A stretch of 36,211 nt of DNA from Solirubrobacterales bacterium (GTDB lineage: Bacteria > Actinomycetota > Thermoleophilia > Solirubrobacterales > Solirubrobacteraceae). The stretch covers positions 1 to 36,211 of the forward strand of contig JAFAXX010000014.1 in the NCBI GenBank assembly GCA_019240655.1, given 5' to 3'. The position numbers and the translations under genes are program-made. The notes under the pieces are model-generated. The model worked only from the letters and a program-made list of their open reading frames with translations, was not told the origin of the DNA and searched no databases. This document shows positions 1 through 36,211 of this stretch, piece by piece (position 1 is the stretch's first letter; the number at the start of each line of letters is the position of its first letter).

Positions 1-431
1 GAGCGCCCCATCGTCCGCCGCGGTCGCTGCGCGTCGATCGAACCCCAACCGTCTCTACCGCGTCGACCACACTGCCGCTCCGCCGCCTGGGAACCGCCGC
101 TCCGGACTGGCGCTTTGGCGGACGCCCGGACCCGTCGCAGAACCCTCGCCGCGGCCGCTGCCGCTGCCGTTGCCGACGCCGACGCGGAGGATTCGCGGAG
201 AAGGAGATCACGGCCGTGGCCGTGGCACCCAGGGAGCCGGCCCGTGCCGGCATGGCCCTGCGGCTGTCGCGATTCAACGCCGCGGGGATGGTCGCTTCTC
301 GCGCGTGCTGGCCGACGGCCGCGTTCCGCTCTCCATGCCGCTTGTGGCGCAGACTGACAGCAGGGGCGGGCACCACCGTCGCGACTGCGGCCACCAATCG
401 AGCGACGCTCAGACGTGCGTGTCCACGGGCG
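1..431. other. Non-coding or unrecognised stretch before ldh
   Basis: I see no credible gene here. The open frames that exist are low-complexity Ala/Arg-rich readings of GC-rich DNA and overlap each other on the same strand in different frames. A short GCC/GAC-rich run lies around 150-190. The segment is downstream of the lactate dehydrogenase stop codon, which is on the minus strand, and no clear hairpin terminator was found. Confidence 0.5.
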
Positions 432-1379
432 TCAGATCCCGAGCGATCGCTCCACGCCGCGGACCGTATCCGCGGAGCGCAGCAGGGCGTCGGCCTCCTC
501 TTCAGTCAGCGGCGGAGTGAGGATCACGTCGACACCCTGGCCATCCACAATCGACGGCAAGGACAGGCACACGTCGTCGATGCCGTACTGGCCGGTGAGC
601 AGCGACGAGACCGGCATGACGCTGCGCTCGTCATGCAACACGGCCTCGACGATCCCCGCGGCTGACAGCCCGACGGCGTAGTTGGTCGCGCCCTTGCCGC
701 GGATGATCTGCTCGGCGGCAGTGGCTACCTCGTGAGCGATGCGATCGAGCGTCTGCTCGTCGAGTGGCGCGCGTCCCGACGCGGCCCAGTCTCGAACCGG
801 GACGCCGCCGATCGCGGCCTGACTCCAGGCGGGAACCTGCGAGTCGCCATGCTCGCCGACGATGAACGCGTTCACGCTGTGCACGGCGACGTCGCAGTGT
901 TGAGCGAGCAGCGTCCGCAGCCGAGAGGAATCGAGCACCGTTCCAGAGCCGAATACCCGCCGGCTTGGCAGCCCGGACGCCTGCACGGCGGCGTAGGTCA
1001 CAACGTCCACAGGATTCGTGACCAGCAGCAAGATCGCCTCGGGCGACAGCGCGAGAAGCTCTGGCACGAGCGACCGGCACATCGCGACGTTGACGGCCGC
1101 CAACTCCAGCCGCGTCTGCCCGGGCTTCTGCTTCGCGCCAGCGGTGATCACGACGATGTCGGAGTCCGCGGTGACCGCGATGTCGTCGGATCCGATGACG
1201 TTCGCCGTGGGATAGAACTGGCTACCGTGGTTCAGATCGAGCACCTCGGCTCGAACCTTGTCGCGATCGAGGTCATAGAGCGCCATCGTCTTGGGGGCGC
1301 CCCTGATCAGCGAGGCGTACGCCACCGTCGCTCCAACGCTCCCGGCTCCGACCACTGAGACCTTCCGCCGCTCAGCCAT
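432..1379 (-). CDS. ldh: L-lactate dehydrogenase
   Basis: A 315-residue NAD-dependent L-lactate dehydrogenase that interconverts pyruvate and lactate in the cytosol. Visible features are the N-terminal Rossmann motif GAGSVGATVA (residues 11-20), the substrate loop with Gln84 and Arg90 (QKPGQTR), and the catalytic His177 in GEHGDS. Gln in the loop, where malate dehydrogenase has Arg, favours lactate over malate specificity. The length is normal for the family and the protein looks complete. It starts at ATG 1379 without a clear Shine-Dalgarno sequence. It stands alone: the next gene on the same strand, the CDF transporter, ends about 185 bp upstream of it. Confidence 0.93.
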   Translation of the reverse strand: MAERRKVSVVGAGSVGATVAYASLIRGAPKTMALYDLDRDKVRAEVLDLNHGSQFYPTANVIGSDDIAVTADSDIVVITAGAKQKPGQTRLELAAVNVAMCRSLVPELLALSPEAILLLVTNPVDVVTYAAVQASGLPSRRVFGSGTVLDSSRLRTLLAQHCDVAVHSVNAFIVGEHGDSQVPAWSQAAIGGVPVRDWAASGRAPLDEQTLDRIAHEVATAAEQIIRGKGATNYAVGLSAAGIVEAVLHDERSVMPVSSLLTGQYGIDDVCLSLPSIVDGQGVDVILTPPLTEEEADALLRSADTVRGVERSLGI

Positions 1380-1564
1380 CGACCAAGCCTAACCCCGAAC
1401 GTGTCTCACGGCCAGCAGCCGTTGCGACATGCAGCCCACAGCCTCGTTCGGCCGCGGCACGAGTTGCTCGCGGCGTTGGCCGGTGGGGGGTGACGCTGGG
1501 TGCGGTCGTTGCGATAAGAGGTGGTGGGGCGATAGCGGGTGCAGCCCGCGGAACGCCTTCCGGC

Positions 1565-2293
1565 TTATCCGCAGCAGTCGTCGTCGCAGGCGAGGCCTTG
1601 ATCGGCGCTGCTGGGGGCGGGGGCGCAGCAGCCTTGGCCGTGCCACGTCTCGTGGCCTTCTTTGATCGCGAGGGCGGCGACTGCGAGTGCGGCGGCCGGG
1701 TCGGCCCACCAGAGTCCGAACGCGGCGTTGAGCGCGAGGCCCGCGAGCACGCCGACGGCTAGGTATGTGCAGAGCATGTTCTGGGCGCCTTCGCCGGCGG
1801 TGGCGCCCGAGCCGAGCCTGGAGCCGATCGTCTGCTTGGCGCGTCCGAGGGCGGGCATGACGAGGATGCTCGAGATGGCGAGGCCCATGCCGATCCAGCT
1901 AGTGGAGGGGTGATGTGACTTGATCAGGGTGCGCAGCGAATCTTGGGCGATGTAGGGTGCAAGGAGGAAGAAGGAGATCGCGACGAGCCGCTGCGCGCGC
2001 CGCTCGGCGTGGGCGGAAAGGCGCCGGGCGCCGGTGAAGCGCCAGATCACGATGATCGCGGCGAGCGCTTCGATTGCTGAGTCGAGCCCGAACCCGAGCA
2101 GCGCGACCGACCCCGCCAGCAGGGCGGCGGCGATGCCAACTGCTCCCTCAACGGTCATGTAGGCGAGGCTGACGCAGGACAGGGTCTTGGCGCGCCGGAT
2201 CAGGCGGTCGCGCTCGATCCGGCCAAGCGCTTCTCGCTGGGCCGCCCCGGGTCGGGAGGTCGGGACAAGGTGCAGATCGAGGCCGGTGCTCAT
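1565..2293 (-). CDS. CDF-type cation transporter with Cys-rich tail
   Basis: A membrane protein of 242 residues resembling the transmembrane domain of cation diffusion facilitators, which export divalent metals by proton antiport. Several hydrophobic segments are visible. The segment GFGLDSAIEAL corresponds to the TM2 metal-site region, and LWWADPAAAL to a later acidic helix. The usual cytoplasmic C-terminal domain is missing; instead the last 24 residues hold five cysteines (CC, C and CC). The ATG at 2293 overlaps the stop of the upstream repeat ORF as ATGA, so translation may be coupled. The same frame stays open upstream through the 33-bp repeats, so a longer form cannot be excluded. Its divergence from a MntR-like regulator suggests Mn efflux, as for the MntR-activated CDF exporters of Bacillus, but this is inference. 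Confidence 0.72.
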   Translation of the reverse strand: MSTGLDLHLVPTSRPGAAQREALGRIERDRLIRRAKTLSCVSLAYMTVEGAVGIAAALLAGSVALLGFGLDSAIEALAAIIVIWRFTGARRLSAHAERRAQRLVAISFFLLAPYIAQDSLRTLIKSHHPSTSWIGMGLAISSILVMPALGRAKQTIGSRLGSGATAGEGAQNMLCTYLAVGVLAGLALNAAFGLWWADPAAALAVAALAIKEGHETWHGQGCCAPAPSSADQGLACDDDCCG

Positions 2294-2613
2294 TGGCGGA
2301 CCTCGGCGAGCTCCGCGCCGTCGCGTAACGCAAGCTCCGTCAGCAGGGGCGCGGGGTCCGCGAGGGCCTTCGCGCCTGAGGCCTGAGCCGGCTTCGATCG
2401 CGAGTTCGGCTGCCAGGCGCTGACGGATGCCCTCCGCCCTGGCTTGCAGGCGCTGACGGATGGCCTCTGCCCGGGCTCGCACGCGCTGACGGATGCCCTC
2501 CGCCCGGGCTCGCAGGCGCTGACGAATGGCCTCTGCCCGGGCTCGCAGGCGCTGACGAATGGCCTCCGCCCGAGGCCGCTCAAGGCACCGTAGAGCGGAG
2601 CGTCGTCGGACAC
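2290..2613 (-). CDS. Possible 107-aa repeat protein upstream of the CDF gene
   Basis: This open frame begins at GTG 2613 and ends in an ATGA overlap with the CDF gene. Third-position GC is high, as in real genes here. Its centre is five 11-residue repeats of the type GQRPFVSACEP, encoded by the 33-bp tandem repeat, followed by an ordinary-looking tail ending in ELAEVRQ. I do not recognise a family. The start codon lies inside the candidate MntR box and there is no good Shine-Dalgarno sequence. An alternative reading of the same repeats, one frame over, gives amphipathic 11-mers (ARAEAIRQRLR) that run directly into the CDF protein. Which frame is translated, if any, is not decidable from sequence alone. 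Confidence 0.35.
   Translation of the reverse strand: MSDDAPLYGALSGLGRRPFVSACEPGQRPFVSACEPGRRASVSACEPGQRPSVSACKPGRRASVSAWQPNSRSKPAQASGAKALADPAPLLTELALRDGAELAEVRQ
2415..2579. repeat. Five tandem 33-bp repeats
   Basis: Five head-to-tail units of exactly 33 bp begin at 2415, 2448, 2481, 2514 and 2547, with only a few substitutions between them. The unit starts AGGCGCTGACG and holds GCCCGGGCTCGC in the better copies. As the period is a multiple of three, two minus-strand frames stay open through the array. The array lies between the CDF coding region and the DtxR/MntR-type box. Confidence 0.95.
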
Positions 2614-2631
2614 AAGGTCAGGCTAACGCAT
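2613..2631. promoter_or_regulatory. Candidate DtxR/MntR-family operator
   Basis: The 19-bp stretch centred on AAGGTCAGGCTAACGCA matches 13 of 19 positions of the DtxR/IdeR-type box (TTAGGTTAGGCTAACCTAA). It lies between the divergent CDF and mntR genes. On the minus strand a perfect TTGACA (2636 to 2631) abuts it, so the box would sit just downstream of that -35 element, though no good -10 follows. The match is by eye and the assignment is inferred from the neighbouring regulator. Confidence 0.5.
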
Positions 2632-2676
2632 GTCAACGGCGCGAAAGGCGTGAGCCAAAGAAAGATACTTGCCGGA

Positions 2677-2705
2677 TTGATAGGCAGAGCTTGGCATGCC
2701 ATAAT
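2677..2705 (+). promoter_or_regulatory. Promoter of mntR-mntH
   Basis: TTGATA at 2677-2682 and CATAAT at 2700-2705 are separated by exactly 17 bp, a good housekeeping-type promoter. Only seven bases lie between the -10 element and ATG 2713, so the transcript should begin at or next to the start codon (leaderless). A perfect 10-bp palindrome, TGGCATGCCA (2692-2701), overlaps the -10 and could be a second operator. Confidence 0.6.
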
Positions 2706-2712
2706 CTTTTCT

Positions 2713-3399
2713 ATGGCGGTGGTCGAGGCGGTTTCTGCGCATGTTCAGGATTACGCGAAGGCGGTGTACGTGCTGGAGGCTCGTGAATGCGCACCGGTCT
2801 CGACGACCGAGCTGGCCGACCGGTTGGGCGTGACGCCGGGGTCGGTGTCCGGGATGCTGCGCAAGCTCGCCGATCTGCATCTGGTCGAGCACGAGCCCTA
2901 TCGCGGCGTGCGGCTCACCGCCCAGGGGCGCCGGGTGGCGCTCGAGGTGCTGCGCCACCACCGGCTGATCGAGCTGTTCTTGGCCAACGAGCTGGGGATG
3001 CCGTGGGATCAGGTGCACGCCGAGGCGGAGGTGCTAGAGCACGTCCTCTCCGAGGACCTCGAGCGGCTGATCTCCGAGCGCCTCGGGGAACCGACCATGG
3101 ATCCGCACGGCGACCCCATCCCTTCGCGCGAGTTTGAGATCGACGAGGGATACACCCGTAGCCTGGAGGAGCTCCCGCCCGGTACGACCGGGCGGTTCGT
3201 GCGTATCTCGGATTCCGATCCGAAGATGCTCCGGTACTTGGCTGAGAACGGGATCGGGCTCGCTGAGTGCCTGGAGGTGACCGGCCGCCAGCCGTTCGGC
3301 GGTCCGGTGTTCGTTCGTTTCGGCGAGCGGGAGCTGCCGCTCGGCGGCGAGCTCGCGCGCGCGATGCGGATTGAAGTCGACGCCGAACCAGCACGATGA
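2713..3399 (+). CDS. mntR: DtxR-family metalloregulator, MntR-like
   Basis: A 228-residue metal-dependent transcriptional regulator. It has an N-terminal winged helix (about residues 10-70), a dimerisation/metal-binding domain (about 75-140) and a C-terminal FeoA/SH3-like domain (about 155-222). Candidate metal ligands by motif alignment are Asp13, His83, Glu87, His102, Glu106, Glu109 and His110. Asp13 and Glu106 stand where iron-sensing DtxR has Met10 and Cys102, and where Bacillus MntR has Asp8 and Glu99. This predicts manganese sensing. An earlier in-frame GTG at 2650 is rejected because it lies upstream of the predicted transcription start. The stop overlaps the next gene, an Nramp transporter, by ATGA, which supports the Mn role. 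Confidence 0.85.
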   Translation: MAVVEAVSAHVQDYAKAVYVLEARECAPVSTTELADRLGVTPGSVSGMLRKLADLHLVEHEPYRGVRLTAQGRRVALEVLRHHRLIELFLANELGMPWDQVHAEAEVLEHVLSEDLERLISERLGEPTMDPHGDPIPSREFEIDEGYTRSLEELPPGTTGRFVRISDSDPKMLRYLAENGIGLAECLEVTGRQPFGGPVFVRFGERELPLGGELARAMRIEVDAEPAR

Positions 3400-4739
3400 G
3401 TTCGAGCACGCTGAGGTCGTGGCGTCAGCAGCCCGCGCTTGAGGGCGCCGCCATCGAAGGCGCGGCGGTCGCGCTGCCGGACGCCGGCTCGGCTGGCCCC
3501 AGCGCGCTCGAGCGGCTGCTGTCCAGGGGCAGGCTGCGGGCCACGCTGTTCATGCTCGGCCCCGCGTTCGTCGCGTCGATCGCTTACGTCGATCCGGGGA
3601 ACTTCGCCACTAACGTGCAGGGCGGAGCCCAGTACGGCTATCTGCTGTTGTGGGTGGTGCTGGCCGCGAACTTGATCGCGATGCTGATCCAGTACCTCTC
3701 AGCCAAGCTCGGGATCGCCACCGACAACAACCTCCCGGAAACGATCCGTGCCCGCTGGCCGCGGACGCTGACCTGGGGGATGTGGGTGCAGGCCGAGATC
3801 ATGGCCATGTCGACCGACATAGCCGAGTTCCTGGGCGCCGCGATCGGCCTGAACCTCCTCTTCCACGTTCCGCTGCTCCCGGCCGGCCTGATCACCGGCG
3901 TGATCGCGTTCGCGATCCTCGAGCTGCAGACCCGCGGCTTCCGCCGCTTCGAACTGGCGATCACCGCCCTGCTGGGACTCATCTTCCTTGGCTTCCTCTA
4001 CGAGACGCTGCGCATCGGCCCCTCCGCCAGCGGCTCGCTGCACGGTCTTATCCCCGGCCTGAACGGGACCAGCTCGCTGTACATCGCGGTCGGGATCGTC
4101 GGCGCGACGGTGATGCCCCATGTGATTTACCTGCACTCCGCGCTGACCCAGGGCCGCATGCCTTGCCGCAACGACCACGAGCGCAGGCGCGTGATCCGGT
4201 TCGAACGCTTCGACGTGATCATCGCCCTCGGCCTCGCCGGGATCGTCAACATGGCCATGCTCGCCGTCGCCGCCAAGCTCTTCCACACCCCCGCCCTCAG
4301 CGGACTTAGCACCATCCAACAGGCCCACGCCCAGCTCGGGCACCTCGTCGGTGGCACCGCTGCGCTTGCCTTCGCCGTCGCGTTGCTCGCCTCCGGCGCG
4401 TCCTCGTCCAGCGTCGGCACCTACGCGGGCCAGGTCGTGATGGCTGGCTTCATCAACTTCCGCATCCCCTTGATGCTCCGCCGCGCGCTCACCATGATCC
4501 CCGCGCTCACCGTGATCGCCGTCGGCATGGACCCCACCAACGCGCTTGTGCTCAGCCAAGTCGTTCTCTCCTTCGGAATCCCGCTCGCGCTCATTCCTCT
4601 GGTCGTCATGACCGGGCGGCGCGCAGTCATGGGCCGCCACGTCAACCGACCCATCACCAGCATCGTCGCCTGGGCCTGCGCCATCGCCATCTCGGCGATG
4701 AACGTCTTCCTCCTCTACCAGCAGTTCTTCATGAGCTAA
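3396..4739 (+). CDS. mntH: Nramp-family Mn2+/Fe2+ transporter
   Basis: A 447-residue proton-coupled divalent metal importer of the inner membrane. The TM1 metal-site motif DPGN is at residues 66-69, and the TM6 segment GATVMPH gives Ala237 and Met240, the standard Nramp metal ligands (Asp, Asn, Ala, Met). Eleven or so hydrophobic helices can be followed. The N-terminal 45 residues before TM1 are hydrophilic and somewhat longer than usual. The start ATG overlaps the stop of mntR (ATGA), so the two are co-transcribed and probably coupled. Self-limiting manganese uptake under MntR control is the expected logic. Confidence 0.93.
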   Translation: MSSSTLRSWRQQPALEGAAIEGAAVALPDAGSAGPSALERLLSRGRLRATLFMLGPAFVASIAYVDPGNFATNVQGGAQYGYLLLWVVLAANLIAMLIQYLSAKLGIATDNNLPETIRARWPRTLTWGMWVQAEIMAMSTDIAEFLGAAIGLNLLFHVPLLPAGLITGVIAFAILELQTRGFRRFELAITALLGLIFLGFLYETLRIGPSASGSLHGLIPGLNGTSSLYIAVGIVGATVMPHVIYLHSALTQGRMPCRNDHERRRVIRFERFDVIIALGLAGIVNMAMLAVAAKLFHTPALSGLSTIQQAHAQLGHLVGGTAALAFAVALLASGASSSSVGTYAGQVVMAGFINFRIPLMLRRALTMIPALTVIAVGMDPTNALVLSQVVLSFGIPLALIPLVVMTGRRAVMGRHVNRPITSIVAWACAIAISAMNVFLLYQQFFMS

Positions 4740-4906
4740 GACCCACGCGCGCCAGCGATCAGGCCAGGACCTGCTTCGCTTCCCCGGCAAGTATCCGCGG
4801 TTCAGATCGCTTCAGCTCCGCGGAGCGCGGAAGACAAGGCGACACCTGACGCTCGCGAGGGATACAGAGTCGAGGCAGCAGCCGGCGAGTCGGTCGAGGA
4901 TCTCCT

Positions 4907-5005
4907 AGGCGCTCGTGTGCCCGGGAAACCTAGGCGCTCGTGTGCCCGGGAAACCTATGCGCTCGTGTGCCCGGTCTCCTAGGCGCTCGTGTGCCCGGTA
5001 AACCG
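4907..5005. repeat. Four tandem 25-bp repeats upstream of the DUF2332 gene
   Basis: Units at 4907-4931, 4932-4956, 4957-4980 (24 bp) and 4981-5005 share AGGCGCTCGTGTGCCCGG, then AAACC or TCTCCT. They lie in the non-coding gap 4740-5042, directly upstream of the DUF2332 gene. There are no spacers, so this is not a CRISPR array. The array could hold repeated regulator sites or be a plain minisatellite. The rest of the gap (4740-4906) shows nothing recognisable. Confidence 0.9.
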
Positions 5006-5042
5006 GTCGGGGGTTCTCGTTCCGATGGCTACAGTGGTCGGG

Positions 5043-6140
5043 ATGCCAGGGCCGACGGGAGGAAGCGCCGGACCCGTGGGCACGGCCCCCACACTGGCTC
5101 CGGTGTACCGGCACTTCGGTGAGGTCGACGCCGCCGAAACATCGCCGCTGTATGAGCGTGTCGCTGTCGCCCTGAGTGAGTCAGACGAGGCACTGCGCGC
5201 CATCGCGGGGGCGCCGGCGCGCAAGCGGCACCCCACGGTGATCCTCGCCGCGTTGCACGACCTCGCCCTCGCCGGGCGCGCCCCGGCGCTTGCTGCGGCC
5301 TATGCCGCTGCGGACGGCGACGCTGCGGCTGGCGCGGCGATCGACACGCTGGTGCGGATGACCGACGCGGTCGTGGCCATCGCCGTGCGCCGGCCGATGC
5401 CGCGCAGCGAGACCGGACGTTGCGCCGTGCTGTACCCGGCCATTGCCGAGGCGGCGCGCCGGGTAGGCGCGAACGCGGTGGGGCTGATCGACGTCGGTTG
5501 TTCAGCTGGGCTGAATCTCAATGTCGATCGCGTTGGCATCACCTACAGCGACGGACAATCGCTGGGCGACCCGTCATCGCCCGTGCAGCAGTCGTGTTCA
5601 GTTGTCGGAGGCCGGCCCATCCCGCCGCGGGCCATGCCCGAGGTCGTCGCCCGGGCCGGCGTCGACCGCGATCCGTTCGACGTGACCGACGCGGATGACG
5701 CCCGATGGTTGCGCGCTTGCCTGTGGCCGGATCAGCCGGAGCGGATCGCGGCGCTCGAAGCGGAGATGGCGTTGGCGGCGGCGGCTCCTCCACTGCTGCT
5801 GCAGGGTGACGCCGTCGAGCTGCTCCCCGACGCCTTCGCCCGTGTGCCCGCGGACGCCCTGCCTGTCGTCAGCACCACGTGGGCGCTGTCGCGCTTCCCG
5901 CTAGAGCGCCGTCTGCGCTTCCTGCACCGCCTCGACGAAGCGGCCGCACGCCGAGCGGTGGCGTGGGTGTCAGCGGAGGGCGTCGGAGTCGCGCCGGCGA
6001 TACCGACACTTGGCGATCGTCGCGCCTCTGGCCACAGCATCGTCGGCCTGGCGGTCTTCGAGCGGTGGGCGGTGCGCACCGACGCCATCGGCCGGTGCTG
6101 GTCGCGAGGCCGCCTATTGGCGTGGCTGGCGGACTCCTAA
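5043..6140 (+). CDS. DUF2332 family protein
   Basis: A 365-residue protein of the DUF2332 family, which is common in actinobacteria and has no established function. The IDVGCSAGLNLNVDR segment resembles the glycine-rich motif I of SAM-dependent methyltransferases, so a methyltransferase-like fold is possible. The family core starts around VYRHFGEVDAAE and runs to the C-terminus. The start at ATG 5043 is chosen because TACAGT at 5030-5035 is seven bases upstream, which fits a leaderless transcript; ATG 5025 and GTG 4989 are in-frame alternatives. Four 25-bp repeats lie immediately upstream. The next gene downstream is on the opposite strand. Confidence 0.75.
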   Translation: MPGPTGGSAGPVGTAPTLAPVYRHFGEVDAAETSPLYERVAVALSESDEALRAIAGAPARKRHPTVILAALHDLALAGRAPALAAAYAAADGDAAAGAAIDTLVRMTDAVVAIAVRRPMPRSETGRCAVLYPAIAEAARRVGANAVGLIDVGCSAGLNLNVDRVGITYSDGQSLGDPSSPVQQSCSVVGGRPIPPRAMPEVVARAGVDRDPFDVTDADDARWLRACLWPDQPERIAALEAEMALAAAAPPLLLQGDAVELLPDAFARVPADALPVVSTTWALSRFPLERRLRFLHRLDEAAARRAVAWVSAEGVGVAPAIPTLGDRRASGHSIVGLAVFERWAVRTDAIGRCWSRGRLLAWLADS

Positions 6141-6357
6141 CCGAGCTCGGATCACCCGCGCGACTGTGAACGCTGGTGTGCGGCGAGCAATCCAGAACAT
6201 CGCGGTGTCGCCACGAGCGTGGGGGCCAGCGCCGGCGACCTGTCGCTCAGACGTTCCAGCAGCTCGCAGTGCACGCCAAGCCTTCAGGGTGGCGTGGAGG
6301 TCATACCACCCGGACGACCCAGACGACATCGCGGGCGGCGCGGAGCGCGCCCTCTCG

Positions 6358-6666
6358 CTAGAACTTGTCCGGCGTGTCCAGCTCGCGCCAGAACACGGGC
6401 GTCGGCCGCTCCGTGACGCCAGCCTCGCGCATCATCTCGCCGATGTCGGGGCTGCTCTCGAAGAACCGCAGGAACGAGGCGGCGTCGGGCCACTCATCCA
6501 CGACGAGGACTTCGCCACCGGCCTCGTTGGCGAAGAACCGGTGGTGGATGCACCCGGCGTCTCGAGCACGTTGGGCGATTCCCTTCAACCGTTCAGGATC
6601 GCGGTTCAGAGCGTCCTCGAATCTTGCCGGATCAGCAGCGCTCCGTAGCCCCATCATTACCGACAT
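6358..6666 (-). CDS. Small ABM-like (dimeric alpha-beta barrel) protein
   Basis: A 102-residue protein with the look of the antibiotic biosynthesis monooxygenase / dimeric ferredoxin-like barrel families. It has a short N-terminal strand region, HHRFFANEAGGEVLVVDEW as a beta hairpin, then an ASFLRFFESSPDIGEMM helix. Such proteins act as cofactor-free monooxygenases, heme-binding proteins or stress proteins; the substrate is unknown. ATG 6666 is preceded on its strand by an AGGGAG Shine-Dalgarno sequence at a suitable distance. It converges with the DUF2332 gene, leaving about 215 bp in which I see no gene. Confidence 0.6.
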   Translation of the reverse strand: MSVMMGLRSAADPARFEDALNRDPERLKGIAQRARDAGCIHHRFFANEAGGEVLVVDEWPDAASFLRFFESSPDIGEMMREAGVTERPTPVFWRELDTPDKF

Positions 6667-6931
6667 CTCATCTCCCTTCGTCGGATCTCACGGACGATTG
6701 GATCAAGCGCCACCGCGCACGTCAAGCGCGGCTCGGCTTCAGCGAGCAGATGTGGGCGGAGCTCGCCGAGCGGGGGTGGGGCGGAATCTTCGGTCACCCC
6801 GTGTCCACGGTCACTCCGTGCTGGATGCTGGGCGGCGCTTAGTTAGACTGGGCGGTGGTGTCGATGGCTCTCGACGAGCTGATTCGGAGGCGTGACCGGG
6901 TGTGGGGCCGACAGAGCATCGGAGGGAAGGC

Positions 6932-8209
6932 GTGCGGACGCGGGTAGCGATTGCCTGCCAGGGCGGTGGCAGCCATACGGCGTTCACGGCGGGAGTACTC
7001 GATCGGCTGTGCGGCAGTGTGCTGGATACGCACGAGGTTGTTGGTTTGAGCGGCACGTCGGGTGGGGCGGTGTGCGCGCTGTTGGCCTGGTACGCGCTTC
7101 GCGACGGCGATCCTGCGGCGGCGGGCCGCTTGCTCGATGAGTTCTGGGCTGACAACTCGGCGAGCTCACCATGGGAGCAGTTGCTTAATGCGTCGGCGAT
7201 GCTCGCGAGCGACCTACAGCAGTTCGTGGCCATGCCCGCGATCAGTCCCTACGACAATGTCCTGGCGGACTCAACTGCGGAGGGATTCAAGGCGATGCTG
7301 CGGCGACGCGTCGACTTCAACCGAGTCGAGCCCGGGCCGGAGGAGCCGGTGCTCGTCATCGGCGCCGTCAACGTGCTGTCGGGCGAGTTCCGCACGTTCG
7401 ACAGTCGCCGGGACAAAATCGCAGCCGAAACCGTGCTCGCGTCGGCCGCGATCCCGACCCTGTTTCGCGCCGTCTCGGTGGGCGACGGGACATTCTGGGA
7501 CGGGTTGTTCTCGCAGAACCCCCCGATCCGAGAGTTGGTCGATTTGAGGCCGGACGAGATCTGGGTCATCCAGATCAACCCGACACGCCGTGATGTTGAG
7601 CCGCGGACTGTGCTCGACATCGGCGATCGCCGAAATGAGCTGGCCGGCAACCTATCGCTGTATCAGGAGTTGCACTTCGTGGAGAAGATCGATGAGTGGC
7701 TCGAGTCGGGAGTCCTCGCCGAGGATACCGGCTACAAGAGCATCGTCGTCCGGATTGTCGAACTTTCCCCGTCGCGGGTTAGATGGTCGTTGAGTGCCCG
7801 CTCCAAACTGAACCGTGATCCGGCGTTCATCGGTGATCTGATCGCCCTCGGCCGAGCGCAGGCCGACGAGTTCTTGACCGCGCTGGCATTCGAGCGCGCT
7901 TGGAAAGAGCGGAACTCCGAGGCGCTGCTCAGCTTCTTCGCCGATGACGTCGAGCTGATGTCAACCGATCCGTTTCCAGTCGCAGGACCGATTCGAGGGG
8001 CGAGCCCTGTCAGTGCCTTCATCGACGAGCAGCTGTCGAGCGCCATCATTGATCTGACGAGGAAGCAGGTCGCTCGCGACCGCGTCGCTTGGACCGTGAA
8101 GACGTCCGCCACCGGCTCCGGCGCGCACACACGAGGTCGGGCGGAGGTCGCTCTGACAGCGGGCCGGATCACAAGTTTGAAACTCGGGCCGACACGCCTA
8201 GGGGATTGA
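6932..8209 (+). CDS. Patatin-like phospholipase fused to a SnoaL-like domain
   Basis: A 425-residue protein. The first 300 residues form a patatin-type serine hydrolase: the oxyanion-hole glycines QGGGSH at 10-14, the nucleophile Ser43 in GTSGG, and the dyad Asp190 in FWDGLF. These enzymes cleave acyl esters of lipids. From about residue 310 to the end the sequence (FERAWKERNSEALLSFFADD) looks like an NTF2/SnoaL-type alpha+beta barrel, an unusual C-terminal partner. No signal peptide is seen, so it is probably cytosolic. The start at GTG 6932 is chosen because GGAGGG at 6921-6926 is well placed; an in-frame GTG at 6902 lacks a site. It appears monocistronic. Confidence 0.82.
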   Translation: MRTRVAIACQGGGSHTAFTAGVLDRLCGSVLDTHEVVGLSGTSGGAVCALLAWYALRDGDPAAAGRLLDEFWADNSASSPWEQLLNASAMLASDLQQFVAMPAISPYDNVLADSTAEGFKAMLRRRVDFNRVEPGPEEPVLVIGAVNVLSGEFRTFDSRRDKIAAETVLASAAIPTLFRAVSVGDGTFWDGLFSQNPPIRELVDLRPDEIWVIQINPTRRDVEPRTVLDIGDRRNELAGNLSLYQELHFVEKIDEWLESGVLAEDTGYKSIVVRIVELSPSRVRWSLSARSKLNRDPAFIGDLIALGRAQADEFLTALAFERAWKERNSEALLSFFADDVELMSTDPFPVAGPIRGASPVSAFIDEQLSSAIIDLTRKQVARDRVAWTVKTSATGSGAHTRGRAEVALTAGRITSLKLGPTRLGD

Positions 8210-8250
8210 CACAGCCGGCGCGCGGGGAGGGCTGCCCGCATACCGATCGA

Positions 8251-8387
8251 TCACGTCCTCGGCACGTTCGACGCGATCGGAACCCGGCGGACCGCCCGAA
8301 TCACGACCTCGTCGCCAGCGGCGAGGGCAGCCTGATTGAGCACACGCACCGGTAGCGTGACTTGGTGCTTTCTGGAGACCGGCTCAT
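8251..8387 (-). pseudogene. Decayed AbrB/SpoVT-type antitoxin
   Basis: Minus-strand codons from 8379 down to the stop at 8251-8253 encode VSRKHQVTLPVRVLNQ followed by AALAAGDEVVIRAVRR, the typical beta-strand pattern of an AbrB/SpoVT DNA-binding antitoxin. This frame has no usable start: a TGA lies upstream at 8394-8392, and the nearest ATG (8387) is one base out of frame. A one-base indel between the ATG and the motif would explain this. No toxin (for example a PIN protein) is found next to it. The frame was found by reading the raw sequence and is short, so the family call is moderate. Confidence 0.5.
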
Positions 8388-8552
8388 CGCTTCATGATTC
8401 TGCCAAGACGTGAAGCAGCGTTCTCGCCCGCCCGGCGATCTCGTCAGCGCAGCATGTCGGGCGGTGAGCCGAGCGACCCGACGCGATGGCGACATCGCTC
8501 GCAGGCCGCGCAGGATCATGGCCGGAGCGGCTTCGGTGGGAGGCCCCGCTGA

Positions 8553-8756
8553 CCGATCGGCCGGATCACCCGCTGTTCAGCGGCGGGTGCCGAGCTAGGT
8601 CTGCCGTTTGCTCGGGACCAACTACCGATGATGTTCGCCCAGCAGGCGCTGATTGACACCGCCGCACACGCGATCCGCAAACGCACTTCCTCACATCGGG
8701 AGATTCCCTCGCCACCGCCTCTGGCGGAAACCCGGCAGGCTAATGACCGCCTGTAG
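8553..8756 (+). pseudogene. Orphan C-terminal protein fragment
   Basis: A 67-codon open frame between a TGA at 8550-8552 and a TAG at 8754-8756. It has natural-looking protein composition (GAELGLPFARDQLPMMFAQQ, then ALIDTAAHAIRKR) but no start codon before its middle. I do not recognise the family. It may be the tail of a gene truncated on its 5' side. The rest of 8388-8830 holds nothing else I can support. Confidence 0.25.
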
Positions 8757-8830
8757 TGCAGAGGCCGTAGTCGATCCACGCGGGAGCGGCAAGCCATACC
8801 AGTTCCCGTGCGCGCCGGGGAGAATCGTTC

Positions 8831-10005
8831 GTGAGTGCGAAGGCTGCGAGTCCTCGCTCGCTGACGTGCAGTGACGTTGTAGCGCGGCGGATGGCGCGTC
8901 ATGCGTTGAGCGAACCGGCGACGGACCTCGAGCCGGCGGAGATCGCCCGCGTGCTCTGCGGTGCGCACGCGCAGGTCCTCAGCGCCGCCGAGCTCTCTGT
9001 CGGCCGTCGGCTCGCCGGCGCGACCCGGGCCGACGTCCGGCGAGCGCTCTGGGCGGAGCGGTCCCTGATCAAGACGTTCGGTCCGCGGGGGACGATCCAT
9101 TTGCTGGCGACGGTTGACTTGCCGATGTGGACGGGTGTCCGCTCAGCATTGCGCTCGCGGTCCTCCGGGCATCCGGAGGGCGTCCGGTTCACTCCTGAGC
9201 AGACTGAGAAGATCATCGTCGCGATCGGCGAAGCGCTGGCGGACCGAGAGCTGACGATCGATGAGCTGACGGACGCAATTGCCGATCGGGTTGGCATGTG
9301 GGCCGTCGAGCGAACGATGGAGGCGTTCCAAGACAAGTGGCCACGATGGCGGCAGCTCACCAGCGCGGCAGCGCACCGCGGAGTGCTGTGCTTTGGACCC
9401 GACCGAGGCCACAAGGTGACCTACACCAACCCGCACCGGTGGCTGCCGGGCTTTAGCCCCGCGGGAACGCAGGCCTCGGTACGCGCGCTTCTGAGGCGCT
9501 ACCTGTACGCATATGGGCCAGCTACCCCGCAGCAGTTCGCTAGATGGCTGGGCGTTGCGCCGCGGTATGCCGTCGGCCTGTTCGACGAGCTAGGCGACGC
9601 GGTCGAGCGCGTCTTGCTGGACAGCGAACCGAGCTGGACTCTCGCAGGGGACGCGCGACCGATGAGCGCGCGACACCGCGGCGTCCGCCTACTCCCCTAC
9701 TTCGATGCCTACATCGTCGCCGGGCAGCCCCGGGAGTGGCTCTTTCCGGGGCCGGCCGCCGTCGTGCGCTGACCCCGGCGGGCCAGGCCGGAAACTACCC
9801 GGTACTGCTCCTTGACGGCATCGTCGGAGGAGTCTGGCACCAGCGGCGCTTGGGCCAGAGGCTCCATATCACCGTCGAGCCCTTGCGCCCGCTGACCAAC
9901 CGGCAACGACGCGAGCTCGACGACGAGCTCGAGCTGGTGGCCAAGGTCATGGAGGCCAGCGCGACGCTGACGGTGGCCACCGTCACAGTCGGCGCGCACG
10001 CCTGA
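8831..10005 (+). pseudogene. Winged-helix HTH_42 family protein, frameshifted
   Basis: The region encodes a winged-helix DNA-binding-domain protein of the HTH_42 (former DUF1006) type, a family that includes DNA glycosylase-like proteins. The first part, from GTG 8831, runs for 313 residues and stops at 9770-9772. The conserved C-terminal part (ALTPAGQAGNYPVLLLDG, VGGVWHQRR, EPLRPLT) continues in another frame from about 9766 to 10005. Moving from the first to the second frame needs a single-base deletion, or a two-base insertion, near 9760-9770 in a GC-rich stretch. The joined protein would be about 390 residues, normal for the family. It is either a recent inactivation or a sequence error. 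Confidence 0.75.
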
Positions 10006-10044
10006 AACCAACGGGGGCGCGAACGTCAGCCGGTCACGGGCTTC

Positions 10045-11076
10045 TTACGCCCGCGCGGCGGGGACGGTCTCGTCGGCCAGGTCGTCGCCGGGCGCGCCGT
10101 CGACCGCCACCGGCTGCTTCTGAGCCGCCCGGCCTGCCTTGGAGCGCGGCCGTGGGTTCACGATCCGCGGCAGCTCACGCTCCAGCTTGGCGCGGAGCGG
10201 CTCCACGCGAGGCGAGAGGCACAGCCGGTCGCCGAGGTCTTCGAGCTTCTCGTCGAGTGTGAATCCCGGGCCGGTGGTGCACAGCTCCATCCGGCCGCCC
10301 GGCGACATCGCGTAGCAGGAGTCGAAGAAGTAGTGGTCGAACACGCGCGTGTACGGGACCGGTCCGCTGTTGGCGTAGTCGCGGTGCGCCTGGAGCTCGT
10401 CGTGGCTGCCGGCGCCGTAGGCGATGTGGTGCCAGACGCCGACGTGCATGTCGCCGCTCGGGCGATCCGGCGGGGGGCTGAAGTACCACCGGCTCTCGCC
10501 CTCGGTCCCTTGGAGCACGAGCCGGTATCCGTCCCGCCGAAAGCCCAGGTGCTCGGCTGCCGGCAGCGCATCATCGAGCGTGGCGAATGAGCGAACTCCC
10601 TCGATCCCGAGGATCCGGTGCTCGGCCGGGATGTCGTCGGCGACCGCCACGAGCGGCCGGTTGGGCGAGTCGGAGACCATCAGCTCGACCTCGTGATGCT
10701 CGGGGTCGTGGAAGACCAGGCTGTCGGGCTGAGTGGGATCGAGCCGGAGCATCTCGGAGTGGGTCTGGTTGGTGATCAGCCGATCCATCCAGTACTCGAG
10801 CGAGTCATAGGAGGCCACCCGCAGAACGAGGCGCTGGATGTCGCCGCGGCCGGGCTGGCCGGGCGGCGCCTCGGTGAATTCGAGGAACGTCACCACGCTC
10901 CCGGGATTGCCCTCCTCGTCTCCGAAGTAAGTGTGGTAGCGGAACGTCGTCTCGAAATTCAGCGTGTTCTTGACAAAGCGCAGCCCCATCACGCGGCACC
11001 AGAAGTCGACGTTGGTGATGACGTCGGCGGTGATCCCGGTGAAGTGATGGGGTCCGCGAAGCGTTGGGCCGGACAT
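10045..11076 (-). CDS. VOC-family ring-cleaving dioxygenase-like protein
   Basis: A 343-residue protein with two vicinal-oxygen-chelate halves, like the glyoxalase/ring-cleaving dioxygenase proteins of the MhqO type that act on hydroquinones or catechols with Fe(II). The likely 2-His-1-Glu metal site is His10 or His11 (RGPHHFTG), His216 or His217 (VWHHIAY) and Glu264 (GGRMELCT). The last 40 residues are a basic/Ala-rich tail outside the domain. The ATG at 11076 is preceded by AGGAG. It is divergent from the flavin monooxygenase gene and paralogous to the VOC protein at 12898. Its leader has a 36-bp duplication and a candidate operator over its -10. The substrate cannot be told from sequence. 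Confidence 0.8.
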   Translation of the reverse strand: MSGPTLRGPHHFTGITADVITNVDFWCRVMGLRFVKNTLNFETTFRYHTYFGDEEGNPGSVVTFLEFTEAPPGQPGRGDIQRLVLRVASYDSLEYWMDRLITNQTHSEMLRLDPTQPDSLVFHDPEHHEVELMVSDSPNRPLVAVADDIPAEHRILGIEGVRSFATLDDALPAAEHLGFRRDGYRLVLQGTEGESRWYFSPPPDRPSGDMHVGVWHHIAYGAGSHDELQAHRDYANSGPVPYTRVFDHYFFDSCYAMSPGGRMELCTTGPGFTLDEKLEDLGDRLCLSPRVEPLRAKLERELPRIVNPRPRSKAGRAAQKQPVAVDGAPGDDLADETVPAARA

Positions 11077-11080
11077 CGTG

Positions 11081-11152
11081 TCTGTACTCCTCTCGTCGAC
11101 CGCGGCGGTTGGTCCGTCTGTGCTCCTGTTTGTCGACCGCGGCGGGTGGTCT
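11081..11152. repeat. Imperfect 36-bp tandem duplication in a gene leader
   Basis: Units 11081-11116 and 11117-11152 both read TCTGTRCTCCT, then TCGTCGACCGCGGCGG or a close variant, then TGGTC. The pair forms the 5' leader of the minus-strand VOC gene, and the proximal unit supplies its Shine-Dalgarno sequence. The duplicated Shine-Dalgarno-like AGGAG in the distal unit has no start codon at the right spacing. Confidence 0.75.
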
Positions 11153-11158
11153 CCGGAG

Positions 11159-11178
11159 ATTGTATGGCAAACGTACGA
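11159..11178 (-). promoter_or_regulatory. Candidate -10 and operator of the minus-strand VOC gene
   Basis: On the minus strand TACAAT occupies 11164 to 11159, a good -10 element, about 85 bases before ATG 11076. It overlaps the imperfect palindrome TGTATGGCAAACGTACGA (plus-strand 11161-11178). A related TGTATG-N4-CGTACGA element occurs at 13949-13965. No convincing -35 is seen. Confidence 0.35.
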
Positions 11179-11522
11179 TCGCCGGAGTTGCGAATTCGGT
11201 CAGCGCTCCGCCTGCACCGGCCACCAGCCCTCGCAGCGGCGCTCGAGCACGTCGGCGATAAGTGCCCGACGGCGCCCGTCCTCGAGGTAGCGCGGAAACA
11301 CCTCGCGATCTGGGAACCGGGCCTGAAGGAGCGCGTCGGCCGTCCGGGGGCGATTCCCCGCGCAGGCTGAGGCTCTCCTCGACGAGGGCCGAGCCGGTCG
11401 CATACGGCGGATCCGCGGAGAAGTCCCGCACCGCCGGCATCAGCCTGGCCGCGGTCGTCGTCGGAGACGGGGCGCTTCAGGCCAAAGAGAACGATGTGGG
11501 TGCCTCATGGCCGTACGTACCG

Positions 11523-11554
11523 TTGTATGACGGTCATCCAGGAATCCGTATGAT
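11523..11554 (+). promoter_or_regulatory. Shared 18-bp operator and -10 of the flavin monooxygenase gene
   Basis: TTGTATGACGGTCATCCA (11523-11540) is the inverted copy of an 18-bp element also present at 12863-12880 and 17440-17457; only two positions vary across the three. Its core ATGACGGTCAT is palindromic, as expected for a TetR- or GntR-type dimer. TATGAT at 11549-11554 is a plausible -10, eight bases before ATG 11563 with no Shine-Dalgarno sequence between, so the gene may be leaderless. The -35 would lie inside the operator. Confidence 0.7.
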
Positions 11555-11562
11555 CGGCCCCA

Positions 11563-12816
11563 ATGAGCGCCGTAGACGAGAGAGAGCGAATCGAGCGCGT
11601 CGGTGATGAGCTGGTCGAGCGCGCCCGCGCCCTGCGCTCGCAGCTGATCCGCGAGCAGGCGGAGACCGAGGAGCGGGCCTACTACTCGGAGTCGGTTCAC
11701 CGGGCGCTCCTCGACGCCGGCTTCTACCGCATGTACGTGCCCCAGCGCTACGGCGGCCTCGAGGTCGACGTGCCGACGTTCATGCGGGTGGGCGTCGAAC
11801 TCGCGCGCGGCGACATGGGCGCCGCGTGGGGTGCCTGCCTGTCGGCCAACCACGCCCTGCAGGTCGGCTCCTGGTTCCCCGAGCGCCTCCAGGATGAGGT
11901 GTTCGGAAACGGGGACTTCCGCGCCGCCTCGGTGGCCGCGCCCTCTCTCAAGGCGACGCCCGAGGGCGGGGGGTACCGGCTCGAGGGCACCGTCGCGTAC
12001 TGCTCCGGGATCCCGTACTCCACCTACTACATGGGACAGGCGATGCTGCCCGGCACAAATTCGCGCGGAATGCCGCGGGTGGCGCTGTTCGTGGCGCCGC
12101 GCTCGGCGTTCACCCAACTCGACGATTGGGGCGACACACTCGGGCTCAAGGGCACGGGGTCACACTCGATCCGCTTCGACGGCGCCCACGTCCCCGCCCA
12201 CTACGTTCTCGAAGACGTGAACATGATCGACGTCCCGGTGGAGAACGGCACGCCAGGCTTGACGCTGCACGGGAACCCGATGTACTGCGGGCGCGCGCTC
12301 GTGATCTTCACCCTGTCGCTGGCCTGCACCCTCGTCGGCGGCGCTTACAACGCGCTCGAGGAGTACGGCAACTGGGCGCTCGAGAAGCCGACACCGCTGC
12401 CGCCATTCGGGCCCCGGTACCGGGATCCCGATTTCCAACGCTGGTACGGCGCCGCGTTCGTGAAGATTCAGGCGGCCGAGGCGGCGATGATGCGTTGCGC
12501 CGGGCTCCACATGCAGGCGTGCCGTCTCAACGCCAGCGGCGAGCGGCCCTACACCTGGGCCGAGGACGCGCGGCTGGCGGCGATCGCCCGCGAGGTGATG
12601 ATCCAGACCTGGGAGGCCGTCGATCAGCACCTGCTGCGGACAATCGGCGCGAGCGCGATCAAGAACGGCGAGCGCTTCGAGCGCCTGTTCCGGGACTTGG
12701 CCACCGCGGCGGCGCACCGCAACACCCAGCTGCGCGAGGATTTCTTCCGCCAGCTCGGGGCGATCGAGCTCGGCGTCCCGTATCCCAGCCCGGCTGGCAC
12801 GTACCCGCCAGGGTAA
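11563..12816 (+). CDS. Acyl-CoA-dehydrogenase-fold flavin monooxygenase (HsaA-like)
   Basis: A 417-residue protein of the acyl-CoA dehydrogenase superfamily. The sequence type, with the N-terminal FYRMYVPQRYGGLEVD block, the middle domain containing EGTVAYCSGIPYS and a four-helix C-terminal domain, fits group D two-component flavin monooxygenases such as HsaA, which hydroxylate phenolic rings with reduced flavin from a partner reductase. A true acyl-CoA dehydrogenase remains possible, as the catalytic base is not obvious. No flavin reductase gene is found next to it. It begins the plus-strand catabolic cluster, is divergent from one ring-cleavage-type VOC protein and precedes a second one, which fits hydroxylation followed by ring opening. 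It carries the shared operator. Confidence 0.75.
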   Translation: MSAVDERERIERVGDELVERARALRSQLIREQAETEERAYYSESVHRALLDAGFYRMYVPQRYGGLEVDVPTFMRVGVELARGDMGAAWGACLSANHALQVGSWFPERLQDEVFGNGDFRAASVAAPSLKATPEGGGYRLEGTVAYCSGIPYSTYYMGQAMLPGTNSRGMPRVALFVAPRSAFTQLDDWGDTLGLKGTGSHSIRFDGAHVPAHYVLEDVNMIDVPVENGTPGLTLHGNPMYCGRALVIFTLSLACTLVGGAYNALEEYGNWALEKPTPLPPFGPRYRDPDFQRWYGAAFVKIQAAEAAMMRCAGLHMQACRLNASGERPYTWAEDARLAAIAREVMIQTWEAVDQHLLRTIGASAIKNGERFERLFRDLATAAAHRNTQLREDFFRQLGAIELGVPYPSPAGTYPPG

Positions 12817-12834
12817 CGCCGGTCGCCGCAGGGG

Positions 12835-12880
12835 TTGACCGTCCCGCTCAACTCTGGCAATCTGAATGACTGTCATACAA
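12835..12880 (+). promoter_or_regulatory. Promoter with shared 18-bp operator for the second VOC gene
   Basis: TTGACC (12835-12840) and CAATCT (12858-12863) are separated by 17 bp. The operator TGAATGACTGTCATACAA occupies 12863-12880, starting at the last base of the -10 and covering the predicted transcription start. A repressor bound there would block initiation. An AAGGAGG Shine-Dalgarno sequence follows at about 12887-12893. Confidence 0.75.
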
Positions 12881-12897
12881 TCCGCGAAGGAGGAACG

Positions 12898-13875
12898 GTG
12901 CCGAACACAGGAACCATCCGCGGCACGCATCACCTGACGTTCTGCGTCGGAGGGGCCCAGGAGGACTACGACTTCCATGTCCGGGCGCTCGGCCTGAAAA
13001 GCGTCAAGAAGACAGTGCTGTTCGATGGCGAGATTCCCATCTACCACCTCTACTACGGCAACGAGATGGGTGACATCTCGACGCTCTTGACCGCCTTCCC
13101 GTACCGGCAGGCGGGATGGATGGGCAAGCGCGGCACCAACCAGGCCAAGCAGCTGAACCTGTCGATCCCCGAGGGCTCGGTCTCCTATTGGGCCGACCGA
13201 CTGAAGTCGTTCGAGGTCCAGGCGCAGGAAATCGAGCTTTTCGGTACACAGCGGCTCGCCTTCGCCCACCCGTGCGGGATTCCCTACCACCTGGTCGCCG
13301 CGTCCGGTCGCGACGATCGCAAGCCCTACGACGGCGGTGGCGTCCCCGCGGAGCACGCGATCCGAGGCGCCTACGGCACCACCACGTCGGTGCGCGAGGT
13401 CGGTGAAATGGACTTCTTCGTCACCGAGGGGATGCGTGGCGAGCTGGTCTCATCCGAGGGGGCCCACCACCAGTACCGAATTGGGACGGAGGAGGGCTAC
13501 GGCCGGATGCTCGAGCTCGTCGAGGAGCCAGACCTGCCACAGGGCACCTGGCACTTCGGCGAGGGGACGATCCACCATCAGGCCTTCGACGTGGTCTCCG
13601 AGGACAATCAGCAGGACGTCAAGGACTGGATCGTCGGCCTGGGCTTCACCGACGTCTCGGAGCCCAAGGACCGCGGGTACTTCTTCTCGATGTACTGCCG
13701 GAGCCCTGGCGGGTTGCTGGTCGAACTGGCCTACTCGCACTCCCAGGGCTTCCTCATCGACGAGGGCGCCGACGAGCTCGGCACGCACATGTGCATCCCG
13801 CCCCACTGGGAGCATCGCCGCGGCGAGATCGCGCAGCTCGAGCCGATCGACACCGTGGAGACGGTGGTGGCCTAG
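12898..13875 (+). CDS. VOC-family extradiol dioxygenase-like protein
   Basis: A 325-residue two-domain vicinal-oxygen-chelate protein, paralogous to the one at 10045. The likely metal ligands are His11 or His12 (RGTHHLTF), His226 or His227 (TIHHQAF) and Glu276 (LLVELAY). The fold and residues match Fe(II)- or Mn(II)-dependent ring-cleaving dioxygenases; a glyoxalase-type isomerase is the other option. The start at GTG 12898 is fixed by the AAGGAGG site a few bases before it and by the promoter, which excludes an in-frame GTG at 12835. It is 120 bp from the following CMD gene, with a strong GC hairpin between them. It is expected to act after the upstream monooxygenase. Confidence 0.82.
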   Translation: MPNTGTIRGTHHLTFCVGGAQEDYDFHVRALGLKSVKKTVLFDGEIPIYHLYYGNEMGDISTLLTAFPYRQAGWMGKRGTNQAKQLNLSIPEGSVSYWADRLKSFEVQAQEIELFGTQRLAFAHPCGIPYHLVAASGRDDRKPYDGGGVPAEHAIRGAYGTTTSVREVGEMDFFVTEGMRGELVSSEGAHHQYRIGTEEGYGRMLELVEEPDLPQGTWHFGEGTIHHQAFDVVSEDNQQDVKDWIVGLGFTDVSEPKDRGYFFSMYCRSPGGLLVELAYSHSQGFLIDEGADELGTHMCIPPHWEHRRGEIAQLEPIDTVETVVA

Positions 13876-13888
13876 CCGCCTCGGCGTC

Positions 13889-13923
13889 TCGCCGCCGCCC
13901 TGCACATCGTGGGGCGGCGGCGA
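13889..13923. terminator. Strong GC hairpin between VOC and CMD genes
   Basis: TCGCCGCCGCCC (13889-13900) is the perfect reverse complement of GGGCGGCGGCGA (13912-13923), with an 11-base loop. It lies 14 bp after the VOC stop codon. There is no T-run, so it may be a GC-type terminator, an attenuator or an mRNA-stabilising hairpin. Confidence 0.55.
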
Positions 13924-13948
13924 ACCCCGCGGTGCGGCTGGACGCGTC

Positions 13949-13965
13949 TGTATGTCGTCGTACGA
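13949..13965. promoter_or_regulatory. Candidate operator-like element before the CMD gene
   Basis: TGTATGTCGTCGTACGA resembles the element over the -10 at 11161-11178 (TGTATG, 4-5 bases, CGTACGA). It lies 30 bp upstream of ATG 13996. It is a weak, by-eye match. Confidence 0.25.
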
Positions 13966-13995
13966 AGCCCCTCAGAGCCCGGAGATGCCCCCGAT

Positions 13996-14409
13996 ATGAA
14001 TGACAAGACGATGTTCGAGACCGGGATGCAGACGCGCCGTGAGGTCCTTGGGGCAGAGCACGTCGACCGGTCGCTGGCCCAGGCCAGCGACTTCTCACGA
14101 CCGCTGCAGGAGCTCGTCACCGAGTACTGCTGGGGCACCGTGTGGTCGCGCCCGGGGCTCGACCGCAGGACCCGCAGCCTGATCAACATCGCGATGCTCA
14201 CCGCCCTCGGACGCCGGCACGAATTGACGATCCACGTACGCGGGGCGCTGACCAACGGCGTCACACCCGAGGAGATCCAGGAGGCGCTCTTGCAGACGGC
14301 GATCTATTGCGGCGTGCCGGCGGCGATGGATGCGCAGCGGACCGCCGAGGCGGTCCTGATCGAGCAGGAGGCGATCGCCGGCGGCAACGGTCGCGGCGAC
14401 ACGGCATGA
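13996..14409 (+). CDS. Carboxymuconolactone decarboxylase family protein (PcaC-like)
   Basis: A 137-residue protein of the CMD family. The stretch ELTIHVRGALTNGVTPEEIQ with LLQTAIYCGVPAAMDA is the hallmark of gamma-carboxymuconolactone decarboxylase (PcaC), which converts carboxymuconolactone to an enol-lactone in the protocatechuate branch. The redox CxxC of AhpD-type members is absent, favouring decarboxylase or hydrolase chemistry. ATG 13996 is taken as the start; the in-frame extension upstream runs through the hairpin and is unlikely. It is the first gene of a five-gene run, each joined to the next by a 4-base stop-start overlap. Its exact substrate depends on the unidentified pathway. 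Confidence 0.83.
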   Translation: MNDKTMFETGMQTRREVLGAEHVDRSLAQASDFSRPLQELVTEYCWGTVWSRPGLDRRTRSLINIAMLTALGRRHELTIHVRGALTNGVTPEEIQEALLQTAIYCGVPAAMDAQRTAEAVLIEQEAIAGGNGRGDTA

Positions 14410-15236
14410 GCGCCGGCGCGCCGTCGTACCGCGTGTTGGCGGTGCGCTATGCCGAGCGCGAGACGACCTACGTCGACGCCTATTACCGGTGGCCGAGCTA
14501 CGGCGAACCCGACGGTCCCCTGGCCATGAGCTACTACTTCTGGGTGCTCGTGCCGCTTCACGACCCCGGCGCGCCACCGATCGTCGTCGACTGCGGCTTC
14601 GATCCCGAGCGCGGGGCGCGCATGGGCCGCCGCTGCCTGTGCACCCCGGCCGACGCGCTCGACCGCTTGGGCGTCGACCCGGCGGCCGTCGAGCTCCTCC
14701 CGGTCAGCCACATCCACTACGACCATGTCGGCAACCTCCAGCTGTTCGCGAACGCGCGGTTGCCCGTCGCGCGTGCCGAGTTCGAGTTCTGGACGGCCGA
14801 CCCAGTCGCGCAGCGGGAGCAGTTCGCCGGCCACGCCGACCCCGAAGGGATCGAGCGACTGCGCCGGGCCGCGATCCAGGGCCGCCTGCAGCTGATCGAC
14901 GATCGGGCGGAGCTCGCGCCGGGCCTCACCGCGATTCGCGTCGGCGGCCACGCCCCCGGGCAGCTCATCTTCGAGGTGGCGGGCGAGCACGGGCCCGTCG
15001 TCCTCGCCTCGGACGCGATCCACTACTACGAGGAGCTGCGTCGCCGGCGTCCGTTTGCGGTCTTCGCCGACCTGGCCGACATGTACCGCGCCTATGAGCG
15101 GCTGACCGGCTACGCCGACGCCGGGGCGCTGGTCGTTCCCGGCCATGATCCCCTGGTCATGGATCGCTTCCCGCGCGTCGACGGCGAGGCGGCCGATCTT
15201 GCCGTCTGCGTCACCGACTCCAGGAGCTCAACGTGA
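14406..15236 (+). CDS. MBL-fold lactonase-like hydrolase
   Basis: A 276-residue metallo-beta-lactamase-fold enzyme of the N-acyl-homoserine lactonase-like group. All zinc ligands are visible: HIHYDH (His102, His104, Asp106, His107), His182 in GGHAPGQ, Asp203 in LASDAIH, and His247 in VPGHDP. Such enzymes open lactones. In this setting, between two CMD-type proteins, hydrolysis of a muconolactone-like ring-cleavage product is more likely than quorum quenching, but that is inference. The start overlaps the CMD stop (ATGA), and the stop overlaps the next gene (GTGA). Confidence 0.82.
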   Translation: MSAGAPSYRVLAVRYAERETTYVDAYYRWPSYGEPDGPLAMSYYFWVLVPLHDPGAPPIVVDCGFDPERGARMGRRCLCTPADALDRLGVDPAAVELLPVSHIHYDHVGNLQLFANARLPVARAEFEFWTADPVAQREQFAGHADPEGIERLRRAAIQGRLQLIDDRAELAPGLTAIRVGGHAPGQLIFEVAGEHGPVVLASDAIHYYEELRRRRPFAVFADLADMYRAYERLTGYADAGALVVPGHDPLVMDRFPRVDGEAADLAVCVTDSRSST

Positions 15237-15997
15237 GCGAGACCACCGACATCGATCGACAGGCCCTGCGCGAGGCGTGGACGGAGGTGCACGGGCCTCC
15301 CAACGCAGCCGCCGAGCAGCTGCTGGAGCAGAACCCTCGCTACTTCGCGCGGGCGCTCGACTTCACCGCCCATGCCTGGCGCCGCGGGCCGCTCGCGCCG
15401 AAGGTCAAGGCGCTGATTCTGTTGGCGGTCGACAGCGCCGCCTCGCACCTGAACCGCGACGGCGCTGTCGACGATGTCCGCCGCGCGCTGGCGCTGGGGG
15501 CCTCTCCCACCGAGGTGCTCGAGACGCTCGAGCTGACCAGCACGATGGGCATCCACGCCGCCAACACCGGCGTGCCGATCCTGCTCGAGGAGCTCGCCGC
15601 GGCGGGCCGGCCGATCGACTTTACGCGTCCCCTGAGCGAACGCCAGGAGGAGATCAAGGCGCAGTTCACCGCGAAGCGCGGCTACTGGAACAGCTTCTGG
15701 GACGGCTTCCTGCGCCTCGATGCCGAGTTCTTCGCGACCTACACGGCGATGTCCTCGCACCCGTGGGAGCACGGAACGCTCGAGCCGAAGGTCAAGGAGT
15801 TCATCTACTGCGCGTTCGACGCGTCGGCGACGCACATGTTCGAGATCGGCCTGCGCCAGCACATCGCCAATGCGATCCGCTACGGAGCCACCGCGGAGGA
15901 GTTGATGGAGGTGTTCGAGCTCGCCAGCGGGATCGGGATCGAGTCCTTCGCGTTGGCCCTGCCCGCGCTGCGCGAGGCGGTGGAGGCCGCCCAATGA
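15233..15997 (+). CDS. Double-domain CMD/AhpD-like protein
   Basis: A 254-residue protein with two tandem CMD-like domains, about residues 45-125 (LAPKVKALILLAVDSAASHL) and 155-245 (LEPKVKEFIYCAFDASATHM). The two share the pattern PKVK-(9 or more)-D-x2-A-xHx. No CxxC is present. Such proteins are annotated as carboxymuconolactone decarboxylases and occur in catabolic operons; the reaction is not known. It starts at GTG 15233, overlapping the MBL gene stop, and ends overlapping the dehydrogenase start (ATGA). Tight coupling suggests a complex or sequential steps with its neighbours. Confidence 0.78.
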   Translation: MSETTDIDRQALREAWTEVHGPPNAAAEQLLEQNPRYFARALDFTAHAWRRGPLAPKVKALILLAVDSAASHLNRDGAVDDVRRALALGASPTEVLETLELTSTMGIHAANTGVPILLEELAAAGRPIDFTRPLSERQEEIKAQFTAKRGYWNSFWDGFLRLDAEFFATYTAMSSHPWEHGTLEPKVKEFIYCAFDASATHMFEIGLRQHIANAIRYGATAEELMEVFELASGIGIESFALALPALREAVEAAQ

Positions 15998-16920
15998 CCG
16001 CGCCGCGCGCCGGAATCATCGGGACCGGAGCGATGGGCGGCCGGATGGCCGCGCGCGTGCACCAGGCCGGCGATCCGATTGTCGGCTACGACCGTGACGC
16101 CGAGCGCCTGGCGGCGAGCGGGATCCCCGCTGCGGGGTCGCTCGTCGACCTGGTACTCCAGGTCGACGTGGTGCTGCTCTCGCTGCCGGACAGCACGATC
16201 ATCGAGGCGGTCGTGCTCGGCGACGGCGGCGTGCTCGACCACGCGCGCACCGGCCAGGTCGTGGTCGATCTCTCGACCGCCTCACCAGAGTCCACGCGGC
16301 GGATCCATCGCGCCTTGGGCGAGAAGGGAGTGGAGTTTCTCGACGCCGGCATCTCGGGCGGCGCCAAGGCCGCCGATGCCGGAACCCTGACGATCATGGT
16401 CGGTGGCGACGCCGAGGCGCTCGGGCGGGTGCGTCCGGTCCTCGATCGCTTCGCGGCCAAGATCTTCCACATGGGCGAGAGCGGCGCCGGCCACACGGCC
16501 AAGCTGCTGAACAACTTCCTGAACGGCATCGCGCTCGCGGCCACCGCCGAGGTGATGGTGGCGGCCAAGCGCTCCGGCCTCGATCTCGAGCAGTTCCTGG
16601 ACGTGCTGAACTCGAGCACGGGGGTGAATTTCGCCACGCTCAACCGCTTCCCGCACATCGTCAAGGGCGACTATCTCGAGGGCGGTCTCACCGGCGGGCT
16701 GATGGCCAAGGACCTGCGGCTGTATCTCGAGCACGTGGCGCGGATCGGCGTGCCGACGTTCACGGGCCCCGCCTGCCTGGCCGCCTTCGAGGTCGCCAAC
16801 GCGCTCGGCTACGAGGATCAGATCTCCAACCGGGTGGTCGACGGGATCGGCGACCTGGCCGGCGGCGTGCGGCTGCAAGATCCGGTGGGCACTCGGACGA
16901 GGAGCCGCGAGGGAAGATGA
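15994..16920 (+). CDS. 3-hydroxyisobutyrate dehydrogenase-like oxidoreductase
   Basis: A 308-residue NAD(P)-dependent beta-hydroxyacid dehydrogenase. The Rossmann motif GIIGTGAMGGRMA is at residues 7-19, the substrate-binding DAGISGGAKAADAGTL block near 117-132, and the catalytic Lys170 in GHTAKLLNNF. Family members oxidise 3-hydroxyisobutyrate, tartronate semialdehyde and related compounds; the substrate here is unknown, but the operon suggests a hydroxyacid or semialdehyde produced by ring cleavage. The start overlaps the CMD stop and the end overlaps the cupin start, both ATGA. A paralogue lies at 22341. Confidence 0.87.
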   Translation: MTAPRAGIIGTGAMGGRMAARVHQAGDPIVGYDRDAERLAASGIPAAGSLVDLVLQVDVVLLSLPDSTIIEAVVLGDGGVLDHARTGQVVVDLSTASPESTRRIHRALGEKGVEFLDAGISGGAKAADAGTLTIMVGGDAEALGRVRPVLDRFAAKIFHMGESGAGHTAKLLNNFLNGIALAATAEVMVAAKRSGLDLEQFLDVLNSSTGVNFATLNRFPHIVKGDYLEGGLTGGLMAKDLRLYLEHVARIGVPTFTGPACLAAFEVANALGYEDQISNRVVDGIGDLAGGVRLQDPVGTRTRSREGR

Positions 16921-17315
16921 GGATCAACCACGGTAGGGTGGCCGGCGAGCCCTCGGAGGCGCGAGGCCCGACGTTCACCGGCACGGTGTGGGCGGAGCCG
17001 CTCCTGCGCGACGTGCCGGGCGTGGTCGTCAACACGGTGTTCTTTCCGCCCGGCGCGCGGACCCATTGGCACCGGCACCAGACCGGCCAGCTGCTGCTCG
17101 TCACCCATGGCCGTGGGCTTGCGGTCAACGAGTCCGGCGACGGCGACATCATCCTGCCCGGGGACGTGGTGTGGTTCGAGCCCGGTGAGCGCCACTGGCA
17201 CGGCGGTGCGCCCGACAGCTATCTCACCCACATCGCCGTCTCGCTGGGGGAGACCGAGTGGGAGCAGGCGGTCAGCGAGGACGACTACCGTGCCGCCGCC
17301 GAGCGGATCGCCTGA
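16917..17315 (+). CDS. Small single-domain cupin
   Basis: A 132-residue cupin. Motif 1, GARTHWHRHQTGQ, gives metal ligands His52, His54 and Gln58; motif 2, PGDVVWFEPGERHWHG, gives His93. Gln in place of the usual Glu, and the PGDVVWF..GE.HWHG signature, resemble the Mn-dependent cupins related to GtHNL (hydroxynitrile lyase) that are often found beside CMD proteins. It may act as a small dioxygenase, isomerase or lyase; its function here is unknown. It is the last gene of the coupled run from 13996. Downstream is a 280-bp gap with repeats and a new promoter. Confidence 0.82.
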   Translation: MRINHGRVAGEPSEARGPTFTGTVWAEPLLRDVPGVVVNTVFFPPGARTHWHRHQTGQLLLVTHGRGLAVNESGDGDIILPGDVVWFEPGERHWHGGAPDSYLTHIAVSLGETEWEQAVSEDDYRAAAERIA

Positions 17316-17380
17316 GCGCTCGCCGCCTGCACGCGCTCGGCGTGAGCTGGCCAGACGGCACGCTTGCGCTGCCGCGAGGA

Positions 17381-17420
17381 TCGACCGCTGAACGGAGGCC
17401 TCGACCGCTGAACGGAGGCG
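17381..17420. repeat. 20-bp tandem duplication upstream of a promoter
   Basis: TCGACCGCTGAACGGAGGCC (17381-17400) is followed directly by TCGACCGCTGAACGGAGGCG (17401-17420), differing at the last base only. It lies just upstream of the -10 and shared operator at 17435-17457, where a -35 element and activator sites would be expected. Confidence 0.9.
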
Positions 17421-17434
17421 GCGCAAGATGCCGG

Positions 17435-17457
17435 TATAGTGAATGACCGTCATACAA
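17435..17457 (+). promoter_or_regulatory. -10 and shared 18-bp operator of the alpha/beta hydrolase gene
   Basis: TATAGT at 17435-17440 is a good -10. TGAATGACCGTCATACAA (17440-17457) starts at its last base, exactly as at 12863. No good -35 lies 17 bp upstream, so an activator or extended promoter may be involved. The transcript would have a leader of about 150 bases. Confidence 0.7.
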
Positions 17458-17598
17458 GCCAAGGCCCGCTTGGCGGCGCGGGATATCGGCCCGCCGGCCG
17501 GGCGTGGGGAAAGTTGTCGGCATAGCCGGACTTTTTCGCCACGCCCAGGCCGGACGCGGCTGCCGAGCCCGCCCGGGAGTCGGGAGGAGGAGCGCTTG
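17458..17598 (+). promoter_or_regulatory. Structured 5' leader of the alpha/beta hydrolase mRNA
   Basis: GGGCGTGG (17500-17507) pairs with CCACGCCC (17539-17546), and the inner GGAAAG and CTTTTTC can extend the stem. Just before it another GC-rich stem (GGCG.CGGG with CCCG.CC, about 17471-17495) can form. No riboswitch class is recognised. A GGAGGAGG Shine-Dalgarno sequence follows at about 17582. Confidence 0.4.
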
Positions 17599-18675
17599 AT
17601 GCTGCGGTCGGTGCAGGAAATCGTGTCGTCGGCGCCGGTCACCACGTCGCGACGCGGCGCGTTCTGGGTGGGGATCGAGCCGTTTCCCGGACCGCTCGGC
17701 ACGGTCATGCGCGGGCCGATGTTCGTGGAGTGGGAGGCGCCGGCGGAGCCGCGGCCGGGGCCGCCGTGGGTGCTGGTGCATGGCGGCGGCGGCCAGGCGA
17801 CCGACTACACGGTCACCCCCGACGGTCGCCCCGGCTGGTCGCGGCTGCTGGTCGAGCAGGGCCATACCGTCTTTGTGGTCGACCGCCCCGGCCACGGCCG
17901 CTCGCCACACCACCCGGACATCCTCGGCCCGATGGGTCCGCAGCTCGGCTTCGAATTCCTGCGGCCGATCTTCGTCCCGCCCCCCGAGGGCCCGGACAGC
18001 AACCCCACCGCTCAGCTGCACACGCAGTGGCCGGGAGGACGCGAGCCCGGCGATCCCGTCTACGACCAGACGCTGTGCACCTCGGGCCCGCTGCTCGCCG
18101 ACCCGGCCGAGATGCACGCGCTCGAGCAGAGGCGACTGGCCGAGCTGCTCCACCTCGTCGGGCCCGCCGTCGTGGTGACGCATTCGGCCGGCGGCCCCGG
18201 CACATTCGCCGGTGTCGACGCCGGTGCCGACAAGGTGGCGGCACTCATCGCGATCGAGACGCTGGGGCCGCCCTTCGCCCAGCGGCCGGAGATGGGTCTC
18301 GACATGGTTTGGGGCCTGGCCTGCGCGCCGATCGCCTACGACCCGCCGGTCACCGATCCCTCCGAGCTGAAGACGGCTACCGAGGAACGCCCCGAGCTCG
18401 GCCCGATCCCGATCACGCTGCAACAGGAGCCGGCCCGGCGGCTCGCGAACCTGAGCCGCTTCCCGATCGCCGTGGTCACCGCCGAGGCGTCGATGTTCCT
18501 GGCCTACGACCGCCACCTGGTCGAGTTCCTGAAGCAAGGAGGCTGCGACGTCGAGCTCGTGCGCCTGGCCGACCACGGCGTCCACGGGAACGGGCACGCG
18601 ATGATGCTCGAGCGCAATCACGAGGAGGTGCTCGGCGTGCTCACCGACTGGGTCGCGCGCAAGCTCGGCGGCTGA
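17599..18675 (+). CDS. Alpha/beta hydrolase
   Basis: A 358-residue serine hydrolase. The oxyanion segment VHGGGGQATDY lies near residue 60, the block VVDRPGHGRSPHHPD follows strand 4, the nucleophile is the Ser in VVTHSAGGPG, and the catalytic His is in DHGVHGNGHAMM near the C-terminus. The family includes esterases, C-C bond hydrolases of meta-cleavage pathways and epoxide hydrolases; this one cannot be assigned further. The start at ATG 17599 is set by the GGAGGAGG before it. The in-frame ATG at 17443 lies inside the operator and before the likely transcript start, so it is rejected. Sharing the operator ties it to the ring-cleavage genes. Confidence 0.85.
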   Translation: MLRSVQEIVSSAPVTTSRRGAFWVGIEPFPGPLGTVMRGPMFVEWEAPAEPRPGPPWVLVHGGGGQATDYTVTPDGRPGWSRLLVEQGHTVFVVDRPGHGRSPHHPDILGPMGPQLGFEFLRPIFVPPPEGPDSNPTAQLHTQWPGGREPGDPVYDQTLCTSGPLLADPAEMHALEQRRLAELLHLVGPAVVVTHSAGGPGTFAGVDAGADKVAALIAIETLGPPFAQRPEMGLDMVWGLACAPIAYDPPVTDPSELKTATEERPELGPIPITLQQEPARRLANLSRFPIAVVTAEASMFLAYDRHLVEFLKQGGCDVELVRLADHGVHGNGHAMMLERNHEEVLGVLTDWVARKLGG

Positions 18676-18699
18676 CGCGGCGTGGCGCCAGACCAGTCG

Positions 18700-19587
18700 C
18701 TACGTCTGGAGGTCGAGGATCGCGCCGGCCAGCCATTCGGCCTCGGCGGTCCACGAGTCGACCCGTTCGCCGGGGCGGATGACGAACTTCGAGAGGCCGG
18801 CGTCGATGTACTGCTCGAGCAGTGAGCGCAGGGCCTTGGCGCCGACCGGGATCAGCTGGCGCGGGTCGATATCGGGGCGACGCGCGCGGGTCGTGTGGAG
18901 CAGTTCGGGGTCCGCCTCTTCGCGTGCGTAGGCGATGCTCAGGCCGAAATGCTCGGGGTCGACCTCCCGGACGACGTGGGCCGCGGCGAGCTGGATCTGC
19001 TCGCGGGCGCGGCCAGCCTCGGCCGGGGTGAGCTGCGCCCCGAGCCAGCCATCGGCGATCCGGCCGGCTCGCTCGAGAGCCTTCGGGCCACGGCCGCCGA
19101 GCCAGACCTCGAGCGGGGCCTGGACAGGGCGGATTGGAAGCCTCACCCCGGACAGGGAGAGCCGGCCGGAGTTGTTATCCACGGCCTCGCCAGCCCACAG
19201 GCCGCGTGCGATGACGAGGGTGTGCTCCAACAGCTCGCCTCGAGTCGCGCCGGCGATGCCGAGCGCGGCGCGCTCGCCAAGCTGGTTGATGCCTGTGACG
19301 AAGCTGAGCAGCAGCCTACCGTCTGAGACCTGGTCGAGCTGCGCGAGCTGCTTGGCGAGCACGAACGGGTTGCGGCCGAGCGGCACGACGTTAGCGCCGA
19401 GGCGCAGGCGGCTGGTGCGCCCGGCGAGGACGGCGATGCCGAGGAGTGGATCGAGTGCGGGAGCGAGGGGGAGGTCGGAGAGCCATACACCGTCGAAGCC
19501 GGCGGCCTCGATCGCGTCTGCGAAATCGAGCAACGTGGATGCGGACAGCCAGCCGCGATCCGGCGCGACTGCGAAGCGCACCTTCAT
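18700..19587 (-). CDS. LLM-class flavin-dependent oxidoreductase
   Basis: A 295-residue luciferase-like TIM-barrel oxidoreductase, probably using F420 or FMN. Typical segments are IEAAGFDGVWLSDL, RLRLGANVVPLGRNPFVLAKQLAQLDQVSDGR (residues 60-91 or so, a family hallmark), and the C-terminal LLEQYIDAGLSKFVIRP. F420-dependent members are common in actinobacteria and reduce or oxidise diverse organics. It is convergent with the alpha/beta hydrolase gene (25 bp between stops). No Shine-Dalgarno sequence is visible before ATG 19587. It may belong functionally to the neighbouring catabolic genes, but no shared operator was found. Confidence 0.87.
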   Translation of the reverse strand: MKVRFAVAPDRGWLSASTLLDFADAIEAAGFDGVWLSDLPLAPALDPLLGIAVLAGRTSRLRLGANVVPLGRNPFVLAKQLAQLDQVSDGRLLLSFVTGINQLGERAALGIAGATRGELLEHTLVIARGLWAGEAVDNNSGRLSLSGVRLPIRPVQAPLEVWLGGRGPKALERAGRIADGWLGAQLTPAEAGRAREQIQLAAAHVVREVDPEHFGLSIAYAREEADPELLHTTRARRPDIDPRQLIPVGAKALRSLLEQYIDAGLSKFVIRPGERVDSWTAEAEWLAGAILDLQT

Positions 19588-19984
19588 TGGCTCATGTTCT
19601 CAGAGGTCGTGGAGTGGCGACCGGATTGAGTCCGCTCGAGCCGAGCGCGGTAATCGCGGAAGGTCCTGGCTCCGTGTACATCTCGCCGGTGAACCAGTCA
19701 GCAGCGCCTTTGGCGGTGTCGATGCTGCCGCGGATGGTCAGCCAACAATCTCCACTAAATCCGCACTATGCCTACCGAACCAGCAGTAACACGACCCGCG
19801 GAGCAACGCCGCCGGTCACTTGACTCGAGCGCTGGTCCGAGACTCCGGAGCGGGTGGCCATACCGCGAGCGAATCGTGCCGCGGCGCACCCGGACGGCTC
19901 GCGCCGTTTTGTGAGCTGTGCACTCCTCCTCCGTCCCGACCCCGTATAGTGAGCGGAGTCGCACGGAGCGGTGCAGAGGCAGGT
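19588..19984. other. Divergent intergenic region
   Basis: A 397-bp gap between the LLM gene and the Tat-exported protein gene. TATAGT around 19945-19950 is a candidate -10 for the plus-strand gene. No repeat of the shared 18-bp operator and no gene-like frame was found. Confidence 0.4.
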
Positions 19985-21457
19985 ATGGAGTCAGATAGCG
20001 GATCCGAGATGAACCGCCGGGCGTTCGTGCTGCGCGGGGGGGCGCTGTCGGCGGCCGCGGTTGCCGGCCGCGGCGTGTACGCGGTCCTCGACGACTTCGC
20101 CGCGCCGGCCCGCGCGAGCGCCGCCAATGTGTCGCGGTGGCAGGAGCAGTACCTCATCGACAGCCTCGAGGTGATCCTCGACAACGCCACGCCGGTGATC
20201 ATCCCGCCGGTCTACAACGACGTGTTCACGGCGAAGCTGGCGCCCGATCGGACCTGGAGCAAGTCGGCGCTTGCGGCCGCGCAGAAGCGCCTCGAGTCGG
20301 CGCTGTCGCGCGTCGAGTCCCCATATCCGGCCACAGCCGACGGCCTCACGATCGTCGTCGCCTGGGGGCTGCCGTACTTCCGCATGTTCGTGCCGGTGCC
20401 CTGGCAGGCCAAGGCACCGCGCGACAAGCTGCTGCCGGCAGTGAACGGCCAGCCTCAGCTCGCTCTCTTGGATGCCATCCGCTTTCCGAGCGATTCCTCC
20501 GACGTGGCGCTGGAGGACAATCACGTCGCCTTCAAGGTCCGTAGCGACTCGTCGGCCATCGTACAGTCCGTCGAAACGCAGCTGTTCTCCGACACCTCGA
20601 GCCCTGCGTACGTCGGCGACCTGCTCCAGCTCACGAGCCGCCGCATCGGCTTCGCCGGCCGTGGCTTCGACACGCCGAGCGTCGCGAAGACCCTCGCTCT
20701 GAAGGCCGGGGTGACCGCCGCCCAGTCCATCCCGGACCGGGCGCAGTTGACGATGGGTTTCACGAGTACGCAGCCCGCCGCGCTGGGGCCGGACAACATC
20801 GTGAGCTTCGAGACGCTGCCGGGCATGACGGACCAGTTCCCGAGCGGCTACTTCGCGCATGGCTGCGCGATGCACCTCTCGCATCTCGACCTTGACCTCG
20901 GCGTCTGGTACGGCCGGAGCTACGGGCAGCGGGTCGCCCGGATGTTCGCGCCCTCGACGCCGGTTCCCCCCGACGGGACGGTCACGATCCCGAACGGGCC
21001 CGGGCAGGTGGCCACTCTCGCGCAGGTTGAGTCAGATGCCGCTGCCGGCCAGGCCGGCCACAACTCGCTGTTGCAGATGGCAACACGGCTCAAGGCCGAC
21101 GTCATCGACAACTACGGCCGGCTGCGAACGAAGGGCACCGGGATACCGGTGCGCGAGGACTTCAACACGCTCGACCACCCGTTCGCCTGGTACATCGACA
21201 GCACTGGGGCGGTCCAGACGCCACCGGCGACGCAGCCTGGCCTGCACTTTGCAGTCTTCGTGCCGACCAGCAGCCGCTTCCACGCCGCGCGGACGGCAAT
21301 GGACGGCGTGCTGCCGGACGGCACGAACCTCCGTGCCCGCTACGGGCTGACCGACGATCAGATCGGCATCAACTCGTCCGCTCGGGCGACGCACCGGCAG
21401 AACTTCCTGGTGCCACCGCGGGCGCACCGCTCCTTCCCGCTGGTCGAGCTGCTTTGA
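19985..21457 (+). CDS. Tat-exported protein, DUF7405-like
   Basis: A 490-residue secreted protein. The start has a twin-arginine motif, MNRRAFVLRGG, followed by a short hydrophobic Ala-rich stretch and an ARASAA cleavage region near residue 45, so it is exported folded. The mature part contains VAWGLPYFRMFVP, GFTSTQPAALGPDNIVSFETLPG, AHGCAMHLSHLDLDLGVWY and ATHRQNFLVPPR. These remind me of the DUF7405 group and more distantly of dye-decolorising peroxidases, but I am not sure and claim no reaction. ATG 19985 is used; ATG 20009 (directly at the Tat motif) is the alternative. The Tat route would fit a bound cofactor. It ends one base from the convergent secreted-protein gene. Confidence 0.7.
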   Translation: MESDSGSEMNRRAFVLRGGALSAAAVAGRGVYAVLDDFAAPARASAANVSRWQEQYLIDSLEVILDNATPVIIPPVYNDVFTAKLAPDRTWSKSALAAAQKRLESALSRVESPYPATADGLTIVVAWGLPYFRMFVPVPWQAKAPRDKLLPAVNGQPQLALLDAIRFPSDSSDVALEDNHVAFKVRSDSSAIVQSVETQLFSDTSSPAYVGDLLQLTSRRIGFAGRGFDTPSVAKTLALKAGVTAAQSIPDRAQLTMGFTSTQPAALGPDNIVSFETLPGMTDQFPSGYFAHGCAMHLSHLDLDLGVWYGRSYGQRVARMFAPSTPVPPDGTVTIPNGPGQVATLAQVESDAAAGQAGHNSLLQMATRLKADVIDNYGRLRTKGTGIPVREDFNTLDHPFAWYIDSTGAVQTPPATQPGLHFAVFVPTSSRFHAARTAMDGVLPDGTNLRARYGLTDDQIGINSSARATHRQNFLVPPRAHRSFPLVELL

Positions 21458-21458
21458 C

Positions 21459-21962
21459 CTAGCCTGCGCAGTCCATCCGCCAGCTGTCGACCGTCGCCGT
21501 CGGCGTGCCGTCGGCGGTGACTGTTTCGTGCATGGTCTCGTGCAAGATGTAGTTGTCCGTGGGCCCCTTGCTGATCAGATGGAGGTCGTCCGTGTACGTG
21601 TCCGTGGCCGGGAACGGCGGGTCCGCGTACGACCGGTTGTTCTGGTGCTCCGAGGCGACGTAGCGCGTGCCGGTGGTGAGGCTCACGCCGCTCATATGGC
21701 TGACGACGTGGTCGTCGAGGCGATAGCCGCCGCTGGCGTCGGCGGTCGTCGTGATCACGATGTGGGTGTCGCCGCTCAGGTTGATGAAATCATCGGCGGG
21801 GACGCACGGGTTTGACAGGAGTAGGTTCTCGTGGAACGTCGTGTTGACGACGTTGTCGGCTTGCGCCGCCGCGACAGGCAAAGCGAACCAGGCAGCAATA
21901 AGGGCGACAAACAAACGGCTGCGTACGCGACCGCGAGTCCGTGCGCTGAGGACATGGAACAT
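21459..21962 (-). CDS. Secreted protein of unknown function
   Basis: A 167-residue protein with a Sec signal peptide: basic residues, then LFVALIAAWFALPVAAAQA with cleavage expected after AQA (residue about 33). The mature part is beta-rich and Thr-rich, with two cysteines, one near its start (NPCVPAD) and one near the C-terminus (MDCAG), which could form a disulfide. No known domain is recognised. The start at ATG 21962 is set by a GGGAGG site on its strand; a longer in-frame extension to 22121 lacks one. It is convergent with the Tat protein gene with almost no gap, and divergent from the SDR remnant. Confidence 0.7.
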   Translation of the reverse strand: MFHVLSARTRGRVRSRLFVALIAAWFALPVAAAQADNVVNTTFHENLLLSNPCVPADDFINLSGDTHIVITTTADASGGYRLDDHVVSHMSGVSLTTGTRYVASEHQNNRSYADPPFPATDTYTDDLHLISKGPTDNYILHETMHETVTADGTPTATVDSWRMDCAG

Positions 21963-22219
21963 CGGGCGCCTCCCTAGGGCTGAATCTTCGGACGAACCGC
22001 CGCCGATGCGGTTGCTCTGAGGATAGCCGCGTAACGGCGGTTTAATCGCCGCCAACCGAAGGAAGCGGTGCGCCTGGGAGCCGCCAACCGGAACCGGCCA
22101 GAACGGGCCCTTCGGCGGCACAGGCGAGGAGATGATCGACGCGAGCCACGGCTCGCCGTTCGGTCCGCGGATCGCCCCACTCGGGTAGGATCGTCACAAT
22201 CTGACCTCAGGGAGGCGCC

Positions 22220-22344
22220 ATGGACCAACTTCCCGGAGCACTGGCGGTGCTCACCGGAGCGGCCGCGGGATCGGGCGGGCGATGGGCGCGCGATTCGGGC
22301 ACGAGGGTCTGAAGGTCGTGCGGGCCGACATCGAGCCCCAGTGA
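22220..22344 (+). pseudogene. N-terminal remnant of a short-chain dehydrogenase
   Basis: ATG 22220, preceded by AGGGAGG, opens MDQLPGALAVLTGAAAG, the first strand and start of the glycine motif of an SDR. A one-base frameshift then moves the reading frame: the continuation GIGRAMGARFGHEG and LKVVRADIEPQ is found one frame over and stops at TGA 22342-22344. About 200 residues, including the YxxxK active site, are missing. The TGA overlaps the GTG start of the following dehydrogenase (GTGA), so an intact SDR gene was probably once coupled to it. Confidence 0.7.
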
Positions 22345-23252
22345 GCGCGGGGTCGGAGGCACCGCCCCTCGGCTTCGTCGGTCTCGGGGCGATGGGGGCG
22401 CACATGGCGAGGCGGCTGCTCGCGGCCGGCCATCGCGTGAACGTCTACGACACCGACGCCGCCGCGATGGAGCGGCTGGCCGAGGCGGGCGCCGACCCGT
22501 GCTCGAGCGCGCGTGCCGTGGCCGACGCCGCCGAGATCGTGATGGTCAGCCTCCCCGCGCCGCAGGTCGTCGCCACGGTCGCGCACGAGCTGGCCGAGGG
22601 CTCGGCGCTGCGCCTCTACGCCGATCTCTCGACTACCGGACCGGAGGTCGCCGAACGCGTGGCCGAACTACTCGGCTCCGCTGGCGTGGGTTGCGTCGAT
22701 GCCCCGGTCAGCGGCGGAGCGTCCGGCGCCGAGAGCGGCCAGCTCACGATCATGGTGGCCGGTGCGGCGGAGGACGTCGCCGCGCTGCGGCCGCTGCTCG
22801 AGGTCCTCGGCTCGACGATCTTCATCGTCGGCGGCCGGCCCGGACAGGGACAGAGCGTGAAGGTGATCAACAACCTCATGTCGGCGTGCGCGATCGCGAT
22901 CACCGCGGAAGCGGCGGCGCTCGGCGCCAAGACCGGGCTCGATCCGGCCACGCTCCTCGAAGTCGTGGCCGCCAGCAGCGGCTCCAACACCGCGGCGGCG
23001 CAGAAGTTCCCGCGCTTCGTGCTCACCCGCACCTTCCACCAGGGATTCCGGATGGAGCTGATGGCCAAGGACGTGCGCCTGTGCCTGTCCGAGGCACGCC
23101 GCCACGGGGTCCCGATGCTCCTCGGCGGCACGGTCGAGCAGCTGTGGAACCTCGCCGAGTCGCGCTTCCCCCCGGACGCCGACTTCATCGAGATCGTGCG
23201 TATGTTCGAGGAGTGGTCGGGCGTGAGGATCGAGCGCCGGCCGCCGGACTGA
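22341..23252 (+). CDS. 3-hydroxyisobutyrate dehydrogenase-like oxidoreductase (second copy)
   Basis: A 303-residue beta-hydroxyacid dehydrogenase with GFVGLGAMGAHMARRL at residues 11-26, the substrate block VDAPVSGGASGAESGQLTIMV near 119-139, and the catalytic Lys174 in GQSVKVINNL. It is a paralogue of the gene at 15994 but clearly diverged. It starts at GTG 22341, overlapping the SDR remnant's stop. As the upstream gene is decayed, translation now probably relies on the Shine-Dalgarno site and start of the remnant, or on weak internal initiation. The substrate is unknown; neighbouring genes suggest an accessory catabolic role. Confidence 0.83.
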   Translation: MSAGSEAPPLGFVGLGAMGAHMARRLLAAGHRVNVYDTDAAAMERLAEAGADPCSSARAVADAAEIVMVSLPAPQVVATVAHELAEGSALRLYADLSTTGPEVAERVAELLGSAGVGCVDAPVSGGASGAESGQLTIMVAGAAEDVAALRPLLEVLGSTIFIVGGRPGQGQSVKVINNLMSACAIAITAEAAALGAKTGLDPATLLEVVAASSGSNTAAAQKFPRFVLTRTFHQGFRMELMAKDVRLCLSEARRHGVPMLLGGTVEQLWNLAESRFPPDADFIEIVRMFEEWSGVRIERRPPD

Positions 23253-23333
23253 CCCGCGGCCGTCGAGGCGGCGCCGCGTCTTCAGGGAGCAGGCAGCAGT
23301 AGGCTAGGTCGCTTCTCGACAGGGAGGAGACAA

Positions 23334-23984
23334 GTGCCAGCCTCAGGATTCAGGTTGGGGATCTACGTGTTCAAGGATGCGGAGATCGTGGACTTCGCGG
23401 CTCCGTACGGCGTGTGGTCGGTGGCGCGACGCTATGACCCGGAGCTCGATGCGTTCCTGATCGCGGATGCGATGCGTCCCGTGCAGACGCAGGCGGGATT
23501 CACCGTGCTTCCCAACTACTGCTTCGAGGACAACCCGGCAATGGACGCCTTCCTGATTCCGGGCGGCTTTGGCACTCGGCAGGAGATGTACAACCGCCGC
23601 CTGCACGAGTTCATCGCCTCGCTACCCAACTCGTGTCTGTTGGCCAGCGTGTGCACCGGGTCGTGGGTGTACGGCCGTATGGGGTTGCTCGATGGCGTGC
23701 CGGCGACAAACCGCAAGGAGCCCGATCGGCTCGAGTCCGGTCCGTCGGGCAAGGTCCCGATCGATCGGCTGGCCGAGATCGCGCCGGCCTGCCGGGTCAG
23801 CCGGGCTCGGGTGGTGGACGCGGGGCGAATCGTGACCGCGGGCGGGATAACGTCGGGTATGGAGATGGGCTTTCACCTCCTGCGCCGGGCCGGCTACGCG
23901 GACGACCTCATCTCCGACGTCGCGCGGGTGATGGAGTACACCACCGCCTATGAGCTGTACCGCGACGACCTCGAGACCGCGTAG
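23334..23984 (+). CDS. DJ-1/PfpI family protein (isonitrile hydratase-like)
   Basis: A 216-residue protein with the DJ-1/PfpI fold of the GATase1-like superfamily. The nucleophile elbow is Cys107 in LASVCTGSWVYG, with Asp20 near the N-terminus (EIVDFAAPYGVWS), which is the arrangement in isonitrile hydratase (InhA) and in the enzymatic half of GlxA-type regulators. There is no AraC domain. ATNRKEPDRLE follows the elbow, where InhA-type proteins have a conserved T-x-H/N-W-like segment. GTG 23334 is preceded by GGGAGGAG. It is followed after 82 bp by the MetE-like gene on the same strand. Confidence 0.82.
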   Translation: MPASGFRLGIYVFKDAEIVDFAAPYGVWSVARRYDPELDAFLIADAMRPVQTQAGFTVLPNYCFEDNPAMDAFLIPGGFGTRQEMYNRRLHEFIASLPNSCLLASVCTGSWVYGRMGLLDGVPATNRKEPDRLESGPSGKVPIDRLAEIAPACRVSRARVVDAGRIVTAGGITSGMEMGFHLLRRAGYADDLISDVARVMEYTTAYELYRDDLETA

Positions 23985-24066
23985 ATGTCCGCCGCGGCCC
24001 ACGGCAGGAGTGCACGAAGTGCCGGCCACGCTGCGGTGTCGAAGATACCAGGAGGAAGGTGAGGTA

Positions 24067-25182
24067 ATGACGACCGTGTATCGCGCCGACACCGTCGGCT
24101 CGCTTCTGCGCCTGGATTATCTCGTCCGCGCCCGCACGCAGTTCGAGTCCGGTGAGCTCGAGCCCGCCGCCTACAAGGCGATCGAGGACCGCGCCGTCGA
24201 CCAGGTGATCGCCATGCAGGAGGGCGCCGGCCTCGACGTCGTCACCGACGGCGAGCTCCGCCGGCGGACGTTCATCGATCAGCTGCTGGAAGCGGTCGAG
24301 GGTTTGACCCCGGACCCCGCGGGCGAACCGAGCGATCACATCCCGGTTCCGTTCCACGACGAGGGCGGCTCGGAGCAGATCGTCTTCGCGATCCCGGCGT
24401 CGGTGACCGCCACGATCCGGCGCAAGCGGATGATGACGATCGAGGAGTTCGCGTACGCGCGGGCGCGCGCGCGGAGACCGGTCAAGGTGACGCTGCCCAG
24501 CCCGCTGATGCTGTTCCTGGCGTGGTCGCCGTCGCGGACGCGCGAGGCCTACAGCGACCCGTTCGATCTGTTCGCCGACGGGCTTACGCTGATGCGCGAA
24601 GAGGCTCAGGAGCTCGCGCGGATGGGCTGTCAGTACATCCAGGTCGATGCTCCCGACTTCGGGCAGCTGGTCGACGAATCCCAGCAGCAGGCCTGGAACG
24701 CGGCCGGGATCTCATTCGAGCGGGTGCTGACCGAGGGCGCCGACATGCTCAACGAGCTGGCGAGCGTTCCCGGGGTCACCTTCGGACTGCACATGTGCAA
24801 GGGCAACTACGACAGCCACTGGATCAGCGCCGGCGGGTACGACTCGGTGGCGGCCCGTCTATTCCCCCGTCTCGGGAACTACGACCGGATCCTGCTCGAG
24901 TACGAGAACGAGCGCTCCGGCTCGTTCGAGCCGCTCAAGGATCTCCCCGACGACAAGGTGGTCGTGCTCGGGCTCGTGTCATCGAAATTCGACGAACTCG
25001 AGTCCGCCGACGAGCTCATCTCGAGGATCGACGAGGCAGCCCGCTTCCATCCGCGCGATCAGCTCGCGCTTTCGACCCAGTGCGGATTCGCCTCCGCCGG
25101 GCCGGGGAATGCGATCAGCGAGGACGCCCAGGAGAAGAAGCTCCAGCTGGTGGCGGAGGCGGCTCACCGGGCGTGGCGCTGA
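24067..25182 (+). CDS. MetE C-terminal-like methyltransferase
   Basis: A 371-residue protein equivalent to the catalytic C-terminal barrel of cobalamin-independent methionine synthase. Candidate zinc ligands are His242 and Cys244 (GLHMCKGN), Glu278 or Glu280 (LLEYENE) and Cys339 (STQCGF). The short length and the catabolic surroundings argue for a paralogue that moves methyl groups from another donor rather than housekeeping MetE. Similar single-barrel MetE-like proteins are often near aromatic or organosulfur catabolic genes; that is general knowledge, not proof. ATG 24067 follows AGGAGGAAGG. The gene is convergent with the substrate-binding-like gene, with adjacent stop codons. Confidence 0.8.
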   Translation: MTTVYRADTVGSLLRLDYLVRARTQFESGELEPAAYKAIEDRAVDQVIAMQEGAGLDVVTDGELRRRTFIDQLLEAVEGLTPDPAGEPSDHIPVPFHDEGGSEQIVFAIPASVTATIRRKRMMTIEEFAYARARARRPVKVTLPSPLMLFLAWSPSRTREAYSDPFDLFADGLTLMREEAQELARMGCQYIQVDAPDFGQLVDESQQQAWNAAGISFERVLTEGADMLNELASVPGVTFGLHMCKGNYDSHWISAGGYDSVAARLFPRLGNYDRILLEYENERSGSFEPLKDLPDDKVVVLGLVSSKFDELESADELISRIDEAARFHPRDQLALSTQCGFASAGPGNAISEDAQEKKLQLVAEAAHRAWR

Positions 25183-26070
25183 TCAGGCGATGACCGCCTG
25201 TTCGTAGGTCGAGCGCTCCGACGGCGAATCGAACAGCTGCCAGCGCTCCATCCACCGGTGCGTGCGCTCAAACATTTCGCGTGTATACGGCTCGAACACG
25301 ATCCGCTCACCCGGGCCGAACCGTCGCACGTCCGCGCTGTCGCGAAGGTCATCTGGCATCTCGTTCAGCCAGTAACGCTTGTAGCGTTCGGCCTCGAGGT
25401 CGAGCTCGGCCTGCGCTCGGCGGAGGGCGCGGAAGTACCGTTCGAGGTCCGTGTGCTCGGCGTCGGCGCTGACCAGGAAGCCCATCATGAACGTGGTGTC
25501 GACGAGCTTGCGAAAGCCCCACTGCTCGAGCAGGTAGTACTGCGCGCCCCACACATTGGCGGCGGGGATCTGGCGATCGCGCATCAACCGGACGCGGTCG
25601 AACGGCAGGCCGACGAAGGCCAGCTCGATCTGATCCGGCGCGAGGAACGGCTCCAGGCCCTGGATGGCGGAGTAGTGGCTGCCGGAGTGATATCCGACTC
25701 CGACCGGCACTCCGGCCAAGTCCTCAGGCCGCTCGTACGGCGACTCGGGCGCGACGAAGATGCCGGAGGTGCAGAGCGAGTACGCCCGGCCCCACATGCG
25801 GCCGTGGTCGGTGGAGGCCGCGGCGTTGACCGCCCAGTGACACGCGCCCGAGACGTCGCAGGAGCGCCCCTTCGCCATGTCTTCGAACGCGCCGCTGCGC
25901 GCCTGTACGGGGCCGGCATCGGCGCGCTTGACCGATGAGGTGGTGAGGGAGCTGCCCGCGAGTCCCCGCGCCTCGAACTCGTAGTCGAGCCCTTCGTCTG
26001 AGAAGAAGCTCTTTTCCTCGGCGACCCACTCCTGTAGACGAACATGAGGCTGGATGCGGAATTTGGCCAT
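25183..26070 (-). CDS. Substrate-binding-protein-like protein without signal peptide
   Basis: A 295-residue protein with the periplasmic-binding-protein type II fold of the SsuA/NMT1/PhnD or phthalate-decarboxylase-like kind: EEKSFFSDEGLDYEFEARG at the N-terminus, then ERPEDLAGVPVGVGYHSGSH and a C-terminal PYTREMFERTHRWMERW. No signal peptide or lipobox is present; the protein starts MAKFRIQPHVRLQ. It may therefore be a cytosolic enzyme (decarboxylase- or THI5-like) rather than a transporter component, and no ABC permease or ATPase gene is nearby. It is convergent with the MetE-like gene and divergent from the sigma-factor operon. Cysteines and histidines (SGACHWAVN) line the middle. Confidence 0.65.
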   Translation of the reverse strand: MAKFRIQPHVRLQEWVAEEKSFFSDEGLDYEFEARGLAGSSLTTSSVKRADAGPVQARSGAFEDMAKGRSCDVSGACHWAVNAAASTDHGRMWGRAYSLCTSGIFVAPESPYERPEDLAGVPVGVGYHSGSHYSAIQGLEPFLAPDQIELAFVGLPFDRVRLMRDRQIPAANVWGAQYYLLEQWGFRKLVDTTFMMGFLVSADAEHTDLERYFRALRRAQAELDLEAERYKRYWLNEMPDDLRDSADVRRFGPGERIVFEPYTREMFERTHRWMERWQLFDSPSERSTYEQAVIA

Positions 26071-26220
26071 CCTGTCGCCCCTTTCGGTTCACGCGGACGC
26101 GACGTAGTATCCCGCTTGCGGTCAGCCACGCAGTTCGGGCTAACGCTTCGAAGCCTCCACGTAAGATGCGTCGCTCGGTCGCAGCTAACGGGACATGACC
26201 GCGACCGCGGACGACGCGGT

Positions 26221-26478
26221 ATGAGCGGCGGGACACGGCGACGAGTCGAGCCGGCGGCGCCGATCCGCGGCTTGGCTGGCCACCCGCGGCATCCGCTGCA
26301 CTCGCACCCGCTGCACCGGCTGCACCGGCTGCACGCGCTGCACCGGCTACACCCGCGACACCGGCTGCACTCGCGACACCGGCTGCACCCGCTAGACCCG
26401 CGGCAACCGCTGCACCCGCTACACCCGGCGCTGGCGGACGCCACGATCGGGTCGTCGCTCAGGGTGGGAGGCTCGTGA
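26221..26478 (+). CDS. Possible 85-aa His-Leu repeat protein
   Basis: ATG 26221 opens a frame of 85 residues whose middle is a three-residue repeat of the HRL/HPL/HAL kind (about 14 His in 45 residues), followed by an ordinary tail. Third-position GC in this frame is high. Its TGA overlaps the GTG of the next gene (GTGA), like the later junctions of this operon. No Shine-Dalgarno sequence is seen before ATG 26221, so it may instead be part of the leader. If made, it could bind metals; that is speculation. No family is recognised. Confidence 0.35.
   Translation: MSGGTRRRVEPAAPIRGLAGHPRHPLHSHPLHRLHRLHALHRLHPRHRLHSRHRLHPLDPRQPLHPLHPALADATIGSSLRVGGS
26286..26430. repeat. Degenerate 9-bp repeat array (CTGCACCGG)
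   Basis: The stretch consists of about 15 imperfect copies of CTGCACCGG and variants (CTGCACCCG, CGACACCGG). On the plus strand one frame reads His-Leu-Arg repeats; on the minus strand another reads Cys-Ser-Gly/Arg repeats. It lies directly upstream of the operon of the 83-residue protein and sigma factor. Confidence 0.85.
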
Positions 26479-26726
26479 GCGAGGTGATGCGGTTGCGCCG
26501 CGGCAGCCCACGATCACCGGGTCCGGCGGACGATCGGGCGCGCTGGGTTTCCTGGCGAGCCGAGCGGTTGCTCGCCGCCGGGTTCGCCTCGGCTCTCGCG
26601 CGGCAGCTGGCCGACGATGCGCGGGTGGACGTGCACGAACTGCTCGGGCTGATTGACCGCGGCTGTCCACCGCACTTGGCGGCGAGGATCGTGGCGCCGC
26701 TCGATTCGGATGAGGCGCGCGGATGA
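26475..26726 (+). CDS. Conserved-looking 83-aa protein upstream of a sigma factor
   Basis: An 83-residue protein whose core, WRAERLLAAGFASALARQLA with VDVHELLGLIDRGCPPHLAARI, is predicted helical, with one Cys. It looks like a short helical adaptor. I do not recognise the family with certainty. GTG 26475 is preceded by GGGAGG at good spacing. Its stop overlaps the sigma factor start (ATGA), so both are made together and it may help control sigma activity. Confidence 0.65.
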   Translation: MSEVMRLRRGSPRSPGPADDRARWVSWRAERLLAAGFASALARQLADDARVDVHELLGLIDRGCPPHLAARIVAPLDSDEARG

Positions 26727-27382
26727 GCAACCCGGTTGGTAGCGTCAAGCGTGGGCCACACGACCCGACCCGGGCGCATCCCGGAAGCCGGCAAGCCGAG
26801 GCAGAGGCCTGGCTGCAGTCGCTGCGTAGCGGCGGACGCGAGCGCGAGGACGCCGCCGCGCGACTGGACGGGCTACTCGTCAAGGCCGCTCGGTTTGAAC
26901 TGCTGCGCCGGCGCGCGCAGTGGAACCGGTCGGGGGAGAGCCTCGATGACCTGGCGGTGCAGAGTGCGGACAGCGCGCTGAGCGCGCTGCTGAGCAAGCT
27001 CGATCACTACCGGTTCGAGAGCCGCTTCACGACGTGGGCATACAAGTTCGCGATCCTGGAGGCGGCGCAGCTCGCGCGCAGGCGAGCGTGGCAGGAGCGC
27101 GAGCTTCCGATCGGCCCGGAGGAATGGGATCGGCTGGCCGAGTCGACCCCGGAGCTCGCCGCCGGCGTCGCGGTGCGCGATCAACTCCGGCGGGTGATGA
27201 GGGCGATCCAGACGCAGCTCTCTGCGCACCAGCGCGAAGTGCTGACTGAGCTAGTGCTGGCGGAGGTGCCGATCGACGTTCTGGCCGAGCGGCTGAACAC
27301 CACGCGGGGAGCGCTGTACAAGACGCTGCACGACGCCAGACGCAAGCTGCGCGACGTCGTTGGATCGGAGGCAGATGACTGA
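26723..27382 (+). CDS. ECF-like RNA polymerase sigma factor
   Basis: A 219-residue sigma-70 family protein of ECF size. Region 2 spans about residues 45-120, with RFESRFTTWAYKFAILEA as region 2.3-2.4; region 4 spans about 155-212, with HQREVLTELVLAEVPIDVLAE and a helix-turn-helix reading RLNTTRGALYKTLHDARRKLR. There is no extra C-terminal domain. It is coupled upstream to the 83-residue protein (ATGA) and overlaps by 8 bases the downstream zinc-binding anti-sigma gene, the classic sigma/anti-sigma arrangement. The target promoters are unknown. Confidence 0.87.
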   Translation: MSNPVGSVKRGPHDPTRAHPGSRQAEAEAWLQSLRSGGREREDAAARLDGLLVKAARFELLRRRAQWNRSGESLDDLAVQSADSALSALLSKLDHYRFESRFTTWAYKFAILEAAQLARRRAWQERELPIGPEEWDRLAESTPELAAGVAVRDQLRRVMRAIQTQLSAHQREVLTELVLAEVPIDVLAERLNTTRGALYKTLHDARRKLRDVVGSEADD

Positions 27383-27626
27383 TCAGCGCCAAACACCTGA
27401 CCATCTCCTCAGGCGGCTGCTCGGTCCCGCCGGGCCAGAGTTGGGCTGCGAGGAGTGCTTCGAGCTCCTCGACGTTTACGTCGAGGCGGAGCTGGCGGGC
27501 GCGGACGCCCACGGGCGGATTCCCGGAATGCGGGCGCACCTCGAGGGCTGTCCCGCGTGTGCGGAGGAGCACGACAGCCTACGCGAGCTGCTAAGCGCGG
27601 CGGAGTCGACGCCGCTGCCGGCGTAA
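27375..27626 (+). CDS. Zinc-binding anti-sigma factor (ZAS-type)
   Basis: An 83-residue soluble protein with CEEC (Cys25, Cys28) and the ZAS motif H-x3-C-x2-C at His55, Cys59 and Cys62 (MRAHLEGCPACAEEH). This fits small anti-sigma factors that bind region 4 or 2 of their sigma factor and release it on loss of zinc or thiol oxidation. There is no transmembrane helix, so sensing is probably intracellular, as in RsrA. ATG 27375 has GGAGG at 27367-27371 and overlaps the end of the sigma gene. Redox sensing is inferred from the motif only. Confidence 0.8.
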   Translation: MTDQRQTPDHLLRRLLGPAGPELGCEECFELLDVYVEAELAGADAHGRIPGMRAHLEGCPACAEEHDSLRELLSAAESTPLPA

Positions 27627-27661
27627 GAAGCGGCGGCCGCAATCAGCTAACAGAGCCATGA

Positions 27662-27883
27662 GAGCGAATCCGGTGGTGGCTGAACGAAGGACTGCATCGG
27701 AACCGGGTCGGCGTGGTGCTCGAGGCAAAGCATCTCTGCATGTCGTCGCGCGGGGTTCAGAGGCCCGGCGCGGTGACCGTGACCTCGGCGCTGCATGGGC
27801 TGATCCGTGACGAGCCGAGCACCCGAGAGCAGTTCCTGAGCCGAGAGCAGTTCCTGAGCCTGACCGGAGGAAGCGGCAGATGA
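27662..27883 (+). pseudogene. folE: C-terminal remnant of GTP cyclohydrolase I
   Basis: The frame after the TGA at 27659-27661 encodes NRVGVVLEAKHLCM, then SSRGVQRPGAVTVTSALHG and LIRDEPSTREQFLS, the C-terminal part of FolE (the zinc Cys of HLCM and the RGV-x-T-x-T-SA-x-G block). The N-terminal 110-120 residues are gone. An exact 18-bp tandem duplication (27824-27841 and 27842-27859) repeats six residues, REQFLS. The stop overlaps the ATG of the next (also broken) gene as ATGA, implying a former operon. Confidence 0.72.
27824..27859. repeat. Exact 18-bp tandem duplication
   Basis: CGAGAGCAGTTCCTGAGC occurs twice in a row (27824-27841, 27842-27859), in frame, inside the folE remnant. It looks like a recent slippage or duplication event in a decaying region. 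Confidence 0.95.
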
Positions 27884-28816
27884 GCAAGCAGCAGCAGCAG
27901 TTCGTGATCGTGGGCGCCAGCCTGACCGGTGCCGTGGCGGCGCAGGATCTGCGCGAGCGCGGGTTCGACGGGCGCATTGTGCTGATCGGCGATGAGGCCG
28001 AGCGGCCGTACGAGCGCCCCCCGCTCAGCAAGGAACACCTGCGCGGCGAGTCAGGGCGCGAGAAGCTCTTCGTCCACGGCGAGGGCTTCTACGCCGAGCA
28101 GCAGATCGAGCTGATCACCGGTCACCGCGTGACCGCGATCGATCTGCACGCCAAGCAAGTCACGCTCGACGACAAGCGCACTGTGAGCTACGACAAGCTG
28201 CTGTTGGCGACCGGCGCCGAGCCCAGGCGGGTGAGGGCGGTGCGCACGAGCAGCGGGCGAGCGATCGAATGCGACTTCGCTGTTGTCGGGATCGGCGTCA
28301 CGCCACGAGTGCAGCTCGCGGGGGGCTGGGCTCGAGCTCGAGAACGGGATCGTGGTCGACGAGCGCCTCGAAGCCTCGGTGCGAGACGTGTTCGCGGCCG
28401 GCGATGTGGCGAGCGCGTGGCACCCGTTCTACGGCCGGCGAATCCGCGTCGAGCACTGGGCCAACGCGCGCAGCCAAGGATCCGCTGCCGCCCGTTCGAT
28501 GCTGGGCGAACCGATCAGCTACGACCGCATCCCGTACTTCTTCTCCGACCAGTACGAAGTCGGAATGGAGTACTCCGGGTTCGCGACCGAATGGGATCAG
28601 GTCGTCGTCGACGGCGATCGGGACGCCGGTGAGTTCGTTGCCTTCTGGCTCAAGGACGAGCGCGTGCTGGCGGGGATGAGCGTCAACGTGTGGGACGTCA
28701 ACCAGCACGTGCAGGCCCTGATCCGCTCCCGCCAGCCGGTCGACCCCGCGGCCCTGCTCGACAACGACACCCCGCTGGAGGCGCTGGTCAGCGTACGCGC
28801 CGCCGACGCGAGCTAG
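27880..28816 (+). pseudogene. FAD-dependent ferredoxin-reductase-like gene, deleted and frameshifted
   Basis: The first part (from ATG 27880) encodes the FAD-binding N-terminus of a BenD/ThcD-type NAD(P)H:ferredoxin reductase: FVIVGASLTGAVAAQ, RPPLSKEHL, YDKLLLATGAEPRRVRAV. The text then jumps to RTSSGRAIECDFAVVGIGV, so the NAD-binding Rossmann domain (roughly 80-100 residues with its GxGxxG) is missing. At the G-run 28320-28325 one extra base shifts the frame; the C-terminus GLELENGIVVDE, VRDVFAAGDVA and the closing domain continue in the other frame to 28816. An intact member is about 400 residues. It cannot be functional as read. The junction RVRAV looks like a short-homology deletion. Confidence 0.8.
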
Positions 28817-28823
28817 GCGCGCG

Positions 28824-29933
28824 GTGGTCGCGAATCACAACCTCCGGTTGCTGCGCGAGGCCGGCGTCTCGATCTGGCTGGACACGCTGTCGCGGCAGAT
28901 GCTTCAGAGCGGCGAGTTTGAGGAACTGCTCGCCGACTACAGCGTGACCGGCGCGACTTCGAACCCGACCATCTTCGCGAAGGCGATCACTGGCTCGGAC
29001 CTGTATGACGAGCAGCTCCTCGCGCTGGCGGGTGCGGGGGACCGCGATCTGCGGGAGCTGTTCTTCTCGCTCGCGCTCGACGATGTGCGAGACGCCGCGC
29101 GGTTGCTTCGGTCCGAGTACGACAGAACCGGCGGCATGGACGGGTTGGTCTCGTTCGAGTGCACGCCGGACCTGGCTGACGACACCGAAGCTACGATCGC
29201 GCAGGCCCTGGACCTGTGGCAGCGGCTCGCTCAGCCGAACGTGATGATCAAAGTCCCCGGCACCGAGGCGGGCCTGCCGGCGATCGCGGAGCTCACCCGG
29301 CGCGCTGTGAACGTCAACGTCACGCTCCTGTTCTCGGTGCAGCGCTATGAGCGAGTGATCGACGCCTACCTCCGCGGGCTCGCGGCGCGGGCCGACGCGG
29401 GTGAGCCGATCGACACGATCACCTCGGTGGCATCGTTCTTCCTTTCGCGGATCGACACCAAGGTCGACCCGCAGCTGAGCGCGGGATCGCCGGCGCGCGG
29501 GCGGGTTGCGCTCGCATCAGCGCGGGTTGCCTATCAGCGGTATCTCGGGAAGTTCGCGGGCCCGGAGTGGGAGCGGCTGGCGCAACTGGGCGCAAAGCGC
29601 CAGCGGCCGTTGTGGGCAAGCACGGGAACCAAGAACCCCGACTACCCGGACGTGCGCTACGTCGCTGAGCTGATCGGCGCCGACATCATCAGCACGATGC
29701 CGGCGCCGACGCTGCTCGCGTTCGCCGACCACGGCGAGGTCAGGCCGACGCTGGCGGCCGACCCAGCCGGCGCTGAAAGGACGCTCGTCGAGGCCGCGAC
29801 CGCTGGCATCGACCTGACGAAGCTAACCGAAGAGCTCGAGCGGGAAGGGGTCCAGTTGTTCTGCGACTCATACGACGAGCTGCTCCACTGCATCGCGTCG
29901 AAGGTCGGCGCACTCGCCGGCCGCCAGAGCTGA
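28824..29933 (+). CDS. tal: Transaldolase
   Basis: A 369-residue transaldolase of the pentose phosphate pathway, transferring dihydroxyacetone units between sugar phosphates. Key segments: DYSVTGATSNPTIFAKAI at residues 38-55, the Schiff-base Lys143 in NVMIKVPGTEAG, NVNVTLLFS, and WASTGTKNP. The length suits the actinobacterial class. It starts at GTG 28824, only seven bases after the reductase pseudogene's stop. It is the only intact central-metabolism gene here besides ldh. The gene ends convergent with the maleylacetate reductase gene. Confidence 0.95.
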   Translation: MVANHNLRLLREAGVSIWLDTLSRQMLQSGEFEELLADYSVTGATSNPTIFAKAITGSDLYDEQLLALAGAGDRDLRELFFSLALDDVRDAARLLRSEYDRTGGMDGLVSFECTPDLADDTEATIAQALDLWQRLAQPNVMIKVPGTEAGLPAIAELTRRAVNVNVTLLFSVQRYERVIDAYLRGLAARADAGEPIDTITSVASFFLSRIDTKVDPQLSAGSPARGRVALASARVAYQRYLGKFAGPEWERLAQLGAKRQRPLWASTGTKNPDYPDVRYVAELIGADIISTMPAPTLLAFADHGEVRPTLAADPAGAERTLVEAATAGIDLTKLTEELEREGVQLFCDSYDELLHCIASKVGALAGRQS

Positions 29934-29939
29934 GCCGGC

Positions 29940-30005
29940 ACCAAGCAGGTCGCCTACGAGGGCCACCCGTTGTACTGGTTCGTGGTCGAGACACCCTGTG
30001 GCGGG
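29940..30005 (+). pseudogene. Tiny remnant resembling a COG4315-type lipoprotein repeat
   Basis: Codons from 29940 read TKQVAYEGHPLYWFVVE, close to the VTYNGHPLYxF repeat of secreted lipoproteins with Yx(FWY)xxD motifs (COG4315). There is no start codon, signal peptide or further repeat. It lies in the 74-bp convergent gap between transaldolase and maleylacetate reductase, so it is at most a gene scrap. Confidence 0.35.
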
Positions 30006-30007
30006 GT

Positions 30008-31117
30008 CTACCGCAACGATCCGGCGATCGCCGCTCGCCCGTTGACGGCGGCATCGAGGAGCCCGCGCAGGGCGCCCTCGGAGACGGGACGGGGATTGTC
30101 GGAGAAGTCCTTCTCCGCCACCACAGCGACGGCATCGTCGAGCCGCTCGGGCCCGAGTCCGACATCGCGCAGCGCGGCGGGCGCGCCGAGCTCGGAACCG
30201 AGCTCCTGCAGGCCGCGCGCGGCGTCCTCGACGCCCAGTGCGGCGCCGATCCGGGCGAGTTCGGCCGGGATCGCCGGCGCGTTGAACGCCACCACGTGAG
30301 GGAGCACGATCGTATGGGTCTCGGCGTGAGGCAGGTCGTAGGCCCCGCCCAGCGCGTGGCAAATCTTGTGATGCAGCCCCGAGCCCGCACTCGCAAACGC
30401 CGAGCCGGCGAGCCACGCGCCGTACAGCGTCTGCTCGCGCCCTTCGAGGTTGTCGGGCTCACGCACGGCAAGCCGGACGCCTGAGGCGAGCGCGCGGATG
30501 CCCTCTGCGGCGAGCAGCGACGTGATGGGGTTGGCTCCGGGCGCGTAGAACGCCTCGACACAATGCGCGATCGCGTTCATGGCGCTCGGCCCGGTGACGG
30601 CGGCCGGCAGCGAGACGGTCAGCTCGGGGTCGTAGATGACGACTCGGGGCAGAACGACCAGATCGCGGCCGGTCGTCTTGCGCGCCCCCTCGGTCCGGCC
30701 CCACACCGGGGTGACTTCCGAGCCGGCGTAGGTGGTCGGGATCGCGACGATCGGTAGACCGGTCTCGAGGGCGATCGCCTTGGCGGTCCCGGTGGTCGAG
30801 CCGCCACCGACCGACAGCAGCGCATCGGCGCCGTGACGCCGCGCGGCCTCGCATCCGCGGCCGGCCACGTCGATCGGCACGTGCGGCCGCACCTCGGTGA
30901 ACGTCCCCGCGACCAGGTCGTCGAGGTCCGCCACCAGCTCGCCGGCCCGGCCGGCCTCCTGCCCGGTGGCGATCACGAGCACGCGCCGAGCGCCGAGCCG
31001 CTCGAGCTCCGCGCGCAGCTCGGCGCGACTCGAGCCGTTGCCGAAGATGATCCGGCCGGGCAGGGCGTCGTAGCGGAAGACGGACATCGCCGCCGCCGGT
31101 GACCCCGAGGCGGTCAT
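30008..31117 (-). CDS. Maleylacetate reductase (iron-alcohol-dehydrogenase family)
   Basis: A 369-residue enzyme of the iron-containing alcohol dehydrogenase superfamily, closest in motif to maleylacetate reductases, which reduce maleylacetate to 3-oxoadipate at the end of hydroxyquinol and chlorocatechol pathways. Visible are the NAD(P)-binding GGGSTTGTAKAIA at about 104-116, IPTTYAGSEVTP, and the metal-region histidines AIAHCVEAFY, LHHKICHALGG and LPHAETHTIVLPH. ATG 31117 is used because it overlaps the stop of the upstream esterase gene (ATGA). It links this operon to aromatic degradation and could complete the pathway of the 10-18 kb cluster, but that is inference. Confidence 0.85.
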   Translation of the reverse strand: MTASGSPAAAMSVFRYDALPGRIIFGNGSSRAELRAELERLGARRVLVIATGQEAGRAGELVADLDDLVAGTFTEVRPHVPIDVAGRGCEAARRHGADALLSVGGGSTTGTAKAIALETGLPIVAIPTTYAGSEVTPVWGRTEGARKTTGRDLVVLPRVVIYDPELTVSLPAAVTGPSAMNAIAHCVEAFYAPGANPITSLLAAEGIRALASGVRLAVREPDNLEGREQTLYGAWLAGSAFASAGSGLHHKICHALGGAYDLPHAETHTIVLPHVVAFNAPAIPAELARIGAALGVEDAARGLQELGSELGAPAALRDVGLGPERLDDAVAVVAEKDFSDNPRPVSEGALRGLLDAAVNGRAAIAGSLR

Positions 31118-31779
31118 GTCGCCTTCCTCGCGGCGCGGGCAACCCGCGCGAGCAGTTCGTCCACTGCGCGCACGGCGACCTCGTCGATGCGGTGCTCGGG
31201 CTCTTCGGTGATCTGCAGACGCACGTTCGCCCCCGCGCACCTCAGCGACTCGGCGGTTGCCCGCACGTAGCCCGGCGCGACCCACTCGTCGCGAGCGCTC
31301 GAGACCATCTCGATCGGGAGGCCGTCGAGCCGCACGCGCAGCTCGCGCAGCTCGTCTTCGCTCGTGCGCTCCCCGATCAACGCTCCGGTGAGAATTGCCG
31401 CGCCGGCCAGCCCGCTCGGCCCCTGACGCGCGAGCAGCTCGGCCGCCAGGCAGCCTCCCTGAGAGAAGCCGGCGAGGATGACCGCGTCGGCTTCCCCGGT
31501 CGCGAGCTCGACGGCCTCGGCGACGGTGGCCAGTGCTCGCGAGAGCGCGGGCTCCAGACTCGGCACCGCGGCGTTGAAGCGTCCGGCGTACCAGCTGCGG
31601 TGCGGCGCCTCGGGCATGACAAACGCCACGCCGGGCGACTGCAGGCGCCGGACCAGGTGCTCGCGCATGTAGTGCGGGTCCTGGTCTCGCCCGTGGATGA
31701 GGACCGCCGCCCGGGTGGCCCCACGTAGCGGCGCGCCATCACGTGAGATGGTGTCCGGCATCCTGGCGATGCATAGCAT
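31114..31779 (-). CDS. Carboxylesterase/phospholipase-type alpha/beta hydrolase
   Basis: A 221-residue hydrolase of the AB_hydrolase_2 type: oxyanion block VLIHGRDQDPHYM, nucleophile Ser in AGFSQGGCLAAEL, Asp in SARDEWVAP, and His in EEPEHRIDE. Partners of maleylacetate reductase are often dienelactone hydrolases, but those use Cys; here Ser makes a carboxylesterase more likely. ATG 31779 is preceded after eight bases by CATAAC, a possible -10, suggesting a leaderless start; ATG 31761 is the alternative. The stop overlaps the reductase start, so the two genes form an operon. Confidence 0.8.
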   Translation of the reverse strand: MLCIARMPDTISRDGAPLRGATRAAVLIHGRDQDPHYMREHLVRRLQSPGVAFVMPEAPHRSWYAGRFNAAVPSLEPALSRALATVAEAVELATGEADAVILAGFSQGGCLAAELLARQGPSGLAGAAILTGALIGERTSEDELRELRVRLDGLPIEMVSSARDEWVAPGYVRATAESLRCAGANVRLQITEEPEHRIDEVAVRAVDELLARVARAARKAT

Positions 31780-31834
31780 GCGCGGGGGTTATGTGCGCGT
31801 AGCCCTCGGGGGGTCGCTGACTCGCTCATCGTTC

Positions 31835-31936
31835 CCTCCTGTCGCTACGCGGCGGCTATCGCACCGCCTCTGCGCGTAGGCTTCGCCGCGGCCATCGCAT
31901 CCCCTATGCGCGTAGGCTTCGCGGCGGCCGTCGCAG
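31835..31936. repeat. 36-bp tandem repeat, about 2.5 copies
   Basis: TGCGCGTAGGCTTCGC followed by a CGGCC-TCGCA block occurs at 31871-31900 and 31907-31936 (period 36), with a diverged partial copy at about 31835-31863. The array ends 13 bp before the deacetylase start codon and fills the divergent promoter region with the esterase gene. Confidence 0.85.
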
Positions 31937-31949
31937 GGCCGGCAGAGGG

Positions 31950-32618
31950 ATGACCGACGAATCTCCACGCGTAACGCTTACCTTCGACAACGGTCCTGAT
32001 CCGCACGTCACGCCTCGCGTCCTCGACGCGCTGGGCGAGCGCGGATTGCGGGCGACTTTCTTTGTCGTCGGCGAGCGGCTCGCCGCGCCGGGCGCGCGCG
32101 CCATGAGCGAGCGAGCTCGCGCCGAGGGTCACTGGATCGGCAATCACACGTGGTCGCACTCGCGGCCGCTCGGCCTGCTGCAGGACGACGACGCCGTCCG
32201 GCGCGAGATCGAGCAGGCGCAGGCGCTGATCGGCGATCTCGCGCATCGCGAGCGGTGGTTTCGTCCCATGGGCGGCGGCGGCAACCTCGACGAGCGCCTC
32301 CTCAACGCTGCCGCGCTCGACACGCTACGCTCCGGCGGTTATTCGGTGGTGCTGTGGAACGCCCTGCCGCGCGACTGGGTCGATCCGGACGGATGGGTGG
32401 AGCGCGCGCTGGCGCAGTGCCGCGACGGCGCGCTGCTCGTCCTGCACGACACGTCGACCGGCGCGATGGACCACCTCGAGCGATTTCTCGACCGCGCGAT
32501 CGAGATCGGAGTGCGTTTCGTCCAGGACATCCCGCCGGCGTGCGTGCCGATCCAGCGCGGGGAGCCGGTCCGATCGCTGGACGGCCTCATCGCGCCAGCC
32601 GCCGGCGGCCGGAGGTGA
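31950..32618 (+). CDS. Polysaccharide deacetylase-like (NodB domain) protein
   Basis: A 222-residue NodB-homology protein without signal peptide, so probably cytosolic. Motif 1 is TFDNGP: the catalytic-base Asp13 is kept, but the metal-binding second Asp is Asn14. Motif 2 is complete (NHTWSH: His66, His70). Later blocks RWFRPMGGGGN (motif 3; Met replaces the usual Pro of RPP), LWNALPRDW and LLVLHDT (motif 5 His) follow. Related enzymes remove N- or O-acetyl groups from sugars or act as amidohydrolases; the Asn suggests altered metal use. ATG 31950 follows GCAGAGGG, which is rather close. It is convergent with the S53 protease gene. Confidence 0.8.
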   Translation: MTDESPRVTLTFDNGPDPHVTPRVLDALGERGLRATFFVVGERLAAPGARAMSERARAEGHWIGNHTWSHSRPLGLLQDDDAVRREIEQAQALIGDLAHRERWFRPMGGGGNLDERLLNAAALDTLRSGGYSVVLWNALPRDWVDPDGWVERALAQCRDGALLVLHDTSTGAMDHLERFLDRAIEIGVRFVQDIPPACVPIQRGEPVRSLDGLIAPAAGGRR

Positions 32619-32666
32619 CCGTCGGGTTACTGGGCGGCGCACTGCCCCGAACTGGAAGCGGATCCC

Positions 32667-33920
32667 TCAAAACGCGCCGGTGCCGTTGGGCGTCCCGAGC
32701 CCGGTGGGGCCGTCCCACCCGCTGCCCGCGATGCACAGGGCGTTGCCGCAGCTCCCGTTGCTCCCCGAGGTGACGTCGTTCAACGAGCTCGTGTGGCTGT
32801 ATGGGTAGCTGCCGTAGGTGAGCGCGGCCGCATTGCCGGCCAGCGCGTACACGCTCGCCGTGATCGGCGAAGACACGCTCGTGCCTCCGAACACCATCCA
32901 ACCGCTCTGGCCTTGAAACGGGTAGCTGTCGTACACCGCGACTCCGGTGTTGGGATCGGCCACGGCGGAGACGTCGGCCTCCGCGCGCCACGGACAGACG
33001 GCCGCGATGACCGGGTTGGCAGCCTGCCAGGCGGGCTGCGCGTCGTAGCCCGAGCAGCCGCTTCCGGCGCCGGACCACGCAGTCTCCGACCAGCCGCGCG
33101 CTGTCGAGGCATCCGGGTTCAGGGTGGTCCCTCCGACGGCGGTGACGTACGTGGACGCCGCCGGATACCCGGCGCCGTAGCCGCCGTCTCCCGAGCTGGC
33201 GGTGATTGCGACGCGGGGATGGTCGTAGTAGGCCGAGTCGAACGTCGGGTCGCTCGATGAAGCGTCCCCGCCGTAGCTGTTGGAGATCTCGGTGGCCCCG
33301 AGCGCGGCCGCCTCGTTCTCCGCCGTGCCGAGGTTGGCCAGGGTCGCGGAGGACGCCTCGACCAGCGCGATCTTGCAGTTCGGGCAGATCGCGGAGACCA
33401 TGTCGAGGTCGAGCGATATCTCCTGGGACCAGCTCGAGTTGCTGCGAGGGAGGCGGCCAGTGCTTCCGCTCTGGCTGACCTGGAGGAAGCACGCGCCACC
33501 GGGGCTGACGATTCTGCCGCTGGCGAGCGAGCACGTCGACGCCGCGGGCAGCCCGAAGGTGCTGCGGTAGGTCGCGAGGTCGGACGCCGCGGTCGGATCG
33601 TTGTAGGCGTCGACGATCGCGACCGTCTGGCCGCCGCCGACGCTGCTCGAGGGGAGTTTGTAGGCGCTCTGCAGGTCACTCGGGTGATAGCCGGCCACCG
33701 CCGAGGTGCTGGTCGCCCTGGCGTTGAACAGCTTCCCGTTGCTGGTCGTCAGCACGAGGGAACTACAGCTGGCCGAGCCGCGGGCCGGCTGACTGCACAC
33801 GTGCCGGCTCCCCAGCCGGCCGATGCGGCTGTGCGGCAGCGCAAGCGCGCTGCCGGCAGTCAGGAGCGCGGCCGCGAAGACTCCAAAACTCGTGCCGACG
33901 GCACGCAGCGATCGAAACAT
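32667..33920 (-). CDS. Secreted S53-family (sedolisin-like) serine protease
   Basis: A 417-residue secreted protease. The signal peptide spans about residues 1-28 (FGVFAAALLTAGSALA). The catalytic Glu167 and Asp171 lie in SQEISLDLDM, the oxyanion Asp245 in ASSGDGGYG, and the nucleophile Ser348 in FGGTSVSSP, the sedolisin signature. The C-terminal GWDGPTGLGTPNG matches the family's calcium-site end. The stretch between signal and catalytic domain is only about 50 residues, much shorter than the usual 150-200-residue S53 prodomain. Cysteines are paired in several places. ATG 33920 has GGGGAAAG upstream. A small hairpin (33942-33957) lies in its leader. Confidence 0.87.
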   Translation of the reverse strand: MFRSLRAVGTSFGVFAAALLTAGSALALPHSRIGRLGSRHVCSQPARGSASCSSLVLTTSNGKLFNARATSTSAVAGYHPSDLQSAYKLPSSSVGGGQTVAIVDAYNDPTAASDLATYRSTFGLPAASTCSLASGRIVSPGGACFLQVSQSGSTGRLPRSNSSWSQEISLDLDMVSAICPNCKIALVEASSATLANLGTAENEAAALGATEISNSYGGDASSSDPTFDSAYYDHPRVAITASSGDGGYGAGYPAASTYVTAVGGTTLNPDASTARGWSETAWSGAGSGCSGYDAQPAWQAANPVIAAVCPWRAEADVSAVADPNTGVAVYDSYPFQGQSGWMVFGGTSVSSPITASVYALAGNAAALTYGSYPYSHTSSLNDVTSGSNGSCGNALCIAGSGWDGPTGLGTPNGTGAF

Positions 33921-34080
33921 GCGCTTTCCCCAAGGACGTCTCGCGCCACAAGGCGCGGTTACCGGACGCAAGCATCGTAGGCTCCGTAAACCGAGCCCGA
34001 CGCGGGCCGACCGATATTGCACACCCCAGCGTCGCTACCCGTTACGAGCGGCGCGGCCGTAACGCACGCCTGGCGCGCCT

Positions 34081-34533
34081 TCACTCGCGCAGCGGCAGCG
34101 CGCGCGGTGGCACGGGAGCGGAGTGGACGATCGAGGTGGTCGTCTGGCCGTACGGGGCGAAGCGATCGAGGATCGCCTCGAGCTCGTCGATCTGGCGCAG
34201 GTGGAGCGTCATCAGAAAGCAGTCCTCCCCCGTGACGCGATAGCACTCGGTGACCTCCGGCGTCTGCCGGGCGATGTCGGGAATCTTCGGCAGCTGGCCC
34301 ATCCCGGGCCGCACTCTGACCACGGCGGTGACGGCATAGCCCACGGCCTTGGGGTTGATTTCGGCCCGATAGCCGGTGATCACGCCGGCCTGCTCGAGCC
34401 GGGCGAGCCGCTCGGCCACGGCCGCCGGGGAAAGGTTTATGCGGCGGCCGAGCTCGGCCAGCGACACACGGGCGTCTTCCTGCACCTCCTCGAGGATTCG
34501 TCGGTTGATGTCGTTGAGCACCGCTCTTTCCAT
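34081..34533 (-). CDS. Lrp/AsnC family transcriptional regulator
   Basis: A 150-residue regulator with an N-terminal helix-turn-helix (NDINRRILEEVQEDARVSLAELGRRINLSPAAVAERLARLE, about residues 7-48) and a C-terminal RAM ligand-binding domain (VTECYRVTGEDCFLMTLHLR). Members bind amino acids and control their transport and metabolism. It is divergent from the EamA-type exporter gene with only 26 bp between the annotated starts, a common pairing in which the regulator controls export. A longer gap results if the transporter starts further downstream. Confidence 0.92.
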   Translation of the reverse strand: MERAVLNDINRRILEEVQEDARVSLAELGRRINLSPAAVAERLARLEQAGVITGYRAEINPKAVGYAVTAVVRVRPGMGQLPKIPDIARQTPEVTECYRVTGEDCFLMTLHLRQIDELEAILDRFAPYGQTTTSIVHSAPVPPRALPLRE

Positions 34534-34559
34534 CCGCAGATCGCATCCTAGCCGCTGAT

Positions 34560-35630
34560 ATGCCGAGGAATGACCGCGATATGCCGCTGGATCGGCGGTG
34601 GAGCTCGAGCGGGCGCGGAAATCCTCTCGGTGTGACTGCTCCCGAGCTCCGCTCTCGGGCCGCTGCCTCCGCGCGCATCGGCGCCCGGGCCGCTGCCTCC
34701 GCGCGCATCGGCGCCCGGGCCGCTGCCTTCGCGCGCATCGGCGCCCGGGCCGCTGCCTTCGCGCGCATCGGCGCCCGGGCCTCGCAGGCGGCTCCGCCCG
34801 AGACCTTCTTCGCGGTGAGCGCGGTCTTCCACTACCTCGGACCGTCCTTCGCGGTGCTGCTGTTCGCCCGCGTCCCGGTGCTCGGCGTCGCCTGGTTGCG
34901 GATCGTCTCGGCCGCCGCGATCTTTGCCCTCTGGCGCCGCCCGTGGCGGCACCTCGGGCGCCTCGGCGGGGATGGCCGCAAGCTGCTCGTGGCCTGGGGT
35001 GCGGTGTTCGCCGTGATGAACTCGTGCTTTTACCTGGCGATCTCGCGCCTGCCGCTCGGCACCGTCGCCGCGATCGAGTTCCTTCCGGTGATCGGCCTCG
35101 CCGCGCTCGGCAGCCGGACCGGGCGTAACGCGGCCGCGCTCGCCCTCGCCGTCGCCGGCGTGTACCTGCTCACCGACGTCATGCTGGCCGGTCAGCCGCT
35201 CGGGTTTGCCTTCGCCTTCGCCAACGCCGCGTTGTTCGCCACCTACATCGTCATCGGGGCACGGGCGGCCGAGCGCGGCGCCGCTCGGGGGCTCGACAAC
35301 CTCGCCGCGGCGATGCTGATCGCGGCGGCGATCGCCACTCCCGTCGGCGCCTACGCGGCCGCCCCGGCGCTCATCGATCCGATCTCGCTCGCGGCCGGGA
35401 TCGGCGTCGGGGTGTGCTCGTCGGTCATCCCGTACGTGAGCGACCAGCTCGCGCTGGCCCGGATCGAACGCTCGACCTACGCGCTGCTGGTGTCGCTGTT
35501 TCCGGCCCTCGCCACCGTCATCGGCATCGTCGTGCTCGCGCAGCTGCCCAGCGCAGACGAGCTCGCAGGCGTCCTCCTGGTCATCGCCGGCGTCGCGCTG
35601 CGCCGAGACCCGGACGCACGCGGCGGGTGA
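34560..35630 (+). CDS. EamA/DMT family transporter with N-terminal repeat
   Basis: A membrane exporter of the drug/metabolite transporter superfamily, with about ten hydrophobic helices from residue 85 to the end in two EamA halves; the motif LARIERSTYALLVSLFPALAT is typical of RhtA-like members (amino-acid or purine export). The first 80 residues are not membrane and include four copies of a 10-residue repeat (RAAASARIGA). The start is uncertain: ATG 34560, ATG 34581 and GTG 34632 are all in frame and none has a strong Shine-Dalgarno sequence. The divergent Lrp gene suggests amino-acid-responsive control. Confidence 0.85.
   Translation: MPRNDRDMPLDRRWSSSGRGNPLGVTAPELRSRAAASARIGARAAASARIGARAAAFARIGARAAAFARIGARASQAAPPETFFAVSAVFHYLGPSFAVLLFARVPVLGVAWLRIVSAAAIFALWRRPWRHLGRLGGDGRKLLVAWGAVFAVMNSCFYLAISRLPLGTVAAIEFLPVIGLAALGSRTGRNAAALALAVAGVYLLTDVMLAGQPLGFAFAFANAALFATYIVIGARAAERGAARGLDNLAAAMLIAAAIATPVGAYAAAPALIDPISLAAGIGVGVCSSVIPYVSDQLALARIERSTYALLVSLFPALATVIGIVVLAQLPSADELAGVLLVIAGVALRRDPDARGG
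34651..34782. repeat. 30-bp tandem repeat, about 4.4 copies, in the EamA gene
   Basis: Units start at 34651, 34681, 34711 and 34741, with a partial copy from 34771. The unit is GCGCCCGGGCCGCTGCCTYC followed by GCGCGCATCG. As the period is a multiple of three, the reading frame is kept; all six frames are unusually open here, which creates several false reading frames. Confidence 0.95.
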
Positions 35631-35646
35631 GCTCGATCACCCCGCC
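35622..35646. terminator. Convergent-gene hairpin
   Basis: GGCGGGTGA (35622-35630) pairs with TCACCCCGCC (35637-35646) around a six-base loop, with one bulged C. The stop codons of both convergent genes lie within it. No T-run follows, so it may be a GC-type bidirectional terminator. Confidence 0.45.
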
Positions 35647-36211
35647 CGGCGTCGGGACAGCACGTCAGGTAGCGGGCGCGTGTTCACGACATCGGCGGCG
35701 GTCGCCCACCCGCGCCGGGCCGTTGCGACCGACCACCCCATATTCTCGAGACCCCGCAGGGAATGCGCGTCGGTCGAGCAGACCAGCTGCACCCCGGCCC
35801 GCACGGCATCACGGACATGCTCGCCACGGAGATCGAGCCGGTCGGGCAGGCCGTTGACCTCGAGCGCGACGCCCTCCTCGAGCGCGACCTCGTACACCCG
35901 CTCGAGGTCCAGCGCGTTCTCCGGCCGCCGGTTGATGTAGCGCCCCTTGGGGTGGCTGAGGCAGCGCACGTACGGGTTGCGCAGCGCCGCCTCGACCCGC
36001 GCGGTCATATGCGACCGCGGCATCCGCTGCCCGCCGTGCACGCTGGCCTGCACCCAGTCGAGCTCGGCCAGCACGTCGTCGGGCAGGTCGAGCGTGCCGT
36101 CGTTGAGGATGTCGCACTCGCTGCCACGCAGGATGCGAAACGGCGCGACGATCTCGTTCGCGGCGGCGATCTCCTCGCCCTGCCGGCGGATGTCGTCGGC
36201 GTCGAGACCGG
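35637..36211 (-). CDS. PHP-domain protein, PolX C-terminal part (partial)
   Basis: The coding frame runs off the right edge of the window; 190 residues are visible. RILRGSECDILNDGTLDLPD, DWVQASVHGG, VRCLSHPKGRYI, ALEVNGLPDRLDL and VCSTDAHSLRGLENMGWSVATARRGW are the metal-site strands of the PHP domain found at the C-terminus of family X DNA polymerases (PolX). Those enzymes take part in base-excision or gap repair, with PHP giving 3'-5' exonuclease activity. The N-terminal polymerase part lies outside the window, so a stand-alone PHP phosphoesterase cannot be excluded. Confidence 0.82.
   Translation of the reverse strand, partial: GLDADDIRRQGEEIAAANEIVAPFRILRGSECDILNDGTLDLPDDVLAELDWVQASVHGGQRMPRSHMTARVEAALRNPYVRCLSHPKGRYINRRPENALDLERVYEVALEEGVALEVNGLPDRLDLRGEHVRDAVRAGVQLVCSTDAHSLRGLENMGWSVATARRGWATAADVVNTRPLPDVLSRRRAG

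Follow-up and report, generated by a model that had tools for sequence, protein, structure and literature searches.

A probable palindromic operator before scattered catabolic genes of a Solirubrobacterales bacterium and its candidate GntR/FCD regulator

AnsR of Corynebacterium glutamicum, a GntR-family protein of the FadR subfamily, is the repressor of the asparagine operon (PMC9145765). Its site is the inverted repeat ACCTGTCTGACAGCT, at +5 to +19, and roadblock repression has been proposed (PMC9145765). In Pseudomonas putida W619, the GntR-family allosteric factor LhgR, found upstream of lhgO, responds to L-2-hydroxyglutarate; its reported footprints include TAGTCTGACAA and, at its own promoter, TTGTCTGACAA, and the factor has been made into a biosensor (PMC8206213). 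For the FCD (FadR) subfamily, the operator consensus TNGTNNNACNA has been given (PMC2230225).

The locus considered here lies in a window of 36,211 nucleotides, the whole stretch analysed (contig JAFAXX010000014.1 of assembly GCA_019240655.1). A repeat before three of its transcripts is very probably the operator of a GntR/FCD factor encoded on another contig, C134, which would block transcription until a pathway compound releases it. As with AnsR in the account of PMC9145765, a GntR/FadR-type repressor, here a predicted one, would act on catabolic genes, but where AnsR has a 15-bp site, the present one is a 19-bp palindrome placed before several scattered transcripts, and the pathway is of another kind. 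Control of this type is itself familiar; the example is new and well supported.

Judging from its genes, the window cluster probably degrades an aromatic compound. A leftward gene (10045-11076) encodes a 343-residue VOC protein (glyoxalase/dioxygenase superfamily, from Pfam), and a rightward one (11563-12816) the oxygenase part of a two-component flavin-dependent monooxygenase of the HsaA/HPAH C2 type, with an acyl-CoA dehydrogenase fold. Because this protein scores below the NCBIfam equivalog cut-offs, it was left without an assigned substrate. The further genes, all rightward, specify a VOC dioxygenase (12898-13875) that is close to PcpA, the 2,6-dichloro-p-hydroquinone 1,2-dioxygenase (4huz, E 3.1e-75), and also matches MhqO (3oaj); a carboxymuconolactone decarboxylase (CMD) family protein above the PcaC cut-off (13996-14409); a metallo-beta-lactamase-fold, lactonase-like protein (14406-15236); a second CMD-family protein (15233-15997); a 3-hydroxyisobutyrate-dehydrogenase-like (HIBADH-like) NAD(P) oxidoreductase (15994-16920); a cupin protein (16917-17315); and an alpha/beta hydrolase (17599-18675), whose homologue in two relatives (L202, L204) immediately follows the monooxygenase gene. 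PcpA- and MhqO-type dioxygenases have regulators of the LysR and MarR types and are not known to be under GntR/FCD control. In the open-licence PMC literature, nothing was found linking GntR with hydroquinone dioxygenase and PcpA, nor anything joining a GntR/FCD operator with a flavin-dependent monooxygenase and hydroquinone. A GntR operator in combination with most of carboxymuconolactone decarboxylase, maleylacetate reductase and hydroquinone came up there in a single paper, on indole response.

The original prediction described an 18-bp repeat shared by the promoters of the flavin monooxygenase, of the ring-cleavage-type dioxygenase with the CMD/lactonase run behind it, and of the alpha/beta hydrolase; the repeat is real and the genes are those named. 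The pattern TGRATGACYGTCATACAA has three matches in the window, each free of mismatches, at 11523-11540 (minus strand), 12863-12880 and 17440-17457 (both plus), compared with 0.01 expected (the mean of 100 shuffles, none of which held three). Allowing up to three mismatches brings out nothing else in the window, and the core ATGACNGTCAT, with one mismatch allowed, finds the same three sites (0.50 expected). The operator is a 19-bp palindrome with a one-base centre and the consensus TTGTATGAC-N-GTCATNCA. On the plus strand its copies are O1 (TTGTATGACGGTCATCCAG, 11523-11541), centred 31 bp before the ATG of the monooxygenase gene; O2 (CTGAATGACTGTCATACAA, 12862-12880), 27 bp before the GTG that begins the dioxygenase-CMD-lactonase run; and O3 (GTGAATGACCGTCATACAA, 17439-17457), 151 bp before the ATG of the hydrolase gene. 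One half of each, TTGTATGAC, fits the first nine positions of the FCD consensus as given in PMC2230225, the final A being missing, and the other halves, CTGGATGAC, CTGAATGAC and GTGAATGAC, fit it less. A fourth, weaker operator, absent from the original list, is probable at 11160-11178 (TTGTATGGCAAACGTACGA, plus strand), about 93 bp before the leftward gene. No Rfam family reaches its gathering score in the window.

In the bacterium's own assembly (4,061,231 bases in 191 contigs, 91.5% complete), exact copies of TGNATGACNGTCATNCA are confined to the three window sites, the reversed-pattern control giving 0, and none occurs in 145 other genomes of the family. Up to three mismatches yield 66 places, as against 27 with the control. 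A genome scan with two mismatches had been suggested as a route to the regulator, and one of the seven such places does lie on C134 between a monooxygenase paralogue and a gntR gene; the other six (L004-L008, L010) are inside frames with coding-type GC3. The generalised half-site TYGTMWGACNRTC occurs at six places in the genome (control, 1 forward and 0 reverse). Three of them are the window sites; the others are C134:12794-12806 between the paralogue and gntR, C134:17697-17709 ahead of a flavin reductase gene, and C61:26040-26052 within a coding frame. The sequence reported for LhgR's own promoter, TTGTCTGACAA (PMC8206213), is likewise found at C134:17699, before the flavin reductase, and in the genome G079.

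That the regulator gene would lie away from the operators is supported: TetR_N and FCD profiles have no match on the window's contig. A Pfam scan covered 40 of the window's 174 open reading frames of at least 80 residues; the sole DNA-binding regulator over the cut-off was of the DtxR/MntR type (2650-3399, with sub-threshold MarR matches), and a sub-threshold sigma-70 region 4 match was seen at 26723-27382. A strong candidate for the missing regulator is the GntR/FCD protein encoded at C134:12971-13744 (Pfam GntR 5.5e-18, FCD 6.4e-22), which belongs to one of the families originally guessed, GntR, in its FCD subfamily. The adjoining gene, divergent from gntR, encodes a monooxygenase 52% identical to that of the window. 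The best site, about 174 bp upstream of gntR in the intergenic region that the two genes share, would serve this monooxygenase, with its centre 57 bp before the monooxygenase start; a 13.6 match at gntR overlaps the first ATG of the gntR frame. The recognition helix is near-identical among gntR orthologues and different in the 11 other FCD proteins of the genome that were aligned. Since gntR and the window are on separate contigs, the link within this genome is one of sequence pattern alone.

In the proposed mechanism, a dimer of the C134 factor would bind the palindrome and block transcription until released by a pathway compound, probably an aromatic acid or hydroquinone product held in the FCD domain. 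For the monooxygenase, dioxygenase/CMD/lactonase and hydrolase units alike, the palindrome appears to lie across the core promoter or the point where transcription begins. The paralogous monooxygenase and the flavin reductase gene of C134 would probably be under the same factor. The claim that the element starts at the last base of a -10 hexamer stands in part: such hexamers can be read by eye (TACCGT at 11518-11523 for O1, CAATCT at 12858-12863 for O2, TATAGT at 17435-17440 for O3), but a consensus promoter scan prefers others, choosing 11527-11554 and 12854-12881 and no hexamers at O3, and because the two disagree the transcription starts are candidates only. With starts of that standing, and O1 placed by the scan over a possible -35, the same regulator might act as an activator. 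This is unlikely, as six of the nine measured centres (G082, G086, G087, G088, O1, O2) lie 17-31 bp ahead of the start codon, within the core promoter or beyond it, the arrangement described for the FadR-type repressor AnsR (PMC9145765). The remaining distances are 41 bp (G396), 57 bp (the C134 monooxygenase) and 151 bp (O3).

The case for the C134 factor also draws on other genomes. Conservation before orthologous genes had been expected, and it fails for the dioxygenase but mostly holds where the regulator is present. None of the 13 upstream regions of dioxygenase orthologues tested carries the site (best matrix score 6.0), L049, with the same strain label as L048, and L055, which has no upstream DNA, being omitted; the conservation set comprised the best 80 of 89 confirmed loci, and among loci L041-L149 the exact site is limited to the own copy. 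Six of those 13 genomes are of the same genus (drafts, mostly incomplete) and hold no gntR match at E <= 1e-25. Sequence comparison suggests that where the regulator is present, the site mostly is too. At least 16 is reached by the window matrix in five of eight foreign gntR upstream regions, while none of 2000 symmetrically permuted matrices does so in more than two. All four of G082, G086, G087 and G088 (gntR orthologues at 60-63%) carry TYGTATGACGGNCATCCGA, its centre 17-23 bp ahead of the gntR start, in the gap that separates gntR from a divergent flavin reductase gene, the only target-type neighbour there; these g32 genomes are of one genus and so not independent. G396 has TTGTATGACGGTCGGTCAG at -41 of gntR. 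A link of gntR to target-type genes is seen in G396, G399, G046, the Acidimicrobiaceae record L057 and the Rhodococcus plasmids L243 and L244. In the first three, CMD1, HIBADH-like and lactonase genes form a row with gntR, to which G396 and G399 add CMD2, a second HIBADH-like gene and a cupin gene. In L057, dioxygenase and gntR share one 14.6-kb stretch, and an HIBDH-CMD1-HIBDH2-gntR run opens with its best site (16.4); as two open frames overlap at their ends there, this site may not be intergenic. On the Rhodococcus plasmid pGD02.2.2, TTGTATGATCGACATACAA immediately precedes gntR (58%), and genes for CMD, VOC and lactonase proteins are close by. The closest gntR (74%), in G079, has only a half-site upstream (4.3), the better sites of that genome being on contigs C309 and C374 (17.1 and 13.2). 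G399 has no site before gntR (1.7), G046 scores 6.7 there by the window matrix and 19.3 by the blind matrix described below, and R. qingshengii pLP337 scores 10.0 upstream of gntR and nowhere exceeds 11.0. Beyond the window sites and their uniqueness, then, the palindrome is kept before most regulator orthologues and some linked operons.

The blind matrix was trained on foreign sites only, with own-genome sites excluded and the identical G082 and G088 sites entered as one sequence. It places O1 (26.8), O3 (24.7) and O2 (22.6) first to third in the window; no score in 1.24 Mb of comparison DNA exceeds the 15.7 reached there, L057 having been left out of this background since it supplied a training site. 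Next in the window comes 17.1, the score of the probable fourth operator at 11160-11178, to which the window matrix gives only 9.9 and which has no counterpart in L043. This site is also the palindrome TGTATG-N4/5-CGTACGA at 11161; a second such palindrome, at 13949, was rejected, lying outside the window's eight best. In the other own-genome loci (136,338 bases) the highest blind score, 17.0 in L012, belongs to a locus fetched as a near match and falls inside an open frame with coding-type GC3. The window matrix attains 16 or more once in the 1,256,754 positions of L041-L120, and since these include L057 with its 16.4, that match is L057's.

Palindromes with a short centre are common among TetR operators too, and the TetR locus L021 has a 15.7 match. 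Some other factor, such as any of the 25 TetR-type proteins that the genome encodes, might then read the sites and the C134 GntR match be due to chance, yet this is quite improbable. With matches of at least 7 considered, the window matrix stays under 11 at 24 of the 25 TetR loci; the L021 match falls within a 297-residue open frame, some 0.9 kb away from the TetR domain; and the TetR-operator reading was rejected for want of a site close to a TetR gene at any of the 25. The site moreover accompanies gntR orthologues into other families and Rhodococcus, and the foreign-site matrix recovers the window sites blind.

Read on the plus strand, as ATGACGGTCATCCAG, ATGACTGTCATACAA and ATGACCGTCATACAA, each site spells Met-Thr-Val-Ile-Gln, the codons varying solely in their third position; the O3 ATG shares the frame of the hydrolase, with no stop before that gene, and several weak genome matches (L189, L195, L197) by eye resemble Met-Thr-Val protein starts. 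Even so, there is very little chance that the sites, instead of being operators, are a coincidence of coding sequence or encode a short leader peptide. The O1 reading, though in frame, is stopped after eight codons ahead of the gene, the O2 reading is out of frame, and with O1 inverted, as originally drawn, the copies differ less. In foreign sites the palindrome is preserved but the peptide changes (Gln to Arg, Val to Ala or Gly, among other substitutions), and all five that were tested are out of frame with gntR.

Reading the repeat as an operator of the C134 factor would supply a catabolic cluster, one that probably acts on an aromatic compound, with both its regulator and its operator, and would mark scattered genes that are likely of one pathway: two monooxygenase paralogues, a reductase, a hydrolase and a dioxygenase. 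As the regulator-linked form occurs in the window's class, in the Acidimicrobiaceae record and on Rhodococcus plasmids, it is testable in culturable Rhodococcus. A sensor for a hydroquinone-type pathway could perhaps serve as the biosensor made from LhgR does.

The C134 flavin reductase is fused to a GntR/FCD domain that lacks the recognition motif. This second GntR/FCD protein of the contig, which has both domains and a related site before its own gene, might itself be the regulator, in a redox-linked manner, but that is highly unlikely: the SRTTIRE motif common to the aligned gntR orthologues is missing from its recognition helix, as it is from all seven fusion proteins aligned, and elsewhere the regulator beside the operator is of the stand-alone kind. 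The fusion resembles AbHpaC, described as a flavin reductase with a C-terminal MarR domain (PMC10816480), in joining a reductase to a transcription-factor-type domain, and differs in having GntR-FCD where AbHpaC has MarR; it may work like AbHpaC though it is not a member. No flavin reductase-GntR/FCD fusion was found in the open-licence PMC literature. With the stand-alone factor as repressor, one signal might, as a tentative suggestion, be sensed twice, by that factor at the operator and by the helix-less GntR/FCD remnant as an allosteric sensor domain of the reductase, which would feed the two-component monooxygenase and be itself under the same operator. If so, the fusion would be an independently evolved GntR counterpart of the MarR-tailed reductase AbHpaC.

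The original prediction of an 18-bp palindrome recurring at three places in the window holds: there are three exact copies against 0.01 expected, and no more at up to three mismatches. The symmetric form, TTGTATGAC-N-GTCATNCA, is 19 bp long around the core ATGAC-N-GTCAT, and its copies lie at 11523-11541 (O1), 12862-12880 (O2) and 17439-17457 (O3). Exact matches to TGNATGACNGTCATNCA in the 4,061,231 bases of the assembly are these three alone (reversed control, none), and among 146 family genomes searched only this one has an exact match. A generalised half-site finds six places in the genome, namely O1-O3, two sites on contig C134 and one within a coding frame. Near matches, among those listed, cluster on C134, which also carries two of the genome's 12 FCD hits. 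There, a gene for a 257-aa GntR/FCD protein (gntR, 12971-13744) stands divergent from a paralogue of the window's monooxygenase (52% identical, start at 12740), and between them is the site CTGCGTGATCGTCATACAA (12788-12806), which scores 18.8 on a matrix built from the window sites (the window matrix). A related site, ATGTATGATTGTCTGACAA (17690-17709 region; 15.5), precedes a flavin reductase-GntR-FCD fusion gene. On sequence grounds it is well supported that the element is a real operator and that its regulator, the C134 GntR/FCD protein, would act in trans, a pair that is ordinary as a kind and useful in its detail.

O1 precedes the gene for the oxygenase part of a flavin monooxygenase, whose best solved relatives are HsaA (2rfq, 2.6e-24) and HPAH C2 (2jbr, 4.1e-19). 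O2 precedes the gene for a VOC (glyoxalase superfamily) dioxygenase close to PcpA (4huz, 3.1e-75) and MhqO (3oaj, 1e-40), followed in order by genes for a carboxymuconolactone decarboxylase family (CMD) protein that exceeds the NCBIfam PcaC cut-off, a lactonase-like protein, another CMD protein, a 3-hydroxyisobutyrate dehydrogenase-like (HIBADH-like) protein and a cupin. O3 precedes an alpha/beta hydrolase gene, a homologue of which lies immediately 3' of the monooxygenase orthologue in genomes G079 (L202) and G081 (L204), and this linkage would account for a hydrolase gene with its own operator copy in the window. Matrix scanning of L204 found no operator site, and G081 has no gntR match at E <= 1e-25. 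The stretch from O3 to the hydrolase start (17447-17605) has an unusually stable fold (z -3.2) and a terminator-like hairpin at 17517-17529, where 1.7 such sites are expected in the scanned region; it is a possible attenuator. By eye, TCGACCGCTGAACGGAGGC is duplicated in tandem with a 20-bp period just before O3 (17381-17419).

Matches to the C134 GntR occur in 10 of 146 family genomes at E <= 1e-25, with identity down to 34%, and in eight of 399 class genomes at E <= 1e-45. In G082, G086, G087 and G088 the top match to the window matrix in 13.7-18 kb is the palindrome, placed immediately 5' of gntR in the gap that separates it from a divergent flavin reductase gene, and in G396 the palindrome before gntR is likewise the top match (21.0 in 19 kb). 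Five of eight foreign 300-bp regions upstream of gntR score at least 16, a level never reached by more than two regions in 2000 symmetric matrix permutations (mean 0.007); G079 (4.3), G399 (1.7) and G046 (6.7) fall below it. Under a blind matrix, built from six foreign sites only, G046 has sites of 19.3 and 13.8 close 5' of gntR, and G399 one of 14.7 near the start of a binding-protein gene heading the gntR run. This matrix ranks O1 (26.8), O3 (24.7) and O2 (22.6) as the top three in 36 kb, followed by a site at 11160 (17.1) and then by 10.1; on C134 the gntR/monooxygenase site is first (19.5) and the flavin-reductase site second (13.6), and scores in the background, 1,243,546 bases, go no higher than 15.7. 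A fourth operator is probable at 11160, some 93 bp upstream of the leftward gene (10045-11076). For dioxygenase orthologues, the highest score in 13 upstream regions is 6.0. Of the 27 other genomes of the genus, six carry the dioxygenase nearly full length (72-82%) and two in pieces, yet none of the 27, drafts in which absence is not proof, gave a gntR match at E <= 1e-25. In G084, which has a 42% GntR relative, CTGTCTGACAATCATACAG (L216:15406-15424; 21.1) lies outside open frames of at least 60 aa and precedes a frame resembling, by eye, a transporter binding protein.

A point against the operator reading is that all three window sites can be read as Met-Thr-Val-Ile-Gln on the + strand, and at O3 this reading is open and in frame with its gene. 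However, the O1 reading ends after eight codons, that of O2 does not share the frame of the gene behind it, and foreign sites keep the palindrome while altering the peptide; the operator reading is therefore retained.

Aligned gntR orthologues have VSRTTIRE in common, then a near-identical helix and wing ending IPQKGA, and one operator is therefore expected. The stronger half, TTGTATGAC, agrees in its first nine positions with the FadR-subfamily consensus TNGTNNNACNA (PMC2230225) but lacks the final A, and the other half agrees less well. Site centres lie 17-41 bp from the start codon at the five strong foreign sites, and 31, 27 and 151 bp from it at O1, O2 and O3. These distances, with promoter hexamers only tentatively placed, would set a bound GntR dimer over the core promoter or slightly beyond it. 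This would match AnsR, for which a roadblock was proposed at an operator spanning +5 to +19 (PMC9145765). We infer that the dimer would repress and that a ligand would release it.

Elsewhere gntR accompanies pathway genes. It is followed by CMD1, a HIBADH-like gene and a lactonase in G396, G399 and G046. An Acidimicrobiaceae record (L057) unites dioxygenase (52%), lactonase (46%), HIBDH (64%), CMD1 (69%) and GntR (63%); TTGTATGATGATCATGCGA (16.4) lies at the start of HIBDH-CMD1-HIBDH2-gntR, where two open frames overlap at their ends, and a near-identical pair of weaker palindromes (10.9, 9.5) precedes a hydrolase gene and a solute-binding-protein gene, the latter upstream of the dioxygenase. 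The Rhodococcus plasmids pGD02.2.2 and pLP337 carry gntR (58% and 56% over 68% of the query) alongside genes for CMD, NAD(P) oxidoreductase, maleylacetate reductase, lactonase, hydrolase and VOC proteins. On pGD02.2.2, TTGTATGATCGACATACAA (23.8) is immediately 5' of gntR, lesser sites (13.2, 11.2) precede CMD and P450 genes, and a further 12.0 match, at 16116, has no comparable placement; the scan of pLP337 gave weak matches only. Sites of the TTGTCTGACAA type also occur on Rhizobiales plasmids (L245:4724-4742, L246:6711-6737) that carry a GntR relative (43-46%) next to genes for CMD and oxidoreductase proteins; these may represent an earlier version of the switch. The pathway core of dioxygenase, HIBADH-like, CMD and lactonase genes is widespread, occurring in Pseudomonas, Paraburkholderia and SAR86-cluster loci (L063, L067, L072, L074, L075, L078, L092). 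In Candidatus Solirubrobacter pratensis (L043:418-3531) a 79% orthologue of the window's leftward VOC gene is divergent from another, distinct GntR-type gene (40% over part), near a methionine-synthase-like gene that by eye resembles window 23950-25182 and C134 genes.

The most unusual thing observed is the flavin reductase-GntR-FCD fusion (C134:17771-18907, or L164:8772-9908), with a paralogue at C80:14940-16010 and further examples at L224-L228: seven proteins from six genomes, two in this one, among 399 searched. The SRTTIRE motif of the recognition helix is absent from all seven aligned proteins, which suggests that the GntR-FCD part is a sensor domain no longer reading DNA. The fusion probably acts as a reductase under regulation that supplies two-component monooxygenases, and would be comparable in design to AbHpaC with its MarR tail (PMC10816480). 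Elsewhere in the window a DtxR/MntR-type regulator gene lies ahead of one for an Nramp metal transporter (2650-4739), and short tandem arrays occur at 26277-26443, 2408-2579, 34648-34797 and 4901-5004, with periods of 9, 33, 30 and about 25 bases.
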